Shown here piece after piece: positions 1-64,000 of a stretch of 64,000 nucleotides of DNA. A program made the translations under genes and the position numbers. Where the stretch lies: IMG/VR virus record IMGVR_UViG_3300031552_000003, positions 1 through 64,000 of that record. One strand, given 5' to 3'. The notes under the pieces were generated by a model. That model made no database searches. It saw only the letters and a list, made by a program, of their open reading frames with translations, and was not told the origin of the DNA. This DNA comes from a virus. The first letter of the stretch is position 1, and each line of letters opens with the position of its first letter.

Positions 1-220
1 ATAGGGTAAAGGGTATAAGGGAATAGAGAAAGGAACCAAGGATCAAAAACCAGGTTAAATGTATAATCAAAGGGAAAAAGAACATATAAAGGTGATAATA
101 TAGTATAAGGTAAGAAGAGGAAGAATAGGGGGGAAAGAATAGGGGGGAGAAGAGAAATAAAGAATAATAAAGAGAATAAAAAAAGAACAAAGAAGAGAAT
201 AAAAAAAGTGTGCTATTTGG

Positions 221-249
221 CCCCTCCCTTTGGTCCCTCCCTCCCCCCC
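221..249 (-). repeat. Potential G-quadruplex tract
   Basis: The + strand reads C4-T-C3-TTTGGT-C3-T-C3-T-C7. The complementary strand therefore has five G-runs of at least three separated by 1 to 6 bases, which satisfies the usual G-quadruplex pattern. It is very unlike the surrounding A/T-rich DNA. Folding is not shown by sequence alone. Confidence 0.5.
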
Positions 250-320
250 GTGCTATATGATATAAAACGCACGTGTGCGTGCATCCCAGTAGCTGTGCGG
301 GATACATGAGAATATCAATC

Positions 321-580
321 TGTATAATCACTATATATTAGCCTGTATAATCACCAATAATTACATATAATCACTTATGCTAATCATGCATGTTAATACA
401 CCATACACCATCATTGTACTGATATATGAGTTGTAATATTGATAATCATATATAGCAATACTTGATAATCATAGATAGCTACGCTGATAATCACAAAACA
501 GCAATTCAATAATAAATATGATTATCATTCCGCATAATCTGTGATATATTACATAACTGATAAGCACAACTGATAATCAT
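321..580. repeat. Iteron-like cluster of TGATAATCA 9-mers
   Basis: Exact copies of TGATAATCA occur at 440-448, 463-471, 485-493 and 571-579, with an inverted copy (TGATTATCA) at 519-527. Related copies (TATAATCAC and similar) lie at 321-331, 344-354 and 364-374, and a one-base variant at 558-567. Repeated 9-mers in an A/T-rich region are typical of initiator-binding iterons or clustered operators. Which protein binds them cannot be told from this window. Confidence 0.6.
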
Positions 581-631
581 CAACACGTACCTTGTGCATG
601 TGTACACATCCTATCAGGAATATATACTAAT

Positions 632-672
632 TGATAATAGATAATAGATAATAGATAATTGATAATTGATAT
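632..672 (+). repeat. Short tandem repeat GATAATA/GATAATT
   Basis: About six head-to-tail 7-bp units, GATAATA followed by GATAATT, lie just after the 9-mer cluster. The pure A/T-rich character would make it easy to melt, as in an origin unwinding element; this is an inference. Confidence 0.6.
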
Positions 673-842
673 ACATATGCTTATCACATGTATATGATGT
701 GCGCATACTGTATGATATACACAATACACGACATGCAGTACACGTGATGAGTGCAGACAGGCAGGCGGCGGGGATTCGTACGGCGTGTCAAATCGAAAAA
801 GGGGACGGGAGGACCCCCCTCACATATTCCCAAATTTTTTTA

Positions 843-904
843 GAAAAATTCAAAGTGAAAAAAATATTATCAAAAAATTTTACGAAAAATTCAAAGTGAA
901 AAAA
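843..904 (+). repeat. 21-bp direct repeat, two copies
   Basis: The sequence starting GAAAAATTCAAAGTGAAAAA occurs at 843-863 and again at 884-904, a 41-bp period (about four helical turns). It sits between the GC-rich patch and the terS leader. It could be a regulator-binding pair for late transcription or a packaging element; no match to a known site is claimed. Confidence 0.6.
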
Positions 905-1059
905 GAGAAGGTGTTTTGTTTTATGTTTTCTCTATATAAAGGACTGGGATTTTTAAATTTTATATGTTAATCAATAGTGTGGATATTTTGGTTTGTGGTG
1001 TTTTTTATTGTTGTTTTGTTTTTTATTGTTTAATGTTATATATTTATGGTGTTTTTTAA

Positions 1060-1755
1060 ATGATTTTGATTATGATGCGCAGGAAAAAACCAGTAAAATC
1101 AAAAATACCTAAAGAAAAAGATATTATCGATAGGTTTCCTTTGGTTAAAGGATCAGATGGAATTGATAATCCTGATTTTTTAGATAAATTGAAAAAGGGG
1201 GTTTTTGATAAAGAAGATTTACCATATCCTGAAAGAGGGGGGCCGCGGATAAAGTTTAAGAATGATTTTACACGGCAGGTTTATTATTTGGCCAGGATGG
1301 GGGCACGTATATGTGATATAGCTGAATTTTTTAACGTGTCCCATATTTGTGTTGATAAGTGGAAACAACAGAATGTTGATTTTCGGGAAGCTTATCTTGA
1401 GGGGCATTGGTTGTTCGGGATGAAAGTTGGGGAAACTTTGGGGCAAAGGGCACTTGGGTATAGTTACACGGAAATAGAAAAGTCACAACATGTGGATAGG
1501 CAAGGGGAAATCAGGGATTTGGTAAAAACTACAACTAAACACATGCCCCCTGACGTGACAGCGATTATCTTTTATTTGAAAAACAGGTTTAGGGATTCGT
1601 GGATGGATGTGCACCGGGCAGAAATTGATGCGCGGATAGATGTGGACATTTCCAAAAAATTGGATATGGAAGTGCTTACTGATGATGAGAAAGCCATGAT
1701 AAAAAGTATAGCAATTAAAAATATTAGTTCCGTGCATGGGGTATCCGATAATTAA
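1060..1755 (+). CDS. terS: Terminase small subunit (likely)
   Basis: The 231-residue protein has a helix-turn-helix region at about residues 76-107 (ARMGARICDIAEFFNVSHIC then a recognition-like helix), as in DNA-binding domains of small terminases. Basic residues cluster at the N terminus. The gene lies directly upstream of the large terminase and overlaps it by 20 bp, the usual terS-terL order. Three possible ATG starts (1060, 1072, 1075) lie close together; the later two give a protein only 4-5 residues shorter. TerS recognises the packaging site on concatemeric DNA and regulates TerL; the repeat region just upstream is a natural candidate target. Identification rests on the HTH and position rather than on a diagnostic family motif. 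Confidence 0.75.
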   Translation: MILIMMRRKKPVKSKIPKEKDIIDRFPLVKGSDGIDNPDFLDKLKKGVFDKEDLPYPERGGPRIKFKNDFTRQVYYLARMGARICDIAEFFNVSHICVDKWKQQNVDFREAYLEGHWLFGMKVGETLGQRALGYSYTEIEKSQHVDRQGEIRDLVKTTTKHMPPDVTAIIFYLKNRFRDSWMDVHRAEIDARIDVDISKKLDMEVLTDDEKAMIKSIAIKNISSVHGVSDN

Positions 1756-4700
1756 TCGAAAAGATAATACTGTATATACCAGGGATGAGATACTTAAGAC
1801 TGCCCTGGAAAACCCTTATGCGGCTATTGTTAGCTTGGGGGGGTTGACGTTGTTCGAGTTTGTGCAGTGTTTTTGGAATGAAGTCAGTGACGACGAATTG
1901 AAAATAAACTGGCATATTCCATATCTTTGTGGACAACTTGAAGAAATTGCTGAACGGGTAGGAAAAAAAGAAAAAAAGTTATATGATTTGATAACAAATA
2001 TTCCACCCGGGACTACAAAGACGATTATATGCAGTGTTATGTTCCCGGTTTGGTGTTGGACAAAATGGTATTGGATGAAATTTATTACCGGATCGTACAG
2101 TAGTGACCTTAGTTTGGAAAGTGCAGAAAAAAGCCGTGATATTATACGGTCTGATAAATTTAAATTGTTGTTCCCGGATATAATTATCAAAGAAGATAAA
2201 GATACTAAGTCTAATTACAGGATTGCTTTTAAAATACGTGATTATAAAGGGAAGGCCAGTAGGACAGTATTAGGTGGGGGAAGGTATTCTACTTCGGTAG
2301 GGGGCACGATAATGGGGTTTCACGGGCATATAAACATATGGGACGATCCGCTAAATCCAAAGCAAGCTGTTTCAGAAGCTTTATTGAAAATTGCAAACGA
2401 TTGGATTGACCAATCTGCCAGTACACGTAAAATAGATAAAGAAGTTTCTGTTACAATATTAGTGATGCAGCGCTTACATCAATGTTTGTTACCAGAAACA
2501 CGAATATATACACCAAATGGGTTTAAAGAAATTCAAAATTTTAAATTAGATGATGTTGTATATACAAGTTTTGGAAAACAAAATGTTCAAGGTGTTTTTA
2601 ATAGGGAGTATGATGGAAATATCATAAGTATATGCCCCAGTGGGCATCCTGAAAATATAAAAGTAACAGAAACACATCAAATATATACTCAAAGAGGTTG
2701 GGTAAAAGCAGGTGATTTGAATTTAAAAGATATACTATTATACCCTATTACAGAACATAAAGAATCCATTGTATTATCTGAATTATGGCCGGAAATGCCT
2801 ATAAAAGATAAATCTCCAAAAATATTCAGATCAAATTTTAATGGGGATACTAAACGTGTTCCTTATGAAGTATTAAAAAAATTAGTAGATGCAGGAAAGA
2901 GTAGTACAGAACTTGCAGAATATTTTGGGTTTAAAAACAGACAAATTATTGATTTGTATATTGCTAAATATAAAATAAAGAGAAAAGCAGCAGTAAGTAT
3001 ATCAAACGAAATTATAAATGATCTTAATTTTTGGAGAGTTGTTGGGTATTGGCTTGCAGAAGGGTGTTTAGTAAAAGGAAGAAGAGGGATATCACATGTA
3101 GTACGTTTTTCCTTTGGAAATAAGGATAAAGAAATGATAGCAGATACAGTAGCTATTTTAAAAAAATATAAAATTTCAGTTCATGTAAATGATACAAAAT
3201 ATAATAGTTTTTGTGTTAGGTTTTCTTCGTATCAATTTGCATTATTTTTAGAAAATAATTTTGGAGTAGGGGCAGGAAATAAACACCTTCCTGATTGGAT
3301 TTTTTCTTTACCTAAAGAATATTTTGCACAGCTATTAAAGGGGTATTGGTTAGGGGATGGGAGTATTATTCGTAATTCGATTAGGCTAACTTCTGTATCC
3401 TTGCAATTATTAACAGATATACAAAATACCTTACTATCTTTTAATGTAATTTCTTCTATATATGCTTCAAAACCTTCATATAAATGTAAAATACAGACAG
3501 GGCCAGGAAAAGGCCGTATAATAGAAGGGAAATTAATTCCGTATGAATTGCGAGCAACAATTTGTGATATTTCTTCTAACTTTTGGGGGATTTCTGAAAA
3601 TAACACAGTGAAATATAAAAAATTACCGATTAATAGAATTAATGGTAAATGGATGTGTGTTAAAATAAATCACTTAGAAGTTGAAAAATATAAAGGTTTG
3701 GTGTATGATATTACAACACCTTGTCATGATTTTTTATCAGGTTTAGTGATGTTACACAATAGTGACCCAACAGGGCATTTGCTGGAAAAAATTAAAGAAG
3801 GAAAACAAATAAAGCACATTTGTCTCCCGGGGGAAATTGTGAATTATCGTGATAAAGTTAGCCCACTTGAACTTATTGAAAATTATTCGGAAGAAGGGTT
3901 GTTAGATCCTGTACGTTTAAGTACAGCAGCATTGAAAGAACTTGAAGCAGACCTTGGGCAATATGGATATGCCGGGCAAATAGGACAAAGCCCAACACCT
4001 CCCGGGGGAGGGATGTTTAAAGTAGATAATTTCCAAATCATAGACCATTTGCCTAATTCTTCTCATCTTATGCAAATGATGCGTTATTGGGACAAAGCAG
4101 GGACAGAAGGGGGAGGAAAACGGACAGCAGGGGTTAAAATAGTGAAACTTACTAATGGCAAATACATAGTTGTTGATGTTCGAAAAGGACAATGGGAAGC
4201 AGAAAAAAGGGAACGGATAATTAAACAAACAGCACAAGCTGATGAAAGGGATTGTGAAATAGGAATTGAGCAGGAACCAGGGCCAATTTGGGAAGATGAA
4301 AAAGTTCAAATGGCAAATGGGATATTAAAAAAATTAAAAGATGTTAAAAAAGGGGATTTTGTAATTAATTGGAAAGGAAAATCTACAAAAGTATTAGAAA
4401 TATATCAACAAGGAACATTGCCTATATTAAAAATTACTACTGATTCAGGAAGAGAGATACACACAGCATATAATCATCCATTTTTAACGCCTAATGGATG
4501 GGTTAACGCAGATCATTTACAAATTGATGATAATTTAGCATTAAAAACTGATATTCAAATAAAAATAACATCATTTCCGTCTATTGAAGAGTGTAGATTA
4601 GCTGGATATTTTGTAGGTGATGGTTGTTGTACATGGACAAAAAATAAAGAAATAACATGTAATTCAAATATAGTTTGTTCAGATGTTCTTGAGGGCAAGG

Positions 4701-5581
4701 ATATAATTTATTGTGCTGAAAAATTAGGGTTTAAAGTACATGTTGGTGGAAGTAAAGGTTGGACATATTATATTTCAGGAGGTATTAAAGATTGGCTAAA
4801 AAATAGGGGTTTAGCAGGTAAAAACACATTTCAAAAAAGAATCCCTGAATGGGTTTTAAAAGCAGATAATGTTTGTGTAGCTAATTTTTTGGGGGCTTAT
4901 TTAGCGTGTGATGGTTCCGTGATGAACACAAAACACCATCCATGTGTAGAATATTATAGCACAAATTTGGATTTATTAAAAGATACCCAAAGCACATTAT
5001 TACGATTTGGAATTTATACAATGTTAAGAAAACGAAATTATAAAGATGAATTTCAAAAAACAAGACATTTTTGTTATAGGATTACAACCAGAAGAAGTGA
5101 TGGATCAATGGGAAGATTTGCAAAATATATTCCTGTTTACGGAATTAAAGGAGAAAAATTAAAAATATTTAATCATTTGAATTTTGACCAGCCATATATT
5201 TCAGATCCAATCGTGTCTATTGAAAAAATGGATAAAATGTTGTGTAGGTGTATTGCAGTGAAAGATGGGGAAAGTTTTTTAGTAAATGATGTAGTGGTAC
5301 ATAATTCAGGTGGAAAAGAATCAGCAGAAGCTACTATGAGAAATTTAGCAGGATTTGTAGTACATAAAGATTTGCCAAAAGGGGATAAAATATACAGGGC
5401 AGATCCATTTTCAGTACAGGTAAATGAAGGAAATGTGATGTTGTTGCGGGGAGATTGGAACCATGATTTTATAGAAGAGCTCAGATTTTTTCCATTTGGA
5501 AATTTTAAAGATCAGGTTGATGCTGCATCTGCTGCATTTAATTTATTAGCAACAAAAAAAATAGCAGGGAGGATAACTTAA
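1736..5581 (+). CDS. terL: Terminase large subunit interrupted by two inteins
   Basis: The 1281-residue precursor encodes the ATP-driven packaging motor. Removing two inteins (residues 250-675 and 850-1190) leaves 514 residues, a normal TerL size. The extein shows Walker A PPGTTKT (about 90-96), Walker B with IWDD (201-204), a packaging motif ending RLHQ followed after splicing by SDPTGHLL, and a nuclease domain with RYWDKAGT. Its C terminus reads FPFGNFKDQVDAASAAF, which is highly typical of TerL. Both inteins sit in conserved TerL motifs and both are followed by Ser, so splicing is needed for activity. The gene overlaps terS by 20 bp. The 21-bp segment at 2252-2272, encoding KASRTVL, recurs exactly at 46294-46314. 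Confidence 0.95.
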   Translation: MGYPIINRKDNTVYTRDEILKTALENPYAAIVSLGGLTLFEFVQCFWNEVSDDELKINWHIPYLCGQLEEIAERVGKKEKKLYDLITNIPPGTTKTIICSVMFPVWCWTKWYWMKFITGSYSSDLSLESAEKSRDIIRSDKFKLLFPDIIIKEDKDTKSNYRIAFKIRDYKGKASRTVLGGGRYSTSVGGTIMGFHGHINIWDDPLNPKQAVSEALLKIANDWIDQSASTRKIDKEVSVTILVMQRLHQCLLPETRIYTPNGFKEIQNFKLDDVVYTSFGKQNVQGVFNREYDGNIISICPSGHPENIKVTETHQIYTQRGWVKAGDLNLKDILLYPITEHKESIVLSELWPEMPIKDKSPKIFRSNFNGDTKRVPYEVLKKLVDAGKSSTELAEYFGFKNRQIIDLYIAKYKIKRKAAVSISNEIINDLNFWRVVGYWLAEGCLVKGRRGISHVVRFSFGNKDKEMIADTVAILKKYKISVHVNDTKYNSFCVRFSSYQFALFLENNFGVGAGNKHLPDWIFSLPKEYFAQLLKGYWLGDGSIIRNSIRLTSVSLQLLTDIQNTLLSFNVISSIYASKPSYKCKIQTGPGKGRIIEGKLIPYELRATICDISSNFWGISENNTVKYKKLPINRINGKWMCVKINHLEVEKYKGLVYDITTPCHDFLSGLVMLHNSDPTGHLLEKIKEGKQIKHICLPGEIVNYRDKVSPLELIENYSEEGLLDPVRLSTAALKELEADLGQYGYAGQIGQSPTPPGGGMFKVDNFQIIDHLPNSSHLMQMMRYWDKAGTEGGGKRTAGVKIVKLTNGKYIVVDVRKGQWEAEKRERIIKQTAQADERDCEIGIEQEPGPIWEDEKVQMANGILKKLKDVKKGDFVINWKGKSTKVLEIYQQGTLPILKITTDSGREIHTAYNHPFLTPNGWVNADHLQIDDNLALKTDIQIKITSFPSIEECRLAGYFVGDGCCTWTKNKEITCNSNIVCSDVLEGKDIIYCAEKLGFKVHVGGSKGWTYYISGGIKDWLKNRGLAGKNTFQKRIPEWVLKADNVCVANFLGAYLACDGSVMNTKHHPCVEYYSTNLDLLKDTQSTLLRFGIYTMLRKRNYKDEFQKTRHFCYRITTRRSDGSMGRFAKYIPVYGIKGEKLKIFNHLNFDQPYISDPIVSIEKMDKMLCRCIAVKDGESFLVNDVVVHNSGGKESAEATMRNLAGFVVHKDLPKGDKIYRADPFSVQVNEGNVMLLRGDWNHDFIEELRFFPFGNFKDQVDAASAAFNLLATKKIAGRIT
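2252..2272 (+). repeat. 21-bp segment of terL repeated at 46294-46314
   Basis: The sequence AAGGCCAGTAGGACAGTATT plus one further A is identical at 2252-2272 and 46294-46314, with mismatches immediately on both sides. Here it is in frame in terL, encoding KASRTVL (residues 173-179). In the second copy the leftward transcript would carry the complement. Confidence 0.9.
2483..3760 (+). other. TerL intein 1 (class 1, LAGLIDADG type)
   Basis: The 426-residue intein runs from Cys250 to Asn675 of the TerL precursor. Block A reads CLLPETRIYTPNGFKEI, and block B has TETHQIYTQRGW with the conserved T-x-x-H. Two LAGLIDADG-type helices are visible (VVGYWLAEG near residue 437 and LLKGYWLGDGSI near 537). 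The C terminus reads GLVYDITTPCHDFL then VMLHN, followed by Ser676. All residues for the standard pathway (Cys1, B-block His, His-Asn, +1 Ser) are present. The homing-endonuclease domain looks intact, so it may still invade intein-free terL alleles. Confidence 0.93.
4283..5305 (+). other. TerL intein 2, apparently starting with Pro (class 3-like)
   Basis: The 341-residue intein runs from residue 850 to Asn1190 of the TerL precursor. The extein junction must be EQEPG followed by SGGKESAE, a conserved TerL stretch, so the first intein residue is Pro, not Cys, Ser or Thr. Block A aligns as PIWEDEKVQMANG then LKKLKDVKKGD. Block B contains NHPFLTPNGW, two LAGLIDADG helices read RLAGYFVGDG (about 955) and NFLGAYLACDG (about 1052), and the C terminus reads CRCIAVKDGESFL then VVVHN before Ser1191. 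A Cys in block F replaces the usual Asp, as in class 3 inteins that use a block F nucleophile. The other class 3 marks (Trp in block B next to the His, Thr before His-Asn) are not seen: the residues are Phe and Val. Confidence 0.85.
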
Positions 5582-5606
5582 TAAATATAAATTTTATAAT
5601 TGATTA

Positions 5607-5816
5607 ATGATGAATACAGGTAAAGTAAAATTTTATAATGAATCAAAAGGATATGGTTTTATCATATTGGATGATATAAATGCATCAGAAATATTTTTCC
5701 ATTGCACAAAAGTATTAGGTGGTGTGATTAAAAAAGATTCATTAGTTGAATTTGATGTTGAAAATACTAAAAAAGGATTGATTGCAATTAATGTTAAACC
5801 TATTTTAAATTATTAA
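5607..5816 (+). CDS. Cold-shock domain protein
   Basis: The 69-residue protein is a single CspA-type OB fold: GKVKFYNESKGYGFI contains RNP1 (KGYGFI) and IFFHCTKV contains RNP2. Length is normal for bacterial CspA. Such proteins bind single-stranded RNA or DNA and melt RNA structure in the cytoplasm. It follows terL by 25 bp, at the start of the accessory part of the late operon. Tandem ATGs at 5607 and 5610 leave the start ambiguous by one residue. Confidence 0.9.
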   Translation: MMNTGKVKFYNESKGYGFIILDDINASEIFFHCTKVLGGVIKKDSLVEFDVENTKKGLIAINVKPILNY

Positions 5817-5820
5817 TATT

Positions 5821-6174
5821 ATGTCAACAATAGTATATAATGTTGAATTAGCAGAAATAGACCTTGTGTTTATTCAGAATGATACTATTGATATTTCTTT
5901 TTTGGTAGAAAGGAATTATGTTGAATTGGATATGACAGGTATGCGATTAGATATGACAGTCAGAACATGCGATACATCTTCAACATTGATTCGTTCATTT
6001 TCAAGTGAGGGATCAGATCCTAAAATAACGATTTATACAACTGTATTTAATGTAAAGGATACTGGTTTTGTTGTTAATGGAAAATATAAGTATGATATGC
6101 AGCTTACAGATGGTACTGATGTAAGTACTATAATGAAAGGATTATTAATCGTAGAAGGTGAGGTGACTGTATAA
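5821..6174 (+). CDS. Hypothetical structural-type protein (BppU-N-like fold suspected)
   Basis: A 117-residue beta-rich protein with no catalytic motif visible. The pattern of a polar short strand, then a line such as FIQNDTIDISFLVERNYVEL and LDMTVRTC, resembles N-terminal domains of baseplate or fibre proteins (BppU-N/DUF2479 group), which anchor receptor-binding proteins. The gene sits in a run of small late genes leading to a large surface protein. The resemblance is by eye only. Confidence 0.6.
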   Translation: MSTIVYNVELAEIDLVFIQNDTIDISFLVERNYVELDMTGMRLDMTVRTCDTSSTLIRSFSSEGSDPKITIYTTVFNVKDTGFVVNGKYKYDMQLTDGTDVSTIMKGLLIVEGEVTV

Positions 6175-6341
6175 TGAATAAGATTAATGTAATATACCAG
6201 AATAAGATTAATGTAACATATCAGAATATGAAAAAGTTTAGAATTTTTGTTTCTGATTTTTTTGATAAAGGAATAAAAGATATTGAAAGATTTATTATAA
6301 AAGATAGTGAAGGTTTTATAATAATTGATAATACACAATAA
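6174..6341 (+). CDS. Small hypothetical protein, 55 residues
   Basis: The ATG overlaps the previous stop in a TAATG arrangement, which supports translational coupling. The product begins with an imperfect duplication (NKINVIYQ then NKINVTYQ) and ends FIIIDNTQ. It fills the gap between two neighbours with one spare base before the next ATG. No family is recognised. Confidence 0.6.
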   Translation: MNKINVIYQNKINVTYQNMKKFRIFVSDFFDKGIKDIERFIIKDSEGFIIIDNTQ

Positions 6342-6342
6342 T

Positions 6343-6687
6343 ATGTTTAAAAGTTTAACAATAACGACAGAAGAACTTCAATTGAGAAGTGATTTTACTA
6401 AAGTAGTTAAAATAGATTATATAGCAGTTATTCCTTTTACAAGATCATTAACAATAATTACAGGGAAAATATTAGCTACAGATGATGTTTTTACAATAGC
6501 AACAGGGGCTATTGAAGGAGGGTCTGCTAAATTGATATTAATAGGCGATGGGGTTCATATTCCTAATTTTGATGCATATGATTATACATTTGGAAATTAT
6601 GATAAAGATACTGGTGTTATCAATAAAATAATATTTGAATATTTAGACGAAAAAAGTTGTGTAACAATAAATAACATGTATCCATGA
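6343..6687 (+). CDS. Hypothetical structural-type protein
   Basis: A 114-residue beta-rich protein starting MFKSLTITTEELQ. A TTG 18 bases upstream is in frame but the ATG at 6343 directly after the preceding stop is a better start. It has no signal peptide or membrane segment. Its stop overlaps the next start (ATGA). The size, composition and setting suggest a virion accessory or fibre-related protein; no family is recognised. Confidence 0.65.
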   Translation: MFKSLTITTEELQLRSDFTKVVKIDYIAVIPFTRSLTIITGKILATDDVFTIATGAIEGGSAKLILIGDGVHIPNFDAYDYTFGNYDKDTGVINKIIFEYLDEKSCVTINNMYP

Positions 6688-9428
6688 AAAAAATACTAAT
6701 AGTCATATTATCAATTATTTGCATTCAAATTAATGCACAAACATATCAAAAAATTAAAGTAAATCAAATAGATACAAAAGATTCGGCGCAGATTAATCTT
6801 TTAAAACCTTTGAAATTTTTGGATGGGAGTATTCAGGAAACAGCAGGTGGTGTTGAAACTGATCCTTTTTATACAGTTGATAGTTCAGGTATAAAAACAG
6901 ACATACGGAATCTACAAGCATCAGGTTTGACGATGACCTCTAAGCAAATTATAGATTCTATTTCAACTTTTAATATTTTAGAAAGCCCCTACAAAATAAA
7001 TTTTAGAAAATTACGAAATACACATTCAGAGCCATTGTCGGTTACAAGTGACATTGAAATAACGCCTGATACTACGGGCGCATTAGATCAAGGAAGTACA
7101 ACATTTCAATTAATTGGTGACGGTACGCATACAGCAACTTTTGGTTCCCCATTTTCTTCATCTAACGGGATAAGTAAAGATACTTTTGTCAATACAAACG
7201 GTTATATGAGTACCTATTTGGTCTCAGTTTTTGGATCAGGAATTTATAGAATTTACAAATATAGTTTGATTGATTATAGGACAACTCCAGGCGCTCCTAT
7301 AACTTTATCTGCTCCGGGTTCTTTTAATGCTACTGCAATAAGTGAAGATTCAATTGTTTTAAGTTGGAATACTGTTGCTAATGCAACTTACTATCAATTA
7401 GATAGTGCGTCAACTTTAAACGGAACTTATGCAACAATATCAAGCATAATTCCGCAAAGTTCTGTAGGTGACACAATAGCCGGATTAGCAGACAACCACG
7501 AAGTTATTTTCCGAATTCGAAGTTTGGGTGATGGAGTTAATTATTTAACTTCAGGTTGGGCTATTGATAGTGCAACCACATCCGCAAATGATGTTCCTTA
7601 TTACACTACAATAGGATTTACAGGAACTGCGCAAGAAGCTGATACTCTTACAGGTTCTTGGTCTGGATTTGTTGACCCAGACAGCGATCCTGAAGGTATT
7701 CCAAATTTAAAATGGCAAACAAGCGCGGATGGGTTAACTGGATGGTCGGACATCTCAGGCGCAACTGATACAACTTATATAATTCAAGCTTTGGATGTAG
7801 ATAATCATCTAAGATTTGCAGTACAAGCAACAGCAACGGCTGGTAATACTCCTGGCAATTGGCAGTATACAGATTCAAGTTATCAGGTAACTGGATTATC
7901 ATACGCATTAACTTTAACAACAAATTCGGGACCTGGTGATACTTTTAATCCTTCTATTACTGTTTCAGGCGGTGTTGCAAGTTGGGACATGGGGGATGGG
8001 TCTACAATTAATAGTAATACTCCTTCTAAGTCGTACGCAGACGCTACTACAAAGACTGTTAATGTTAGTTTAGGAACTATTCCTAATAATGACAGTATTA
8101 AAACTATTTCAGGGTTTAATAGTAAAAAACTATTATCAATTGATTTAAGTAAATTAGAAAGGCTAAGAGGTTCTATTCAACTTCAAGGCAACACTGAATT
8201 AGCATCTGTATTATTTCCTACCACTTCACAAACTATTACAGAATTATATCTTAATGGGTTAGCTTTAACAGGAGTGGTTGATATTTCTGGATTACCAATT
8301 GCGGGCCCTATTTATCTTATGAATAATGCAGGTGTAACTAATTATATATTAAACAGTAATAATACAGGCGAAGTAACTTATTTAGATGCATCTGGATGTA
8401 ATATTACAGGCACTTTTGATGCCAGTGGGATTCATAGATTTTCAGGGGTATTTAGTTTGTTGAATCAAACCAACTGTGATTCAGTTAGTTTTACAAATAC
8501 TGATAATTTAAGTACAAATAGTTTTACAACTTTTAATTTAGCTGGAACTAAAATTAGACATTTAGATTTATCTCATATAACTAATTTTTCAGGAACAGCA
8601 ACAATTGGCAATTCATTGTTAACTACAACTATCTGGCCTACATCCAATAAAGTATTAGATTTAGATATTAATAATGCAAAATATGTTACACTTGATCTTA
8701 CAACATTAACAGGATTAAGAAAGTTAACTTTTGATGCTATGTCTACATTGACGAGTTTGAGTTTTCCTATAACTACACAAGTTACAACTTGGCTAAAAGT
8801 AGGAGGTTCGTCTATTCAAATGTTAGATATATCACCTTATTCACATCTTGCAGGAGAAATCTACATATGGAATAATACATTAATGGATAGTATTAAAACA
8901 GGAACCAGTTCTGAAAATATAAATGTTTTTAATTTATTAAATTTAAAAAATACATTTAAAACAGTTGACTTATCTGGATATCCTGGATTAGGTGGAAGTT
9001 TAAGTGTAGCTGGATGCACAGGGGTTAATTTAGTGATATTGCCTACTTCTTCTCGTAATTTTACAAGTGTAATAATTATCGGAACAGCTTTAGATAGTAT
9101 TAATACAACATCATTAAGTGGGGCAATTAACTCATTAAATATGAGTTCTAATGCATCATTAAATATATTTAGAGGATTTAACTGGATTAGAACTACTACT
9201 ACAACTGTTAATTTTCAGTATTGCTCTCTGGATGTTGAATCTATAGACAACATTTTAGCAGCATTAAATGCCTACTTTTCTGCAAATGCTCCGACTACTA
9301 ATTTAACTTTGACGTTAAATGGTGGAACAAATGCTGCGCCTACAGGCGGAAATGATAATACTGATGCTGTTAATTTACAAGCAGTGTTTACTGCTGCTGG
9401 TCAGACATTAACTTACGTACACAATTAA
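6684..9428 (+). CDS. Secreted FN3/PKD/leucine-rich-repeat surface protein
   Basis: The 914-residue protein starts with a Sec signal peptide (MKKILIVILSIICIQINAQ, cleavage likely after INA). Next comes a fibre-like segment (LLKPLKFLDGSIQETAGG). A fibronectin type III-like domain lies at about 212-295 (APGSFNATAISEDSIVLSW), an Ig-like repeat at about 300-405, a PKD-like stretch at about 410-470 (VSGGVASWDMGDGST), and many leucine-rich repeats run from about 480 to the end (LYLNGLALTGVVDISGLP and similar). The architecture matches BspA-like secreted adhesins of Bacteroidota. A cleavable signal peptide is unusual for a virion protein, so it may decorate the infected cell surface; a fibre role is the alternative. 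It overlaps its upstream neighbour by 4 bp and an SGNH hydrolase follows. Confidence 0.8.
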   Translation: MKKILIVILSIICIQINAQTYQKIKVNQIDTKDSAQINLLKPLKFLDGSIQETAGGVETDPFYTVDSSGIKTDIRNLQASGLTMTSKQIIDSISTFNILESPYKINFRKLRNTHSEPLSVTSDIEITPDTTGALDQGSTTFQLIGDGTHTATFGSPFSSSNGISKDTFVNTNGYMSTYLVSVFGSGIYRIYKYSLIDYRTTPGAPITLSAPGSFNATAISEDSIVLSWNTVANATYYQLDSASTLNGTYATISSIIPQSSVGDTIAGLADNHEVIFRIRSLGDGVNYLTSGWAIDSATTSANDVPYYTTIGFTGTAQEADTLTGSWSGFVDPDSDPEGIPNLKWQTSADGLTGWSDISGATDTTYIIQALDVDNHLRFAVQATATAGNTPGNWQYTDSSYQVTGLSYALTLTTNSGPGDTFNPSITVSGGVASWDMGDGSTINSNTPSKSYADATTKTVNVSLGTIPNNDSIKTISGFNSKKLLSIDLSKLERLRGSIQLQGNTELASVLFPTTSQTITELYLNGLALTGVVDISGLPIAGPIYLMNNAGVTNYILNSNNTGEVTYLDASGCNITGTFDASGIHRFSGVFSLLNQTNCDSVSFTNTDNLSTNSFTTFNLAGTKIRHLDLSHITNFSGTATIGNSLLTTTIWPTSNKVLDLDINNAKYVTLDLTTLTGLRKLTFDAMSTLTSLSFPITTQVTTWLKVGGSSIQMLDISPYSHLAGEIYIWNNTLMDSIKTGTSSENINVFNLLNLKNTFKTVDLSGYPGLGGSLSVAGCTGVNLVILPTSSRNFTSVIIIGTALDSINTTSLSGAINSLNMSSNASLNIFRGFNWIRTTTTTVNFQYCSLDVESIDNILAALNAYFSANAPTTNLTLTLNGGTNAAPTGGNDNTDAVNLQAVFTAAGQTLTYVHN

Positions 9429-9432
9429 TAAT

Positions 9433-10080
9433 ATGAAAAAGATTTTAATATTATTCGGATTAATACTATCTATTTCAATAGATGCTCAGATTATAAACTT
9501 TTTTCAAAAGAAGTTAGGCAGTAATGTTCACACTATAAATATAGTGTTTGACGGAGATTCGCACACGAATTTAAATATATACCCTCCTTTGCTTGTACAA
9601 GAATTAAGAGACTTAGAATATGTTGTAAGTTATTCAACTATAGGTGTAGGAGGTCGTACTTCTACACAAATGCTGGCCAATGTCCAAAATGTAATTGACG
9701 GACATGACTCGCAAGTAGACTTAAACTTATGTATATACTGGATTGGAACAAATGATATATATTACGATGTAAGTAATGCGACAACTGATAGTAATTTAAA
9801 AGCTTATTACAATGCAATTAAGTCGCAATTTACGGTTATGCAAATTGGTACAACTGATTTAATTGATGACCCTACGAATAAATCACAAACTTTAAATCAA
9901 ATGTTTATTGATAATTGGGAAGGGAATTATTCAGATAATTTTTTAAACTTATTATCAGATAGTCGGTATCAGGATTATTCTAACACAGATATATTTTATG
10001 ACGGTGTTCACATGACAACGTTGGGATACACTGGCGTGAGTGATCTATCATTGCCATTACTTCTCCAATTGATAAATTAA
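9433..10080 (+). CDS. Secreted SGNH/GDSL-family hydrolase
   Basis: The 215-residue protein has a signal peptide (MKKILILFGLILSISIDAQ) and all four SGNH blocks. Block I is FDGDSHTN with nucleophile Ser43, block II is the Gly of GVGGRTS, block III is IGTNDIYY, and block V is FYDGVHMTTLGY with the catalytic Asp-x-x-His. Such enzymes are esterases or deacetylases acting on acyl groups of polysaccharides or lipids. Exported to the periplasm or surface, it could deacetylate host glycans during entry, exit or superinfection control. It lies 4 bp after the LRR protein gene and probably shares its expression. The substrate cannot be deduced. Confidence 0.85.
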   Translation: MKKILILFGLILSISIDAQIINFFQKKLGSNVHTINIVFDGDSHTNLNIYPPLLVQELRDLEYVVSYSTIGVGGRTSTQMLANVQNVIDGHDSQVDLNLCIYWIGTNDIYYDVSNATTDSNLKAYYNAIKSQFTVMQIGTTDLIDDPTNKSQTLNQMFIDNWEGNYSDNFLNLLSDSRYQDYSNTDIFYDGVHMTTLGYTGVSDLSLPLLLQLIN

Positions 10081-10134
10081 ATCAAATGAAAATACTTATA
10101 TTATTTTATAATGCTTAATTTAAATTTTAAAAAG

Positions 10135-10242
10135 ATGAAAAACTTAAATAATATTTTAAAAATAACAGGAGAAGCACAAGTATCAGGGTCAATAACAGCT
10201 AAAATGAGGTGTATTGAATATAAACCAGCGGGGATAAATTAA
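10135..10242 (+). CDS. Very small hypothetical protein (35 residues)
   Basis: An open frame starting MKNLNNILKITGEAQVSG and ending YKPAGIN, preceded by A-rich sequence. The peptide composition is protein-like and it occupies an otherwise empty 180-bp gap. No family is recognised and expression is uncertain. Confidence 0.35.
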   Translation: MKNLNNILKITGEAQVSGSITAKMRCIEYKPAGIN

Positions 10243-10276
10243 TTATGTCAATAGAAAACAAATGTATATTAATATT

Positions 10277-10507
10277 ATGAAAACAAATTATCTACAGGAA
10301 AGTACGGGTAACAAAAGCTCAAACAGGTTAATTTTCGTAATTGGAAGCTTTTGGGTAATGGCCATGACAACTGGCCTCGCTTTTATTTCTAAAGCAGAAA
10401 TACCTCTTTTAATTGCGTTTTATACTTCAATTCAAGGGGTACTTATTGGTTTAAAACTTGGACAAAAACCGATGGAATCAAAAGTAAATGAAACAGAAAA
10501 GACATAA
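10277..10507 (+). CDS. Holin-like small membrane protein
   Basis: The 76-residue protein (start MKTNYLQESTGN) has two predicted membrane helices, RLIFVIGSFWVMAMTTGLAFI and IPLLIAFYTSIQGVLIGL, a short turn (SKAE) and a charged C-terminal tail. Size and topology fit class II holins, which permeabilise the inner membrane. A DUF5675 protein follows 86 bp later and two further membrane proteins after that, forming a lysis-type cassette. The upstream in-frame ATG at 10262 would add five residues. Confidence 0.65.
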   Translation: MKTNYLQESTGNKSSNRLIFVIGSFWVMAMTTGLAFISKAEIPLLIAFYTSIQGVLIGLKLGQKPMESKVNETEKT

Positions 10508-10593
10508 AATAATACCTTATATCTGTAATTATTATCATTATTATTCTTTATAACAAAAATATTTAAATTTTAATAAAAAATGGGGACTAAGAA

Positions 10594-11031
10594 ATGGAAA
10601 TAACTTTAATTAATGATATTTTTGGAGAAGATTATACTGCCGGTAAAATATATATAGATGGTGAGTATTTTTGCGATACCCTTGAGGATAAGACAAGAGA
10701 TTTAAATAAGGACGGTGATCTTAATGATGAAGGAGAAGGTAAAGTATATGGGGAAACTGCTATTCCTTACGGTATTTATGAGATGATCCTTTCATGGTCT
10801 CCTAAATTTAAGAAAGAAATGCCTTTGATTATTGGGGTCAAACATTTTGAAGGAATTAGAATTCACTCGGGTAATACTGTTAAAGACACGCTTGGGTGTA
10901 TTTTAGTAGGAGAGAGGAACGATCAATCATCTTGGTTATTGAAGTATGGTACGAGCCGAAATACTTTTAATAGGCTGATGGATACATTAAAAAAATCTGG
11001 ACAGGAAATATTTACATTTGAAAAGAAATAA
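10594..11031 (+). CDS. DUF5675-like putative murein-active lysis protein
   Basis: The 145-residue protein begins with a beta-rich EITLINDIFGEDYTAGKIYIDG. It continues with CDTLEDKTRDLNKDGDLN, AIPYGIYEM and the motif IRIHSGNTVKDTLGCILVG. The His-Ser-Gly then Gly-Cys-Ile arrangement is typical of DUF5675 proteins of Bacteroidota phages and recalls the HxxxxGC motif of L,D-transpeptidase-like enzymes. It has no signal peptide, consistent with holin-dependent export. Position after a holin-like gene supports an endolysin or peptidoglycan-processing role, but this activity is inferred. Confidence 0.7.
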   Translation: MEITLINDIFGEDYTAGKIYIDGEYFCDTLEDKTRDLNKDGDLNDEGEGKVYGETAIPYGIYEMILSWSPKFKKEMPLIIGVKHFEGIRIHSGNTVKDTLGCILVGERNDQSSWLLKYGTSRNTFNRLMDTLKKSGQEIFTFEKK

Positions 11032-11138
11032 AACGCATCATGTATAAAAAGCCAGATGGGCGTAGTGCAAGAGGAGAGAGTGTTAATTTGCAGATATATT
11101 CACATTTATCATAATAAACATAATATAAAATTATAAAA

Positions 11139-11231
11139 ATGAAAAAGAGACTAAAATTACAGAAAAAATTCGTGATACATACCAATGTGTGCGATCCAGA
11201 TCCTGATCCGCCTAAACCAAATGAATATTGA
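11139..11231 (+). CDS. Possible 30-residue peptide gene
   Basis: The open frame encodes a strongly basic N terminus (MKKRLKLQKKFVIHTN) followed by one Cys and an acidic/proline tail (DPDPDPPKPNEY). A 24-codon frame at 11040-11114 precedes it; nothing further is seen in 11032-11233. The bipartite composition is peptide-like but no modification enzymes are adjacent. Reality is uncertain. Confidence 0.35.
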   Translation: MKKRLKLQKKFVIHTNVCDPDPDPPKPNEY

Positions 11232-11233
11232 TT

Positions 11234-11677
11234 ATGGATGAAAGGAAAAAATATAATTTAATTATTAAAACAATGACAATATTGCCATTTATAGTAATAT
11301 TGTTATTAAGTTTATTTCATTCTATTGATGCTACAAACAGGGACACAAGTTTAGGTTGGAAGACAGTGTGGGCACTGTGTCATCATATACCTATAATAGG
11401 ATTGTCTATTTTTACAGGATATATGTTTCCTGATAAAATAGTAAAAAGAATTTATTTATATGTGCTTCCTTTGTTTTTTAGTATTGTTTGTTTGTATTAT
11501 TTTATTTGTTTATTTAAAATTAATATATTTCAAGGAAGTGATGCTGTAATGTGGGGAAAAATATGGAATGGTATTTTTTTGTTTTGTTTAAGCATAAGTT
11601 TGTTGATAATCTTTATTTATATAAATAGATTTAAAATTTTAAACTATGCCAGAAAGTTTAAAGAAAAAATTAGCTAA
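11234..11677 (+). CDS. Four-helix integral membrane protein, unknown
   Basis: The 147-residue protein (start MDERKKYN) has four hydrophobic segments, at about residues 15-33 (LPFIVILLLSLFHS), 50-68, 78-100 and 112-132, separated by short polar loops. The gene overlaps the following coiled-coil membrane protein by 32 bp. It belongs to the lysis-type cassette and might be an antiholin, second holin or superinfection-exclusion protein; the sequence does not decide. Confidence 0.65.
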   Translation: MDERKKYNLIIKTMTILPFIVILLLSLFHSIDATNRDTSLGWKTVWALCHHIPIIGLSIFTGYMFPDKIVKRIYLYVLPLFFSIVCLYYFICLFKINIFQGSDAVMWGKIWNGIFLFCLSISLLIIFIYINRFKILNYARKFKEKIS

Positions 11678-12089
11678 TATTTTGCTATCTGCATTAGTTT
11701 CTTTTGTAGTGTTTTTATTAGGTGTATGGGTAACTGATATAAAGGCAAGTAAGAAAGATATACAAACTGCATTAAATGAACGTCCAACAACAGATTATAT
11801 AGAAAATAAATGTCAGAAAATAACAGATTATGTTATTATGCAGGATAATGAAATTAAAATTACTGTGGCAGAAAATAAAAAGGAAGCTTCTCAACAACGA
11901 CTTGATATGGAGAATAGATTTTTTAAATATATAGAGCAAATATTAAAATCAAATGAAATAACACAACAAGATGTTCGTGACTTAAAAATATATATTTTGA
12001 ATGGGCAAAATAAACAAAAAACTGTGGGCAATTTAAAAAATATGGGATTATCTTTAGATTCTTTGTTATTTCCTAATATTTTTAATTAG
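11646..12089 (+). CDS. Membrane-anchored coiled-coil protein (spanin-like?)
   Basis: The 147-residue protein has one N-terminal membrane helix (NILLSALVSFVVFLLGVWVTD, about 10-30) and then a long charged helical region, about 35-130, rich in Lys, Glu and Gln with heptad-like spacing. N-terminal anchor plus periplasmic coiled coil is the topology of inner-membrane spanins (Rz) and of XhlA-type proteins. Its place after holin and murein-enzyme candidates fits outer-membrane disruption in a Gram-negative host. No lipoprotein partner was identified. Confidence 0.55.
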   Translation: MPESLKKKLANILLSALVSFVVFLLGVWVTDIKASKKDIQTALNERPTTDYIENKCQKITDYVIMQDNEIKITVAENKKEASQQRLDMENRFFKYIEQILKSNEITQQDVRDLKIYILNGQNKQKTVGNLKNMGLSLDSLLFPNIFN

Positions 12090-12111
12090 CACATATTAAA
12101 ATTGATATAAA

Positions 12112-13530
12112 ATGAAACGCGCAATAAAATCAAAAGAAATAACATCAAATACGGATTTGCAAACATTAAGCACGTTAGTATCACGCATGGCTTTGGCGAG
12201 TTCTCTTGGGCAGCAAACATACGGAGGGGATCGTGATATATATCAGGCTCTCGGATATCCTGTGGATATAAAATATAAAGATTATGTTGCACGTTATTTT
12301 AGACAAGATATTGCAAAAGCAATTATAGACCGTCCAGTAAAAGCGACTTGGCAAGGAAAATTAGAATTGGTAGAATCTGAAAAGGAAGAAACCCCATTTG
12401 AAAAAGCTTGGATTGATTTAAATGATAAATTTGGGTTACAATCAATATTTTCCAGGGTAGATCGTTTAACTGGTATTGGAAAATATGGTATTATTTTATT
12501 GGGTTTAGATGATGTTCAAAAAAATGATGATTTTCAAAAACCGTCTATAGGAAAAAGAAAATTAATTTATTTGATGCCTTTTGGAGAAGGGTCTGCTGTT
12601 ATAAATACATATGAAACAGATGCAAGAAACCCGAGATATGGAAAACCTTTAACTTATTCTATTACTGTACAACAAATGGAAGGTGGTGTAAGTACAGTTA
12701 TTGAAGTACATTACAGCAGAATAGTACACATTATAGATAATCCATTAGAATCTGATATAGAAAGTACCCCTGTTTTAGAAGTTGTCTTTAATCGGTTAAT
12801 TGATTTGGAAAAACTTGTAGGAGGGGATGCGGAAATGTTTTGGAGAGGGGCACGGCCAGGTTATGCGGGTTCTGTTGATAAAGATTTTCAAATGACCCCT
12901 AAAACAAAAGCTGATTTAAAAGAACAAATTGATGAGTATGAGCATAATTTACGGAGGATATTGGTTAATGAAGGCGTGGATTTAAAAGCATTAGCACAGC
13001 AAATTGCAGATCCTATAAACCATGTTGATGTGCAAATACAAATGATATCAGCAGTTACAGGTATTCCAAAAAGAATATTAGTAGGAAGTGAACGTGGAGA
13101 ATTATCAAGTGCGCAAGATACATCAGAATGGAAAACATATGTACGCATACGTAGGCAGGAACATGCGGAACCTCATATTATTCGCCCTTTTGTAACTCGC
13201 TGTATGGAGCTTGGGGTTCTTCCAAGATTAACAACAAGTAGATATTCTGCGACTTGGGAAGATTTATTTGCTTTGAGTGAAGGCGATAGGGTTAAAATTG
13301 GAAAAGAAAGAGCATCAGCTTTGAAAGACTATACTTCAAGCCCAATGTCGGAAGCAGTATTATCTCCGGAAGCATTTGTAGAATTTTGTATGGGGTTTAC
13401 CTCAGATCAAATTAACAAGTTAAAACAAATGATGGGAGGGCCTGAATCTTTAGAACAAAAAAGTATGCAAAAATTTAAGGAAATTACAGAGAAACAAGCT
13501 CCTTTAGAAAAAAAAAGATACCAAAGATAG
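12112..13530 (+). CDS. Portal protein (DUF1073-like)
   Basis: The 472-residue protein forms the DNA entry ring at one capsid vertex. Supporting features are the N-terminal segment with YVARYFRQDIAKAIIDRP, the central glycine-rich VDRLTGIGKYGIILLGLDD and the C-terminal VTGIPKRILVGSERGELSS with SAQDTSEW, which are typical of DUF1073 phage portals. Length is normal. It precedes the MuF-like minor head gene by 11 bp, the standard portal-MuF order. No Shine-Dalgarno site is seen; the ATG follows A/T-rich sequence. Confidence 0.88.
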   Translation: MKRAIKSKEITSNTDLQTLSTLVSRMALASSLGQQTYGGDRDIYQALGYPVDIKYKDYVARYFRQDIAKAIIDRPVKATWQGKLELVESEKEETPFEKAWIDLNDKFGLQSIFSRVDRLTGIGKYGIILLGLDDVQKNDDFQKPSIGKRKLIYLMPFGEGSAVINTYETDARNPRYGKPLTYSITVQQMEGGVSTVIEVHYSRIVHIIDNPLESDIESTPVLEVVFNRLIDLEKLVGGDAEMFWRGARPGYAGSVDKDFQMTPKTKADLKEQIDEYEHNLRRILVNEGVDLKALAQQIADPINHVDVQIQMISAVTGIPKRILVGSERGELSSAQDTSEWKTYVRIRRQEHAEPHIIRPFVTRCMELGVLPRLTTSRYSATWEDLFALSEGDRVKIGKERASALKDYTSSPMSEAVLSPEAFVEFCMGFTSDQINKLKQMMGGPESLEQKSMQKFKEITEKQAPLEKKRYQR

Positions 13531-13541
13531 TAAAATAGATA

Positions 13542-14471
13542 ATGATGTTTAGAAATAAAATAGATATATACAAACAATATGATCCAACACGCACAACAGT
13601 GTTGCGAAATTTATTTACGCGTGATATGCTTCGTCGTTTTGACATAATAATTTCTATTATTATGAAAACAGTAGTTGATAATGATTGTTTTGGTTTACAA
13701 AAAAACATTCAAATAAATCAGGTACTTCCAGCAGGGTGGCAAGCTTTTAATTATCGGTTAAGCCAGGAAAAGATTACAAAATTTATGGAATGGTTGAGAA
13801 TACAAGTAAATTTGGGTATTCTTGATATAAGGGAATTTGAACAAATAGGTGATGCTGTTAATTTTGCCTGGACTAATAAGTATGTGTTTGATTCATATAA
13901 AAGAGGAGTAATTAGGGCACGATATGAGTTACAGAAAGCAGGATTTAAAGTACCATCTATAGATGATACCGGAGGAATTGAAATATCTATGGCTTTGCCT
14001 ATTCATCTTGATAGATTAGGAATATTATATGCCCGGGTTTATTCAGATTTAAAAGGAATTTCAGAACAAATGGATGCTTATATAAGCCGTATTTTGGCAC
14101 AAGGTATAGCAGATGGGGACAGTCCATTGTTGCTTGCTCGTAAATTAGTTTCTGTTATTAATGGACAAGGTATAGGTGATTTAGGTGTTACGGATACATT
14201 AGGGAGGTTTATTTCTGCAAAAAGACGGGCAGAAATGCTTGCGCGGACGGAAATAATACGGGCACATGCGGAAGCTCAATTGCAAGAATTTAGAAATTGG
14301 GGTGTTGAGGGGGTTAGTGTTGAAGCTGAATTTCAAACAGCAGGTGATGATAAGGTTTGTTCGGAATGTGAAAGTTTGCAAGGAAAAGTATTTACATTGG
14401 ATGAAGCGAGTGGGGTAATTCCTGTACATCCTTTTTGCAGATGTTGTTGGCTTCCTTCAATTAAAGAATAA
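13542..14471 (+). CDS. Minor head protein, phage Mu F-like
   Basis: The 309-residue protein carries the MuF C-terminal domain. It contains RRAEMLARTEIIRAHAEAQ followed by the Cys/His-rich end DDKVCSECESLQGKVF and VHPFCRCCWLP, a conserved putative metal-binding signature of PF04233. It is thought to act in head morphogenesis, inside or at the portal vertex. It lies between portal and protease genes, as usual. Tandem ATGs at 13542 and 13545 make the start ambiguous by one residue. Confidence 0.88.
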   Translation: MMFRNKIDIYKQYDPTRTTVLRNLFTRDMLRRFDIIISIIMKTVVDNDCFGLQKNIQINQVLPAGWQAFNYRLSQEKITKFMEWLRIQVNLGILDIREFEQIGDAVNFAWTNKYVFDSYKRGVIRARYELQKAGFKVPSIDDTGGIEISMALPIHLDRLGILYARVYSDLKGISEQMDAYISRILAQGIADGDSPLLLARKLVSVINGQGIGDLGVTDTLGRFISAKRRAEMLARTEIIRAHAEAQLQEFRNWGVEGVSVEAEFQTAGDDKVCSECESLQGKVFTLDEASGVIPVHPFCRCCWLPSIKE

Positions 14472-14509
14472 GGAGGTATGAAAATAAATAAAATTAGGAG
14501 GAAAATAGT

Positions 14510-16123
14510 ATGTGGAAAATATCAGATGTAGAATCTCACAAAAAGGGGCTTTCCCCTGAGCAAAAAAAGAGGTGGGTATCTGTGGCTAATTCTATTTTAG
14601 CTAAATGCATAAAAGATGGAGGTTCTGATAGTAGTTGTGCCCCTACAGCTATAAGACAAGCCAATAGTGTGGTTGCAAATAATCAACTTTATGTAAATAC
14701 ATCAAATACAAATTACACTATAAGAGAGGAGATACACCAAGGGCGCAAGCATATTGTTGTTCCTGTTGTGATGATGGTAGAAGGTGTGCACAATGGAAGT
14801 ATGGGGCCTTTGTTGCATACTGCGGAAGAACTTGGCAAGTATCCGGAATCATGGAACGGTATTCCGGTAGTAATAAATCATCCTGTAAACAATGAAGGGG
14901 ATAATATTTCGGCAAATTCTCCTGAAATAATTGATTCAGAAGTTACAGTTGGAAAAGTATATCATACACATTTAGTTGATACTAAATTAATGGCTGAAGC
15001 TTATTTGGACGAAGAAAAACTAAACAATATTTCTTCCAATGCTTTGTTGGCAATTATGAATGGAGATCCACTTGAAGTTAGTATAGGTGTTTTTAATGAT
15101 ACAAATATTGAGCCGGGACAATGGCATAATGAAAAATATAACGCAGTAGCTATCAACCATAGACCAGACCATCTTGCTCTTTTGCCCGGGGGGATTGGTG
15201 CTTGTTCGTGGGAAGATGGTTGTGGTGTTCGTGTAAATCAAAAAAAGAAAGGAGGTAAAAATATGGTTGTTGATGATGCAGCACAAATTAATGAGGAGAA
15301 ACAAAAACATATACAATCTATTCTTGATGCTAATATGGATCAAGGATATAGGTATATGATAGAATCTGCTCAAAATATGTTGAATAAGATGGATTCGGAA
15401 AATGCTTATCATTATTTGGAAGATATGGATAATACTCATGTGATATATTCTAAAAGAGATAAAAATGATAGGAAAATGCTTAAACAATCTTATGAAATAA
15501 ATGAAAGCGGGGTTCCGACATTGATTAACAATCCAATTGAAGTAAGACAAAAAATAGATTATGTGCCTGTGGTTACTCACATGGTGAGAAGTAAATTTAA
15601 TGTTAATAAAGGAGGTAAAGCAATGAATAATAAAGAAGAATGTGGGCAGTGCATGGAGAAAGTTGTAGCTATTATAAATAGTAATGCTGCTGGAATGACT
15701 GCTGAAAATCGTGAATGGCTTTTAACACAGGATGAGCCTGTTTTGGACATGCTTTTGTCCAAGAAACCTGTTGAAAAGAAAGTAGAAGTATCTGCAAAAC
15801 TTACTTCGGATCAGATATTGGATGCAATGTCTGCTGAGGATAAGGCTGCTCTTGCTTTTGGTAGAAAACAATTAGCTGATAAAAGAGCTAATATGATAAA
15901 AGGGATTCAGGACAATACTGAAAAAGATTTATGGCCGGAAGCTGTTTTAAATACCCTTAGTGAAGATTTTCTTGAAAAACTTTACAATTCTGTAAATGTT
16001 AATAATAATGATGATGTAGAAGCTAATTATGCCTTAAATGGCAATTCTCATCGTATGAATGTTAACTTTAATGATGAGGAAGCTTTGTATCCGGTTGGAG
16101 TAGAAATTGAAACTACAAAATAA
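14510..16123 (+). CDS. DUF2213-type capsid maturation protease fused to scaffold-like tail
   Basis: The 537-residue protein has three parts. Residues 1-55 include KRWVSVANSILAKCIKDGGS, a small domain often placed before phage head proteins. Residues about 70-245 match DUF2213, a putative prohead protease (HIVVPVVMMVEGVHNGS, WNGIPVVINHPV, PLEVSIGVFND, DHLALLPGG). A charged, helical region from about 250 to 537 looks like scaffold. A GGAGG site precedes the start. Two further AAAGGAGGT sites inside the gene precede in-frame ATGs at 15263 and 15623, so shorter scaffold forms are likely made from the same frame. The gene precedes the decoration and capsid genes. Confidence 0.82.
   Translation: MWKISDVESHKKGLSPEQKKRWVSVANSILAKCIKDGGSDSSCAPTAIRQANSVVANNQLYVNTSNTNYTIREEIHQGRKHIVVPVVMMVEGVHNGSMGPLLHTAEELGKYPESWNGIPVVINHPVNNEGDNISANSPEIIDSEVTVGKVYHTHLVDTKLMAEAYLDEEKLNNISSNALLAIMNGDPLEVSIGVFNDTNIEPGQWHNEKYNAVAINHRPDHLALLPGGIGACSWEDGCGVRVNQKKKGGKNMVVDDAAQINEEKQKHIQSILDANMDQGYRYMIESAQNMLNKMDSENAYHYLEDMDNTHVIYSKRDKNDRKMLKQSYEINESGVPTLINNPIEVRQKIDYVPVVTHMVRSKFNVNKGGKAMNNKEECGQCMEKVVAIINSNAAGMTAENREWLLTQDEPVLDMLLSKKPVEKKVEVSAKLTSDQILDAMSAEDKAALAFGRKQLADKRANMIKGIQDNTEKDLWPEAVLNTLSEDFLEKLYNSVNVNNNDDVEANYALNGNSHRMNVNFNDEEALYPVGVEIETTK
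15263..16123 (+). CDS. Nested in-frame product of the protease gene (internal start 1)
   Basis: AAAGGAGGT at 15249-15256 lies seven bases before an in-frame ATG at 15263 (residue 252 of the full protein), exactly after the DUF2213 protease domain. The product would be 286 residues starting MVVDDAAQINEEKQ, all of it the scaffold-like part. Nested scaffold genes in prohead protease genes are well known from lambda C/Nu3 and related phages. Inference from the ribosome-binding sites. Confidence 0.6.
   Translation: MVVDDAAQINEEKQKHIQSILDANMDQGYRYMIESAQNMLNKMDSENAYHYLEDMDNTHVIYSKRDKNDRKMLKQSYEINESGVPTLINNPIEVRQKIDYVPVVTHMVRSKFNVNKGGKAMNNKEECGQCMEKVVAIINSNAAGMTAENREWLLTQDEPVLDMLLSKKPVEKKVEVSAKLTSDQILDAMSAEDKAALAFGRKQLADKRANMIKGIQDNTEKDLWPEAVLNTLSEDFLEKLYNSVNVNNNDDVEANYALNGNSHRMNVNFNDEEALYPVGVEIETTK
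15623..16123 (+). CDS. Nested in-frame scaffold-like product (internal start 2)
   Basis: A second AAAGGAGGT at 15609-15616 lies seven bases before an in-frame ATG at 15623 (residue 372). The predicted 166-residue product starts MNNKEECGQCMEK and is charged and largely helical (SDQILDAMSAEDKAALAF), as in scaffolding proteins. Two strong ribosome-binding sites in one frame, in a genome where such sites are rare, make chance unlikely. Confidence 0.6.
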   Translation: MNNKEECGQCMEKVVAIINSNAAGMTAENREWLLTQDEPVLDMLLSKKPVEKKVEVSAKLTSDQILDAMSAEDKAALAFGRKQLADKRANMIKGIQDNTEKDLWPEAVLNTLSEDFLEKLYNSVNVNNNDDVEANYALNGNSHRMNVNFNDEEALYPVGVEIETTK

Positions 16124-16138
16124 GAAAGGAGAGTAATT

Positions 16139-16654
16139 ATGAAATACAACACAATTAAATTAAAGAATTATTTACATATTCGTGAAGAATATACTGCGGC
16201 AGAAGCTATCCTTCCGGGGATGTTGGTTGAATTAAACAGTTCCGGGACACTTCAAAAACATTCAGGGGCAGGACAAACAGCTCTTCCTATGTTTGCGATA
16301 GAAGATGCTTTACAAGGTAAAGCGATTGATGAAGCTTATGCAGCTTCAGATAAAGTACAAGTATGGGTCCCTACAAGGGGGGATATTGTATATGGTTTGC
16401 TTGCAGATGAGGAAACTGTTGTTATTGGTGATTTTGTTGAAAGTAATGGGGCTGGGTTTCTTCGTAAATTAGTCCGTACAAATGAGAGTTGGGAATCTGA
16501 TGATGATGCCCCGGGTGGAGGGGATCATACTATTTATGATATGCACATTGTAGGACAAGTGCTTGAAGCTAAAGATTTATCTTCTCTTGAAGGTTCTGAA
16601 TCCAGTGCAGCTACGGCCACAACTACGCAGTACACTCAAATTAGAATAATGTAA
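16139..16654 (+). CDS. Head decoration-like protein
   Basis: A 171-residue beta-rich protein starting MKYNTIKLKNYLHIREEY, with LPGMLVELNSSGTLQKH and a segment VQVWVPTRGDIVYGLLADEE that resembles phage decoration or DUF2190-like proteins, which trim or stabilise the capsid surface. A GGAGA site (AAAGGAGAG) precedes the ATG. It lies between the protease and the major capsid gene, the typical place. Confidence 0.75.
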   Translation: MKYNTIKLKNYLHIREEYTAAEAILPGMLVELNSSGTLQKHSGAGQTALPMFAIEDALQGKAIDEAYAASDKVQVWVPTRGDIVYGLLADEETVVIGDFVESNGAGFLRKLVRTNESWESDDDAPGGGDHTIYDMHIVGQVLEAKDLSSLEGSESSAATATTTQYTQIRIM

Positions 16655-16673
16655 TTAAAGAAAGGAGAAGAAA

Positions 16674-17777
16674 ATGAAAAACAACGTAAATGTTGATTTA
16701 TTAGGTAATGGAGGCGGGAATGGACAGGTTGCCAAGATGTTATTGTCTAATGGCAAGCTTAATCCCGGGACAATGCGGCCTTTTATTGGAAATGATGGTA
16801 ATTCGTATATAACTTATTATAAGGGGGGTAATCCAAATAAACCGGCGAATTATGTCACACAGCGTATTAATTCAAATGCCACACTTCGTCGTGACGAATG
16901 GAAAGCGTTAGATGAATCTTTGCTTGAAGTAGCTCGTCAACGTCTTGGAGGGGTTCAGGATTTGATTGATAGCGGGCTTACCTATAATTTAGGTAATGCA
17001 ATGGGTACTACAGTACTTGAATATCATGATGTAAGCGATGCAATGGAAGCTGACCTTACTATGGATGGTATTACCCGTGGTAAAAATGATCGTCCTGATT
17101 TTAATTATCATTATTTACCTATTCCCATAATTCATGTTGATTATGAAATCAATGCTCGTGAATTAGCGGCAAGTAGAAATCTTGGTAATCCTTTGGACAC
17201 AATTGATGCTCAAACTGCTGCAAGAAAAGTAGCTGAAAAGTTAGAAGCGATGTTGTTTACCAATACTGATTATTCATTTGGTGAAAAAGGATCGAATGGA
17301 CGAAATACTATCTATAGTTATATCAACCATCCTGACAGGAATTTGGTTACATTGGATATACATTGGGACGATTCTCCGATTACCGGGGCATTGATTGTAC
17401 AGGATGTTCTTGCATTAAAACAGGCATCTATTGCTGATTATCATTATGGCCCGTGGAAATTATACATCCCGACCAATTATGAAACAGTGCTTGATGGTGA
17501 TTATGATTCTACTACACCTGGTACAACTATTCGTGAACGTATTATGAAAATTGCTGGTATTACCGGTATTAAAGTAGTAGATACTTTACCTGCGGACAAT
17601 GTGCTTTTGGTACAAATGACGAGTGATGTTGTTCGTTTAGTCCGTGGCATGGGTATTCAGAATGTGGAATGGAAGTCAGAAGGCAATATGGTGACAAATT
17701 ACAAAGTCATGACAATTCAGGTTCCGCAGATTCGCAGTGATTATAATAAACGGTCAGGAATTATCCATTTGGCTTAA
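16674..17777 (+). CDS. Major capsid protein (HK97 fold)
   Basis: The 367-residue protein builds the icosahedral shell. It lies after protease and decoration genes, has normal length, and shows encapsulin/HK97-type features: an E-loop-like N-terminal part (RRDEWKALDESLLEVARQRL) and IPIIHVDYEINARELAASRN. It ends with a P-domain and A-domain region with YGPWKLYIPTNYETVLDGDY and VVDTLPADNVLLVQMTSDVVRL. A Shine-Dalgarno site AAAGGAGA precedes the start, consistent with high expression. Its N terminus may be trimmed by the upstream protease. Confidence 0.9.
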   Translation: MKNNVNVDLLGNGGGNGQVAKMLLSNGKLNPGTMRPFIGNDGNSYITYYKGGNPNKPANYVTQRINSNATLRRDEWKALDESLLEVARQRLGGVQDLIDSGLTYNLGNAMGTTVLEYHDVSDAMEADLTMDGITRGKNDRPDFNYHYLPIPIIHVDYEINARELAASRNLGNPLDTIDAQTAARKVAEKLEAMLFTNTDYSFGEKGSNGRNTIYSYINHPDRNLVTLDIHWDDSPITGALIVQDVLALKQASIADYHYGPWKLYIPTNYETVLDGDYDSTTPGTTIRERIMKIAGITGIKVVDTLPADNVLLVQMTSDVVRLVRGMGIQNVEWKSEGNMVTNYKVMTIQVPQIRSDYNKRSGIIHLA

Positions 17778-17821
17778 TTTAAAATTGACTAATCAGGTTA
17801 ATTAATTTAAAAATTGAAAAA

Positions 17822-18193
17822 ATGATACGAAAAAATAAGGAAAATATTAATACACCATCTTCATTTAATTCTATTACAGAAGGCAGGATTCTTTGGAAAA
17901 ATAATGGTGGGACTTTGAGGCTTAGAAAAAATAAAATTATTAAGCCGGGAGAAAAATTTAAAGCTTATCCACATGAAATTCCAAAAGCATTTCGGGATGT
18001 TATTATTGCATTAGAACCTGTTACAGATTTTAAAGAAGTTGAAATGAACATTCCTTCAATTACATATACATTGAAACCAAGTGATGAAAATGAAGGGTTT
18101 TTTGACATTTATAATTCTCAGAATAAAAAGATGAATGAACTTCCATTGGAAGAAGAAGTGGCTAAGCAGTTAATTAAAGATTTACAAAGTTAA
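17822..18193 (+). CDS. Hypothetical head-associated protein
   Basis: A 123-residue protein with a small beta-rich core (GRILWKNNGGTLRLRKNKIIKPGEKFKA) and acidic C terminus. It follows the major capsid gene by 44 bp and ends just before the glycan island. It has no Shine-Dalgarno site, unlike the three preceding head genes. Proteins of this kind downstream of capsid genes are often head fibres or connectors; no family is recognised. Confidence 0.65.
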   Translation: MIRKNKENINTPSSFNSITEGRILWKNNGGTLRLRKNKIIKPGEKFKAYPHEIPKAFRDVIIALEPVTDFKEVEMNIPSITYTLKPSDENEGFFDIYNSQNKKMNELPLEEEVAKQLIKDLQS

Positions 18194-18197
18194 TTAT

Positions 18198-18920
18198 ATG
18201 TGGCATGTTCCTGAAATATGGAAGAATGGAGAGTGTTGGATATTAGGGGGAGGGCCCTCGTTAGTAGAACAATTTAATATTCCTAAAAATATTGTTCAAA
18301 GTGTTATCGAAGGAAAAACTACCCCTAATGCTTATTCTCCGTACATGGAAGCTATACATGATAAGCATGTGATAGGGGTTAACATGTCTTATAAAATAGG
18401 AAATTGGATTGATTTTGTTTTTTTTGGGGATAGTGGGTTTTTTGTTAGAGAGAAAAACAACATATCAATTTTCCCAGGAATAAAAGTATCATGTCATCCA
18501 CAAGTTGAAAAATGTCCTTGGGTGAAATATGTTGGAAGGGATACAAAGCACCCAAAAGGAATCAGTTCAAATCCTAAAATGGTTTCATGGAATGCAAATA
18601 GTGGTGCAGCATCAATAAGTTTAGCTGCACACCTTGGGGTAAAGAGAATTATTTTAGTAGGATTTGATATGAAATTAGATGATAGTGGTAAACAACATTG
18701 GCATGATTTGTATGGTAAGTTAAAAAACTTAAATATTAATGCTGGAAAAGAAAAAAGAAGGGGGCCAGGAGGATTGCCTTTTAACAGGCATTTATTAGGA
18801 TTTTCTCAAATTGCAAAAGATGCTAATAATATGGGAATTGAAATTTTAAATGCATCTATTAATAGTGCTATACAAGAATTTAAAAAAGTAAATGTAAAAG
18901 ATTTAATTACTGTTAAATAA
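18198..18920 (+). CDS. DUF115/MptE-like protein, putative glycosyltransferase
   Basis: The 240-residue protein begins with CWILGGGPSLVE, a nucleotide-binding-like glycine loop, and contains GVNMSYKIGNWIDFVFFGDSGFF and SGAASISLAAHLGVKRIILVGFDM. This pattern is typical of DUF115 and sialyltransferase-like proteins found in glycan clusters and in phages. It is the first gene of the eleven-gene sugar island and starts 4 bp after the preceding structural gene. Donor and acceptor are unknown. Confidence 0.7.
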   Translation: MWHVPEIWKNGECWILGGGPSLVEQFNIPKNIVQSVIEGKTTPNAYSPYMEAIHDKHVIGVNMSYKIGNWIDFVFFGDSGFFVREKNNISIFPGIKVSCHPQVEKCPWVKYVGRDTKHPKGISSNPKMVSWNANSGAASISLAAHLGVKRIILVGFDMKLDDSGKQHWHDLYGKLKNLNINAGKEKRRGPGGLPFNRHLLGFSQIAKDANNMGIEILNASINSAIQEFKKVNVKDLITVK

Positions 18921-18932
18921 TTATAATCAATA

Positions 18933-19712
18933 ATGAATACAGTAAGGATTTGTGGAGGAGTTGGAAATCAATTGTTCCAGTATGCTTTTGGAAAATTTCA
19001 GGAATTTTTAGGAATATCGGTAGATTATGATATTTCGTGGTATAATAAACCACAAGTTCCACCAAGGTTATTTAGGTTATGTAAATATAAGATTGATTTA
19101 GATAAAAAATTAATTACATCTAAAGTATATAAAAGAACAATATTAGAAAAAGGGTTTAATTCTAAATCTATTATTGATATTGGGTATAAGTATAGTGGAT
19201 ATTGGCAATCTTCTTTTTATCATACAAATATTTTTCCAGTATTAAAGAAAGAATATCAGGTTAAGGAAAATTTTTATACTAAGGAATTTTTAGATTTAAA
19301 AAGAAAAATCACACAAAGTAATTCAGTTTCTTTGCATGTAAGAAGAGGGGATTATCTTGGAAAAAACAACCAATATGTTTTGCCATTAGAATACTATATT
19401 AATGCATTAAAGATATTATCTTTATTAAAAGGAAATTATGTTGTTTTTGTATTTAGTGATGATATTGCTTGGTGTAAGGAATATTTTCCTAATTTTTATT
19501 TTGTACAATTAGATGATTATCTTGAATTAGAATTGATGAGTTGTTGCAAACATAATATTATTGCAAATAGTACATTTAGTTGGTGGGCAGCATATTTAAA
19601 TAATAATTCAAATAAAATTGTAATAGCTCCTAAAAAATGGGTAGCAAGGAAAAAAGATCAAGATTTGATAGATAGAAAAAGGCTTATTTTGCATGATTGG
19701 ATAAAATTATAG
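18933..19712 (+). CDS. GT11 alpha-1,2-fucosyltransferase-like protein
   Basis: The 259-residue protein has the family GT11 hallmarks: RICGGVGNQLFQYAFGKF at the N terminus, HVRRGDYLG (the GDP-fucose-binding HxRRGDY motif) near residue 135, and NSTFSWWAAYLN near 213. The family transfers L-fucose from GDP-fucose in alpha-1,2 linkage; GT11 relatives can use GDP-colitose. Genes 25629 and 24449, downstream, encode enzymes that could make this kind of donor. Length is slightly short but all motifs are present. Confidence 0.92.
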   Translation: MNTVRICGGVGNQLFQYAFGKFQEFLGISVDYDISWYNKPQVPPRLFRLCKYKIDLDKKLITSKVYKRTILEKGFNSKSIIDIGYKYSGYWQSSFYHTNIFPVLKKEYQVKENFYTKEFLDLKRKITQSNSVSLHVRRGDYLGKNNQYVLPLEYYINALKILSLLKGNYVVFVFSDDIAWCKEYFPNFYFVQLDDYLELELMSCCKHNIIANSTFSWWAAYLNNNSNKIVIAPKKWVARKKDQDLIDRKRLILHDWIKL

Positions 19713-19715
19713 TTT

Positions 19716-20462
19716 ATGTATGATATTTTAGTCCCCGCGCATGAAAAAGATTTTACAAAATTAAGTTTTGTATATGATTCTATTATAAAAAATATTGAAG
19801 GATTTAAGGATATTTACCATATAACAAATACAAAAGTTCCAAAATATTTAAGAATTTCAGGAATTAATTATTTTTTAGATGATGAAGTTATTGATTTTGA
19901 TTTTAGTTTGTTTAGAAATACGATAAAGAAAAGAACAGGATGGTATCGTCAACAGTTTGTTAAATTATTTCAAAATGTAACTGGGGATGAGTATTTGGTC
20001 ACAGAAGCTGATAACATATATAATAGGAAGATAAATATTATTGAAAACAATAAACCTGTTTTTTTCTTAGGAAAAGACCAAAATCATGCTCCATATTATA
20101 AGATAATGCAAAAGTTATTAGGCTATGGCAGGGAGTATAATTTTTCGTTTATCAATGAGATTATGTATATAAAACGGGAGTATGTAAAAGAACTTGTTGC
20201 TTTAACTAAATTAAATAAATATGGGTTTTTTGAGTTATTTGCAAATGAATTAAATCGCACACAAGAAACCAGTGGTTGTTCTGATTATGATTTATATGGA
20301 AATTTTATTGCTAAATATCATGAAGATGAATATTTATATAAACATGTTAAAACTGTTGTAACAGCTAAACATTCGGAATGGTCAGAAAGTGATATTAAAA
20401 AACAAATTGATTTATATAAGAATACAGATAATATAATGATAAAATTGCATACATGGATTTAG
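19716..20462 (+). CDS. Glycosyltransferase-like protein (DUF6492 type)
   Basis: The 248-residue protein starts MYDILVPAHEKDFTKLSFVY and has KRTGWYRQQFVKLF and GDEYLVTEADNIYN, where the acidic VTEAD stretch occupies the place of a DxD-like motif in GT-A folds. The GWYxQQ..K pattern is typical of DUF6492 glycosyltransferases. It lies 3 bp after the GT11 gene and overlaps the following gene by 10 bp, so it is part of one translational unit. Confidence 0.75.
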   Translation: MYDILVPAHEKDFTKLSFVYDSIIKNIEGFKDIYHITNTKVPKYLRISGINYFLDDEVIDFDFSLFRNTIKKRTGWYRQQFVKLFQNVTGDEYLVTEADNIYNRKINIIENNKPVFFLGKDQNHAPYYKIMQKLLGYGREYNFSFINEIMYIKREYVKELVALTKLNKYGFFELFANELNRTQETSGCSDYDLYGNFIAKYHEDEYLYKHVKTVVTAKHSEWSESDIKKQIDLYKNTDNIMIKLHTWI

Positions 20463-21331
20463 TGATGTTTCATAGTGGAGAAAAGTTTCCTAATTATCTT
20501 GGAGATACTTTTAAACAAATACGCATGTTTAACCCTGAATTAAACATTCATTTTTTAGTAGATTCTAAATTTTTGCAAAATAAAGTTTTTATTGATTATA
20601 ATATAATTGTAGTTAATAAAGATTTATATTATACAGATAAGATACATGAGTTAAATCTATTATATAAAAGAAAAGCAAATGATTTTTGGACAATTACAAC
20701 TACACGTTTGGTTTATATTGAAAATTATATTGAAAAAAAGGATTTAACAAATGTATATCATTTTGAAAATGATGTATTATTATATCGTTCTTTAAAAGAT
20801 TTTCATACTTTGTTTACTGTAAAATATCCATATTTAGCTATTACAGCAGGAAGTAAATATAAATATATGACAGGATTTATGTTTATTAAGAATTATATTG
20901 CTATTTCTTTAATGACAAGATTTTTTATAGATTTATTAAGTACATATGGTAAAGAGAAAATTATTCGCAAATATAATTTAGGAATGATTCATGAAATGGG
21001 ATTGATGGGGATTTATGGAATTGAAAGAGGTTATATATTCATTACAAAACTGCCTACACTACCAAACTCACCAAATTTTGAAGATTTTAATTCTATTTTT
21101 GACCCGGCAGCGTGGGGACAATTTGTAGGGGGTACACAAAATGAAGGCCCGGGGGCAAAACCTACAGATCATGATATTAGTCAAGTTTTAATAAAACATC
21201 CTGAATATAATGTGATTTGGGTTAAAGATATTGAAGGTAGAAAAATTCCTTTTTTTAAAATGGGTGATGAGCATATTCGAATTAATAATTTACATATACA
21301 TTCAAAAAATTTACATTTATATTTAAGCTAA
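20453..21331 (+). CDS. Putative GT-A glycosyltransferase
   Basis: The 292-residue protein resembles its upstream neighbour in outline. It starts MDLVMFHSGEKFPNYLGDTF, then has VYHFENDVLLYRSL with an acidic pair at the expected DxD position, and a conserved-looking C-terminal LHIHSKNLHLYLS. No exact family is recognised. Overlaps on both sides place it firmly in the island. Confidence 0.65.
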   Translation: MDLVMFHSGEKFPNYLGDTFKQIRMFNPELNIHFLVDSKFLQNKVFIDYNIIVVNKDLYYTDKIHELNLLYKRKANDFWTITTTRLVYIENYIEKKDLTNVYHFENDVLLYRSLKDFHTLFTVKYPYLAITAGSKYKYMTGFMFIKNYIAISLMTRFFIDLLSTYGKEKIIRKYNLGMIHEMGLMGIYGIERGYIFITKLPTLPNSPNFEDFNSIFDPAAWGQFVGGTQNEGPGAKPTDHDISQVLIKHPEYNVIWVKDIEGRKIPFFKMGDEHIRINNLHIHSKNLHLYLS

Positions 21332-22062
21332 TGTTTGATTTTATTCAAGGGGAGAAGTTTGAAAGTTTAGCAGATGGAAAAAACATTTTCTATTGTCATA
21401 CGCATGATATTAAAGAATTTTTAAAAAAACATACAAATACTCCACCTTATATTTTAATTACGCATAATAGTGATAATTGCATTGATTTTAATGCCCCGGA
21501 CAATGTTATTAAATGGTATGCACAAAATGTAAATATAATTGACCCTAAAATAGAATCTTTACCTATTGGTCTTGAAAATGCTAAATGGTTGAAGCGTATT
21601 CCTAAGATTAAAAAAATGGAAGAGAAACTTTTACAACCAAGAAAATATAGGAATCTTTTATATGTAAATCATACAATAGCACATAATCCGGAACATAGAT
21701 ATAAACCATATCAAATATTTAAGAATAAAACATGGGTTACGATGCAATATGGGCATAATGGAAAAGATTTTGATACATATCTTGATAATTTGTATAATCA
21801 TAATTTTACTATTTCTCCACAGGGAAATGGGATAGATTGTCCGCGAACCTGGGAATGTTTGTATATGGGGACGGTCCCAATTGAAAAAAGAAATATAAAT
21901 AATCAATTTTATACAGACTTACCAATATGTTTTGTAGATGATTGGGAGGAAGTAACTGAGGATTTTTTAGTATCAGAATACATAAGAATAAAAACTGGTA
22001 AATGGAATATGGATAAATTGAATTTTGAATATTGGAAAAACAAAATATTTAACTACGTATGA
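21331..22062 (+). CDS. Exostosin-like glycosyltransferase
   Basis: The 243-residue protein has the C-terminal motif NFTISPQGNGIDCPRTWECL followed by YMGTVPIE. This is typical of exostosin/GT47-like and related GT-B glycosyltransferases, where the Glu contacts the nucleotide sugar. The N-terminal half includes YILITHNSD and IESLPIGLEN. It starts on the last base of the previous stop and its own stop overlaps the next start (ATGA). Confidence 0.8.
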   Translation: MFDFIQGEKFESLADGKNIFYCHTHDIKEFLKKHTNTPPYILITHNSDNCIDFNAPDNVIKWYAQNVNIIDPKIESLPIGLENAKWLKRIPKIKKMEEKLLQPRKYRNLLYVNHTIAHNPEHRYKPYQIFKNKTWVTMQYGHNGKDFDTYLDNLYNHNFTISPQGNGIDCPRTWECLYMGTVPIEKRNINNQFYTDLPICFVDDWEEVTEDFLVSEYIRIKTGKWNMDKLNFEYWKNKIFNYV

Positions 22063-23126
22063 AAATAATTGTTATTGGTGCAGGAATATTTGGGATTACA
22101 ATAGCTTTGGAATTATCTAAAAAGTATAAGGATATTACTTTAGTGGATATGAATAATGATATTATGCAAAATGCATCAAAAGTAAATCATAATAGATTGC
22201 ATTTCGGTTTCCATTATCCCAGAAGTAAAACAACTGCTGTGCAAAGTTTGGACGGGTATAAATTATTTCATGATTGTTTTAGTAATGCTATAACTTCTGA
22301 TTTTGAAAATTATTATATGATTGAAAAAAATAGTTATGTTAATAGTGAAAATTATGAACATTTTTGTGATGATTTACATTTGATATATAAAAAACAATCT
22401 CCTAAGTTAGATATAAATTTTGATAGGGTTGAATCTTCTTATTTAACAAATGAACCTATTTTTGATTATGATTTAATAAAGTTGAAATTAGATAAAGATT
22501 TGAAATGTTCAGGAATTAAACTTCTTTTGAATAAGAGAATAACAAATAAAAAAGATTTAGAAGGATATGATGTAGTTATTAATACTACTTATTTTAATAT
22601 TAATAAAATAAAAGGTATTTTAGATTTACCACAAACTAAATTAAAATTACAAACAGTAATCATTCCAATTTTTAAGTATAAAGCACATAAGGTGGGATTA
22701 ACTATAATGGATGGAAAGTTTTGTAGTATTATGCCAAAAGGGTTTAATGATAACACATTTTTATTATACCATGTTAAAGAATCAGTTGTATATCAAACAG
22801 AAAATATGGAGATTCCGAAAATATGGTATTATGGAAAAGAAATTATAAAAAATAATTTTTTGAAAAAGCATGTGTATGATAATGTTATAGTTAAACATCA
22901 AGTTAATAAAATAGTGAAGGAATCTCAAAAATATTTTAGATTTATTGAAAATTGTGATTTTGTGGATTATTGGCAAACTGTAAGGGCTTTACCAATTAAT
23001 GATGATGATGAGAGATTAAGTATATTTGATATATTAGAACAAAATAATCAGAAAATTGTATCTGTATTGTCTGGCAAAATATCAACTTGTTTATTAATTG
23101 CAAATAATATATCTAAATTGATATGA
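22059..23126 (+). CDS. FAD-dependent oxidoreductase (DAO family)
   Basis: The 355-residue protein starts with a clear Rossmann dinucleotide motif, IIVIGAGIFGITIALELSKK, followed by the acidic strand end TLVDMN. NHNRLHFGFHYPRS is a segment seen in DAO-family enzymes of surface-polysaccharide clusters. The C-terminal part YWQTVRALP and VLSGKISTCLLIANNI fits the second FAD-binding segment. Its substrate is unknown; it may oxidise a sugar or sugar nucleotide. Overlaps by 4 bp on both sides. Confidence 0.78.
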   Translation: MKIIVIGAGIFGITIALELSKKYKDITLVDMNNDIMQNASKVNHNRLHFGFHYPRSKTTAVQSLDGYKLFHDCFSNAITSDFENYYMIEKNSYVNSENYEHFCDDLHLIYKKQSPKLDINFDRVESSYLTNEPIFDYDLIKLKLDKDLKCSGIKLLLNKRITNKKDLEGYDVVINTTYFNINKIKGILDLPQTKLKLQTVIIPIFKYKAHKVGLTIMDGKFCSIMPKGFNDNTFLLYHVKESVVYQTENMEIPKIWYYGKEIIKNNFLKKHVYDNVIVKHQVNKIVKESQKYFRFIENCDFVDYWQTVRALPINDDDERLSIFDILEQNNQKIVSVLSGKISTCLLIANNISKLI

Positions 23127-23872
23127 TGAATAGTATTTTATTTGGTAATGGGTATTGGGCTAATATAGTTAAAGAGAAGATTGTTAGTTTGACGAATTTA
23201 GTATTAATTGTGGATTCAAAAACTGATATTAGTATTTGGAATAAGATTAATGTGGATATAGCTTTTGTTTGTTCATCAACTTCAAGTCATTATGATATAG
23301 TTAAAAAATGTTTGGATAACAATATTAAATATATCTTTTGTACAAAACCATTTACAGGGGATTATAAGAAAGCTAAAGAATTATTTAGTATAGCAAATCG
23401 AAAAGGAATTTTTATTTTTATTGATAATCTATTTTTATATAGAAAAGAAATTATTGATATTAAATTAAAAAATATACAAAATTTTGTTTTTCATTGGGAG
23501 AAACCACATAAAATAAACATGGAAAGCATATATGATAGTTTACTTTATCATGATTTATATTTATTGTTAAAATGGAGTAAGTCTAAAAAATGGAAGGTTA
23601 TTTTTGTTGATAGATATGATGATTCATTATATCTATACATGATTAATGAATATTATCAAACTTGTTATTTTGAGTATAATATAAGTGGAAGAAAAAATAA
23701 ATGGATCATATTTGGTGATTTTGTTGTAAATTTAACAACAACAAAACAAGATTCATTAAAAGAGTGTATTATTGATATGTTGCAAGGTGATATAGATTTT
23801 GATTCAAATAAAAAGGTAACATTAGATACTTTGAAATTGTTAAATTTTATTCAAAAAAACCATGATAAATGA
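23123..23872 (+). CDS. Gfo/Idh/MocA-family NAD(P)-dependent oxidoreductase
   Basis: The 249-residue protein has a Rossmann N terminus (SILFGNGYWANIVKEKI), VDIAFVCSSTSSHYDIVKKC and the family motif CTKPFTGDYKKAKELF (the EKP-type lysine motif, here TKP). It is shorter than full-length family members (about 330 residues), mainly in the C-terminal substrate domain. These enzymes oxidise or reduce ring hydroxyls of sugar nucleotides. Tandem ATGs at 23123 and 23126; the first overlaps the previous stop. Confidence 0.78.
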   Translation: MMNSILFGNGYWANIVKEKIVSLTNLVLIVDSKTDISIWNKINVDIAFVCSSTSSHYDIVKKCLDNNIKYIFCTKPFTGDYKKAKELFSIANRKGIFIFIDNLFLYRKEIIDIKLKNIQNFVFHWEKPHKINMESIYDSLLYHDLYLLLKWSKSKKWKVIFVDRYDDSLYLYMINEYYQTCYFEYNISGRKNKWIIFGDFVVNLTTTKQDSLKECIIDMLQGDIDFDSNKKVTLDTLKLLNFIQKNHDK

Positions 23873-24443
23873 TAAATATGTTGATTTATTAAAAGATGAG
23901 TATAAGCAATCGTATTTATTATATAAAAAAGGCTTATTAAAATTAGAAGCTTGGAGTTCTCATCAACCTTTGTTAATCCATGTTTTAAATACAATTAAAA
24001 GTGGGGATGTTTTAGAATTTGGTACAGGATATAATAGCACTCCAATAATGCATATCATTTGTGCATTTCAACAACGAAAATTGTTATCAATTGAAACAAA
24101 TAAAAAATGGGTAGAAAAATCATTGAAATGGAGAAATATTAATCATGTAATTGAATTAGTTTCTTCTAAAGAAATATTAAAACATTCTCTTTTTAGACAT
24201 AAATTTTCAATAGCTTTTATTGATGGTGCCCCGGCGGAGGTTCGTCAACCTTTTTTAGAAAAAGTACAAGCAGATTATCTTATTGTACATGATACAGAAT
24301 GTGTAGTAAGAGGAATTAAAAATGTATATGGTTATGATTTTTCTATGTTTAAACATGTTTATCATTTTAAAAAAGATTCTACTATGACTACATTATTAAG
24401 TAATTTGGATAAAATTGATAAAGATTTATTAACTATATTTTAA
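23862..24443 (+). CDS. Class I SAM-dependent methyltransferase-like protein
   Basis: The 193-residue protein has motif I GDVLEFGTGYNSTPIM, an acidic residue ending strand 2 (KLLSIETNKKW) and the central strand KFSIAFIDGAPAEVRQPF, all typical of Rossmann methyltransferases. It may methylate a sugar hydroxyl on the glycan made by this island. It starts inside the previous gene (11-bp overlap). Confidence 0.78.
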   Translation: MINDKYVDLLKDEYKQSYLLYKKGLLKLEAWSSHQPLLIHVLNTIKSGDVLEFGTGYNSTPIMHIICAFQQRKLLSIETNKKWVEKSLKWRNINHVIELVSSKEILKHSLFRHKFSIAFIDGAPAEVRQPFLEKVQADYLIVHDTECVVRGIKNVYGYDFSMFKHVYHFKKDSTMTTLLSNLDKIDKDLLTIF

Positions 24444-24448
24444 AAAGT

Positions 24449-25624
24449 ATGATTCCATTGATGCGAAATACATTTTTAAATGAATGTGATACTAAACAAG
24501 CTCTTGCAAAATTTATTATAGGAGCGGAAGTATTAAGCATGAATATTCAATGCAAGTCTTTTGAAATAGCTTTTGCTCAAAAGCAAAACAGGGATGAAGC
24601 CATTCTTTTTAATAGTGGAGGGAGTGCTAATTTAGCTTTGTTGCAATCTTTAAAGAATTTAGGTCGAATTAAAGAAGGGGATAAAATAGGGTTTTCTGCA
24701 TTGACTTGGGCGACAAATGTGATGCCTATCATACAAATGGGATTTGTTCCGGTGGCAATAGATTGTGAGGTGAATACATTAAATATAAGTCCAGAACAAT
24801 TATTATCTGTTATAAAAAATATAGATTTAAAAGTATTATTTCTTACAAATGTATTAGGGTTTATAGATAATATTAATGGTATTAAAAATATTTGTGATGA
24901 GTGGGGGATTATTTTACTTGAAGATAATTGTGAAGCATTAGGGACTGAGACTATATATGGAAAAACAGGTAATTTTGGAATTGCCTCTACTTTTTCTTTC
25001 TTTGTAGCTCACCATATGTCAACTATTGAAGGGGGGATGGTTTGTACTGACAATGAAGAGTTAACCGAAATGTTAAAAATAGTACGTGCGAATGGGTGGG
25101 ATAGAAATCTTTCAATTAAGCAACAAAGAAAATGGAGAGAAAAGTTTGATATAAAATCTGAATTTGATGCAAAATATACTTTTTATGATTTAGGATATAA
25201 TTTAAGGCCTACTGAAATAACAGGTTTTTTAGGTTGTTTACAATTGGAATGTTTGAATGATAGTATTAGTAAGCGAGAAATGAATTATTTATTAATTGAA
25301 GATACAATAAAGGAAAATAATGATTTTATAAATATTAAGCATGATCATATTGTTCAATTATCACCATTTGCAATTCCAATAATTTGTAAAACCCCTGAAT
25401 TAAAAAAGAAATATTTATCCAAATGTTTTGATTCGGGAATTGAAACCAGGCCAATGATTGCTGGAAACATGCAAAATCAACCATTCTATAAAAAATATGT
25501 AAAACAAACGTATAATTTACCAAACAGTGATTTTTTACATAATAATAGTTTTTATTGTGGAAACTATCCTGAGATGACAAAAGAAGATTTAAAAATAATA
25601 AAAGATGTTTTAATCAAAAACTAA
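24449..25624 (+). CDS. DegT-family PMP-type sugar 3-dehydratase (ColD/E1-like)
   Basis: The 391-residue protein has the DegT/DnrJ/EryC1 fold: ILFNSGGSANLAL (PLP phosphate-binding loop), IDCEVNTLNISPEQL, and IILLEDNCEALGTE with the Asp that contacts the cofactor pyridine. Where aminotransferases have the Schiff-base lysine, this protein reads SFFVAHHMSTIEGGMV: His188-His189 and no lysine. That substitution defines the dehydratase branch (RfbH/E1 and ColD), which removes the 3-hydroxyl of 4-keto-6-deoxy sugar nucleotides. Length equals ColD (about 390). A GDP-fucose-synthase relative follows by 4 bp. Together they suggest GDP-colitose-type 3,6-dideoxyhexose synthesis. Substrate assignment is inference. 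Confidence 0.8.
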   Translation: MIPLMRNTFLNECDTKQALAKFIIGAEVLSMNIQCKSFEIAFAQKQNRDEAILFNSGGSANLALLQSLKNLGRIKEGDKIGFSALTWATNVMPIIQMGFVPVAIDCEVNTLNISPEQLLSVIKNIDLKVLFLTNVLGFIDNINGIKNICDEWGIILLEDNCEALGTETIYGKTGNFGIASTFSFFVAHHMSTIEGGMVCTDNEELTEMLKIVRANGWDRNLSIKQQRKWREKFDIKSEFDAKYTFYDLGYNLRPTEITGFLGCLQLECLNDSISKREMNYLLIEDTIKENNDFINIKHDHIVQLSPFAIPIICKTPELKKKYLSKCFDSGIETRPMIAGNMQNQPFYKKYVKQTYNLPNSDFLHNNSFYCGNYPEMTKEDLKIIKDVLIKN

Positions 25625-25628
25625 GAGT

Positions 25629-26567
25629 ATGAATATTGATAGTAAAATATTAGTAACAGGTTGTCAGGGAATGACTGGTTGGGCAGTTATAAGAGAATTG
25701 AATAGGCAGGGATATGTAAATATTTATTGTGTTGACAGAGTTGATTGTGATTTATTAGATCAAAAGAGAGTATTAACTCTTTTTGAAAAAATAAGACCAG
25801 AATATGTTTTTCATATAGCAGGAAAAGTAGGAAGTATTTATGCAAATGATACTCAAAGTGGGGATTTTATTTATGAAAATCTTGTAATGCAATGTAATGT
25901 TATTGAATCTGCAAAATTATACAATGTAACGAAACTTTTATTTTGTGGTTCCGCTTGTGTTTATCCAAATTCTGATTCTCAACCTATTAAAGAAGAAGAT
26001 TTATTAACCGGGCCACTTGAAAAAACAAATATAGGTTATGCTATTGCTAAAATAGCAGGTGTCATAATGTGTCAAATGTATAATAAGCAACATAGATGTA
26101 ATTTTATTTCTGCTATACCTGCAAATATTTATGGGATAGGAGATAACTTTAATTTAACTTCGGCGCATGTGGTACCTGGTTTAATTAATAAATTTCATGA
26201 AGCAAAGACAAGTAAAATTTCAAGTGTGGAAGTTTGGGGGACGGGGGAAGCTTGTAGAGAATTTATTTATGTGGATGACCTTGCGAAAGGTTTAGTTCAT
26301 ATAATGAATAATTATGATAATTCAGAAGTTATTAATATAGGCACGGGTATTAGTATTCAGATTAAAGATATTGTTAGAATTATAAAAGATGTTGTAGGAT
26401 ACACAGGTGAAATAATTTATAATAATAATTTTGAAGGTGTCCGGGATCGTTGTTTAGATATAACTAAAATAAAAAGTCTTGGATGGGAAGCTAAGACTGA
26501 TTTTAGAGAAGGTATAAAAAATGTTTATGATTGGTATGTTAATAATTATACTTTTTTAAGAAAATGA
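25629..26567 (+). CDS. GDP-L-fucose synthase / GDP-colitose synthase-like epimerase-reductase
   Basis: The 312-residue extended SDR enzyme has an N-terminal ILVTGCQGMTGWAVIREL and HIAGKVGSIYANDTQSGDFI. The catalytic set is Ser/Cys (CGSACVYPNS), Tyr/Lys (GYAIAKIAG) and His of SAHVVPGLINKFHEA. Both the epimerase Cys and His and the reductase Tyr-Lys pair of GDP-fucose synthase are present. Members convert GDP-4-keto-6-deoxymannose to GDP-L-fucose, or the 3-deoxy analogue to GDP-L-colitose (ColC). No GDP-mannose 4,6-dehydratase is seen here, so the 4-keto precursor would come from the host or from elsewhere in the genome. Confidence 0.87.
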   Translation: MNIDSKILVTGCQGMTGWAVIRELNRQGYVNIYCVDRVDCDLLDQKRVLTLFEKIRPEYVFHIAGKVGSIYANDTQSGDFIYENLVMQCNVIESAKLYNVTKLLFCGSACVYPNSDSQPIKEEDLLTGPLEKTNIGYAIAKIAGVIMCQMYNKQHRCNFISAIPANIYGIGDNFNLTSAHVVPGLINKFHEAKTSKISSVEVWGTGEACREFIYVDDLAKGLVHIMNNYDNSEVINIGTGISIQIKDIVRIIKDVVGYTGEIIYNNNFEGVRDRCLDITKIKSLGWEAKTDFREGIKNVYDWYVNNYTFLRK

Positions 26568-27241
26568 GCACAATAAAAACTATAGTATTAGTATTAAGAA
26601 GTGGAAAGGATTTTTCCATGAGTGATGTAGAATTGATTAATAGACATATTAATATTAAATGGCAATCAGAAGAAAAATTTCGTGTAATTTGTTTATGGGA
26701 TAAGGCTACCCAACATTATAAATTAGGCAATTTGGAATTGATTCCATTGAAAAATAATTACCCGGGCACGTGGTCTCGTATGCAATTATATAGTCCTGAA
26801 ATGGAACAATATCGTCCTTTTTTATATATAGACTTGGATACAGCAATTATTACTTCTATTAAAAATATTTTTGATTTGGTAAAAGATGAATCAAAATTTA
26901 TTACACTTGAAGATTTTTGGCAAAAGAGACAATTAGCTACAGGCTTAGTTTGGTTTCCAAATAATTCACAAAAAATAAAACATGTGTGGGATATATGGAT
27001 AAAAGAACACCAAACAAGAGGGTCAAGAATGGATATGTTTTTACGTAAACATATTGAAGCAGATATTTTTTGGCAGCAATTAACAGATTTAATTGTTGAT
27101 TTTAAACCAAAAAACAGACAACTTGTAACTAAATTGCCAAAAGATGTTAATTTGGTATGTTTTCATGGTAAACCACGGGTACATCAAGCTATAAATATTG
27201 CATGGGTAAATGATTATGTAAATTATGAATTATGCGTGTAA
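26564..27241 (+). CDS. GT-A-type glycosyltransferase-like protein
   Basis: The 225-residue protein starts TIVLVLRSGKDFSMSDVEL and contains RPFLYIDLDTAIITSI, a DxD metal-binding motif, and VCFHGKPRVHQA near the end. The last resembles the C-terminal His-bearing HGxxKP loop of GT8-like enzymes. Overlaps by 4 bp with the upstream and 10 bp with the downstream gene. Confidence 0.78.
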   Translation: MSTIKTIVLVLRSGKDFSMSDVELINRHINIKWQSEEKFRVICLWDKATQHYKLGNLELIPLKNNYPGTWSRMQLYSPEMEQYRPFLYIDLDTAIITSIKNIFDLVKDESKFITLEDFWQKRQLATGLVWFPNNSQKIKHVWDIWIKEHQTRGSRMDMFLRKHIEADIFWQQLTDLIVDFKPKNRQLVTKLPKDVNLVCFHGKPRVHQAINIAWVNDYVNYELCV

Positions 27242-27846
27242 GTATTATAATCCCATATAAAGAAGATAGAGGATGGTTAAAAAAAGCTGTTAAGAGTGTC
27301 CCAAAGAAGAATGTGCAGCTTATCCTTAGTCAGGGAGAAGGAAATTGGCCTCAAAATTTTAATAAAGCATTATCACAAGCTGATGGTGATTTAATAAAAT
27401 TTTTGCATGAAGATGATATGCTTACACCAAATGCAATTGAAAGTTATATTAAGGCATTTAGAAGCCCGTCATTTAAAGATATTCATTTTGCACATGGGAA
27501 TGCTTGGGAAATATTTATGTGCTCAACACGCCCTCCTAAATTGTATATACCAAGAATTGTATTGCCCACATTTGAAAATTTATTAATGCGAAATACTATA
27601 CATAGTGCTTCTTTGATTTACAGAAGGGAAGTATTTGAAAAAATTGGGAATTTAAATGAATCAGAAAATGTATATTCTTTTGAAGAGTATGAATTTAATT
27701 TACGTTGTTTAAAAGGAAATTTGAATATTGGTTATATTAACATACCTTTGGCATATTATCGCCGTCATCCTAAACAAATTATAAGAACTTGTAATATTTC
27801 TGAAAGAAAGCAAAACAGGGCTGAACTTTTAAAAAAATACATATGA
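27232..27846 (+). CDS. Family 2 glycosyltransferase
   Basis: The 204-residue protein begins RVSIIIPYKEDRGWLKKAVK and has QNFNKALSQADGDLIKFLHEDD, the GT2 nucleotide and DxD region, plus SLIYRREVFEKIGNLNE and the EEYEFNLRC catalytic-base-like acid cluster. GT2 enzymes transfer hexoses or related sugars with inversion. It ends overlapping the sulfotransferase gene. Confidence 0.87.
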   Translation: MRVSIIIPYKEDRGWLKKAVKSVPKKNVQLILSQGEGNWPQNFNKALSQADGDLIKFLHEDDMLTPNAIESYIKAFRSPSFKDIHFAHGNAWEIFMCSTRPPKLYIPRIVLPTFENLLMRNTIHSASLIYRREVFEKIGNLNESENVYSFEEYEFNLRCLKGNLNIGYINIPLAYYRRHPKQIIRTCNISERKQNRAELLKKYI

Positions 27847-28541
27847 TTAAAGATAATTCAAATATTCCAATTTTTATTACAGGGGCACAGCGTTCTGGAA
27901 CAACAATCATTGCAAAGATTATAGGCATGTGCGATGTTTTTACAGGGGATATATCAGAGATGATGGAAAATGGTTCTATTAAAGAATTAAATACAATATA
28001 TATTGGTGGAGTTTTAGGAATTGATGAAAGGGGGCAATTTCCGTTACCAGATACAAAAGAATTATTAATTCCAATGAATTGGAAAAAATGTGTCCATGAT
28101 ATTTTAGTTGAAGAAGGATATGATAAAAATAAGATATGGATGTTTAAAAGCCATGCTATTTGTCAATTATGGCCTATATGGAATCATGCATATCCAAATG
28201 CTAAATGGATTATAGTACGCAGGCGTACTGGTGATATTATTTATTCATGTATGAAAACAGCATATATGAATGCTTTTAAAGATAAGGTAATTCAAAAAGC
28301 AGTAGGTGCAAATAATGAACAGGAAGGTTGGCTTTGGTGGGTACGGCAACATGAAAAATTATTTGTTGAAATGATTGAAGCTGGGTTAAATTGTAAAGTT
28401 ATTTGGCCTGAGCGTATGGTAAATGGTGATTATTCCCAGATATATGAGATGCTTGAATGGTTAGGTTTGAAATGGGATGATTCAATTGTAAAAACTATTG
28501 ATCCGCTTTTATGGAACAGCAGACAAAAGGAAAGGAAATAA
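27843..28541 (+). CDS. Sulfotransferase-like protein
   Basis: The 232-residue protein has the 5'-phosphosulfate-binding loop IFITGAQRSGTTIIA (residues about 10-24) and the 3'-phosphate-binding element KWIIVRRRTGDIIYSCMKTA (about 120-140), the two signatures of PAPS-dependent sulfotransferases. It probably sulfates a sugar hydroxyl of the glycan assembled by the island, using host PAPS. It is the last island gene; structural genes resume 4 bp later. Confidence 0.85.
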   Translation: MIKDNSNIPIFITGAQRSGTTIIAKIIGMCDVFTGDISEMMENGSIKELNTIYIGGVLGIDERGQFPLPDTKELLIPMNWKKCVHDILVEEGYDKNKIWMFKSHAICQLWPIWNHAYPNAKWIIVRRRTGDIIYSCMKTAYMNAFKDKVIQKAVGANNEQEGWLWWVRQHEKLFVEMIEAGLNCKVIWPERMVNGDYSQIYEMLEWLGLKWDDSIVKTIDPLLWNSRQKERK

Positions 28542-28544
28542 GAT

Positions 28545-28925
28545 ATGGCAGTAAGGGTGACAGCTGATGAGGTAAAAGAAATAATGGATGGTGTTACATC
28601 ATCTGATCCTACTATAGAAATATTTATTACAGCAGCAAGTGCTGTAATAGATAATGTATTTACAGGGGATACTGTAATAGGGACAACTTTATTAAAGGAG
28701 CTTGAAAGATGGCTTACGGCACACATGTTAGCTTCTACTCTTTTTAGAATGTCTGTACAAGAAAAACTTGGCGAAGCTGAAGTAAAATATATGGGAAAAT
28801 GGGGAGAAAACCTCGCGTCTACACCATATGGTCAAATGTTAAAAGTGCTTGATACAACCGGTAAAATAAGCCAATTGGGGAAATCTTCTGCTACTATGTA
28901 TGCTATAACAAGTTTTGATGATTAA
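28545..28925 (+). CDS. Head-tail connector protein
   Basis: A 126-residue mostly helical protein (VTADEVKEIMDGVTSSDPTI, ELERWLTAHMLAST, PYGQMLKVLD) resembling DUF4054/gp6-type adaptors that bind under the portal. A GGAAA ribosome-binding site precedes the start. It heads the connector-tail gene run after the glycan island. Confidence 0.8.
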   Translation: MAVRVTADEVKEIMDGVTSSDPTIEIFITAASAVIDNVFTGDTVIGTTLLKELERWLTAHMLASTLFRMSVQEKLGEAEVKYMGKWGENLASTPYGQMLKVLDTTGKISQLGKSSATMYAITSFDD

Positions 28926-28937
28926 TGAAAAGAAAAT

Positions 28938-29333
28938 ATGAGCATTATCTCTATGATTATTCGTAATTGCAAACAAACCGCTGTATATTGGGGAAATCCG
29001 GTTAATGATGGTATGGGTGGGTTTACTTTTGATGACCCTGTTGAAATTGCTTGTAGATGGGAAAATATAAATGAAATTTTCATAGCTCCTAATGGGGATG
29101 AATTGGTTGCAAAATCAATTATATATGTTTTACAGGATGTAGATCATGAAGGTTGTTTATATTTAGGCACTTTAGATGATTTATTAGAAAGTGATGGTGA
29201 AAGTATAGGAGAATTAGTTCCAAGCGAAATAGAGGGAGCTCAAATTATAAAAAGATTTGATAAAATACCTGTATTAGGTTCAACTACTGAGTTTTTAAGA
29301 AAAGTATATTTAACCAGTAAAAACATGTGGTAA
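28938..29333 (+). CDS. Head closure (stopper) protein
   Basis: A 131-residue beta-barrel-like protein starting IISMIIRNCKQTAVYWGNPV with GMGGFTFDDPVEIACRWEN, the pattern of phage head-closure proteins (HK97 gp7/SPP1 gp16 type). It lies between the adaptor and the gp10-like gene, the conserved order. Its stop overlaps the next ATG (TAATG). Confidence 0.78.
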   Translation: MSIISMIIRNCKQTAVYWGNPVNDGMGGFTFDDPVEIACRWENINEIFIAPNGDELVAKSIIYVLQDVDHEGCLYLGTLDDLLESDGESIGELVPSEIEGAQIIKRFDKIPVLGSTTEFLRKVYLTSKNMW

Positions 29334-29872
29334 TGGCAGGGACATATAGCATAGGAAATACAAAAATAAAAGGGTTTGATGAAGTGATGCATAATCTTAA
29401 TACTGAGATTCAAAAGATTGAAGGACGAACTATGGAAGGGTTGATTAGAGCTGCAGCAACAATACGAAAAGATATGGATAAAACACCTCCTTTAATTCCA
29501 GTTGATACTGGAAATATGCGGGCATCGTGGTTTGTTGTAACAGCAAAAGGAAATCAAGAAAATGCCCCTGTTTTTAAAAATACTACTACAAAAAAATTAG
29601 CATTATTAAATTCATCATATAATGCTGCGGTTTCTGAATCTGAAAGTTTAGTAAAGGCATCAAGTAAAGAAAATCCATTTCTTATAATGGGATTTGGAGC
29701 TAATTATACTATGCCTGTACATGAGATGTATGTAGGAGGGAGTAAAAATGTTAAAGGGGAGGTTGGTTGGGGAAGAAAAAGTTTAGCAGGTCCAAAGTTT
29801 TTCGAATCTGCTGTAAAAAGAAATAAAGATAAAGTTTTAAAAATAATTGCAGATAAAGCTAAAATAAAATGA
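29333..29872 (+). CDS. HK97 gp10-like tail completion protein
   Basis: A 179-residue protein with GFDEVMHNLNTEIQKIEG, PVDTGNMRASWFV (the conserved DTGxLRxS motif of HK97-gp10 proteins), YTMPVHEMY and GPKFFESAVKRNKDKV. An in-frame GTG six bases upstream exists, but the ATG at 29333 overlaps the previous stop and is preferred. Confidence 0.85.
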   Translation: MAGTYSIGNTKIKGFDEVMHNLNTEIQKIEGRTMEGLIRAAATIRKDMDKTPPLIPVDTGNMRASWFVVTAKGNQENAPVFKNTTTKKLALLNSSYNAAVSESESLVKASSKENPFLIMGFGANYTMPVHEMYVGGSKNVKGEVGWGRKSLAGPKFFESAVKRNKDKVLKIIADKAKIK

Positions 29873-30070
29873 TTATCTTATTTTAAATGATATGGTCATA
29901 GTAAAAGTTTTACCATGTTTTTCCTTTAAAATAGAGGATTCCTCTAAAAAAGGGCATAAATTTATTAGTTTGTTAAAATTATATTTAGATTTTTTTATAT
30001 CAGAAAATGTTTCAAAATATTGTAGTACTTTAATTAAATCTTCTGTGGTTGTTTTTTTATTGTAATGCAT
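29873..30070 (-). CDS. Lone leftward small gene inside the tail module
   Basis: A 65-residue basic protein (MHYNKKTTTEDLIKVLQYFE, ending TMTISFKIR), convergent with the gp10-like gene and ending immediately after it. It is the only leftward gene among the late structural genes. A TATATTTG box (Bacteroidota -7 type) lies 23 bases upstream at 30093-30100, in a context shared with the promoter region before 52098. No family is recognised; it could be an inserted early-expressed gene. Confidence 0.55.
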   Translation of the reverse strand: MHYNKKTTTEDLIKVLQYFETFSDIKKSKYNFNKLINLCPFLEESSILKEKHGKTFTMTISFKIR

Positions 30071-30092
30071 AATTTTATTTATTAGTATAATA

Positions 30093-30100
30093 CAAATATA
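30093..30100 (-). promoter_or_regulatory. Candidate -7 box TATATTTG for the lone leftward gene
   Basis: The leftward strand reads TATATTTGTATTATACT, matching TAnnTTTG. No clear TTTG lies at -33. The same block TATATTTGTATT with similar flanks occurs before the gene at 52098. Confidence 0.45.
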
Positions 30101-30156
30101 AATAAAATTTTTAATTTAAAAATTAAATTTAATAAAATTTAATAAAATATTTTAAA

Positions 30157-30567
30157 ATGAATATTTCTTCGATTGATATTAAAAATATGCTTGTAGCAGA
30201 AAGTTCTTTAGGGCTTATTTTTGCTACTAATTTATTTATAGGGAAAGAACCTGCAACACCTAAAAATTGTGTAACAATATTTGATACACCAGGTTTTCCA
30301 GATGAATTATTATTAACAGGGAGTGAAAATGGAAATAGTTATCAATACCCATCTGTACAAATACGGGTACGAAATACAAATTATTTGAATGGATGGGATA
30401 TTATAGAAAGCATAAAGAATACATTACATGGCCGGGCAAATGAGACATGGGATGATTCTTTATATTTAATAATTTATTGTTCCAGTGGTCCTGCTTTATT
30501 AGACTGGGATGATAGTTCAAATGTTCGGTTTATTGTAAATTTTAATATAAATCGGCGGAAAGTTTAA
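30157..30567 (+). CDS. Minor capsid/tail terminator-like protein
   Basis: A 136-residue protein (IDIKNMLVAESSLGLIFATN, CVTIFDTPGFPDEL, YPSVQIRVRNTNYLNGWDII, LLDWDDSSNVRFIVNFNINR) fitting the phage minor capsid PF12691 and tail-terminator group. It caps the tail tube at the head-proximal end. It lies directly before the tail tube gene, as expected. Confidence 0.78.
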   Translation: MNISSIDIKNMLVAESSLGLIFATNLFIGKEPATPKNCVTIFDTPGFPDELLLTGSENGNSYQYPSVQIRVRNTNYLNGWDIIESIKNTLHGRANETWDDSLYLIIYCSSGPALLDWDDSSNVRFIVNFNINRRKV

Positions 30568-30594
30568 TTTAAATTTAAAAAAGGAGGTAATAAT

Positions 30595-31023
30595 ATGAGT
30601 AATGCTATAACAGGGGTAGGTACTATATTTCGCAGGTGGAATGGTTCTGCCTGGGAGAATATTGCTGAAATTAATTCGATTAACGGTCCTGGTATGTCAA
30701 GAGATACAATTGATGTGACTTCTCTTGATTCTACCGGGGGGTATCGTGAATTTATCGCGGGTTTTCGTAATGCTGGGACAGTAACTCTTGCAATGAATTT
30801 TACAAGGGATACGTATGATCTGATGAAAACAGATTTTGAGGATGATGATTTACAAAATTACGAAATAGTTCTGCCAGATGTTGAAAATACCACGTTGGAA
30901 TTTGAAGGTTTGGTAACTGAATTGCCATTATCTATATCGGCAGATGATAAAATTACTGCGGATGTGACACTTCAGATAAGCGGACAAGTAACGGTTAATT
31001 CCGGGGCAAGTTCTGGTGTATAG
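30595..31023 (+). CDS. Major tail (tube) protein
   Basis: A 142-residue beta-sandwich protein. It has VGTIFRRWNGSAWENIAEIN, SRDTIDVTSLDSTGGYREF (a motif very typical of phage tail tube proteins), NFTRDTYDLM and a C-terminal strand set. A strong AAAGGAGGT site precedes the ATG, indicating high expression. It is followed by tail assembly chaperones and tape measure. Confidence 0.9.
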   Translation: MSNAITGVGTIFRRWNGSAWENIAEINSINGPGMSRDTIDVTSLDSTGGYREFIAGFRNAGTVTLAMNFTRDTYDLMKTDFEDDDLQNYEIVLPDVENTTLEFEGLVTELPLSISADDKITADVTLQISGQVTVNSGASSGV

Positions 31024-31079
31024 GTTAAAGAATTATCTAATCAAGGTATTTTATTGTTAAATTTTAAAAATAACTAATC

Positions 31080-31505
31080 ATGAATATATTAAACAGAGAA
31101 AATTTATTAAAAAAAGAAAAACTTGAAATCGAACAAGTTGATTTAGGAAATGATGAACACGTATTTGTTCGCCAAATGACTGGCAGGGAGCGTGACCGGT
31201 TTGAACAATCTTTGCTTAAAGAAATAAAGGACAATAAAGGGGATGTTGTGAGTTATGATCGTTCATTGGAAGATTTTAGGGCAAAATTAGCTGTTGTTAC
31301 ACTTTGTGATGAAGAAGGGAAATCTTTGTTACGTCCGGAAGATTATACTATTCTTAGTCAAAATATGAGTGCCAAACGATTGGAAGCAATTGTTAATGTA
31401 GCACAACGTTTAAATAAAATATCAGATGATGATAAAAAAGCTTTGGTAAAAAACTCCGAAGCCGGCCTGGACGACAATTCCAGTTCCGGCTGTGCCGAGA
31501 ATTAG
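31080..31505 (+). CDS. Tail assembly chaperone, short form (gpG-like)
   Basis: A 141-residue protein (IEQVDLGNDEHVFVRQMTGRER, SLEDFRAKLAVVTLCDEEGK) located between tail tube and tape measure. Codons 124-125 form part of the slippery sequence A AAA AAC at 31448-31454; most ribosomes would read through to the stop at 31503-31505. Such chaperones bind the tape measure during tail assembly. Confidence 0.85.
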   Translation: MNILNRENLLKKEKLEIEQVDLGNDEHVFVRQMTGRERDRFEQSLLKEIKDNKGDVVSYDRSLEDFRAKLAVVTLCDEEGKSLLRPEDYTILSQNMSAKRLEAIVNVAQRLNKISDDDKKALVKNSEAGLDDNSSSGCAEN

Positions 31506-31903
31506 GGTTTGCTCATCCAGATATACTTTTGGATGAGCTTACTTCTGTTCAAATAAGTGAATGGGAAGCCTATGATAAAATAGATCCTATTGGTACTTGG
31601 AGAGATGATTTTAGAATGGCTAATTTAGCTGCTATAATTACAAACATTGTAAATTGTTTATATTCAAAGAAAGGATCACAGCTAAAGTTAACCACTCCAT
31701 TAGATTTTATGCCTGATTGGAGTAATGACAAAAAAGAAGTTTCTATAAAACAAAGTCCGGAAGAAATGAAAGAATCTCTTTTAAGATTTGTAAAAATACA
31801 TAATAAAAAAATAGAAAGTCTAAAAACAAGCAGGGTTCCAAAACAAACAAGAAAAAAAAGAAACGATGAACATAGGAACAATGACAGCAACCCTGGGGGT
31901 TAA
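31080..31903 (+). CDS. Tail assembly chaperone, -1 frameshift long form (gpGT-like)
   Basis: The downstream frame (open from 31436 to 31903) has no ATG. Reading through the -1 shift after codon 125 continues LRSRPGRQFQF, then ELGFAHPDILLDELTSVQIS and EWEAYDKIDPIG, the usual gpT-type domain. The fusion would be about 274 residues. The short and long forms in a fixed ratio are a conserved feature of long-tailed phages. The stop overlaps the tape measure gene by 38 bp. Confidence 0.82.
31448..31491 (+). promoter_or_regulatory. Programmed -1 ribosomal frameshift signal
   Basis: The slippery heptamer A AAA AAC is in the correct phase (31448-31454). After a 5-base spacer there is a stem-loop. The outer stem is AGCCGG (31460-31465) with CCGGCT (31486-31491). 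The inner stem is CTGGA (31467-31471) with TCCAG (31479-31483). The loop has seven bases. This is a GC-rich island in A/T-rich sequence. Confidence 0.88.
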
Positions 31904-34808
31904 TACAGCAGGGTTGCAAATGGCAGAAGCAGCAATGCAACGTTTTCAACAAAAAGCGAATATTTCAATGGCAAATGTTACTAAAACTCTTGATAAAACA
32001 GGGCGGAATATGTATTATTTTGGAACTGCTGCCGGAAGATTTTTAACATTGCCATTAGCATTGGCCGGGGTTGCTGCTTTTAAAGCTGCAAAGGATTTTG
32101 AAAGTTCCATGCAAAAAATTGTTGGTTTAGTTGGTGTTGCACAAACACAGGTAAATGAATGGCGCCAGGAATTGTTAAAATTAGGGCCTGAAATAGGCAA
32201 AAGCCCTAAAGAATTGGCGGAAGCTTTGTATTTTATAACATCATCAGGGTTTAAAGGTGCAGAAGCAATGACGATATTGACTGAATCTGCAAAAGCTGCT
32301 GCTTCTGGTTTAGGTGAAGCAAAAGATATAGCTGATTTAGCTACCTCTGCGATGAGTGCTTACAAAAGTTCAGGGTTAACAGCAAGCCGTGTAATGGATG
32401 TATTAACTGCTGCTGTACGTGAAGGGAAAGGGGAAGCATCAGAGTATGCAAAACAAATGGGTGATGTTATTCCAATAGCATCTAAAATGGGGGTTAGTTT
32501 TGATCAAGTAGCATCAGCAATGTCTGCTGTTAGTTTAACAGGGACAGGGGTAGCTGAAGCTTCTACGCAGATAAAACGAATATTAATTTCATTACTAAAA
32601 GTAACACCACAAGCAGAGAAGGCTCTTAATGACATGGGGACTTCCGGACAGGAAATGCGGGATATATTTAGAAATCAAGGAATGCTTGAAGGATTGATAA
32701 AGTTAAACAAATTGTTTAATAAATTTGGGGAGGATATGGTAGGGAAAGTATTTCCAAATGTTCGGGCATTACTTCCTGTTTTATCATTAACAGGTGATCG
32801 TTTAAATGATAATATAAAATTGTTTAAAGCTGTGGATGAATCTTTAGGAAGTGCAAAAACAGCATATGAAGTTACAGCTAATACTATTGAGCGAAAATAC
32901 AATAAAGCATTGGCTTCTGCTCAAAGTTCCATGATTACTTTTGGAATGGCGTTGAAAGGTCCGATTGCTTCTTTTCTTGAAGGGTTTTCAAATAAAATAC
33001 AAAGTTTAACAAATTGGTTTAGCAATCTTACTAAATATCAGCAAGAATGGGTATTTCAAATAGGAGTTACTGTTGCAGCAATAAGTCCTTTAACTATTGC
33101 ATTAGGATTAATGATGAGGGGGCTTAGTGGGATAGCTGCTATTGTGACTTGGTTAAGTGCTAATCCTATTGTAATAGCAGGGGCAATAGCTGCTACGGCT
33201 ATAGCTATGGCAGCTCATTTAATAATAATAACTAATACAAATAAGGAATTACAAACATATTCTGAAAAATTAGAAGATTTAGGTGGAAGTACAAAATCTT
33301 TTACAGATATGTTAAACAAGGAAACAGCACAAATTTCATTATTGTTTTCTACATTAAAAGTAAGTAACAATAGTTTAAATGTGCGAAAAGCATATGTTGA
33401 TGAAATAAATAAAAAATATAAAGATTATTTACCTAATTTACTTTCTGAAAAAACAACATTAAATGAAATAAATGAAATTGAAGCTAAATTGATAGATAAT
33501 ATAAGAGCAAGAATGGCTGCACAATTTGAAAGTAAAAAGATAACTGCCATTTTAGATCAGCAAATAGAAAGAGAAAGTGAAATGCTAAATTACTTATCTT
33601 CTGCAAAAGTTCCGTTAGCAGTTTGGGTAGCTGCTTTTGAAGAAGCTTATTCTAATGTAACTAAATTTGGGAGGGCATATGCTGAATTTTTTGACCCTGA
33701 AGGAAATAAAATAGGAGAATATACAAAAGATATTGATGCTTTGGCTAAAATACTGAATATAGAACCAAAGTTATTGACAGGTACTTATTTTGAAAATATG
33801 CGAGGAAAATTTACTCCAGTTTTTGATGATTTAATTGCATATAGATTACAAGATACTAAAGCAATAGAGCGCACAAAACAAGCAATGAAGGAATATATTT
33901 CTTTAATTGAAGAATCTGTAAAAACTTCTGAAAAAGGAAAAGGTGGAAAGGGTAAAAAAGAAATAGATTATTCAACCATGTTTGGAAATCCAAAAGAGGC
34001 TTTAGAATGGTATCAAAAGGAATTAGACAAAGCTAAATATTTTAAATTTGAAATGCCTGAATTTGAAGAAACTGATTATACAAATTTTTTTAAAAAAATA
34101 GGAGATTCTGCTACACCTTTAGAAAATTTAAACAATCAGCTTGCTCGCATTGCTTTGCATAATTCTTTAGTTGCAGATTCTTTTGATAGCACTTCTTTAG
34201 CTTCAAAAACATTAAGTGAACAAATTGCTTTTACACAACAATCATATGATGCATTATTTGAGTTATATCCAATGGGAAATGAGTTATTGCAAATACGTAT
34301 TGATAAATTAAAAGAATTAAAAGAAGTTCAAGAAAAATCAAATAGAGCAGCAGAAATAGGAAGTACAGTTGCAAGAGAATTTTCACAAGCATTGCAAGGA
34401 AATATTGAAGATGCACAAGATTTAGGTAATGCTTTGCGTAGAGCTGCTATAAATGCGATTGCAGCATATATAGCCGAAGCAGTAGTATATAATGCTAAAA
34501 ATGCGATAACAACTTCTAAAAATCCTTATACAGCATTGATTAAAGCTGCTGCTATTTCTGCGGCTACACGAGCATTATTAGAAGGGATTGTGCCTAAATT
34601 AGCAGAGGGTGGAGAAGTTCCTCCCGGATACCCAGCAGACACATATCCAGCATTGCTTACATCAGGGGAAATAGTAACACCCCCAGGTAAACTACCATCT
34701 ATAGAAAATCAAAGTTCTTCAATGAATGGTGAGGTTGTATTTCGTATTGATGGATATGAGTTAGTAGGGATTCTTAAAAAATATGATCAAAAATTAAGCA
34801 AAATATAA
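31866..34808 (+). CDS. Tape measure protein (TP901 family)
   Basis: The 980-residue protein sets tail length. Residues about 75-330 are the TP901 core (FESSMQKIVGLVG, LAEALYFITSSGFKGAEAM, VRALLPVLSLTGDRLNDN). Hydrophobic helices occur at about 395-460 (VGVTVAAISPLTIALGLMMR and WLSANPIVIAGAIAATAIAM), followed by long helical regions and an Ala-rich segment near 855-900. The start lies inside the chaperone frameshift extension, the standard layout. The protein length implies a tail of roughly 140-150 nm by the usual 1.5 angstrom per residue rule. Confidence 0.92.
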   Translation: MNIGTMTATLGVNTAGLQMAEAAMQRFQQKANISMANVTKTLDKTGRNMYYFGTAAGRFLTLPLALAGVAAFKAAKDFESSMQKIVGLVGVAQTQVNEWRQELLKLGPEIGKSPKELAEALYFITSSGFKGAEAMTILTESAKAAASGLGEAKDIADLATSAMSAYKSSGLTASRVMDVLTAAVREGKGEASEYAKQMGDVIPIASKMGVSFDQVASAMSAVSLTGTGVAEASTQIKRILISLLKVTPQAEKALNDMGTSGQEMRDIFRNQGMLEGLIKLNKLFNKFGEDMVGKVFPNVRALLPVLSLTGDRLNDNIKLFKAVDESLGSAKTAYEVTANTIERKYNKALASAQSSMITFGMALKGPIASFLEGFSNKIQSLTNWFSNLTKYQQEWVFQIGVTVAAISPLTIALGLMMRGLSGIAAIVTWLSANPIVIAGAIAATAIAMAAHLIIITNTNKELQTYSEKLEDLGGSTKSFTDMLNKETAQISLLFSTLKVSNNSLNVRKAYVDEINKKYKDYLPNLLSEKTTLNEINEIEAKLIDNIRARMAAQFESKKITAILDQQIERESEMLNYLSSAKVPLAVWVAAFEEAYSNVTKFGRAYAEFFDPEGNKIGEYTKDIDALAKILNIEPKLLTGTYFENMRGKFTPVFDDLIAYRLQDTKAIERTKQAMKEYISLIEESVKTSEKGKGGKGKKEIDYSTMFGNPKEALEWYQKELDKAKYFKFEMPEFEETDYTNFFKKIGDSATPLENLNNQLARIALHNSLVADSFDSTSLASKTLSEQIAFTQQSYDALFELYPMGNELLQIRIDKLKELKEVQEKSNRAAEIGSTVAREFSQALQGNIEDAQDLGNALRRAAINAIAAYIAEAVVYNAKNAITTSKNPYTALIKAAAISAATRALLEGIVPKLAEGGEVPPGYPADTYPALLTSGEIVTPPGKLPSIENQSSSMNGEVVFRIDGYELVGILKKYDQKLSKI

Positions 34809-34812
34809 CAAC

Positions 34813-36912
34813 ATGGCATACGGGTTAAAATATGAATGTTTATTATATCCTTTTGGAACAGAAGAAGAGGTTTATCTCCGTATTTATGAAGATGAATATT
34901 CCGGGGGATCTTCTGCTTTAACAATTGCTAAAGATGGTATCAGCATTATGATGGATAAAACAGATTATTTTGATTCTATTGTTTCAGTTAATGCAGAAAT
35001 TCAAATTATAAATGATTTAGATGATTTTTTTGAATTAGATACTTTATTTTCAGTAAATGATTTTCAATATTATGTAAAAATTGTAGGAGGAACAGCAACA
35101 TATTTTGAAGGGTATATTCCATGTGATACTATAGAACAAACCTTTTTGCCAAAAGGGACAGTTATTATAAATGCTTCTAACAATTTAAAAAGATTAGACG
35201 GGTTTATTCCAACAATGTTTACATATAGAACAACATATACTTTGATTAGTATTATCAAACACTGTTTATCATTTACCGGATTGTCTTTGCCTATTTATGT
35301 AAATTGTTCGTTGTATGAATGGCAAGCTGATTCAGGGTATGTGTATTCTACAGCAGTATATTCTGTTTTTGAAAAATATATACATTCTGATTTGTTTTTA
35401 AAAAATGACAATGAATATCAAGATTGTTTAACTATTTTAAAAAGTATTTTAGAATCATTTGATTGTAAAATTTATTATTGGGATGAAAAATGGTATATTG
35501 AACGTGTAAAAGATTTGGGACATTCAACAAAACATTATGTTGTTTATTTAACAAACGATACAGGAACGGTTGCTAATGAAACTAATACTTTATATGAAAC
35601 AGGCAATACAAATACAAAATTAAGGTACACTGCACGATCACAAAAAATTTCATATATTCCGGGGGCAAAACAAATTCGTATAAATTTAAATGAAAAATTA
35701 AAAATCAATTTATTAAATTACTATTATGATAATTTAATTGTAAATAGTGGAGATTATGCAGAAAATTTTCAACCTACTTATTTAACATGGGAAGTTGATA
35801 AAAATACAATTTATGATAATAAATATAATATTTATAATATGTCAAATGAAGTAGAACTGTATAATAATTCACAAAATTTTACAACATATTGGACACATTT
35901 TGAATGGTATATTCTTGCTACAACAGCTTCTTATTATTATACAGCTCTTAGAGAATCTATATCTGGTGTATATACAAGATTTAGATTTATTATGAATGAA
36001 GAAGGTGATACAAATATGACAATTAAATTTAAATTTAAACTTCCACAAGATTTATTAGAAAATGAAAAACTTCAATATTTTATATCAGACAGAAATTTAC
36101 ATCCAAATAATCATATTTTTTATGTGAGATTTTTTTTACGTGAAGATTTTTATGGAAGTGGGGGATTTGTTGTATATGACCGGGATAATGGGAAATATGA
36201 AATGGTTTTTAGAGATGATATTATAGGTTGGCCAACAGTGGATCCTTTAATAATAGTAAAAGAAATTTCCTTTGATAATTTCACACACCCAGAATTTTTT
36301 CAATCAGAAGTAGAAATAACTATTCCAATTTCTGATTTTTCAGAAAATTTACAAAGTACTTCTCCTACATTTTTATTTGGATTATGTCAATTAGGATACT
36401 CTGGACCACCAGATGTTCAAATTTTTGATCCTATTGATACTGGGAGATATATGGAAGCGGGTTGTGCTATAAAAAAATCAATTTATGGAGATGTTGTAAT
36501 TAGTGTAAATGAAGATGTAGGTGATAATGTTCATACTGGGGGAGTTTCTACTAATTTTGTAAATACATTAGAAGTTGGAATGGTTTTGTATGATGGGGTT
36601 TCTTCTAATGTATTAAATTCAATAATAAAAGCAGATGGTTTCAGTATAACTACACAATGGGAAGATGCTTTTAGCCAAGCTCATTTACCATTAGTTAAAA
36701 AATCAATAGAAGATCGTTATCAAATTTATAATAAAGTTAGGCATGAAATAAATAGTGATTTTTTTTATGGGATATTAAAACCATTTAGTTTAGTGGATGC
36801 TCAATATTTTGATAATAATTTTTATGTAAATGGTTATCGGTATAATTTAGCTTCAAAAAGTTATTCTAATTTGAATTTAAAAGAATATGTAGATGATGAT
36901 GATGTATCTTAA
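34813..36912 (+). CDS. Tail hub/distal tail-associated protein
   Basis: The 699-residue protein follows the tape measure. Its N-terminal half (YECLLYPFGTEEEVYLRIYE, EIQIINDLDDFF, FEGYIPCDTIEQTFLPKG, DCLTILKSILESFDCKIYYWDEKWYIERV) resembles the tail-tip/hub proteins common in Bacteroidota siphoviruses; these combine distal-tail and baseplate-hub folds. The rest is beta-rich and probably carbohydrate-binding or structural. No enzymatic motif is visible. Confidence 0.7.
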   Translation: MAYGLKYECLLYPFGTEEEVYLRIYEDEYSGGSSALTIAKDGISIMMDKTDYFDSIVSVNAEIQIINDLDDFFELDTLFSVNDFQYYVKIVGGTATYFEGYIPCDTIEQTFLPKGTVIINASNNLKRLDGFIPTMFTYRTTYTLISIIKHCLSFTGLSLPIYVNCSLYEWQADSGYVYSTAVYSVFEKYIHSDLFLKNDNEYQDCLTILKSILESFDCKIYYWDEKWYIERVKDLGHSTKHYVVYLTNDTGTVANETNTLYETGNTNTKLRYTARSQKISYIPGAKQIRINLNEKLKINLLNYYYDNLIVNSGDYAENFQPTYLTWEVDKNTIYDNKYNIYNMSNEVELYNNSQNFTTYWTHFEWYILATTASYYYTALRESISGVYTRFRFIMNEEGDTNMTIKFKFKLPQDLLENEKLQYFISDRNLHPNNHIFYVRFFLREDFYGSGGFVVYDRDNGKYEMVFRDDIIGWPTVDPLIIVKEISFDNFTHPEFFQSEVEITIPISDFSENLQSTSPTFLFGLCQLGYSGPPDVQIFDPIDTGRYMEAGCAIKKSIYGDVVISVNEDVGDNVHTGGVSTNFVNTLEVGMVLYDGVSSNVLNSIIKADGFSITTQWEDAFSQAHLPLVKKSIEDRYQIYNKVRHEINSDFFYGILKPFSLVDAQYFDNNFYVNGYRYNLASKSYSNLNLKEYVDDDDVS

Positions 36913-36924
36913 ACTAATATAATT

Positions 36925-39657
36925 ATGGCAGGAGAAATTTCATATAATGCATATCGAAGAAATAATTATGATGAAAAAGAATATTACTCTATGATTGGTG
37001 GATATTCAGGAAGTGGTGTTTTAGGTAATTATTTATTAAAAACAGGGGATACTGCTACTGGAAGTTATACGTTTGATACAGATACATTATTTATTGATGC
37101 GGACAATCATGCAATAGGTATGGGTATAGGTTCTGATTCCCCGGGTTCTTTATTAGATATGGAAGGGGCCTTGACTGTTCGTGGAATTTCTGCTCCTGGA
37201 CTTTCTTCTGCGGGACAAGGTATTCTTTATTTTGATGTTACTTCCAATGTTTTTAAAATATCTGAAAATGGAGGAACTTACAAAAATATATTTGGTGGAT
37301 ATTGGACTGCAAATGAGAATGATATTTATAATAATAATTCTGGTGGAGTTGGGATTGGAATAAATTCTCCTATAGGAATGTTGCATCTTAATGGAGATGC
37401 GGAATTTTCAGGTAATGATTTGGTGATTCAAAATAGCTCTAATAACTGTGGTTTAACTATAATAAGTGATGTGAGTTGTTATGTTTATTATAAAATTTCA
37501 AGTACTATAGGCGCTGCAATAGGTATAGAAAGTAATGGTAATCTACGATTTTGGAGAAATTACTCAGGATGGGTAGAATCCATAACATTACAAAATACAT
37601 CTGGTAATGTAGGAATAAATAATTCGGATCCAGCTTTTACATTAGATGTAGATGGTACGGGGTATTTTACAGGTGAAGTTCTTTTAGAAGATAATATAGG
37701 CAGTGATACTTTTTTTAGTGGATTTGGAGGAAGTGGGTGGAGGTTAGATGCAGATTCTTCGGGAGTAAATACATTATCTGTTGATAATTTATATGTTCGT
37801 AAAGCAATGAATGTTTATGAACTTATAATTAATCAAATACGTGCTACAAATGGTTCTTTATGGGTGAGTGATTCTGTAAAAATTACAAATTTTGAATTAG
37901 CTCCATATTATGATGATCCTCCTGGTTCAGGAACAGGATATACAGTTTATATAGATACAGAAAATTTTACATATTCATCATTACCAATTCATCCCGGAGA
38001 TTTTTTGAGGTGTCAAAAATGGACTGGTTCCGGGGTTAAATATTATACTGCCCATATAGATGCAGTGAATAAGACTGGTCCTACATATTATGATTATTTT
38101 AACATGCATATAATAGATGGTGCGGGAATTCCTGAAATTGGAGATGTTCTTGTTCGCATAGGGCATGGGTATGATACAAATAGACAAGGAGCTATCTATT
38201 TAACTGCAAGTGACACAAATGCCCCTTATATTGATATTTTAGATGGTGTGGATGGTGCTTCTTTTGCAGGTAAAACAAAAGTTCGTTTAGGACATTTAGC
38301 AGGTATTACTGATGCAGATTTTGGAGGAACTTTAAGTGGGTATGGTTTATACGCGAGTAATGCTTATTTAAAAGGTGAATTGATTATGGTGGCAAATTCA
38401 TCTAAAAGTGGCATTCCTGAATCATATAACTTTCAAAGTTCATCAGATGGCTGGCAAATTGCATATGGGACAAAAACTGAAAATACAAATACGATAACAA
38501 TTGAATCAACATATACTACAAACCCTGTTGCATTGTTTAGGCACAACCTGTATTTTCCGGGAAAATCATTACATATTTTACAAGTACGAATAAAAAGGAT
38601 AACGGATGGTAGTAACTGGGTTGGTAAATGTTATTATAAAACAAGTGGACATGATTATACAGATAGTTATTATAAATCATTTAATGAGAGTGATATTACA
38701 ACTGAATGGGGATCACTTTGTTTAGACATGTCTGAATTAACCGCAGGAGGAACAGATTTTATTGATAATACTATATTATCATTATATTTCTTTTTCGGAT
38801 ATGATGATGGTGGGGGTGTTCCTGATAAATATGAGATTGATCAAATTGTTATAGGTGATGGCACAAATTGGGGGGCAGTAAAAGGTATTCCTTCTATGTT
38901 AGAACCACCAACTGGTACTGGTTTATTTTTATCTGCTACTCACATGGGATATTATACAGCAAGTGCATGGAAAACTTATATGGATAATGCTGGAAATATG
39001 GTATTAGGTGATTATGCTGGAGGTAATGCAGGATTGTATTGGGATCAAAGTGGGGCTGCATTAAATATACGAGGAATTATTCGTGCAACATCTGGTGATA
39101 TAGGTGGTTGGACAATAAACAGTGCATATCTTGCAAAAGATACAGGCACAGATGCTACAAGTGCAGGAATGGCCCCTACTGATTATCCTTTTTATGGAGG
39201 GGCTACTTATGCGAATAGGGCAACAGCCCCTTTTAGAGTAACTAATGCTGGGGTTTTAACAGCATCTGATGCTTTAATAACAGGAACATTACAAACTGGG
39301 GCATCTGGAAAAAGAGCAGTGTTAAGTGGTGTTGATAATAATATGCTTTTTTATGGAACGGATGGTAGTTTAATTACTATTGATGATAGTTTACTCACAG
39401 ATGATACTCATTGGGAAGCTGAACCTGGTATAAAAATCGAAGGTACAAGCTATTTTTCATACCCATCATGTTTAGTATCTTCTATGGTTTTTGAAATGCT
39501 AAATTACACTTATAGTCATCAATTTTATGTGAAGACAAATGATACATATTTAGAAATATATGCAAAAGATATGTATCATTATACTGGTGGAAATGGGAAT
39601 GTAAAAAATTTATGTATAGATACTGTAACAGGAAGAATTATGTGTAATTTTTCTTAA
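36925..39657 (+). CDS. Tail fibre / tail tip protein
   Basis: The 910-residue protein carries repeated fibre motifs of the type VGIGxxSPxxxLxxxG (GVGIGINSPIGMLHLNGD, VGINNSDPAFTLDVDG). It also has a central segment typical of tail tip proteins (IYLTASDTNAPYIDILDGVD, GYGLYASNAYLKGELIM) and a later DIGGWTINSAYLAKDT repeat. These build trimeric beta-structured fibres used for host recognition. No C-terminal intramolecular chaperone domain is seen. Confidence 0.83.
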   Translation: MAGEISYNAYRRNNYDEKEYYSMIGGYSGSGVLGNYLLKTGDTATGSYTFDTDTLFIDADNHAIGMGIGSDSPGSLLDMEGALTVRGISAPGLSSAGQGILYFDVTSNVFKISENGGTYKNIFGGYWTANENDIYNNNSGGVGIGINSPIGMLHLNGDAEFSGNDLVIQNSSNNCGLTIISDVSCYVYYKISSTIGAAIGIESNGNLRFWRNYSGWVESITLQNTSGNVGINNSDPAFTLDVDGTGYFTGEVLLEDNIGSDTFFSGFGGSGWRLDADSSGVNTLSVDNLYVRKAMNVYELIINQIRATNGSLWVSDSVKITNFELAPYYDDPPGSGTGYTVYIDTENFTYSSLPIHPGDFLRCQKWTGSGVKYYTAHIDAVNKTGPTYYDYFNMHIIDGAGIPEIGDVLVRIGHGYDTNRQGAIYLTASDTNAPYIDILDGVDGASFAGKTKVRLGHLAGITDADFGGTLSGYGLYASNAYLKGELIMVANSSKSGIPESYNFQSSSDGWQIAYGTKTENTNTITIESTYTTNPVALFRHNLYFPGKSLHILQVRIKRITDGSNWVGKCYYKTSGHDYTDSYYKSFNESDITTEWGSLCLDMSELTAGGTDFIDNTILSLYFFFGYDDGGGVPDKYEIDQIVIGDGTNWGAVKGIPSMLEPPTGTGLFLSATHMGYYTASAWKTYMDNAGNMVLGDYAGGNAGLYWDQSGAALNIRGIIRATSGDIGGWTINSAYLAKDTGTDATSAGMAPTDYPFYGGATYANRATAPFRVTNAGVLTASDALITGTLQTGASGKRAVLSGVDNNMLFYGTDGSLITIDDSLLTDDTHWEAEPGIKIEGTSYFSYPSCLVSSMVFEMLNYTYSHQFYVKTNDTYLEIYAKDMYHYTGGNGNVKNLCIDTVTGRIMCNFS

Positions 39658-39683
39658 TTTTTACTAATCAAATAAATATAAAT

Positions 39684-39980
39684 ATGAAAATTAAAATTAA
39701 TGAATGTTTAAAAGGAGTTGATGGGGTTAGTCCTATTGTGGAAAAAGAAATTGTATTAACTTTAAAAGAGGTGTGCATTGCAGCAGTGTTAACCCCAATG
39801 GAAGGAGAAGATCAAAAGAAAAAATTTGAGAAGTGGGAAATTTACAAAAAACTCCGGGACAGTGTAGAAACTGTTGAATTGTCCGTAGAAGAAATATCTG
39901 CAATTAAAGCTTCAATAGGTAAGTTTTATCCACCTTTAATTTTGGGACAAAGTTTTGAAATGTTGGAACAAATTATCTAA
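39684..39980 (+). CDS. Small protein ending the late operon
   Basis: A 98-residue protein (EKEIVLTLKEVCIAAVLTPM, FEKWEIYKKLRDSVETVELS, SIGKFYPPLILGQSFEML). The mostly helical pattern with Val-Glu-Leu-Ser then Pro-Pro-Leu-Ile-x-Gly-Gln recurs in phages downstream of tail fibre genes, with unknown function; a fibre chaperone is possible. A strong terminator follows. Confidence 0.65.
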   Translation: MKIKINECLKGVDGVSPIVEKEIVLTLKEVCIAAVLTPMEGEDQKKKFEKWEIYKKLRDSVETVELSVEEISAIKASIGKFYPPLILGQSFEMLEQII

Positions 39981-40004
39981 CATATATTTTGCATAGACTT
40001 TTTA

Positions 40005-40041
40005 TAAAAATCCCGACACTGTGATAGTATCGGGATTTTTT
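40005..40041. terminator. Bidirectional intrinsic terminator between convergent operons
   Basis: The sequence AAAAATCCCGA, a short loop region, then TCGGGATTTTT forms a stem with T-run and A-run on opposite sides, so it can terminate both the rightward late transcript and the leftward replication transcript. The leftward genes begin to end right at it (last stop at 40040). Confidence 0.88.
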
Positions 40042-40378
40042 ACATTACTCGTTTCCATTCAAATCCAGCGCATGTTTTTTTAATCCCTCTAACTGTATTA
40101 TTTAAAGCCCCTTTAGTTACACCCATAGCTTTTGCAGCAACAGTACCATTTCTCCATGTTTTTATTACTTTACCATCTTTTATTTGAGCTACTTTTTTAC
40201 CAATGTGCCTTTCCATACGGGCGTGCTCATGTCCAATAGTGTAAACAATATTTAAATAATATTTTAAATAGCGTATAGGAACATAATGATCAATAGTAGG
40301 TGTATAATCTTCTGTTGAAAGGATGCTTCTTTTACGCATTTCTAAAAGTATCTTATCTATTAATTCATCTTGTTGCAT
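40040..40378 (-). CDS. Orphan NUMOD/IENR1-type DNA-binding domain protein
   Basis: The 112-residue protein has an N-terminal helical part with TEDYTPTIDHYVPIRYLKYY (an HNH-like His pair region). A C-terminal module follows: KKVAQIKDGKVIKTWRNGTV, then AAKAMGVTKGALNNTV, then CAGFEWKRV. The module matches the modular DNA-binding repeats (NUMOD1/IENR1) of homing endonucleases. A complete nuclease motif is not clear, so it may be a DNA-binding relic or a regulator. It is the last gene before the terminator. Confidence 0.7.
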   Translation of the reverse strand: MQQDELIDKILLEMRKRSILSTEDYTPTIDHYVPIRYLKYYLNIVYTIGHEHARMERHIGKKVAQIKDGKVIKTWRNGTVAAKAMGVTKGALNNTVRGIKKTCAGFEWKRVM

Positions 40379-41005
40379 TTATTTTAAGTATTTTACTTTG
40401 GATATTTTATTTTTGATACTTATTTCAAATACTTTATCAGCTGTTTCAATAATATCTTCACGTGGAATTCTTTCATCACTAACAGTGATTATCTGCATAC
40501 CTATGCGTTTAGATATTTCTTTTATCATTTCAAGTACCCTTTTGTTTGGTTCGACCCCTTTTAAATGCTTGAAAGGCTCATCTAATAATATAATCGGGCT
40601 TGTATGTGGTACTTGCATTGTCCATGATGCTACACGTAAAGCAAATGCAGCCACGTCAACTGCCCCTACACCGGAAGCAGTTTTTGGATTGACAATGTTT
40701 CCATCCCTGTTAAAAGAAAGGTCACATTCTGTTTTATTTCTGCGTTGGACAAAATCTACTTCTAAAGAATATGGTTCCGGAAAAACGCTCTCAAGTGCAA
40801 GAGAAGTAATGTCAGATATATGTACAGAAAGTTGTTCCTGTGTTTTTAGGCCCACTTCTCGTATAATTTCTCGTGCTTGTTCATGTTTATGCAAATCACG
40901 TTTTTTTTCTTTTATTTCAATTTTGAGAGAAGAGATATTTTTTTGTATCTGATTTTTTTGGCCCTTCAACCTTTCCAAGGAATTTCTCAGGTTTTTTACG
41001 TCCAT
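40379..41005 (-). CDS. SbcC/Rad50-type ATPase, C-terminal half (split gene)
   Basis: The 208-residue protein holds a short coiled coil (about 5-50), a degenerate ABC signature ASGVGAVDVAAFALRVASW (about 110-128) and a Walker B with D-loop, SPIILLDEPFKHLKG (DE at 142-143). It lacks Walker A. The matching Walker A half, with half of the coiled coil and a zinc-hook CPLC, is encoded separately at 44343-45425, and SbcD between them. The two halves would have to assemble to form an ATPase. Roles: DNA end processing and recombination-dependent replication. Confidence 0.83.
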   Translation of the reverse strand: MDVKNLRNSLERLKGQKNQIQKNISSLKIEIKEKKRDLHKHEQAREIIREVGLKTQEQLSVHISDITSLALESVFPEPYSLEVDFVQRRNKTECDLSFNRDGNIVNPKTASGVGAVDVAAFALRVASWTMQVPHTSPIILLDEPFKHLKGVEPNKRVLEMIKEISKRIGMQIITVSDERIPREDIIETADKVFEISIKNKISKVKYLK

Positions 41006-41099
41006 GTGGAATTAATTTTATTAGAAATATTAAACTTTTAAAAAAATAAGCAATTAAATATAGAATAGGAATTGCAATTGCTTTAAGTACATTTTTCAT
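40917..41099 (-). CDS. Small membrane protein
   Basis: From the ATG at 41099 the product is 60 residues with one or two hydrophobic segments (VLKAIAIPILYLIAYFFKSL IFLIKLI region) and a basic tail HGRKKPEKFLGKVEGPKKSD. Its last 89 bases overlap the SbcC C-half in another frame, a long overlap for this genome, so the gene is only moderately supported. Confidence 0.5.
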   Translation of the reverse strand: MKNVLKAIAIPILYLIAYFFKSLIFLIKLIPHGRKKPEKFLGKVEGPKKSDTKKYLFSQN

Positions 41100-41268
41100 G
41101 TTTTTGTTTTTTTTGAACATTAAAAGAAATGTTATGTACATTAAAATCATCTAATCTATTTGCGGGCAGTTCAACAGCACCAATAATCCTAACATCAGAT
41201 CGACTAAGTAAATGTATTAACATCAATTTAAGTTCTTTGTTTTTTAAAATTCCTGTTGTATTTTTCAT
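41083..41268 (-). CDS. Small hypothetical protein
   Basis: A 61-residue protein (MKNTTGILKNKELKLMLIHL then SRSDVRIIGAVELPANRLDD). The start overlaps the upstream stop (ATGA), supporting translation. No family is recognised. Confidence 0.6.
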   Translation of the reverse strand: MKNTTGILKNKELKLMLIHLLSRSDVRIIGAVELPANRLDDFNVHNISFNVQKKQKHEKCT

Positions 41269-41501
41269 GACAATTCATATTTAGATTTAAGTTCTTCAAT
41301 TCCTGTTTCAATTTGCTGAGAAATTTTCTCAATTTCTTTGTTCATCAACTTTAATTTCTTTTCAACATCTTCAACAGAATTACATTCCCAATCGTTTTTA
41401 AGTTGTTTGAGCAAAGCTGTTTTGTGCCCGGTTAATTCACTAACTTTTGTTTTAGCTTCATCAACTTGCTTTTTTAATTCTAATAAATCTTGTTCTGTCA
41501 T
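41265..41501 (-). CDS. Short coiled-coil protein, possible SbcC partner
   Basis: From the ATG at 41501 (ATGA overlap with the upstream stop) the product is 78 residues of almost pure helix: LLELKKQVDEAKTKVSELTG, a break at NDWECNSVEDVEKKL, then MNKEIEKISQQIETGIEELK. It lies three genes from the SbcC C-half. Similar small coiled-coil proteins accompany split phage SbcC-type ATPases; a role as a coil segment of that complex is inferred. Confidence 0.65.
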   Translation of the reverse strand: MTEQDLLELKKQVDEAKTKVSELTGHKTALLKQLKNDWECNSVEDVEKKLKLMNKEIEKISQQIETGIEELKSKYELS

Positions 41502-41695
41502 GATTTTAAAGGTTTTATTATTATAGTACATTCTGATAAATCAACAGGTTTAATTGTTCTATTTTTATTATTAAATTCTTCTCCTTGCATAGTATCTAAA
41601 TCAATCCAACTTATATAAGGTAATTTTCCGTATTTATGATGTTCTATATTTATTCTATTTTTATTAGAATGGTTTATTATTAAGATATTATTCAT
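41498..41695 (-). CDS. Small hypothetical protein
   Basis: A 65-residue protein (MNNILIINHSNKNRINIEHH, then YGKLPYISWIDLDTMQGEEF). It is followed in ATGA overlap by the coiled-coil gene. The composition is protein-like; no family is recognised. Confidence 0.6.
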   Translation of the reverse strand: MNNILIINHSNKNRINIEHHKYGKLPYISWIDLDTMQGEEFNNKNRTIKPVDLSECTIIIKPLKS

Positions 41696-41746
41696 AATTT
41701 CTAATATTTATTATTTATTATTTTTTATTTTTTTGTTTCCAATCAT

Positions 41747-42295
41747 TTATTTGCTTTTATAGATTATTTTATAATTTTTATCATATAATAACTGGTAAAT
41801 ATCAGTTATATGCACGTCCCCGTAATTTTCAGGGTTTAAATTTTTTCTACACATCATTTCACTCTCATAGCAATAAGTAAACCCGTCTTTATCTTTTGTA
41901 AAGATGTTTAATCTTAAATAAACCAATGATAACCATTGTACAAAATTCCAATATTGATATGTTTTAGATACAGTATCTAAATGCATACAATAATTTTTTG
42001 TTTGGTTTATTTCTTTTATAGAAAGTTCCTCATTTCTGCGCATAATTGAAAAATCATCTTTATCCCAATTATAATGTTTATTAAAAACAATTGGGTTGTA
42101 TCCGTTGTCAACAGACCCAAATAAATACAATTCACCGGCAAACCATACAAACCTGGCTGCATGGGAATAAATCATAGAAGTATTATATCCTATTTTCTTC
42201 CCCCATTTTTTCATTACTGCACAAATCGCTTTACTAAGAAAAGTGTTTGATTTTACAAGAAAAGTATCCCCTGTTTTTACATCATTTATATCCAT
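41747..42295 (-). CDS. Permuted papain-like (YiiX/NlpC-P60 superfamily) protein
   Basis: The 182-residue protein starts MDINDVKTGDTFLVKSNTFL and has YSHAARFVWFAGELYLFGS with a likely catalytic His, then GFTYCYESEMMCRKNL with a candidate Cys. His before Cys is the order in circularly permuted NlpC/P60 (YiiX/YebB-like) enzymes, which act as peptidases or amidases. No signal peptide is seen. It lies in the recombination block, so a cell-wall role is not implied by context. Confidence 0.6.
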   Translation of the reverse strand: MDINDVKTGDTFLVKSNTFLSKAICAVMKKWGKKIGYNTSMIYSHAARFVWFAGELYLFGSVDNGYNPIVFNKHYNWDKDDFSIMRRNEELSIKEINQTKNYCMHLDTVSKTYQYWNFVQWLSLVYLRLNIFTKDKDGFTYCYESEMMCRKNLNPENYGDVHITDIYQLLYDKNYKIIYKSK

Positions 42296-42325
42296 AGCTT
42301 TTTTATTATATTAGTTAAACAATAT

Positions 42326-42517
42326 TTAGTATCTATTATTTTTTTGTTTCCAATCACTAATTTCTTTTTGCAAAACATCCCAATTCATCAAGATATATAA
42401 TTCCACTTCTTTTGTAGCCCTATGCTTATTGTGTAGCCAAATAAGATAATAGGCAGGAATATTTGCCATCGGGGTTCCTTTATATTTGCCGTAAGGCATT
42501 AAATCTGTGTCTTTCAT
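42326..42517 (-). CDS. DUF3820 family protein
   Basis: The 63-residue protein reads LMPYGKYKGTPMANIPAYYL IWLHNK, the hallmark PxGKYKGxPxxxxPxxYLxWL of DUF3820, a small domain common in phages and sometimes linked to exonuclease domains. Its precise role is unknown. Confidence 0.8.
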   Translation of the reverse strand: MKDTDLMPYGKYKGTPMANIPAYYLIWLHNKHRATKEVELYILMNWDVLQKEISDWKQKNNRY

Positions 42518-42520
42518 AAT

Positions 42521-42961
42521 CTATAGTATAAAATTTAAACCAATACATGATTCCCAATTCCATAAATCTGACATAAATAAAATAGAAAATTTTTGTGTTA
42601 ATTTACCACTTATTCCTAAATCAAAAGAAGTTTTAATTATATTATCTATATTATTTAGTGTTGAATTTTTAGTATAATCAAAAAAGAAACTACGATTAAT
42701 TCCAATATAAAAAAATGCTTTATCAGGAATTGGGAAAGATGCCCCTATACCTGTTTTTATATTTTGTGTATAAAAATAATCACATTCAATTTTTTTTCTA
42801 ATATCACCATACCAAATTTTCCCATATAATCCAAATTTATGAAAGTTGTGATTATATACAATTCCGGTACGGAAATAAGCAGGTTCAATAGTTATAAACA
42901 ATTGTGCTTTTACTACAATTGTTAAAAACATAATAAATAACAATACAATTAATTTTTTCAT
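42521..42961 (-). CDS. Secreted outer-membrane beta-barrel-like protein
   Basis: The 146-residue protein starts with a signal peptide (MKKLIVLLFIMFLTIVVKAQ) and continues with alternating amphipathic strands rich in Tyr and Phe (AYFRTGIVYNHNFHKFGLYG, AFFYIGINRSFFFDY), ending with an aromatic-containing strand LNFIL. This suits a small outer-membrane barrel. It lies in the middle of recombination genes, overlapping the SbcD start side by 4 bp. A phage-made surface protein could alter receptors or block superinfection; that role is inferred. Confidence 0.7.
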   Translation of the reverse strand: MKKLIVLLFIMFLTIVVKAQLFITIEPAYFRTGIVYNHNFHKFGLYGKIWYGDIRKKIECDYFYTQNIKTGIGASFPIPDKAFFYIGINRSFFFDYTKNSTLNNIDNIIKTSFDLGISGKLTQKFSILFMSDLWNWESCIGLNFIL

Positions 42962-43830
42962 CTTTCTAAACTTTGATAAACTATGTTCATTACACTTTTA
43001 CGTATTTGGTTTTTCTTTTCAAACCTTTCTAAATTGTCTTCAAACGACATAGAAGCTTTCCACTTTTCGTTTAATTGGGAAACAAAACTTTCTATGCGTT
43101 CGTTTCGTTGTTCTTCCTTTTCTAAATGTTCTCTTGTAATAACATTCTCTTCAATTGGTATAAAAACAGGCTCTACGGTGTTTGATTCTGCATTATAAAG
43201 GTAAACACGTGGTAAATGTGTTTCACTTGCACGTTGACGTGATAGTGAGCCTGGATTTACTAAAATTCTACCTTCATATTCTTGTACAAAAGGTTGATGA
43301 TTATCGCCTGTTACAATTAAATCATAATTCGGATATTGTTTCAACAATTTACTTGCTTTTGGTTCTGTACAATCTGGCCAAGGTTCTTTACCTTGATATG
43401 TAAATTTATGCCAAGCAAGGGTTTTAGCCATATCTTGTGGTACACTACCCCAACTACACATTTCAATATCTTTGAAAGTATATGTTATAACTTTCCCAGC
43501 TCTATAAAGTGTATATAATCCACACTTTTCAATTAAATCAAGATTATGTTGTGGAAGATCATGATTTCCATATACTGAGAAAAATTGTTCCGGTAAATGT
43601 TTCATTGTTTTAGAAAGTAACCATGGAGAAGGTTTCCATGTGTGGAAAACGTCCCCCCCGCAAAGTACAGGGCAATTATACTTTTTTTGTAAATTAGAAA
43701 TAAAATCGAGTTTTCTCCATTGTGTAACATTTACAAAATCATCAGTACGACAAACAGGTTTATCTTCTCGTAAATGAATATCAGCACACAGTATTAAATC
43801 AATTTTCTTTATTTTTGTTTTTCGTATCAT
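42958..43830 (-). CDS. SbcD/Mre11-like metallophosphoesterase nuclease
   Basis: The 290-residue protein has the calcineurin-type motifs in order: LCADIHL, CGGDVFHTW, VYGNHDLP, VTGDNHQP and LVNPGSLSRQR. The C-terminal helical tail (EKEEQRNERIESFVSQLNEK) could contact the SbcC-type ATPase coils. It lies between the two SbcC halves. Mre11-type nucleases trim DNA ends and cut hairpins. Confidence 0.9.
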   Translation of the reverse strand: MIRKTKIKKIDLILCADIHLREDKPVCRTDDFVNVTQWRKLDFISNLQKKYNCPVLCGGDVFHTWKPSPWLLSKTMKHLPEQFFSVYGNHDLPQHNLDLIEKCGLYTLYRAGKVITYTFKDIEMCSWGSVPQDMAKTLAWHKFTYQGKEPWPDCTEPKASKLLKQYPNYDLIVTGDNHQPFVQEYEGRILVNPGSLSRQRASETHLPRVYLYNAESNTVEPVFIPIEENVITREHLEKEEQRNERIESFVSQLNEKWKASMSFEDNLERFEKKNQIRKSVMNIVYQSLER

Positions 43831-44102
43831 TTTGTTTCAGTTTGTAAATTTCCATTTTCATCTTCATACCAAACAGAACCTCCAATTCCTTTTTGCCTAC
43901 GTAAAATTAATTCTTGAACATGTTTAAATGCCATATTTAATATATTACAAGAAATATTTAATTTTCCTTTAGCAAATCTTGGATTAGAAATACCGTGTTT
44001 TTCTCTAATTTCTAAAACACGTTCCTCAGATTCCGCTTTAATAATATGATGCCCCTGTACTTTTTTTCCATAGACACCTAAATCAAAATAATATTTTTCC
44101 AT
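43827..44102 (-). CDS. Small hypothetical protein
   Basis: A 91-residue protein (YYFDLGVYGKKVQGHHIIKA, EERVLEIREKHGISNP, SVWYEDENGNLQTETK). It overlaps sbcD by 4 bp. Basic middle and acidic end; no family is recognised. Confidence 0.65.
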   Translation of the reverse strand: MEKYYFDLGVYGKKVQGHHIIKAESEERVLEIREKHGISNPRFAKGKLNISCNILNMAFKHVQELILRRQKGIGGSVWYEDENGNLQTETK

Positions 44103-44134
44103 AATTTTTATTTTTTAATTGTTTGATTACTTAC

Positions 44135-44350
44135 TTATTCTGTTTCGTCTTTCGTATCATTATTTTCAATTAAAGAATATGATTTAAAAACATCTGTTAT
44201 TTTATTTTCTATATCAATATTTTGTATGGTAGTTATTATAGCTTCTTTTCCTGCTATAAGATGTATGTGTATTTCTTTTACATTATTAGGATTTAATCCT
44301 AATGTTTCACATAATTTGCTACCTAATTCAATAGATGATATCTTATCCAT
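44135..44350 (-). CDS. Small hypothetical protein
   Basis: From the ATG at 44350 the product is 71 residues: MDKISSIELGSKLCETLGLN then VKEIHIHLIAGKEAIITTIQ. The frame extends 37 codons upstream into the SbcC N-half gene, but an 8-bp overlap with that gene's end is far more plausible. It reads like a small immunoglobulin-like or alpha/beta protein; no family is recognised. Confidence 0.65.
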   Translation of the reverse strand: MDKISSIELGSKLCETLGLNPNNVKEIHIHLIAGKEAIITTIQNIDIENKITDVFKSYSLIENNDTKDETE

Positions 44351-45425
44351 ATTTTTGTTTTTTAATTGTTTGATTACATAAAGGACAAATTTTTGGCATA
44401 TTATCTTCAAATTTTTCATGTAGTTTATCATAATTCTTTTTAGATGTTTCAAACACCTCATCAGTACTTTTTATGTTATTTATAGCACGTTGTAATTTAT
44501 TTTTTTCTGATAATAAACTATCATATTTTTTAAATAATACAAGTAAAGTATCAATAGTTTTTCCGGCAGGGATTAATTTTTCATTTTTTTGTATTTCAAA
44601 AAGAGTTTTATTTATTATCCTGTATAATTCTTTTAATTGTTTTTGCTTTAATTCTAATTTTTTTTGTTTTTCAATATTTTGAATAATTTCATTTATCGAA
44701 GTTTCTATTTGTAGCAATTCTTCATATTCATTAACTTCAATTTGTACTTTTTTTAAAGCAGAACAAATAACAGATAGTTTTTTAGCTTGATTTTGCTTAT
44801 TAGCTAATTGTTCTTGCATATTTTCTAAAACCTCAACCTCTATTTCCACTTTTTCAAGATAATTGAAATTTGAAAGCGTATCAGTGTTTTTTTGCAATTC
44901 TGTTTCTTTATATTTAATATCTTGGTTTAAGGAATTAATCCAAGAATTAATATTTGAATTTGCAAAATCTATTTTATCAAACTTGGAAACTTTGTTAAAA
45001 TGTTTAGCTACTTCCCCCGGGGTATTGCTAAGAAGAAAATGTGATGCTAATTGTGTTTGTATATTTGTTTCGTCAATATTTAAAATGTCTGCTATTTCTT
45101 CTGGCACACCATTTTTAATAGCATTGAAATGTGATTCTGGTTCATTTTTTGTTAAATCAAGTAAAACATACCCGTTTTCTTTTTCATTGCGTATTCGAGT
45201 AATTTTATAGGTATTATCAATCACTATTTTAACAGACGTAGCACCACCCCACCATGAACGAAAAGAATCTCCAGAAGGCTCATTTTTTATAACCCATTGC
45301 AAAGCATTCATTATAGCAGATTTTCCAGAATCACTTAATCCTACAAGCACATTTACCCCATTAGCAAAAGTAAACTCACTGTGTTTATGAGAAAGGAAAT
45401 TATTTATTTCAAGTGATGTAATCAT
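44343..45425 (-). CDS. SbcC/Rad50-type ATPase, N-terminal half with zinc hook
   Basis: The 360-residue protein starts MITSLEINNFLSHKHSEFTF with Walker A GLSDSGKSAIMNALQW (29 onward) and a Q-loop region (TNIQTQLASHFLLSNTPGEV). It then has a long coiled coil (about 170-335) and ends with a zinc-hook-type CPLC at 347-350, only ten residues from the C terminus. The returning coil and the signature/Walker B domain are absent and are encoded separately at 40379-41005. SbcD lies between. Confidence 0.85.
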   Translation of the reverse strand: MITSLEINNFLSHKHSEFTFANGVNVLVGLSDSGKSAIMNALQWVIKNEPSGDSFRSWWGGATSVKIVIDNTYKITRIRNEKENGYVLLDLTKNEPESHFNAIKNGVPEEIADILNIDETNIQTQLASHFLLSNTPGEVAKHFNKVSKFDKIDFANSNINSWINSLNQDIKYKETELQKNTDTLSNFNYLEKVEIEVEVLENMQEQLANKQNQAKKLSVICSALKKVQIEVNEYEELLQIETSINEIIQNIEKQKKLELKQKQLKELYRIINKTLFEIQKNEKLIPAGKTIDTLLVLFKKYDSLLSEKNKLQRAINNIKSTDEVFETSKKNYDKLHEKFEDNMPKICPLCNQTIKKQKYG

Positions 45426-45446
45426 ATTTTTTATAATGTTTTATTT

Positions 45447-45965
45447 TTAATTTTTGTATTCACTTTTAGCAAGTTCTAATATCCATAAAGCATCTGCTTC
45501 ATTATCATTATTTCCTAAATAACCTAATTTTTCTTTTGCTGCAGCAATCATAGCAGGTTTTCCACAATTACCTTTTCCAGTAGCAAATTGTTTTATTTCT
45601 TTAGCTGAATAAGCTCTATAATTTATTCCTCTTTTTTCACAAGTAGATTCTATAATAGCTACTAACTTTGCAGCATGAATTAAAGATGACTTAAACCGCC
45701 CTGCAACTCTTTCATAAACTACTAAATTAATTTTAGACAATTCAATGACTTCAATCAATTTTGCCTCAAATCTAAGTAATTTCATACCAATAGATTCATC
45801 TTTACGGGTAGTTAAATCCCATATCCCATAAGAATCCTTTGATAATGCCCACCCTAATTTGGAAGCTTGATCAAGTGCGAGAATATTGCATGTTTTTATA
45901 GATTCCAGTTGTGTGCTACAATAATCCCCTACTTTTTTAAGTGTTTCCTTTTTAGTTCGTATCAT
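45447..45965 (-). CDS. RuvC-like Holliday junction resolvase
   Basis: The 172-residue protein has an RNase H-like fold with four acidic residues in the right places: Asp32 (ILALDQASKLGWA), Glu85 (LVVYERVAG), and Asp154/Asp158 (NNDNEADALWI). Phage and poxvirus RuvC-type enzymes resolve branched DNA before packaging. It lies in the recombination operon next to SbcC and RecA. Confidence 0.87.
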   Translation of the reverse strand: MIRTKKETLKKVGDYCSTQLESIKTCNILALDQASKLGWALSKDSYGIWDLTTRKDESIGMKLLRFEAKLIEVIELSKINLVVYERVAGRFKSSLIHAAKLVAIIESTCEKRGINYRAYSAKEIKQFATGKGNCGKPAMIAAAKEKLGYLGNNDNEADALWILELAKSEYKN

Positions 45966-46147
45966 TTTTTCAATTTATAAATAGCATAAGTAAATTGTTC
46001 GATTAAATGTTTTAAATTTTTTTTATGAACCAAATGGGTTATCATATCAATATCACCTTTTTCATACATTTTAATTGATTTATCAAGTGATTTTTCGTAT
46101 TCTTTAAGTTCTTTTTCTAATAATTGTATAGGGGTTAAAACAGACAT
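45962..46147 (-). CDS. Small hypothetical helical protein
   Basis: A 61-residue basic protein (MSVLTPIQLLEKELKEYEKS then IDMITHLVHKKNLKHLIEQF). It overlaps the resolvase gene by 4 bp. No family is recognised. Confidence 0.6.
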   Translation of the reverse strand: MSVLTPIQLLEKELKEYEKSLDKSIKMYEKGDIDMITHLVHKKNLKHLIEQFTYAIYKLKK

Positions 46148-46159
46148 TATCTTTCTTTT

Positions 46160-46330
46160 TTAATATATATTAAACATTCTCTTTATTTTAATCACATCCT
46201 CCGTAGTAAGTTTTTTTTGAGTATTTACTGTAATATTTTTTACTTTTTTTACTTTTTTTACTGCAACAGCAGATTCCTTGGTTTTCGAAAACCAAGGCCA
46301 GTAGGACAGTATTAATGGAAATATTATCAT
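46160..46330 (-). CDS. Small 56-residue protein containing the palindrome and terL-derived segment
   Basis: The ATG at 46330 overlaps the recA stop (TAATG), so coupling is likely. The product begins hydrophobic (MIIFPLILSYWPWFSKTKES), has a lysine/valine repeat (VAVKKVKKVKN) and ends LTTEDVIKIKRMFNIY. Residues about 6-18 are encoded by a 21-bp sequence identical (in reverse orientation) to terL 2252-2272 and by a perfect 22-bp palindrome, so the N-terminal part looks newly assembled. Confidence 0.5.
   Translation of the reverse strand: MIIFPLILSYWPWFSKTKESAVAVKKVKKVKNITVNTQKKLTTEDVIKIKRMFNIY
46276..46297. repeat. Perfect 22-bp palindrome
   Basis: CCTTGGTTTTC followed by its exact reverse complement GAAAACCAAGG, with no loop. 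Its last four bases are shared with the adjoining 21-bp terL repeat. In RNA it could form a tight hairpin with a small loop; in DNA it could be a protein-binding site. Confidence 0.85.
46294..46314 (+). repeat. Second copy of the 21-bp terL segment
   Basis: Identical to 2252-2272. The leftward recombination transcript through this site would contain 21 bases perfectly complementary to terL mRNA. Confidence 0.9.
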
Positions 46331-47373
46331 TATCTTTCTTTTTTACGATTAGAATTAAATTTACTTTGTATTTCTCCCCAAAGGTCTATAACATCATTTT
46401 TAAGTTCTTTGATAAGTTTTGGGTCTTTTTCAATTATTCTAATTGATGCTTCCATAGACTTATCAAGAATTTCTCCACGGTGTATATATACAGTAGCTCC
46501 GGTAAACCTTTTAATATATTGTAAATTTTCACGAATATCATCAATTCCATAATCAAAAATTATAGTAACAGGAGCTACACCAAATGGTCTCCAAATAGAG
46601 GATTTAAATACTTCAAAATTAGTTCTTACCCCTATTGCTTTTTTTACAGTCTTGCCTTTTACTGTTATTTCTTTATAAATTCGTTCCGGGGACATAGCCC
46701 TAAGGCGAAGCGAAGCATAAAAACCAATAGCAAAACCGCCAGGTGATTTTATTCCACCTGTATCAGCGTTTTCCCGTATCTGATTAGAACAAACCATTAA
46801 ATAATTTTTTTGTTTTAATATCCTGGCATTTTTTCGGAATCCTTCACTAAATTCTTTTGCCCTACGCATTCCCATTTTATCACCCTCATCTTTATCCATT
46901 TCTAAATTAGTAGAAAGAGCAGCAAGAGAATCAGTAAATGTTCCATTTACAATATTCTTTACCTCTTTTGGTTGCCATTCACGAATATTTTCAAATACTT
47001 CTGTTACTTTATCAGGTGTAGCATATTTGATATTTTTAATATTTAAATCAAATAATTGTGCAAATTGTTTATTCAATCTTGCTTCCGGGTCATCAAACCT
47101 TACTTCTCCACCTTTACGTTGAATACTCCCAGCTATTTCACAAAGCAAAATAGTTTTTCCAGCACCGCTTGGCCCAAATATTTCCATAAAAATCCCCCCA
47201 GGTATTCCCCCACCCCTAATTTGTCCTCCACTTATTTCAAGATCAAGGAGTGTAGAACCTGTTGAAATTACTGTTTTAAAATCACCTTCATATTCTTTTT
47301 TTTCTTTTATTTCTTTCGAAACATATTGTTTTATTTGCTTACTCAAAAGTTTTGGTTTTTTTGCCCGTATCAT
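46330..47373 (-). CDS. RecA/UvsX-like recombinase
   Basis: The 347-residue protein has TGSTLLDLEISGG, Walker A GPSGAGKT (67-74), the FDDPEARL strand (RecA Glu96-type catalytic acid region), Walker B-like NIVNGTFTDSLAALST, and the L2/Gln194-type region MVCSNQIRENADTGGIKSPGG. It forms filaments on ssDNA and drives strand exchange in recombination-dependent replication, with the gp32-like SSB upstream in the same operon. Length is normal for phage RecA. Confidence 0.9.
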   Translation of the reverse strand: MIRAKKPKLLSKQIKQYVSKEIKEKKEYEGDFKTVISTGSTLLDLEISGGQIRGGGIPGGIFMEIFGPSGAGKTILLCEIAGSIQRKGGEVRFDDPEARLNKQFAQLFDLNIKNIKYATPDKVTEVFENIREWQPKEVKNIVNGTFTDSLAALSTNLEMDKDEGDKMGMRRAKEFSEGFRKNARILKQKNYLMVCSNQIRENADTGGIKSPGGFAIGFYASLRLRAMSPERIYKEITVKGKTVKKAIGVRTNFEVFKSSIWRPFGVAPVTIIFDYGIDDIRENLQYIKRFTGATVYIHRGEILDKSMEASIRIIEKDPKLIKELKNDVIDLWGEIQSKFNSNRKKER

Positions 47374-47450
47374 TGTATATTTGTTAGAATTGTTATACCA
47401 TTATTTGAAATAAATGTGTGTATAGGTGTGACATCCCCTTCTATGAGCAC
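47370..47450 (-). CDS. Possible short coupled gene upstream of recA
   Basis: A frame open from 47474 to a TGA overlapping the recA ATG (ATGA) encodes protein-like sequence (ILEVLIEGDVTPIHTFISNN then GITILTNIQ). No ATG is present; GTG at 47450 would give 26 residues. The exact 4-bp overlap is the only real support. Confidence 0.3.
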   Translation of the reverse strand: MLIEGDVTPIHTFISNNGITILTNIQ

Positions 47451-47473
47451 TTCTAAAATTGAAGCATTTTTTA

Positions 47474-47635
47474 CTATTTATGATCATTCCAACAATCCCA
47501 TTTTTTACAATAAGGGCAAATAGCATAAGAAGTTATTTTATTATCACTACCAATCACATTTCCATATAAAAGTTTTTTATATGGGATTGGTTTATTGCAA
47601 TTTTTGCAAATTAATTTAAGTTTTTTAAGTTCCAT
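47474..47635 (-). CDS. Small zinc-ribbon protein
   Basis: The 53-residue protein has two Cys pairs, LICKNCNKPIPYKKL and YAICPYCKKWDCWND, i.e. CxxC and CxxC with a further Cys, an ideal zinc ribbon. The start overlaps the upstream stop (TAATG). Such phage zinc ribbons often bind RNA polymerase or nucleic acid; its target is unknown. Confidence 0.7.
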   Translation of the reverse strand: MELKKLKLICKNCNKPIPYKKLLYGNVIGSDNKITSYAICPYCKKWDCWNDHK

Positions 47636-47994
47636 TAGATATTTTTTAGAATTAATTTGATATTTTCAGTATGAATCCCTTTTCTTTTCAATTCACTTTT
47701 AAGTTCTTTTTTAAAAGCTGCAAAAGATTTTTCAGGCTTCTTTATTTTTAAAACCTTCCATTCTTCTCTGATTTTTGCAGAAATTTCTTCTATTAAAATA
47801 TCTTCTTTTCCTTCTATATGATTTTTAGCTAAATCATACCAACGTTCCATTTCTCGTTTAACTATTATTGACTTAGTTAAACCTTTTGCAAGGGCAAATA
47901 GAGAAAAGTAGGAATGTAATTCCTTTGGAAATACAATCCCTACTAATTTTCCATCTATACCTTTACTTTTACTACTGCTTTTTAGTATAGACAT
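47635..47994 (-). CDS. Hypothetical protein, RHH-like N terminus
   Basis: The 119-residue basic protein has KLVGIVFPKELHSYFSLFAL AKGLTKSIIVKREME, a strand-helix-helix pattern like ribbon-helix-helix DNA-binding proteins, followed by a charged helical tail with KKPEKSFAAFKKELKSELKR. It lies 5 bp after the SSB gene. Regulatory function is possible but unproven. Confidence 0.6.
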   Translation of the reverse strand: MSILKSSSKSKGIDGKLVGIVFPKELHSYFSLFALAKGLTKSIIVKREMERWYDLAKNHIEGKEDILIEEISAKIREEWKVLKIKKPEKSFAAFKKELKSELKRKGIHTENIKLILKNI

Positions 47995-47999
47995 TGTTT

Positions 48000-49163
48000 T
48001 TATTTTTTACTTAGTTTTTCTTTAGCATCAGCACAAGCATCCCAAATTGTACAATCATCACACTCATCAAACTTTTCAGAATCTTTTCCGAATTTATGAC
48101 CATGTGGGCATTTTTTTCCTCTTACTACTGTTTTAGTAGGTTTTTCTTCTTCCTCTTCCTCCTCTTCTTCTTCAATTTCAACAGGTTTTCTTCCTGTACC
48201 TTTGCAAATAGGGCACTTTCTTCCTTTTGAATTTTTTCCTGTTCCCTGACAAGCTGTACATCGTTCTTTTTTTGGGATTATTATTTCTTCTTCCTCTTCT
48301 TCCTCTTCTTCCTCTTCTTCCTCTTCTTCCTCTTCCTCTTTTATTTTTCTTTTAGACGAAATTGTCTTTTTATGTCGTTTTGACGTATTTTCTTCCTCAT
48401 CATCGTCAGGCAAACTTCCCCCCTCTTCTTCCTCATCTATTTCAAAAAAAACAGCTTTTAATTCTTCATAAGAAAGGACAGAATCTTTAATTATTTCATC
48501 AAGATTTGGAATATCTTCTATAATACTTTCATCATAAGGATCACGATCTTCAAAAGAAATATGCCTAACTTCCGGATAAGGATTACTATCACCAATAGTT
48601 TTCCATTTAATATCACATTCTAATGTTTTACCTTCTTCCAAATCTGGAAATATTTCCATGTCCGGGTCTTTTTCTAAAGCATCATCAAGAGCATCATTAA
48701 ATAGTGATTCTGCCATATCCCATACATATACAGGTTCTGCTTCATGTTTTTTAGAATCAAGTGGAATTGGGGCATACAAATCCCTGTTTTTTGGGTACAA
48801 TTTAATGGCCCCTTTTTTATCTGTTTTAAATAATTCAGTTTGATAATCACAGATAGGGCATTTTTTTCCAACAGATTGTAAACAGATAAAACTTTTGTTT
48901 TTTGCACCTATACCTCGATGCAGTTTATAAGGCCGCCGATACCATGGAAATTCAACCTGAGCACCTAAATCTTTGTCAGGGTGTTTAGGATCGCTTACAA
49001 TATAAGGCATTAAATCTAATTGTACAGATTTTACTTTATCATCAAAAATAAGTAAAGAAATACCTTCTGGGAGTTTTAAATAATGTCCTCCTCCTGTTTT
49101 TAATTGTTTTTTTGTGCTTGCGTGTACCCGGCCTTTGAAATAACTTTCTTTTTTCTTTTTCAT
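48000..49163 (-). CDS. gp32-like single-stranded DNA-binding protein with zinc domains and acidic repeat
   Basis: The 387-residue protein has a gp32-like OB core (ISLLIFDDKVKSVQLDLMPY, EFPWYRRPYKLHRGIG) with KKCPICDYQTELF, a Cys pair as in the gp32 zinc site. After residue 250 comes a very acidic low-complexity region. It holds a run of 18 or more Glu and a DnaJ-like zinc module CTACQGTGKN and CPICKGTGRK. A second Glu run and a final Cys cluster (CPHGHKF, CDDCTIWDAC) follow. SSBs of this group cover ssDNA and recruit the replisome through acidic tails. The poly-Glu is encoded by a 9-bp tandem repeat. Confidence 0.82.
   Translation of the reverse strand: MKKKKESYFKGRVHASTKKQLKTGGGHYLKLPEGISLLIFDDKVKSVQLDLMPYIVSDPKHPDKDLGAQVEFPWYRRPYKLHRGIGAKNKSFICLQSVGKKCPICDYQTELFKTDKKGAIKLYPKNRDLYAPIPLDSKKHEAEPVYVWDMAESLFNDALDDALEKDPDMEIFPDLEEGKTLECDIKWKTIGDSNPYPEVRHISFEDRDPYDESIIEDIPNLDEIIKDSVLSYEELKAVFFEIDEEEEGGSLPDDDEEENTSKRHKKTISSKRKIKEEEEEEEEEEEEEEEEEEIIIPKKERCTACQGTGKNSKGRKCPICKGTGRKPVEIEEEEEEEEEEKPTKTVVRGKKCPHGHKFGKDSEKFDECDDCTIWDACADAKEKLSKK
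48284..48340. repeat. 9-bp microsatellite (TTCTTCCTC)n in the SSB gene
   Basis: About six near-perfect copies of TTCTTCCTC encode the Glu run of the SSB on the opposite strand. A related shorter tract lies at about 48144-48177. In-frame slippage could change the length of the acidic linker without breaking the gene. Confidence 0.8.
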
Positions 49164-49183
49164 ACTAAATCATTTTAAAATTA

Positions 49184-49681
49184 TTATTTACTCCTATGTA
49201 ATTTTGTGGCAATTCCTTTATTTATATTATTGCTTTTGGCTTGTTTTTCTTCTTTTAGTTTACGTTCATTTGATAAATCACGTGGAACCCTTGGTCCTGC
49301 AAAATAACTTTGTCCATGTAGTTGCACAAGTAATTCGAGCATTTTCTTTCTTTGGTCAACTGCTTTTACTGCACCCGAAGCTACATTAAATTCAAAACAT
49401 TTTTCTAAATAATCTTCGTTTGCTTCTTTGTACTCATCACTTTGTAAAATAATAGCTGCAATAGCCCCTTCCGTAACTTTTTCAAGTTTGAATTTTTCAG
49501 GGCTTGTTCGAATCTTTTTATCTAATTCAGCTTTAACTAAACCTAATGCTTCTTTTGACAAATCCCTTTCTTTTTCACACTTTGCAGAATTTCTACAATA
49601 CTTCATCATCAATACTGCTTGTTCCAAACATTCTACGTCTAATGACGTTTCATCAATCTCAACATCTTTTTCGTAATTCAT
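49184..49681 (-). CDS. Hypothetical protein next to SSB, recombination-mediator candidate
   Basis: The 165-residue protein is helical (LSKEALGLVKAELDKKIRTS, VTEGAIAAIILQSDEYKEAN) with VASGAVKAVDQRKKMLELLV QLHGQSYF and a basic tail. It lies directly upstream of the SSB and two genes from recA in the operon, the position of mediator genes in several phages. A UvsY-like role is a guess from context. Confidence 0.6.
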   Translation of the reverse strand: MNYEKDVEIDETSLDVECLEQAVLMMKYCRNSAKCEKERDLSKEALGLVKAELDKKIRTSPEKFKLEKVTEGAIAAIILQSDEYKEANEDYLEKCFEFNVASGAVKAVDQRKKMLELLVQLHGQSYFAGPRVPRDLSNERKLKEEKQAKSNNINKGIATKLHRSK

Positions 49682-49845
49682 AACTTTTCTAAAATTTTAG
49701 TTAATATTTTTATTGTTGTGCTATTTTCAAAAGCATCTGATAAAGCATTTACTAATTCTTGTTTTAAATCATTGGATTCTTCTTCACTTTCAATTAAAAT
49801 GTTAATTGAAAAAGGTTCAAATTTTTGTATTTTTTCTACTTTCAT
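49678..49845 (-). CDS. Small hypothetical protein (55 residues)
   Basis: Its stop overlaps the next start (ATGA). The product reads MKVEKIQKFEPFSINILIES then EEESNDLKQELVNALSDAFE, an alpha/beta pattern typical of small phage proteins. No family is recognised. Confidence 0.65.
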   Translation of the reverse strand: MKVEKIQKFEPFSINILIESEEESNDLKQELVNALSDAFENSTTIKILTKILEKL

Positions 49846-49865
49846 AATCATTCAATTTAAAATGG

Positions 49866-49979
49866 TTAAAATAAACTAATTAAAATTATCAAAAAAACAA
49901 TGATTATTGGAATTGCAAATATTCCACACCCAATATTCATAAATGAATTTCCTAATTTTGTTAAATCTTGTTCAATCAT
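49866..49979 (-). CDS. 37-residue single-span membrane peptide
   Basis: MIEQDLTKLGNSFMNIGCG is followed by IFAIPIIIVFLIILISLF, an 18-residue hydrophobic segment running to the C terminus. It is a tail-anchored or single-pass peptide. It sits in a run of tightly packed small genes. Confidence 0.5.
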   Translation of the reverse strand: MIEQDLTKLGNSFMNIGCGIFAIPIIIVFLIILISLF

Positions 49980-49981
49980 AA

Positions 49982-50137
49982 TCATTCTGTTTTAATTGTT
50001 TGTGTATTTCTTTTCCTAAATTTTTTTATTGAATTATCTGCAAAATCTTCTGGATATTGTACTTTTGTAACAGCTCTTTTATAAATATCAATCCATAGCA
50101 TTTTTTCAATATCATTTTTTAAAATTAATTTTTTCAT
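49982..50137 (-). CDS. Small basic hypothetical protein (51 residues)
   Basis: The product reads MKKLILKNDIEKMLWIDIYK then RAVTKVQYPEDFADNSIKKF, ending in a basic tail. Tight spacing to neighbours supports it. No family is recognised. Confidence 0.5.
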   Translation of the reverse strand: MKKLILKNDIEKMLWIDIYKRAVTKVQYPEDFADNSIKKFRKRNTQTIKTE

Positions 50138-50149
50138 AATCATTTATTT

Positions 50150-50356
50150 TTAAGATTCCATAAAACTTATTTTACAAGTAGATCCAACCATTTTATTATA
50201 CTCAATTTGAGTTTTAGCTGACCCAATTATTTTTCCGGCTACGTTAGCTGCTTCTTTGGCTTCATTTACACCAATTTCATTATTCCGTAAACTATTATAC
50301 ACATTAGTTAAATCATTACGTAAATCAATCATGTTTTTTACATCAATCTTTTTCAT
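50150..50356 (-). CDS. Small helical hypothetical protein
   Basis: A 68-residue protein with MIDLRNDLTNVYNSLRNNEI then GVNEAKEAANVAGKIIGSAK TQIEYNK. This helix pattern recurs in small proteins of many unrelated phages, with unknown function. Confidence 0.7.
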   Translation of the reverse strand: MKKIDVKNMIDLRNDLTNVYNSLRNNEIGVNEAKEAANVAGKIIGSAKTQIEYNKMVGSTCKISFMES

Positions 50357-50372
50357 ACTATTTAAATTTAAA

Positions 50373-50795
50373 TTAATAATTTTTTAAAATTCTATTTATT
50401 TGCATTTGTAAACGTTTTGCTTCTATTAATTCTGGATATTGCCTGAGTTCATTTAATGGTATTTTCATAGTTGCTGCAATGTAACTATCTGCTAAATTTA
50501 CTATATTGTTTTTTATTTTATAAATTCTTAATCTTTCTTTACATAAAAATAACCTATGTATAGCATCAGCACATTCGATACAATAAATTGAGTGTTCCCT
50601 TGTCAAAATATTTTTTGATTTTTTAAATTCTTTAATTCTCTTTTCTTTTCCACATCTATAACAAACATGTAATTTTACACATAAAGTAAAAGTTTCTTCT
50701 AAATTTTTATGATGCTTTTTTTGATAATCAATAATATATTCACAAGTTGTTTTGTTTAAAATTAAACTTGGTAAGATATATTGTATTCCATTCAT
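50373..50795 (-). CDS. Cys-rich HNH-like / zinc-binding protein
   Basis: The 140-residue protein has HVCYRCGKEKRIKEFKKSKN and HSIYCIECADAIHRLFLC, two CxxC knuckles at the spacing seen in HNH-type zinc domains, but a full HNH catalytic set is not evident. A helical C-terminal part follows. It lies 3 bp from the clamp loader gene. Either a degenerate HNH or a regulator. Confidence 0.6.
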   Translation of the reverse strand: MNGIQYILPSLILNKTTCEYIIDYQKKHHKNLEETFTLCVKLHVCYRCGKEKRIKEFKKSKNILTREHSIYCIECADAIHRLFLCKERLRIYKIKNNIVNLADSYIAATMKIPLNELRQYPELIEAKRLQMQINRILKNY

Positions 50796-50798
50796 AAT

Positions 50799-51710
50799 TT
50801 ATTCTCCTTTCACAATTGAGTAACATTTAAAAACAAGGCCAGGAAAACCTGTATTATAAAATGGTTCGTACATTTCTTCCATAATCAACCCTGCCCTCAT
50901 ATTATCTTCTTTTAATAATATTGACTGACAATAACCAAGTACAAGCCTACGAATACTTTCTGGTTCTTGATTTTTTAAACCATTTAATATAAAAGAAATT
51001 TCTTTCCATCGAGCACCTTGTATTAACTTTCGACAAAGTTCGATGCTTTGTGTTTGTTCTTCGGCTGATTTATGGGCTACATTTAAACGATTTTCAACAG
51101 GTGAAGAAAGCACCTGTTCTAAAATGTTAAGTGCATTACGGGGATGTCCTAAGCTATCTTGGACTATTTGTTCATATACTTCTTTTTGCAAACTTTCATT
51201 TTCGCTTCGAACAATTTTACGTAACAAACTTGTTAATTGTTCATCATTTAATGTTTTTACTTGTAATTGGATGCAACGACTTTTTATTGTATCAAGTATC
51301 TTTTGAGGCTCTGTTGTACAAAGAATAAAATATACATTCAGAGGTGTATCTTCCAAAATTTTGAGTAATGCTGACATCGCATCACTGGTCAACTTTTGGA
51401 TTTCATCCAATATCCAACATCTGTTTTTTCCTTCCAGTGGTTTATAAGAACTATTTGTACGAATTTCACGAATCGTATCTATCCCACGAAATTGCCCAGA
51501 ATCTAATTCTTTTAAATCATTCCCAACACAATCCAGTTGTGATGCAATTATACGAGCTATGGTAGTTTTTCCACAACCATAAGCACCATGTAAAAGATAT
51601 ACATGAGGTGGATCAGGCTTACTCAACATTGTTTGTAAACCTGAAATTATATCTTCATTTCCTTTTACTTGTTCGAATGAAGATGGGCGGTAACGGTGAT
51701 AGAGGCTCAT
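50799..51710 (-). CDS. DnaX-like clamp loader ATPase
   Basis: The 303-residue AAA+ protein starts SLYHRYRPSSFEQVKGNEDI and has Walker A GAYGCGKTT (42-50), Walker B with WILDEIQKLTS (DE at 102-103), sensor 1 FILCTTEP and SRC (144-146), the clamp-loader Ser-Arg-Cys motif. It opens the sliding clamp (gene at 58266) and loads it on primed DNA. Compared with bacterial gamma it lacks the long C-terminal region. No delta subunit is recognised. Confidence 0.9.
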   Translation of the reverse strand: MSLYHRYRPSSFEQVKGNEDIISGLQTMLSKPDPPHVYLLHGAYGCGKTTIARIIASQLDCVGNDLKELDSGQFRGIDTIREIRTNSSYKPLEGKNRCWILDEIQKLTSDAMSALLKILEDTPLNVYFILCTTEPQKILDTIKSRCIQLQVKTLNDEQLTSLLRKIVRSENESLQKEVYEQIVQDSLGHPRNALNILEQVLSSPVENRLNVAHKSAEEQTQSIELCRKLIQGARWKEISFILNGLKNQEPESIRRLVLGYCQSILLKEDNMRAGLIMEEMYEPFYNTGFPGLVFKCYSIVKGE

Positions 51711-51712
51711 AT

Positions 51713-51940
51713 TTATGTCCCTTCATTAATTTGACTTCTTTCACTTTTTATAACAGTTGGAATTGTGCGATTTTTTATTTCACATACTTCATCTTTAGAT
51801 TCTAAACACCAATTTAAAATAGAAATACAACGAATAGATTCTTTTATAATATTTTCATTATAAATAATAACTTTTTTTGCTTCTTCTATGCTACGTTGAT
51901 TTATGCGAATTTCATTTTTTATTTCTTCTTCTGTTTTCAT
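51713..51940 (-). CDS. Small coiled-coil hypothetical protein
   Basis: A 75-residue mostly helical protein (MKTEEEIKNEIRINQRSIEE AKKVIIYNENI) with a basic tail. Starts in ATGA overlap with the upstream small gene. No family is recognised. Confidence 0.6.
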   Translation of the reverse strand: MKTEEEIKNEIRINQRSIEEAKKVIIYNENIIKESIRCISILNWCLESKDEVCEIKNRTIPTVIKSERSQINEGT

Positions 51941-52098
51941 TTCTTTAATTTTTTAAATGATTTTAACGCAAATCCTGCATTATTCATAAAAGAAGCTTTT
52001 TCTCGTGATACAGCTACTAAAGTGTATTCATAACCATATTTGATTATTTTTTTCTTTAGTCTATTGTCTGGCTTTTTAATAATATTGTTTGTTTTCAT
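51937..52098 (-). CDS. Small basic hypothetical protein (53 residues)
   Basis: The product reads MKTNNIIKKPDNRLKKKIIK then YGYEYTLVAVSREKASFMNN. Its stop overlaps the next start (ATGA). A candidate promoter lies just upstream at 52116-52123, so it may be the first gene of a transcript running into the clamp loader. Confidence 0.6.
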   Translation of the reverse strand: MKTNNIIKKPDNRLKKKIIKYGYEYTLVAVSREKASFMNNAGFALKSFKKLKK

Positions 52099-52115
52099 AA
52101 AGTATAATTTAAATA

Positions 52116-52123
52116 CAAATATA
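52116..52123 (-). promoter_or_regulatory. Candidate -7 box TATATTTG
   Basis: Leftward TATATTTG matches TAnnTTTG, 18 bases before the ATG at 52098, in a 65-bp A/T-only gap. The -33 element is not clear. Flanking sequence resembles the promoter region of the lone gene at 29873-30070. Confidence 0.45.
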
Positions 52124-52163
52124 ATATAATTTTTAATTTAAAATAATATTTAATAAATAATTT

Positions 52164-52553
52164 TTAAAATGGACATTTTTCTTCTCTCATTTTCCATTCA
52201 TCATCTATATCTAATAAAACACCTCTTGCTCTTTTTGAATTATCAGAAACAGTAATAGCTCGAATATTATCCTTATGATACCCTTGTGATGGGTCTATTC
52301 TATCTATAGATAGACAATTTGCTGTTCTACCTTTTAATTTATCATATCCAGTTTGATTACAAAATTCTTTAAAATCATTAAGAGTTATTGTGACTTCTTT
52401 ATTACGCCTACGTGCATTGTTTTTAAATTTATCATACCAATAAGCAAGAGGGTTCATTTCTTTTTTTCTTCTTGATTTACAAGTCCAACATAATTTTCTA
52501 CCTTTACTTGCTTTATTTTTACATCCTGGTGTAATGCATTTTTTTTGTTTCAT
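52164..52553 (-). CDS. HNH-like endonuclease with zinc finger
   Basis: The 129-residue protein has an N-terminal zinc finger (CITPGCKNKASKGRKLCWTC) and a C-terminal nuclease-like part, NCLSIDRIDPSQGYHKDNIR then AITVSDNSKRARG. This matches small phage HNH endonucleases with the D-x-I-x-P-x-x-G-Y-x-x-x-N-x-x pattern. It lies directly after the polymerase gene (ATGA overlap), a common spot for homing endonucleases. Confidence 0.8.
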   Translation of the reverse strand: MKQKKCITPGCKNKASKGRKLCWTCKSRRKKEMNPLAYWYDKFKNNARRRNKEVTITLNDFKEFCNQTGYDKLKGRTANCLSIDRIDPSQGYHKDNIRAITVSDNSKRARGVLLDIDDEWKMREEKCPF

Positions 52554-54013
52554 ACTAAATCATATTTACTTTTTTCATACCATGAACCATCAACAGGAGC
52601 TAAATCAGCATCAACTTCTAAAGGAATATCAATCCAATCCCAATGTTTAGGTAAATCAATAGTTGTAATTTTATGCACAGTTTTACTGATTAACTTTAAT
52701 TCTTTTGGATTTACATCAATAATAAGTGAATCATGTACCTGTCCAATAATTTTACTATCAAGATTATTATCAATAATAAATTTATCTAATTCAATTAATG
52801 AAAAAAGCAAACAATGGAAAGCAGAACCTTGAATCGGATAATTACTTACTTCTTTTTTGTTCATCACACCTGAACAACGAAACCCTGTATAAAAATCAAA
52901 ATAACCTTTCTTTTGATATTCTTCAAACCAATCTATTTTCCATTGTTTATACTGTTTATACCTAACATTCCAAAAATTTTCTTCTATTTCTTTTATGTGT
53001 TTCATAAACCCAGTAGCAACCCATCCTTTTTCAGTTTTTTTGACTGAACCAAATTCTTTTATTCCTTTTGATATTAAATGATCTGATAAATAATAAGGTT
53101 TAAATGGTTTTCCCATCTCATCAACAATAGGACCTTGTCCATATTTCCATTTTCCTGTTTTTGGAAGTTTTCCCCAGTTATTTGCAAGGTTTTCAGCAGT
53201 ATTTTTATAATAATCCCCATAAAATTCAGCAAATACAAAGCCATTTTTTGCAGCTTGACGAAGTAATTTGTGCCCGGGTTTATTTTTATCAAAATTATCA
53301 ATCATAAATATTTCTTTAGCCATATCAGTATGCATATCACCATGTAAAATATCATATCCTAATTTTTCATCTTTATTATAGCAATAGCTTATACGTACTT
53401 CGAGTTGGCCAAAATCAACTTCTAACAATTGATGCCCTTTACGTGGAAATAAAGCACTTCGACACAATTTTTGCATTTCAGCATCCCGTATGGGAATATT
53501 TTGGAAGTTTGGAGAATCTGCTGAACTACGAAAAGTTCTGACTAAGTGCAAGTTATAAAATGGATGTATAATTCCATCCACTTGTTCATTGTAAAACCCG
53601 GTTAAAACATCAATTGATTTTTTAATCTTTCCTTTTTCAAGCAATAAATCTAATTCTGGTATTTCTAATTGTTTTAATGCTTCTTCGTCAGTAGAGCCTT
53701 TCTTGCTTTCTCCTGTTTTACCCCCTTTAGTATATTTAACAGGAGTAATTCCCTTTACTGTATAAAGAAAATGCCCTAATTGAATTCCTGAATTGATATT
53801 TATTTTGCCTTTCGTGTGTTTTTGCCAATCTTGAAAAAATTCAGATTCTTTAAATTTATGTTCAAAGCGTTCTATTTTACGTTGCAGGAAATTAAGTTTT
53901 CTTTTTACATATTCCACATCTACTCGGAACCCTTGCATTTCTGCACGTGCCAAAGCAAAAATACCATTATGAAAAAGTTGATAAGCTTCGTTACTATTTG
54001 GATGTACTTTCAT
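52550..54013 (-). CDS. Family A DNA polymerase, polymerase domain only
   Basis: The 487-residue protein carries motif A LEVDFGQLEVRIS (Asp200), motif B RQAAKNGFVFAEFYGD (252 onward), and motif C QVHDSLIID (near 428), so it is a catalytically complete palm/fingers. A thumb-like helical region precedes. It lacks a 3'-5' exonuclease domain, which is encoded by the preceding gene in a UDG-like fusion. About 90 residues between motif B and the NYPIQGSA segment hold a small insertion-like region (TGKWKYGQGPIVDEMGKPF). Confidence 0.92.
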   Translation of the reverse strand: MKVHPNSNEAYQLFHNGIFALARAEMQGFRVDVEYVKRKLNFLQRKIERFEHKFKESEFFQDWQKHTKGKININSGIQLGHFLYTVKGITPVKYTKGGKTGESKKGSTDEEALKQLEIPELDLLLEKGKIKKSIDVLTGFYNEQVDGIIHPFYNLHLVRTFRSSADSPNFQNIPIRDAEMQKLCRSALFPRKGHQLLEVDFGQLEVRISYCYNKDEKLGYDILHGDMHTDMAKEIFMIDNFDKNKPGHKLLRQAAKNGFVFAEFYGDYYKNTAENLANNWGKLPKTGKWKYGQGPIVDEMGKPFKPYYLSDHLISKGIKEFGSVKKTEKGWVATGFMKHIKEIEENFWNVRYKQYKQWKIDWFEEYQKKGYFDFYTGFRCSGVMNKKEVSNYPIQGSAFHCLLFSLIELDKFIIDNNLDSKIIGQVHDSLIIDVNPKELKLISKTVHKITTIDLPKHWDWIDIPLEVDADLAPVDGSWYEKSKYDLV

Positions 54014-54017
54014 AATT

Positions 54018-55250
54018 TTAAAAAGGTAAAGGTGAGATTAAGTTTATTTGTTTCATGAATAATCGAAACTCGTTAATCGAATCATATGCACAATATTTTA
54101 ACAACTTTTCTTTTCCTCCAGGCATTTTCAAAAGTTCTTCTATTTGATTAATATCATTAGCACTATTTGAAACTTTAGGACGTAGATACGGTGCTATTTC
54201 ACTATCATAATCAACAATTCCAAAATTCACATAGTTTTGAAATTTCAACCCGGTTATGCCAGTCCTGTTATCTAAAATATGTGCTGCTTGCATTGTATCA
54301 TGATACCACCCTTTCACTTCTGTTCGTAACTTTACTTGTGACCAAACATGCTCGTATTTACAATTTTGAGCTATTTTATTAATGTTTTCATTATTAAGAA
54401 AATTAAGAAATGGTTTTAATTCTCTTCGTGTTTCAGGCATCATAAAAACATATGCATGATTTTCTGAATCTGCAATAGAACAACAAATTATTTTATGTCC
54501 TTCTGCATGTGGTTTCAACCCGGTAGTTTCATAATCAAATGCAGCAAAATTAGGAGAAATATGCGTTTTAACGGAACCTATTTGAGTATATTCAATTTCT
54601 TTTAAATCAGTTATAACTTCAATCTCAGGTTCTTTCCATATTGGAAATGGTTTATCAAGATGTTCGATAGCTTGTCTCAAATCAAGCTTCCAAATAGTTT
54701 CAATTTCATCACGTTGTTCATTTAAAATAGTAGAAGGATTAAAAATAGGGCAAATCCATGTTTTAAAATCTTGGTCTGGAATTGCAAATCCTCTCCATTT
54801 ATCAATATTCCCTAAGTCTTTTTTCCAGCGATTTCCTATGATGCTATAAAGAGCAGAATTACCAAGCAAAATAATTACTTTTGGTTTATATTTTTCAATT
54901 GCTTTTAATACCATTATAGAGCGACAACAATCTATTTGATGATTTGTAGGTTTATCAGTAGTACAATTTACAGCATTTAAGTTTATACAATCTTCAAATA
55001 AATCAATACCTAATTTTTCATAAGCCCGTTGTAATTTTCTACCTTCTTTTCCTTGCCATTGTTGCCCACGTTCACTATCTAATTCAGATGGACATTCTCC
55101 TATGTTCATTATGCCTTTTTTGAAATTTCCATAAGGTTTCATTTTTGGATTTAATATCTTTTTGTATAATCCGCAAGATGAGCATGAGAATATTTTACCT
55201 GTTGGCCTGGTTTTAGATTCAGTTTGTTTTTGTGTGAAAAATCCTGCCAT
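54018..55250 (-). CDS. UDG-like domain fused to DnaQ-type 3'-5' exonuclease
   Basis: The 410-residue protein joins two domains. Residues about 20-210 resemble family 4/5 uracil-DNA glycosylase: FSCSSCGLYK, IGECPSELDSERGQQWQGKE, NLNAVNCTTDKPTNHQ, IILLGNSALYSI and FNPSTIL. Residues about 232-405 are a DEDDy exonuclease: FAAFDYETTGLKP, AQNCKYEHVW and LLKYCAYDSINEF. It lies 4 bp before the exonuclease-less polymerase and probably provides proofreading. The usual HPS motif of UDGs reads NPS and the GEAPG motif reads GECPS, so glycosylase activity is doubtful. It may instead sense uracil or bind the primer-template. Confidence 0.85.
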   Translation of the reverse strand: MAGFFTQKQTESKTRPTGKIFSCSSCGLYKKILNPKMKPYGNFKKGIMNIGECPSELDSERGQQWQGKEGRKLQRAYEKLGIDLFEDCINLNAVNCTTDKPTNHQIDCCRSIMVLKAIEKYKPKVIILLGNSALYSIIGNRWKKDLGNIDKWRGFAIPDQDFKTWICPIFNPSTILNEQRDEIETIWKLDLRQAIEHLDKPFPIWKEPEIEVITDLKEIEYTQIGSVKTHISPNFAAFDYETTGLKPHAEGHKIICCSIADSENHAYVFMMPETRRELKPFLNFLNNENINKIAQNCKYEHVWSQVKLRTEVKGWYHDTMQAAHILDNRTGITGLKFQNYVNFGIVDYDSEIAPYLRPKVSNSANDINQIEELLKMPGGKEKLLKYCAYDSINEFRLFMKQINLISPLPF

Positions 55251-55265
55251 TTTTTAGTTATTATT

Positions 55266-55469
55266 TTATACATTAATTTGAATATCTATTTTACTAAGCA
55301 GCAATTCAAAATCTTTTTGACTGACATGTTTAGGTTTTGAAATATAAAGCATCGGAAAAGATGAATTACTTTTATTTGAATGGCCCCAAACAATGCCTGA
55401 TTTAATACCGAAAATTTTTCTTCTATTTTCGTCAAATTCAAATGATTTTATTGATTCTATAATATTCAT
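55266..55469 (-). CDS. Small hypothetical protein
   Basis: A 67-residue protein (IIESIKSFEFDENRRKIFGI, SGIVWGHSNKSNSSFPMLYI, ending KIDIQINV). It lies 15 bp before the UDG/exonuclease gene and downstream of a copy of the palindromic repeat. No family is recognised. Confidence 0.6.
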   Translation of the reverse strand: MNIIESIKSFEFDENRRKIFGIKSGIVWGHSNKSNSSFPMLYISKPKHVSQKDFELLLSKIDIQINV

Positions 55470-55483
55470 AATTAAAATTGTAC

Positions 55484-55510
55484 GGTTTAATATTTTAAAC
55501 TGTTGTTATT
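55484..55510 (-). promoter_or_regulatory. Repeated palindromic element, copy A (partial)
   Basis: Contains GTTTAATATTTTAAAC followed by TGTTGTTATT, shared with copies at 56200, 56490 and 57680. Located directly upstream of the gene starting at 55469. Confidence 0.6.
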
Positions 55511-55526
55511 TAGATGTTAGTGCCAA

Positions 55527-56093
55527 TTATAAAACCGCCCGCTTGATATCAAAGTCGCATTTACGAATTTTGCACATACGCCCATCGGTTTTGTGATGAA
55601 AAACAATTCCTTCAATATCTAATTCTGAGTTTGATAAGTAGTTTTTTAACCCATCAAAAGAAAAGTCAGTTACTGGCAATATTTCAATTCCATGTTTAAC
55701 TAAAATATGCCCAGTTAAATGTTCTGGGTTTCCTTGTAATTTTTCGCCACAAAGTTCGTAAGTTCCATTTTCTTTGTTTTTTAAGGCATCAAAGCCAACA
55801 AAATGCCATTTATCGGTTGGGTTATTTCGGTCGCATTTAATCCAATGTGGCCAGTGTCCTGTTATTTCATCAGGTTCTTGGCATGGTATCGCATTTGCTG
55901 GTACTTGTTTGCCTTTTTTTACATCATAGCGTTTATATAATTCGCCATTAATAATTGCGGTGGCAGTTCCATCAAACTTGCGTGTAGGAATACCTTCGCC
56001 ATCAATTACCCATTTGTTTTCGGGTGCAATTTCATTAATTACCCTGCTTAAATCATTCGGGTCTTTTTTGTAAAGTGTGCTAATTTTCTTCAT
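55527..56093 (-). CDS. RNA ligase (DUF5565/Rnl type)
   Basis: The 188-residue protein has nucleotidyltransferase motif I RKFDGTAT (Lys39), LYKRYDVKKGKQVP, motif IIIa-like KWHFVGFDAL, motif IV IEGIVFHH and motif V CKIRKCDFDIKR. It is a minimal ATP-dependent RNA ligase without extra domains. Phage RNA ligases often repair tRNAs cleaved by host defence nucleases. No polynucleotide kinase is seen nearby. Confidence 0.85.
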   Translation of the reverse strand: MKKISTLYKKDPNDLSRVINEIAPENKWVIDGEGIPTRKFDGTATAIINGELYKRYDVKKGKQVPANAIPCQEPDEITGHWPHWIKCDRNNPTDKWHFVGFDALKNKENGTYELCGEKLQGNPEHLTGHILVKHGIEILPVTDFSFDGLKNYLSNSELDIEGIVFHHKTDGRMCKIRKCDFDIKRAVL

Positions 56094-56185
56094 TGTATTT
56101 TAATTTTTAAAAGTTGATAATCAAATAAATAACTGCCACTAACACCGCGTATAGGTAATGTGGGTTTTTCGTTTAATTCATTCAT
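56090..56185 (-). CDS. Very small gene coupled to RNA ligase (31 residues)
   Basis: The product reads MNELNEKPTLPIRGVSGSYL then FDYQLLKIKIQ. Its stop overlaps the RNA ligase ATG (ATGA). It follows directly after repeat copy B. It could be a leader peptide for translational control or a tiny protein. Confidence 0.5.
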   Translation of the reverse strand: MNELNEKPTLPIRGVSGSYLFDYQLLKIKIQ

Positions 56186-56199
56186 TTGTTTATATCTAT

Positions 56200-56250
56200 T
56201 AAGTTTATACTAAATTGATAAGTTTAAAATTTTAAACCGTTGTTTTTGCT
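56200..56250 (-). promoter_or_regulatory. Repeated palindromic element, copy B
   Basis: Full copy: AAGTTTATACTAAATTGATA then the perfect 16-bp palindrome GTTTAAAATTTTAAAC then CGTTGTTTTT. Located just before the 56090-56185/RNA ligase pair, in promoter position for leftward transcription. Confidence 0.65.
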
Positions 56251-56277
56251 ACGTTTCTGCTCATGAGTAATGTGACA

Positions 56278-56478
56278 TTAATCACTCTGCACATGCACAA
56301 TACCACTATCAAGTAGGCATATTTCAATCTGTTTCCCATCTTCAAGTAACAATTGTAATTCATCACCATCTTCATCCTTGTGTAAGTATATATCTACAAT
56401 CTTTTTACCAAGGATTTCTTTGGAGTCGAGCATCCCATATTCTATTGTTTTGCTTGCTTTATATTTTCGTTTTCCCAT
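56278..56478 (-). CDS. Small hypothetical protein
   Basis: A 66-residue protein (SKTIEYGMLDSKEILGKKIV, HKDEDGDELQLLLEDGKQIE). Acidic beta-rich. Preceded by repeat copy C, so probably its own transcription unit. No family is recognised. Confidence 0.6.
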   Translation of the reverse strand: MGKRKYKASKTIEYGMLDSKEILGKKIVDIYLHKDEDGDELQLLLEDGKQIEICLLDSGIVHVQSD

Positions 56479-56489
56479 AATATTTGTTT

Positions 56490-56537
56490 TTAAGTTTATA
56501 CTAAATTGATAAGTTTAATATTTTAAACTGTTGTTAT
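56490..56537 (-). promoter_or_regulatory. Repeated palindromic element, copy C
   Basis: Same order as copy B: AAGTTTATACTAAATTGATA, then GTTTAATATTTTAAAC, then TGTTGTTATT. Twelve bases upstream of the ATG at 56478. Confidence 0.65.
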
Positions 56538-56556
56538 TGATATGATAGCAAACATA

Positions 56557-56802
56557 TTAAGAATTCGCTTCGTCTAATAGTTCAGAAGCATTGCCTTTCA
56601 TATATTCACTAATTTTTTGATATGATTTTGAAACACTATCGTTGTCAAATCCACGAAATTTAACTCTGGCAGGATAAACAGATTTTACTACATCACCATC
56701 CATAACAAAAACTATTGCCCACCCAAACACATGTAATATTTGATTAATGAAAAGAAGCAAACCTGTACTTCTAAATTCTGACCATTCTTTTTTTGTTACC
56801 AT
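56557..56802 (-). CDS. Small hypothetical protein
   Basis: An 81-residue protein (KKEWSEFRSTGLLLFINQIL HVFGWAIVFVMDGD then VYPARVKFRGFDNDSVSKSY). The pattern W-x-E-F-R-x-T-G-L-L-x-F-I-N-x-x-L-H-x-F-G-W recurs among phage proteins of unknown function. Confidence 0.7.
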   Translation of the reverse strand: MVTKKEWSEFRSTGLLLFINQILHVFGWAIVFVMDGDVVKSVYPARVKFRGFDNDSVSKSYQKISEYMKGNASELLDEANS

Positions 56803-56877
56803 TTTGTTTAAATATTTTATTTATGTATTTAATTAATAATCAGATAAAAAACAGCTGATAACACGTAATAAACAATG

Positions 56878-57093
56878 CTATAACTTCCCGCTTAATATAT
56901 CTAATCCGACTGAAGATACTGTGTTATCAAATACTCTTGGTTTTGATTTACTTGCTTTTGCAACAATGTAAGCATCACGTAGTTTTTGCATTGCATCAAT
57001 AAAGCTTTCATAATGTTTTTCATCTAAGTTGGTAATATCTACCAAATTACCTGTACTTGTTTCCTGTACTAAAATTTTGTTAAAGAATCCCAT
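56878..57093 (-). CDS. Small hypothetical protein
   Basis: A 71-residue protein (MGFFNKILVQETSTGNLVDI, YESFIDAMQKLRDAYIVAKA, ending GLDILSGKL). Preceded by repeat copy D. No family is recognised. Confidence 0.6.
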   Translation of the reverse strand: MGFFNKILVQETSTGNLVDITNLDEKHYESFIDAMQKLRDAYIVAKASKSKPRVFDNTVSSVGLDILSGKL

Positions 57094-57100
57094 AATATTT

Positions 57101-57127
57101 GTTTTTAAGTTTATACTAAATTGATAA
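57101..57127 (-). promoter_or_regulatory. Repeated element, copy D (partial, no palindrome)
   Basis: GTTTTTAAGTTTATACTAAA and TTGATAA match copies B, C and E, but the GTTTAAAATTTTAAAC palindrome is missing. Seven bases upstream of the ATG at 57093. Confidence 0.55.
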
Positions 57128-57188
57128 ATGTATTCATTCTATTAAGTTTGTGAGGGCTACACATCATATATTCAACATTATAAACAAA

Positions 57189-57407
57189 CTAATTTCCAAA
57201 GCCACTAATTAAGTATTTTAGTAATTGAATACATTTCAACGTGCTTGATTCGGCTTTTATTTTATCAACTATTTTTTCAAGTTCTAATTCATAATCAGAT
57301 AATCCAGATAATTGAGCAGTTTCTTGCATCCATTCTACTGTCGATTTTCCACTACCGACACTAAATGAAGGACGTAATTCATCGTTAAATCTATTTTCTT
57401 TATTCAT
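57189..57407 (-). CDS. Small hypothetical protein
   Basis: A 72-residue protein (RFNDELRPSFSVGSGKSTVE WMQETAQLSGLSDYELELEK then CIQLLKYLISGFGN). GSGKST recalls a Walker A but there is no fold to support an ATPase at this size. Confidence 0.6.
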   Translation of the reverse strand: MNKENRFNDELRPSFSVGSGKSTVEWMQETAQLSGLSDYELELEKIVDKIKAESSTLKCIQLLKYLISGFGN

Positions 57408-57431
57408 TATTTGTCTGTTTTTGTAGTGACA

Positions 57432-57635
57432 TTAAAGCGTAATTTCAAATATACCTTCTATTTCTGCTTTAGTGCCATAATCAACTTTTCCAATATTAAG
57501 TTCATAAGCATCTTCATACACAACTATATATCTATCTTTAAACCCAGTTTTAATTACGTGTATTAATTCTGGTTCATTTTGTAATCTAAATGTTTTAGTT
57601 ACATTACCGCTTTCAATCCATTTTAAGTTTTCCAT
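57432..57635 (-). CDS. Small hypothetical protein
   Basis: A 67-residue beta-rich protein (SGNVTKTFRLQNEPELIHVI, DRYIVVYEDAYELNIGKVDY). No family is recognised. It lies just downstream of repeat copy E. Confidence 0.6.
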   Translation of the reverse strand: MENLKWIESGNVTKTFRLQNEPELIHVIKTGFKDRYIVVYEDAYELNIGKVDYGTKAEIEGIFEITL

Positions 57636-57679
57636 AATAATAACGCCACATAATAATGCATTGTCTTTATGGTCTTTTT

Positions 57680-57727
57680 TAAGTTTATACTAAATTGATA
57701 AGTTTAAAATTTTAAACTATTGTTATC
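57680..57727 (-). promoter_or_regulatory. Repeated palindromic element, copy E
   Basis: AAGTTTATACTAAATTGATA, then the exact palindrome GTTTAAAATTTTAAAC, then TATTGTTATC. Forty-five bases upstream of the ATG at 57635. Confidence 0.65.
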
Positions 57728-57742
57728 GATATTAGATACAAT

Positions 57743-57964
57743 TTAATGTCCACAATATTGCGAAATGAGTTTGATAATTTCATCTTTAAGTACATCTGGC
57801 ATATTGGAAGTTATTAACGTTATCGGTTCATCAATGGGATATTTTTCCAAAATTATTGGTATTTCATCATTTGGTTTGCTTCCAATCATCCTAAACTGGT
57901 TGTATGTTAAATTATCAAACTCAAACTTAATTTCTTTTTCTGGTATTTCTAAAATTGCTTTCAT
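57743..57964 (-). CDS. Small hypothetical protein
   Basis: A 73-residue acidic protein (MKAILEIPEKEIKFEFDNLT, PIILEKYPIDEPITLITSNM, ending ISQYCGH). No family is recognised. Confidence 0.6.
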   Translation of the reverse strand: MKAILEIPEKEIKFEFDNLTYNQFRMIGSKPNDEIPIILEKYPIDEPITLITSNMPDVLKDEIIKLISQYCGH

Positions 57965-58000
57965 AATTAGTATTATAAATTGTGACTAAAAGCTAACTTT

Positions 58001-58255
58001 TCATATTATTATCGCACGCATTGTATCTATTATTTCTTCGGTTGTAAATCCAATCTTACTTATCATTCCACCAACTTTCACCATCGCTTCTTTTATTTCT
58101 TCATCTGCCATATTAGAAGTATCATGTCCGAAAAAAGCAAGTTCGGATCTAAATTTAGCAATTACTATTCGCTCTTGTTTTTCCACGCTTAAAAAGCGCA
58201 TAACAATGCGTAAAATCCATTGCTTACGTAGTAGGTAATTTGCAAATGTTTTCAT
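58001..58255 (-). CDS. Small hypothetical protein
   Basis: An 84-residue helical protein with a basic N terminus (MKTFANYLLRKQWILRIVMR) and DTSNMADEEIKEAMVKVGGM. It lies 10 bp after the clamp gene. No family is recognised. Confidence 0.6.
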   Translation of the reverse strand: MKTFANYLLRKQWILRIVMRFLSVEKQERIVIAKFRSELAFFGHDTSNMADEEIKEAMVKVGGMISKIGFTTEEIIDTMRAIII

Positions 58256-58265
58256 ATAATTAACA

Positions 58266-59276
58266 TTATTTACTTTTAATCACAGTTACATATGTCCAAT
58301 TATCACCAGAAAACTTTATCCTGTTTTTTGCTATAATACAATTAAGTGTTTCAGAAAGTATATCTTTCAAAAAATATGGGGATATTGAAAAAGATACAGG
58401 CTCCTCATTGTATTTTATTTTTACTACTTCTTCAAACCACCCACTATCTGATTTACTTGATATTTTAAATTTGTTATTTTCTAAAATTATATCTACAGGC
58501 ATTTCAAAACCATTATGTTTACAAAACACCATAGCTTTGTCTAAAATTTCCTTAGTAGTTTCTGGTAATTTTACTTGTGTCCCTTCTATTTTAAAAAAAG
58601 AAGCTGTATCAGGAAAATTATCATCTGCAAATATTCTACATGATATTATAACACCCTCATTAGTTTTAAAATGAACCCATCCTTTCCCTTCTGCTATTTT
58701 AATAGGGTTCATTTTAGCTACTTTTACAACTGATATTGCCGGGATAAGAAAAGTTTCAACAGGAAGCTTATCTTCTAACATTATCTTTGAAATTCGGAAT
58801 GAATCAGAAGCTTCTACAAACCCTTCCTTGTTTACATGTACACATGTTAAAATTGGTTTTGTTGAATCTTGTGAAGCTGTTTTACCTGCAAAAAATATTG
58901 CTTTTAATAAATCATCAGGTATATTTTTCCACATGCCTTTTTCACCAATACTATCTATTGGTAATTTAATTTCTGATTGTAATGTTAAACCAGCTTTTGA
59001 CCTGCCACATTTAATCCTAAGTTCTGTTTCTTCTACAGTTAATTCAATTTCATCTTTTTTTAATTTACTTAGTAGGTTATATAATTCAGTAGCATTTACC
59101 GCACCTGTTATATCTAAACCTTCAACGTGATAAGAAATACTAATTTCATCGTTGTACGTAACAATTTTATCCCCTATAAAAGCAAATGATGTCGATTGTT
59201 CTATTAATTCTCTGTTTGCAAGCCCTGGACGGACTGTTTCAAGTGCTTTTAACAATTCTGTTTTATTTATAATCAT
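58266..59276 (-). CDS. dnaN: Beta sliding clamp-like processivity factor
   Basis: The 336-residue protein has the three-domain clamp pattern: MIINKTELLKALETVRPGLA, ITGAVNATELYNLLSKLKKD, a middle domain with TKPILTCVHVNKEGFVEASD SFRISKI (very typical DnaN P-x-L-x-x-V and D-x-x-R/S-L-x), and a C-terminal VSFSISPYFLKDIL with WTYVTVIKSK. It tethers the family A polymerase to DNA, loaded by the DnaX-like protein. Slightly shorter than bacterial DnaN (about 366). Confidence 0.87.
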   Translation of the reverse strand: MIINKTELLKALETVRPGLANRELIEQSTSFAFIGDKIVTYNDEISISYHVEGLDITGAVNATELYNLLSKLKKDEIELTVEETELRIKCGRSKAGLTLQSEIKLPIDSIGEKGMWKNIPDDLLKAIFFAGKTASQDSTKPILTCVHVNKEGFVEASDSFRISKIMLEDKLPVETFLIPAISVVKVAKMNPIKIAEGKGWVHFKTNEGVIISCRIFADDNFPDTASFFKIEGTQVKLPETTKEILDKAMVFCKHNGFEMPVDIILENNKFKISSKSDSGWFEEVVKIKYNEEPVSFSISPYFLKDILSETLNCIIAKNRIKFSGDNWTYVTVIKSK

Positions 59277-59554
59277 TTTAATAAAATATTAGTTTGAAAA
59301 ACACTTCTTTTAGTTCCTTTTTTGTTTGGTGTATTATCTTTTCTTAATTCTACCCCACTATATACACATTCTGGAGGATTAGAAAAATAAATACGAATAA
59401 CTTCAACTTTAATAGACCCAGCATGATCTTTAATAATATCACCTATTTTAACAGTATTTTTTGAAATAGCAAAATCTCTTCCTACTTCTTTTTTTGCATT
59501 TTTAAAAACAGTATTTAAAAATTTTATTTTTTCGTTATATTGTTCTATTGTCAT
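59273..59554 (-). CDS. Hypothetical protein upstream of the clamp
   Basis: From the ATG at 59554 the product is 93 residues (MTIEQYNEKIKFLNTVFKNA, VKIGDIIKDHAGSIKVEVIR, VYSGVELRKDNTPNKKG). A longer frame from 59611 would overlap the upstream gene by 44 bp and is less likely. It overlaps the clamp start by 4 bp. No family is recognised. Confidence 0.65.
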   Translation of the reverse strand: MTIEQYNEKIKFLNTVFKNAKKEVGRDFAISKNTVKIGDIIKDHAGSIKVEVIRIYFSNPPECVYSGVELRKDNTPNKKGTKRSVFQTNILLK

Positions 59555-59567
59555 AATATTTAAAGTT

Positions 59568-59885
59568 TTAAGCGTGAATATATTTAATAGGTTTTCCAAG
59601 CATTTTTGCATATGCGATTTCTATTTTTACACCTTTTGATTTTTCCCAACATGATAATAGTAAAACATGCAACTCATCACACCATTCAATAAAAGATAAA
59701 TCTTGTTGCATCCAAAATTCATGGTCTAAAGGCAAATCACATTGTTTTGATATTGGATGACTATGAGAAATAGGGGAAAATACTATATTTCCTTGTAACA
59801 TCAATTCTGCCGCTTTATTATTAGCTAAGAAATATCCATAATTTGGGTCTGCTGAATATGGGACTGCTAAATATATTTTTTTCAT
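59568..59885 (-). CDS. DUF1937/DUF4406-like (nucleoside deoxyribosyltransferase fold)
   Basis: The 105-residue protein reads KKIYLAVPYSADPNYGYFLA NNKAAELM, then VFSPISHSHPIS, WMQQDLSFIEWCDELHVLLL and KGVKIEIAYAKMLGKPI. These are the motifs of DUF1937, a nucleoside 2-deoxyribosyltransferase-like fold in phages. It could act in nucleotide metabolism or bind NAD-like ligands. The enzyme activity is unproven. Confidence 0.82.
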   Translation of the reverse strand: MKKIYLAVPYSADPNYGYFLANNKAAELMLQGNIVFSPISHSHPISKQCDLPLDHEFWMQQDLSFIEWCDELHVLLLSCWEKSKGVKIEIAYAKMLGKPIKYIHA

Positions 59886-59896
59886 GTTAATCTATT

Positions 59897-60781
59897 TTAA
59901 GCATTATATTTTTCCCAAGAAACTGTATTAAAAATTTCTTTGCGATTTACCCATCTGGCAAAACGTTTTAAATGTATATTAGGTTCTTTGTTTGTTTCAA
60001 AATCACGATAAGGTTGGGCAAATGGATTACAATGTTTTTCTTTTAAAAAATTAACACGTTCTAAAGCATCAGGAATATCTTTTACTAAAACATAAACAAA
60101 AACACGATAATTTTTAAATCCGAATTTATTTAAGTTTTGTAATGCTTTTTCAATTTGTGGTATTTGATTTTTAGTATCACATGCCATACGTAATACACTT
60201 TTCCATTTTACTTTACTAAGTAATTCAGCTATTTCAATATTTTTTGCAATTATTCGAGCATCTAAACCTTGGTTAAAATCTACTTTAATTTTAAGTTTAA
60301 CTATTTTTTCAATTTGTTGTAAACCATGCTCATGGGCAAGTACATTATTATCCATTAAAATTGCAGACTTTCTTCCTTGTAAAATTTCTTCTATATCTGC
60401 GTAAGGTTTAATGATCCCTTCCTTGCGAGGTACGATACACCATTCGCATTTATTAGGACAGCCACGGGTAAGAAAACCATAAGCATCAGGATACTGAGGA
60501 TAAATAGAATAGTCACATGGTAAATTATCTATGTTTTCTGGAAGAGTTTTGGAATATAGCTTATATCCGGTCCCTCCTTTTTCAATAACAGCAGATTCGT
60601 TAAATCCAAATTTAAAATCAGGAGTATATGTAAAAACTTTACTCATGTATATCTTATCAAAATTCCCCAATGTAACAAATGAAACAGAATCCCCTAAATT
60701 TTTATGATATTTGGAAATTTTCATTAAAGCTAAATTAGGGAAATTATGCCCATCTACATCAATTAATCCTATTTTACACAT
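59897..60781 (-). CDS. Radical SAM protein with cobalamin-binding-like N terminus
   Basis: The 294-residue protein has FLTRGCPNKCEWCIVPRKEG with the radical SAM CxxxCxxC cluster motif. An N-terminal Rossmann-like part (IGLIDVDGHNFPNLALMKIS) recalls B12-binding radical SAM enzymes. AILMDNNVLAHEHGL and VDFNQGLDARIIAKN follow as barrel strands. The substrate is unknown; it sits beside a deoxyribosyltransferase-fold protein, so a nucleotide-related role is possible. Confidence 0.85.
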   Translation of the reverse strand: MCKIGLIDVDGHNFPNLALMKISKYHKNLGDSVSFVTLGNFDKIYMSKVFTYTPDFKFGFNESAVIEKGGTGYKLYSKTLPENIDNLPCDYSIYPQYPDAYGFLTRGCPNKCEWCIVPRKEGIIKPYADIEEILQGRKSAILMDNNVLAHEHGLQQIEKIVKLKIKVDFNQGLDARIIAKNIEIAELLSKVKWKSVLRMACDTKNQIPQIEKALQNLNKFGFKNYRVFVYVLVKDIPDALERVNFLKEKHCNPFAQPYRDFETNKEPNIHLKRFARWVNRKEIFNTVSWEKYNA

Positions 60782-60795
60782 ATATTAAGATTAAT

Positions 60796-60827
60796 AAAAC
60801 GAGAAGAGTTTAAAGCCTTCTCGTTTT
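60796..60827 (-). terminator. Intrinsic terminator after the 60852-61520 gene
   Basis: AAAACGAGAAG and CTTCTCGTTTT form a perfect 11-bp stem around a 10-base loop, followed on the leftward strand by a T-rich run. It lies 25 bases after the stop of the leftward gene, defining a single-gene transcript with the promoter at 61560-61591. Confidence 0.85.
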
Positions 60828-60851
60828 ATGATTGTTATTTTGTTTGTTTTT

Positions 60852-61520
60852 TTACTTTGGCTTGGTAATATGATTATTTTTTTCTAATAATTCCAAAACA
60901 CGTTTTACAATAAGATTAGCATTTCTTATCCCATTACTTTTAGGGTCGGCCCCTTTTTTTGTCATTTTATCTCTTAATTCTGATAATGACATCCAGGGAT
61001 TTTTTCCAATAATTTCTAATGCTGTTGCAAAATCAGAATTTCTTTCTCTTAATTTCTTTTCTTTTACAACCTTCTCCTTTTTTTCTGCTTTTACTTTCGC
61101 TGGTTTTTCTTCTTCAACCACAACTGGTACTTTTTTTCCTTTTGCAAGGGCTGCTGCCGGAACTTTTTTAGATTCTTTTTTTGCAGGTTTTTCTTCTTCT
61201 ACTTCGTTAATCTCATTTTCAATATCATCGTCATATTCTTCTTCAATTTCTACTGCAATTGGAGCTTTTTTACCTTTTGTTGTTGGGGCTGTTTTCTTTT
61301 TTGGTGAAGCTATAAGTTCATTGATAATTGCATGTGCCCCTTCAGAAATTTCATCATCTTCAGTCATTTCCATAACTGCATTTTTGATTATTTCCACTAT
61401 CTCATCTTCAGTTGCTTTTTTCTGGATTATGATAGGCTCTTCAGTAACCTCATCAATTAAACCAAGGACATCAATCAATTCTTCAGCAACATTTCTTAAC
61501 TGTTTTACTGTTATACTCAT
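60852..61520 (-). CDS. Lys/Glu-rich protein with C-terminal winged-helix-like domain
   Basis: The 222-residue protein has a helical N-terminal part (SITVKQLRNVAEELIDVLGL), an acidic region, and a low-complexity linker of EEKPAKK-type repeats (about 78-160). It ends in a compact domain, SDFATALEIIGKNPWMSLSE LRDKM to KNNHITKPK, with a winged-helix feel. It has its own Bacteroidota-type promoter and terminator, so it is probably abundant. It may be a DNA-binding or nucleoid-type protein; no family is recognised. Confidence 0.7.
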   Translation of the reverse strand: MSITVKQLRNVAEELIDVLGLIDEVTEEPIIIQKKATEDEIVEIIKNAVMEMTEDDEISEGAHAIINELIASPKKKTAPTTKGKKAPIAVEIEEEYDDDIENEINEVEEEKPAKKESKKVPAAALAKGKKVPVVVEEEKPAKVKAEKKEKVVKEKKLRERNSDFATALEIIGKNPWMSLSELRDKMTKKGADPKSNGIRNANLIVKRVLELLEKNNHITKPK

Positions 61521-61559
61521 AATTTTTAAAAATTTTAAATTAATATTAATTTTGAATCA

Positions 61560-61591
61560 CAAAAATACATTCTGATTTTATATAAAACAAA
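61560..61591 (-). promoter_or_regulatory. Bacteroidota-type promoter (TTTG, 20-nt spacer, TATTTTTG)
   Basis: Leftward strand: TTTG at 61591-61588, then 20 bases, then TATTTTTG at 61567-61560, matching the -33 TTTG and -7 TAnnTTTG elements. The gene starts 40 bases downstream. Confidence 0.7.
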
Positions 61592-61643
61592 TGTTTTTTA
61601 ATATTTTTTTAAATATTTTATTAAAACATTTATTTACCTGTTG

Positions 61644-62138
61644 TTAAATAGTTTTAAAAGTTTTAGTATTCATATCGGGCCAAAGGTATTTCCCATTATT
61701 AAAACCTTTATCTTCTGGAAACAATGGAAGATAAAATTCTTTATTCTTTTCTATTAATCTCGATCGCATAGCACGGTGAAAGTCTCCATTACCAAGCCAC
61801 CAAGGAAGGGAATATTGTAAATCCAAAACAGAACCACATATTTTCCCAAATAAATCATCTTCTTGTAAAGCAATTGTTTCATACTTGGTATTGATATTAT
61901 GTTTGGTTTTACAAATAATAAGAAACATGTTAAAATATGCTTTTAAAGCACAACCATACCCCACCCACATTTTAACTGCTGGATGTTCTCCCCATGGTAC
62001 TTTATCTTTTGGACATTCTTCTAAATGTGATAATATTGAGATTATCTGTTTAGCTTCTACAACTTGTTTCCAACATCTCTTTTTATCCATAACTTTAGCG
62101 CTATGTAAAAAATCCGGGTAAGGTAAAAATGTGTTCAT
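61644..62138 (-). CDS. Pyrimidine dimer DNA glycosylase-like protein (PF03013 type)
   Basis: The 164-residue protein starts MNTFLPYPDFLHSAKVMDKK RCWKQVVEAKQI and has GEHPAVKMWVGYGCALKAYF and LPWWLGNGDFHRAMRSRLIE KNKEFY. This is the signature of the Pyr_excise/MSMEG_6728 family related to T4 endonuclease V. The N-terminal Met-Asn-Thr corresponds to the Thr nucleophile after Met loss in T4 DenV-like enzymes; here the second residue is Asn and Thr is third. Its probable role is UV-damage repair. Confidence 0.8.
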   Translation of the reverse strand: MNTFLPYPDFLHSAKVMDKKRCWKQVVEAKQIISILSHLEECPKDKVPWGEHPAVKMWVGYGCALKAYFNMFLIICKTKHNINTKYETIALQEDDLFGKICGSVLDLQYSLPWWLGNGDFHRAMRSRLIEKNKEFYLPLFPEDKGFNNGKYLWPDMNTKTFKTI

Positions 62139-62167
62139 AAATTTTAAGTTTTAAAATTAAAAATGAT

Positions 62168-63712
62168 TTACCAGTATGAACCGAGGCAGGGTCGCCCACG
62201 TTTTAAATTCTGCAAAACATGCACCTGGTTTTTAATATTGTACTCCCCTTCACGAATAGCTAATTGATTTATTCGCATCACCCCTATTTCTTTTTCTCTA
62301 CCATGGTGATCTTGGTTTAACCCATAAAAAGCAGTTACATGACCATATTTGCGCTTGTCCTCAGAAAAATTTCTTAATTTTAATAAATCATGCTCATAGC
62401 TATCCGCATCTGATTGTGTAACTGTTATTGTTAAACAATGACGAATATCTGAGACACCCCGCATATCCATCCATATTTTATTTTGTTTTGTTCGTTGTTC
62501 TTTTTCATATTCATCTGTCATAATATCTGGATAATCATAAAACACAACGTCAGGAATAAACCCTTCTTTTTCCCAAATATCCATTATGCTTAAAGATTTT
62601 TTTACAGTCAATGTGCCACTTGGTGTGGTATGTATTTTAAATTGTCGCTTATATTTTATAAAAAAGTTTGTTATTTTTTTTATTGCCTCATCTACTGTTA
62701 ATGGTTCCCCTACATCAATTTCTTTTAACCATACAGTCCCCCAATTATTCATTTTAAATTCATCACAAGCTGTACATGGGATGTAATCTGTGTTTTTTTT
62801 ATACGCTTCAACCAATTCTTTTTTTGTGACCTCCTTTCTTAATTCCAAAGTTTCTATTTTATTTTTTTTAAACACACCATAGCAGTTCCTACGATCGTTT
62901 TTATCACACAAATCCGCTTGATTAAACACACAATCTACCCCAGGGTGGTATATTGTTCCACTGTACTCTTTTTTGTTTGATTTACACGCCAAATAAATGG
63001 AAATACGAATTAGCAATTGATCCTCGTTCATATCCCCTGCTTCAAAAAAAGCGACACGCTTGCCTTGTTTAACCGCACGCATCGCCATATCAACCATAAA
63101 CCACGTCTTCCCCCTTTTTTCAGGGGACAACAAAGCAACAAATCCTCCGCGGACTAATTCGCTATTCCAAAAAGAACCCAAAGCACCATTGTATTTAATT
63201 AAACATTCAGAAGTATTATTAAAAGCATGTTCAACTTTAGTTAAAACGTTTTTATCAGACATGTCAAACCATTGCCCGGAATCTTTTGCCATTGGCTTGA
63301 ATGTCGTTGCTAATTTTTCCGCTTCTAATGATTTTCCTACTTCTAACAAATTTATTACTTCCTCAAAATGCTTTCGCATATGACGTTCATTGAAGTATTG
63401 CTTGGTAATGTCCACCAGGTAATCTACATTTACCCCTTCTTGCTCGTATTCTTCCGACAATCCTGGCAGGATAGACCCTTCCATTTCTTCGGTTAAATCC
63501 TTCGGTAAACCGTTTTCTTTCTTTTTGTAATAAATCGTCTCTATTTCTCTTCCGGGTGCTTTGGAATATTTATCAAAATATTCCATACACCATGCAGCAA
63601 TTCTTTTTGCTGTAGATGATTCAAATAATTGAATTGTCCAATAATCTTTAATTCTCTGAGTATATTCAGTGCTTGTAATAAGCCCTATGATTATCTTTCT
63701 TTCCTCTATCAT
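62168..63712 (-). CDS. DnaB-like replicative helicase with Cys-rich insertion
   Basis: The 514-residue protein has a DnaB-type RecA core: VRGGFVALLSPEKRGKTWFM (Walker A around 196-203), VAFFEAGDMNEDQLLIRI, FIPDVVFYDYPDIMTDE (Walker B) and LTITVTQSD. Between core strands lies an insertion of about 100 residues with Cys261, 269, 277, 313 and 316, likely a zinc site. The N-terminal 170 residues are helical and poorly conserved. It would unwind DNA at the fork, loaded by the DnaC-like protein encoded just upstream (4-bp overlap). Confidence 0.85.
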   Translation of the reverse strand: MIEERKIIIGLITSTEYTQRIKDYWTIQLFESSTAKRIAAWCMEYFDKYSKAPGREIETIYYKKKENGLPKDLTEEMEGSILPGLSEEYEQEGVNVDYLVDITKQYFNERHMRKHFEEVINLLEVGKSLEAEKLATTFKPMAKDSGQWFDMSDKNVLTKVEHAFNNTSECLIKYNGALGSFWNSELVRGGFVALLSPEKRGKTWFMVDMAMRAVKQGKRVAFFEAGDMNEDQLLIRISIYLACKSNKKEYSGTIYHPGVDCVFNQADLCDKNDRRNCYGVFKKNKIETLELRKEVTKKELVEAYKKNTDYIPCTACDEFKMNNWGTVWLKEIDVGEPLTVDEAIKKITNFFIKYKRQFKIHTTPSGTLTVKKSLSIMDIWEKEGFIPDVVFYDYPDIMTDEYEKEQRTKQNKIWMDMRGVSDIRHCLTITVTQSDADSYEHDLLKLRNFSEDKRKYGHVTAFYGLNQDHHGREKEIGVMRINQLAIREGEYNIKNQVHVLQNLKRGRPCLGSYW

Positions 63713-64000
63713 ACTTCTCTATAATTAATATCATTAGTTTTTACTATCCTGCACATTTGTTGTATTCGTGAAGTAATTCTTTCATCCCCTAACTTTTCAG
63801 CTAATTCTGGTAAAGTAAAATTAGAAGTAAAAATTGTTGTTTTTTCATTTTCGTAACGATGGTTTATAATTAAGTAGAGTGTTTGTAATGCCCATTCTGT
63901 TGTTTTTTCTGCCCCAAAATCATCAAAAACTAAAAAATCAAGATTCTTGTATTTAGAAATTATTTCGAACTCACTCAAGTTTTTTTCTTCTTTATCATTT
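63709..64000 (-). CDS. DnaC/IstB-like helicase loader ATPase (cut by the window edge)
   Basis: The visible 97 C-terminal residues include Walker B and sensor motifs: FLVFDDFGAEKTTEWALQTL, NHRYENEKTTIFTSNFTLPE and DERITSRIQQMC. These are the signatures of DnaC/IstB-type loaders. The frame stays open to the right edge, so Walker A and the N terminus lie outside. It overlaps the helicase start (ATGA). Confidence 0.88.
   Translation of the reverse strand, partial: NDKEEKNLSEFEIISKYKNLDFLVFDDFGAEKTTEWALQTLYLIINHRYENEKTTIFTSNFTLPELAEKLGDERITSRIQQMCRIVKTNDINYREV

Follow-up and report, generated by a model that had tools for sequence, protein, structure and literature searches.

A fixed site between capsid and connector genes carries a variable cassette of glycosyltransferase and sulfotransferase genes in a phage lineage: a candidate virion-modification locus

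We analysed a window of 64,000 nucleotides, positions 1 to 64,000 of the IMG/VR virus record IMGVR_UViG_3300031552_000003, in which an island of sugar-related genes (18198-28541) sits between the capsid and the connector genes. The features of the locus are the following.

12112, portal, upstream head gene
13542, MuF, upstream head gene
14510, protease-like, upstream head gene
16139..16654, +, capsid decoration (cement) protein, outside the island, candidate acceptor (phrog_766 head decoration, E 2.8e-11)
16571..16633, +, Ser/Thr-rich C-terminal loop of the decoration protein, residues 145-165, KDLSSLEGSESSAATATTTQY
16674..17777, +, major capsid protein (MCP), left border of the site (DUF6260, E 1.4e-22; phrog_771, E 9e-25; 56 related loci)
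17822..18193, +, w17822, small two-domain protein adjoining the MCP
18198..18920, +, w18198, CstII/MptE-like transferase, constant left gene (phrog_4603 'alpha-2,3-sialyltransferase', E 8e-29)
18933..19712, +, GT11 (alpha-1,2-fucosyltransferase family) glycosyltransferase (PF01531, E 2e-27)
19716..20462, +, DUF6492 protein, probable glycosyltransferase (PF20102, 23.9 bits against a cut-off of 22.9)
20453..21331, +, w20453, no family match (homologues in 10 loci)
21331..22062, +, Exostosin GT47 / RXYLT1-like glycosyltransferase, weak (PF24785, E 1.4e-5; PF03016, E 0.0044; both below cut-off)
22059..23126, +, FAD-dependent oxidoreductase, DAO family (PF01266, E 1.5e-11; in no other of 77 compared cassettes)
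23123..23872, +, Gfo/Idh/MocA-type oxidoreductase (PF01408, E 7e-10; in no other of 77 compared cassettes)
23862..24443, +, class I methyltransferase-like, weak (NCBIfam NF011529; homologues in 11 loci)
24449..25624, +, w24449, inferred ColD-type GDP-4-keto-6-deoxymannose 3-dehydratase, PMP-dependent
25629..26567, +, w25629, GDP-L-fucose synthase / ColC-like epimerase-reductase (NF047922 GDPFucSynFcl, E 1.6e-110 but below its cut-off; PDB GFS, E 3e-79)
26564..27241, +, glycosyltransferase, phage family phrog_1962 (E 6e-29)
27232..27846, +, GT2 glycosyltransferase (PF00535, E 1.3e-6, above cut-off)
27843..28541, +, w27843, PAPS-dependent sulfotransferase, usual last cassette gene (PF13469, E 3.6e-9, 37.6 bits against a cut-off of 27)
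28545..28925, +, DUF4054 head-tail connector, bounding the site on the right (PF13262, E 1.9e-5; phrog_302)
29327, neck1 connector gene, downstream of the DUF4054 gene

The island holds 13 open reading frames, and not the eleven genes counted in an earlier note on this DNA, all in the same orientation, with overlap at 8 of the 12 junctions and an intergenic spacing of -11 to +12 bp. They comprise seven glycosyltransferase-like genes, which lie between the MCP and the connector at a conserved site, together with two oxidoreductases, a weak methyltransferase, a ColD-type 3-dehydratase, an epimerase-reductase and a PAPS sulfotransferase. The D-rich motif HFENDVLLY of w20453 tentatively suggests a GT-A-type enzyme; the Exostosin-like family is common in cassettes (27 loci). 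Profile matches of the flanking head and connector families agree with the coordinates and the placement that the note had given, and family matches bear out its glycosyltransferases of several families (GT11, GT2, DUF6492), its two oxidoreductases (DAO and GFO_IDH), its epimerase-reductase (nucleotide-sugar epimerase family) and its sulfotransferase (Sulfotransfer_3). Its methyltransferase has an NCBIfam match, but a weak one (E 9e-4) that falls below the cut-off. The island interior is poorer in GC (26%) than the head genes upstream of it (35%). No near DNA matches were found in cultured phages.

The first family match of w24449 was to the DegT aminotransferases. Against this assignment speak the replacement of the catalytic Lys of aminotransferases with His (FFVAHHMSTIEGG, aligned to the ColD His188 region), giving a PMP-type active site, and the position of ColD as the nearest solved relative, so that the sugar dehydratase proposed in the earlier note stands. 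The protein is closer to ColD (PDB 2gms, E 4e-55) than to E1/RfbH (3bcx, E 4.5e-43), and its match to the NCBIfam RfbH model is below the cut-off. ColD is a 3-dehydratase devoid of the four-Cys [2Fe-2S] motif, and colitose is among the sugars known from O-antigens (PMC8987622). As in the Gram-negative biosynthesis of O-antigen colitose by ColD and ColC, a Lys-to-His 3-dehydratase neighbours an epimerase-reductase of the GDP-fucose-synthase family, with a GT11 transferase in addition; unlike there, the phage genes lie in a head operon. No GDP-mannose 4,6-dehydratase was found in the 75 kb phage record, which may be incomplete, where PF16363 matches w25629 only; the deoxyhexose pathway would therefore need host GDP-4-keto-6-deoxymannose. 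The sulfated, methylated deoxyhexose glycan envisaged earlier fits the enzyme list reasonably but stays putative, given this missing 4,6-dehydratase, three relatives (L216, L273, L279) that have the sulfotransferase and no cassette glycosyltransferase, and a sulfotransferase profile whose solved matches are all protein-tyrosine sulfotransferases.

These sulfotransferase-only islands suggest, from gene content, that sulfation need not target a phage-made glycan. The sulfotransferase w27843 presents both the 5'-phosphosulfate loop (RSG[TA]) and the 3'-phosphate motif (VRR..D..SC), and residues R17, S18, G19, V125, R126, R127, D131 and S135 are invariant in 20 orthologues. The only solved (PDB) matches of its profile are the protein-tyrosine sulfotransferases TPST1/2, with E about 1e-3. 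Of 50 relatives, 7 have an APS kinase, the PAPS-making step, beside the sulfotransferase gene. A tblastn search of 50,697 phage records with the window sulfotransferase gave no match at E 1e-5. The Sulfotransfer_3 domain does occur in phage genomes, where its role is stated as unclear (PMC10580990), and the enzyme shares it with those of marine phages and cyanophages (OM43 phages, Synechococcus phage S-SRM01); unlike in these, it is here a component at a conserved position.

We compared 123 distinct loci spanning the capsid gene to the connector. The lineage, one of uncultured tailed phages, is known from environmental contigs and MAGs only; the MAGs with MCP relatives were binned as Bacteroidota, Balneolales, Spirochaetota, Myxococcota, Syntrophomonadaceae and others, the binning of phage contigs being unreliable. 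The site is empty in 19 loci, with a gap of 4-620 bp, and filled in 104, with a cassette of approximately 1-11 kb. The survey of relatives that the earlier note had called for thus found a fixed site and constant end genes, and since position and boundaries are conserved in about 100 relatives, chance is excluded. The gene w17822, with which the cassettes begin beside the capsid gene, is found in all 104 filled sites and in none of the 19 empty ones (25/25 and 0/6 in the capsid-fetched subset compared first), w18198 in 99 of the 104 cassettes, and a sulfotransferase is the last gene in most of them, sometimes followed by the APS kinase. The smallest cassettes consist of w17822 with w18198 only (L020) or with the sulfotransferase only (in the three relatives named above); one with all three and nothing else (L278) comes next, and larger ones gain glycosyltransferases. 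The interiors hold 0-12 genes in 99 families, 63 of them singletons, and the commonest are GT2, methyltransferase and nucleotide-sugar epimerase/dehydratase families. By sequence comparison, then, the insertion site is fixed, w17822 is shared, w18198 nearly always present and a terminal sulfotransferase usual, while the interior sugar genes differ from phage to phage.

The two constant left genes were also examined by structure prediction. The AlphaFold model of w18198 (pLDDT 90) has MptE (8sd5; E 2.8e-3, probability 0.98, TM 0.33) and CstII (1ro7; E 7.5e-3, probability 0.99, TM 0.47) as its top two Foldseek matches, both with weak E values, which is suggestive of a CstII/MptE-type fold; the protein scores below the Pfam MptE-like cut-off (PF01973, 24.9 against 34.6 bits) and gave no PDB profile match. 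We propose that w18198 is the initiating enzyme of the modification. The model of w17822 (pLDDT 84) gave no fold match in the PDB. Domain fusions were seen for both: in 7 ORFs the N-terminal domain of w17822 forms part of a longer cassette protein, and w18198 also occurs joined to other cassette domains.

Among the virion proteins, the decoration protein, whose profile matches a capsid decoration protein (PDB 9ocb_H, E 1.1e-9) and a capsid stabilizing protein (5wk1_X, E 3.6e-9), was the only one of the structural proteins tested to combine an insertion with a clustering of Ser columns. Its C-terminal loop has at least 3 Ser in 131 of 154 phages with w18198 and in 0 of 21 phages lacking it; 8 phages have a short loop despite w18198. 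No clustered Ser gain accompanying w18198 was found in the MCP, connectors, neck or tail proteins. On the MCP tree, the absence of w18198 needs about 6 changes only, with a single well-supported independent contrast, and the association is not significant after phylogeny, the supported independent contrasts being too few. Tyr occurs in the loop of 34/86 sulfotransferase-positive and 1/12 sulfotransferase-negative phages, a borderline difference (p 0.05). We regard the decoration protein as the likeliest acceptor.

Taken together, we consider it reasonably probable that the island is one version of a virion-modification locus shared across the lineage and variable in content, in which w18198 would glycosylate the decoration loop and w17822 would serve as an adaptor. 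During late expression, w18198 would put the first sugar onto Ser of the C-terminal loop, and cytosolic glycosyltransferases with nucleotide-sugar enzymes would lengthen or tailor it. In the phage of the window, the added sugar would probably be a 3,6-dideoxyhexose such as colitose, made from a host GDP-4-keto-6-deoxymannose pool. The sulfotransferase would put sulfate on the glycan or on a protein side chain, and w17822 would be the docking protein that links the enzymes to the head during assembly. The capsid surface chemistry would thereby be exchangeable through cassette turnover.

The earlier note had left two roles side by side, decoration of the virion and remodelling of the infected-cell surface, and the comparative evidence favours the virion. 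Remodelling of LPS or capsule glycans, for instance as a superinfection block or a release aid, is rather unlikely in our view, even though the ColD, GFS/ColC, GT11 and GT2 genes resemble those of LPS/O-antigen biosynthesis, where colitose is known (PMC8987622), and the interior variability could follow host strains. A hydropathy scan detected a membrane-like segment in only 7 of the 385 interior genes, and flippase, polymerase and GtrA-type machinery was absent among them, so that the lipid-carrier, flippase and GtrA-type steps of O-antigen conversion are absent; a gtr-type conversion module, which requires a membrane flippase and a lipid-linked glycosyltransferase, was rejected for this reason. 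The fixed place of the cassette within the head operon, beside the capsid gene, its tight coupling to w17822 and to the Ser-rich decoration loop, and minimal cassettes of one transferase or one sulfotransferase also speak for the virion. A modified virion whose acceptor is w17822, the MCP or a tail protein, the loop correlation being phylogenetic noise, is an unlikely variant. It could draw on w17822 as the sole component of every cassette, on the glycans of mycobacteriophages, which sit on capsid and tail-tube C-termini (PMC12619734), and on the loop exceptions and weak phylogenetic control. However, w17822 is poorly conserved (mean column identity 20%) and has no near-invariant Ser/Thr/Tyr, which disfavours it as acceptor, and the other structural proteins lack the Ser gain seen in the decoration loop.

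That the site is a hot spot gathering unrelated glycan genes as ordinary 'moron' cargo, with no single shared function, would agree with the low interior GC and the many singleton families, but constant end genes in a constant order, the coupling to w17822 and the APS kinase, and the domain fusions among cassette members leave it very little probability. Attachment of sugars to the phage's DNA (hypermodification), as described for T4-like phages and for others more recently, is the best-known role of phage glycosyltransferases (Pyle et al. 2024, as cited in PMC12619734); here it is hardly credible, because no thymidylate-synthase/hydroxymethylase homologue (PF00303) was found in the phage record, no base-modifying enzyme was found among the early genes tested, and a sulfotransferase, an APS kinase and a link to the capsid gene would not be expected. 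DNA modification was rejected as the purpose of the cassette on the first of these grounds.

Phage virion glycosylation, which affects antibody recognition in the mycobacteriophages where it has mainly been studied, is an established kind of system to which the present locus would belong. In mycobacteriophages, both capsid and tail proteins carry glycans (Freeman et al. 2023, summarised in PMC11256854 and PMC12619734), and phage-encoded glycosyltransferases are proposed or shown, as far as these summaries report, to glycosylate such proteins in Che8, Rita and relatives. By comparison with what is summarised there, the locus described here has a fixed MCP-connector site and constant end genes around a hypervariable interior that includes genes for nucleotide-sugar synthesis; it also has a sulfotransferase, sometimes an APS kinase, and a candidate acceptor in the decoration protein. 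The reported position in Maravista differs from that of the island, its glycosyltransferases lying close to the 3' end of the genome. Phages P1/P7 (hdmABCD) and the Pseudomonas phage PAJU2 (gp10-gp12) likewise have a phrog_4603 homologue of w18198 with other glycosyltransferase/methyltransferase genes among head-tail genes, although the similarity is low (27-34% over less than half of w18198), and theirs are sets of two to four genes with no sulfotransferase and with another insertion point (in PAJU2, after head closure). A search of open-licence papers gave no match for a phage system combining a sulfotransferase with capsid glycosylation.

More tentatively, and with distinctly less than even confidence, the locus may encode an exchangeable, sulfate-bearing modification of the decoration protein. 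Two modules, separable from each other, would build it: an initiator of O-glycosylation together with the Ser-rich loop that accepts the sugar, and a protein/glycan sulfotransferase with optional PAPS synthesis. They would share a capsid-linked adaptor, and cassette exchange would give an O-antigen-like diversity of virion surfaces. The relatives form a series found in nature, all in one capsid background: sites that are empty, sites with the transferase or the sulfotransferase alone, sites with both, and full cassettes, with a named candidate acceptor loop. This series makes the targets of phage sulfotransferases and the reason for varying capsid sugars directly testable.

The island lies between the major capsid protein (MCP) gene and the DUF4054 connector gene, in the first 64 kb of an IMG/VR virus record of 75,421 bases:

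16139-16654 (+), capsid decoration protein
16674-17777 (+), MCP
18198-28541, island of 13 genes, all in the same orientation
28545-28925 (+), DUF4054 connector

The earlier note had counted eleven genes, where ORF calling gave 13, with spacings of −11 to +12 bp and overlaps at 8 of the 12 junctions. Its list of activities was right, with weak support for the methyltransferase and some glycosyltransferase calls. Portal, MuF, protease-like, decoration protein and MCP genes precede the island, and DUF4054 and neck genes follow it; the GC content is 35% in the head genes before the island, 26% in its interior and 32% beyond it. Strong Shine-Dalgarno sequences (AAGGAG, AGGAGG) were seen at several head/tail genes (14510, 16139, 16674, 28545, 30595), whereas they are almost absent from the island genes (18198-27843), which suggests a low, coupled translation of the island enzymes.

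A scan with the capsid protein retrieved 56 loci; the set grew to 385 when w18198 (the gene of a putative CstII/MptE-like transferase), the sulfotransferase (w27843) and further capsid proteins also served as queries, and 123 of these reach from the capsid gene to the connector, loci with duplicate capsid genes being excluded. As loci fetched by w18198 or the sulfotransferase contain these by construction, the capsid-fetched loci, given here second, are the fair subset. The small capsid-adjacent gene w17822, w18198 and the sulfotransferase occurred together at 87 loci (41); the sulfotransferase alone was missing at 12 (11), w18198 alone at 4 (4), a short w17822 match stood by itself in a 264-bp gap at 1 (1), and none of the three was present at 19 (17). 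The gap at empty sites is 4-620 bp, and cassettes measure about 1.0 kb to 11 kb. In the closest relative of the window (L002, capsid identity 86%), one glycosyltransferase-like gene replaces the DAO, GFO_IDH and methyltransferase genes; cassette turnover is therefore recent. A diversity-generating retroelement, with bAvd-like and reverse-transcriptase genes and two 113-bp repeat copies that differ at 19 positions, 17 of them template adenines, occupies the island position of another relative (L218:12849-16209), adjoining w17822 and w18198.

The 77 cassettes compared hold 385 interior genes (0-12 each, median 5), which with the window's 11 sort into 99 families; 63 of these have a single member. 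Among 140 that were scanned against Pfam, the GT2, methyltransferase, nucleotide-sugar epimerase/dehydratase, FkbM, GT11, radical-SAM/B12 and APS-kinase families predominate. One cassette consists of w17822 and w18198 only (L020), three of w17822 and the sulfotransferase only (L216, L273, L279) and one of all three genes (L278), so that the w18198 and sulfotransferase modules can occur apart.

Among fold matches to the predicted structure of w18198 (pLDDT 90), MptE and the sialyltransferase CstII rank highest, with modest E-values; 11 distinct long ORFs fuse w18198 to additional domains. The w17822 model shows two small domains (pLDDT 84) and gave no fold match in the PDB; since its N-terminal domain recurs in 7 long cassette ORFs, a docking role is suggested.

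The chemistry of the cassette can be inferred in part. The w25629 product belongs to the GDP-fucose-synthase family, to which ColC is related. The w24449 product, which scores as a DegT aminotransferase, has ColD as its closest solved structure (E 4e-55), with E1/RfbH behind at 4.5e-43, and carries His at the position of the catalytic Lys, a change diagnostic of 3-dehydratases (PMC8987622). Together with the GT11 enzyme, these genes suggest that the sugar may be GDP-colitose or a comparable 3,6-dideoxyhexose; the phage record yielded no 4,6-dehydratase. In three relatives, genes with the E1/RfbH-type motif SFYPAHHISTGEGG take the place of the ColD type, and 3,6-dideoxysugar genes thus recur in the lineage:

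L003:3302-7042, E1/RfbH-type dehydratase gene
L011:6587-7873, E1/RfbH-type dehydratase gene
L086:2236-5283, E1/RfbH-type dehydratase gene

In L003 and L086 the gene is accompanied by a DegT aminotransferase gene and lies upstream of the decoration/capsid genes, outside the cassette.

The sulfotransferase directly abuts the connector in 59 of 70 sulfotransferase-bearing cassettes, and in 7 of the other 11 an APS-kinase homologue separates the two; a search of 50 relative records for the family detected APS kinase in 7. Because APS kinase makes PAPS, the donor for the sulfotransferase, this neighbour independently supports the activity call. Across 20 orthologues the motifs of the sulfotransferase do not vary. 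Among solved structures its profile matches protein-tyrosine sulfotransferases alone (E about 1e-3), and a search of 50,697 phage records gave no protein-level match to it.

A cassette-made glycan is an unlikely sulfate acceptor in L216, L273 and L279, because only w17822 accompanies the sulfotransferase there. The candidate acceptor of the modification is the 16139-16654 product, whose matches include capsid decoration proteins of solved structure. In w18198-bearing phages it has an extended C-terminal loop rich in Ser (consensus DLSxSSGxESS; 22% Ser versus 5% in the rest of the protein), with three or more Ser in 131 of 154 phages with w18198 versus 0 of 21 without. In a column test of eight structural families, clustered Ser columns and an insertion appeared only in the decoration protein. 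L026, which lost w18198 and kept the sulfotransferase, has the loop VTATGGTAR, and its w18198-bearing neighbour on the capsid tree, L024, has VNMSNSSTVDPSNR. The extended loop is absent from eight w18198-bearing phages, some adjoining lineages that lack the gene. The association was not significant after phylogeny, because the capsid tree, with about six changes in w18198 presence, offers one well-supported independent contrast. The association is a strong lead, short of demonstration.

At the DNA level, too, the 50,697 phage records gave no match. Distant w18198 homologues lie among the head-tail genes of PAJU2, together with a methyltransferase, and of P7 (hdmB), together with the hdmD glycosyltransferase; small versions of such loci therefore occur in cultured phages. 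The MCP has counterparts at about 30-35% identity in viruses of bacteria (Brevundimonas, Klebsiella) as well as of haloarchaea, the haloarchaeal match H3 being Halorubrum phage Hardycor1.

Elsewhere in the window, a single ORF (54018-55250, −) has a uracil-DNA-glycosylase domain and, after it, a Pol I-type 3'-5' exonuclease domain, and adjoins a separate family A polymerase gene. A GDSL-type lipase/acylhydrolase gene (9433-10080, +), upstream of the portal gene, is preceded by that of a large PKD-domain protein (6684-9428).

One cassette was found in a bacterial chromosome:

L220:6411-15933, phage structural genes with w17822/w18198 cassette, Candidatus Zixiibacteriota MAG chromosome CP070742.1

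Here the capsid gene, w17822, w18198, glycosyltransferases, a methyltransferase and the connector look degenerate and are flanked by bacterial-looking ORFs; this is apparently an integrated or remnant prophage, and its location supports bacterial hosts for the lineage. Overall, the sequences establish how the island is laid out, how it varies and what it is coupled to, and its chemistry and acceptor are deduced from these. The best reading of the island, which we regard as reasonably probable, is that of a lineage-wide, modular cassette for virion modification.
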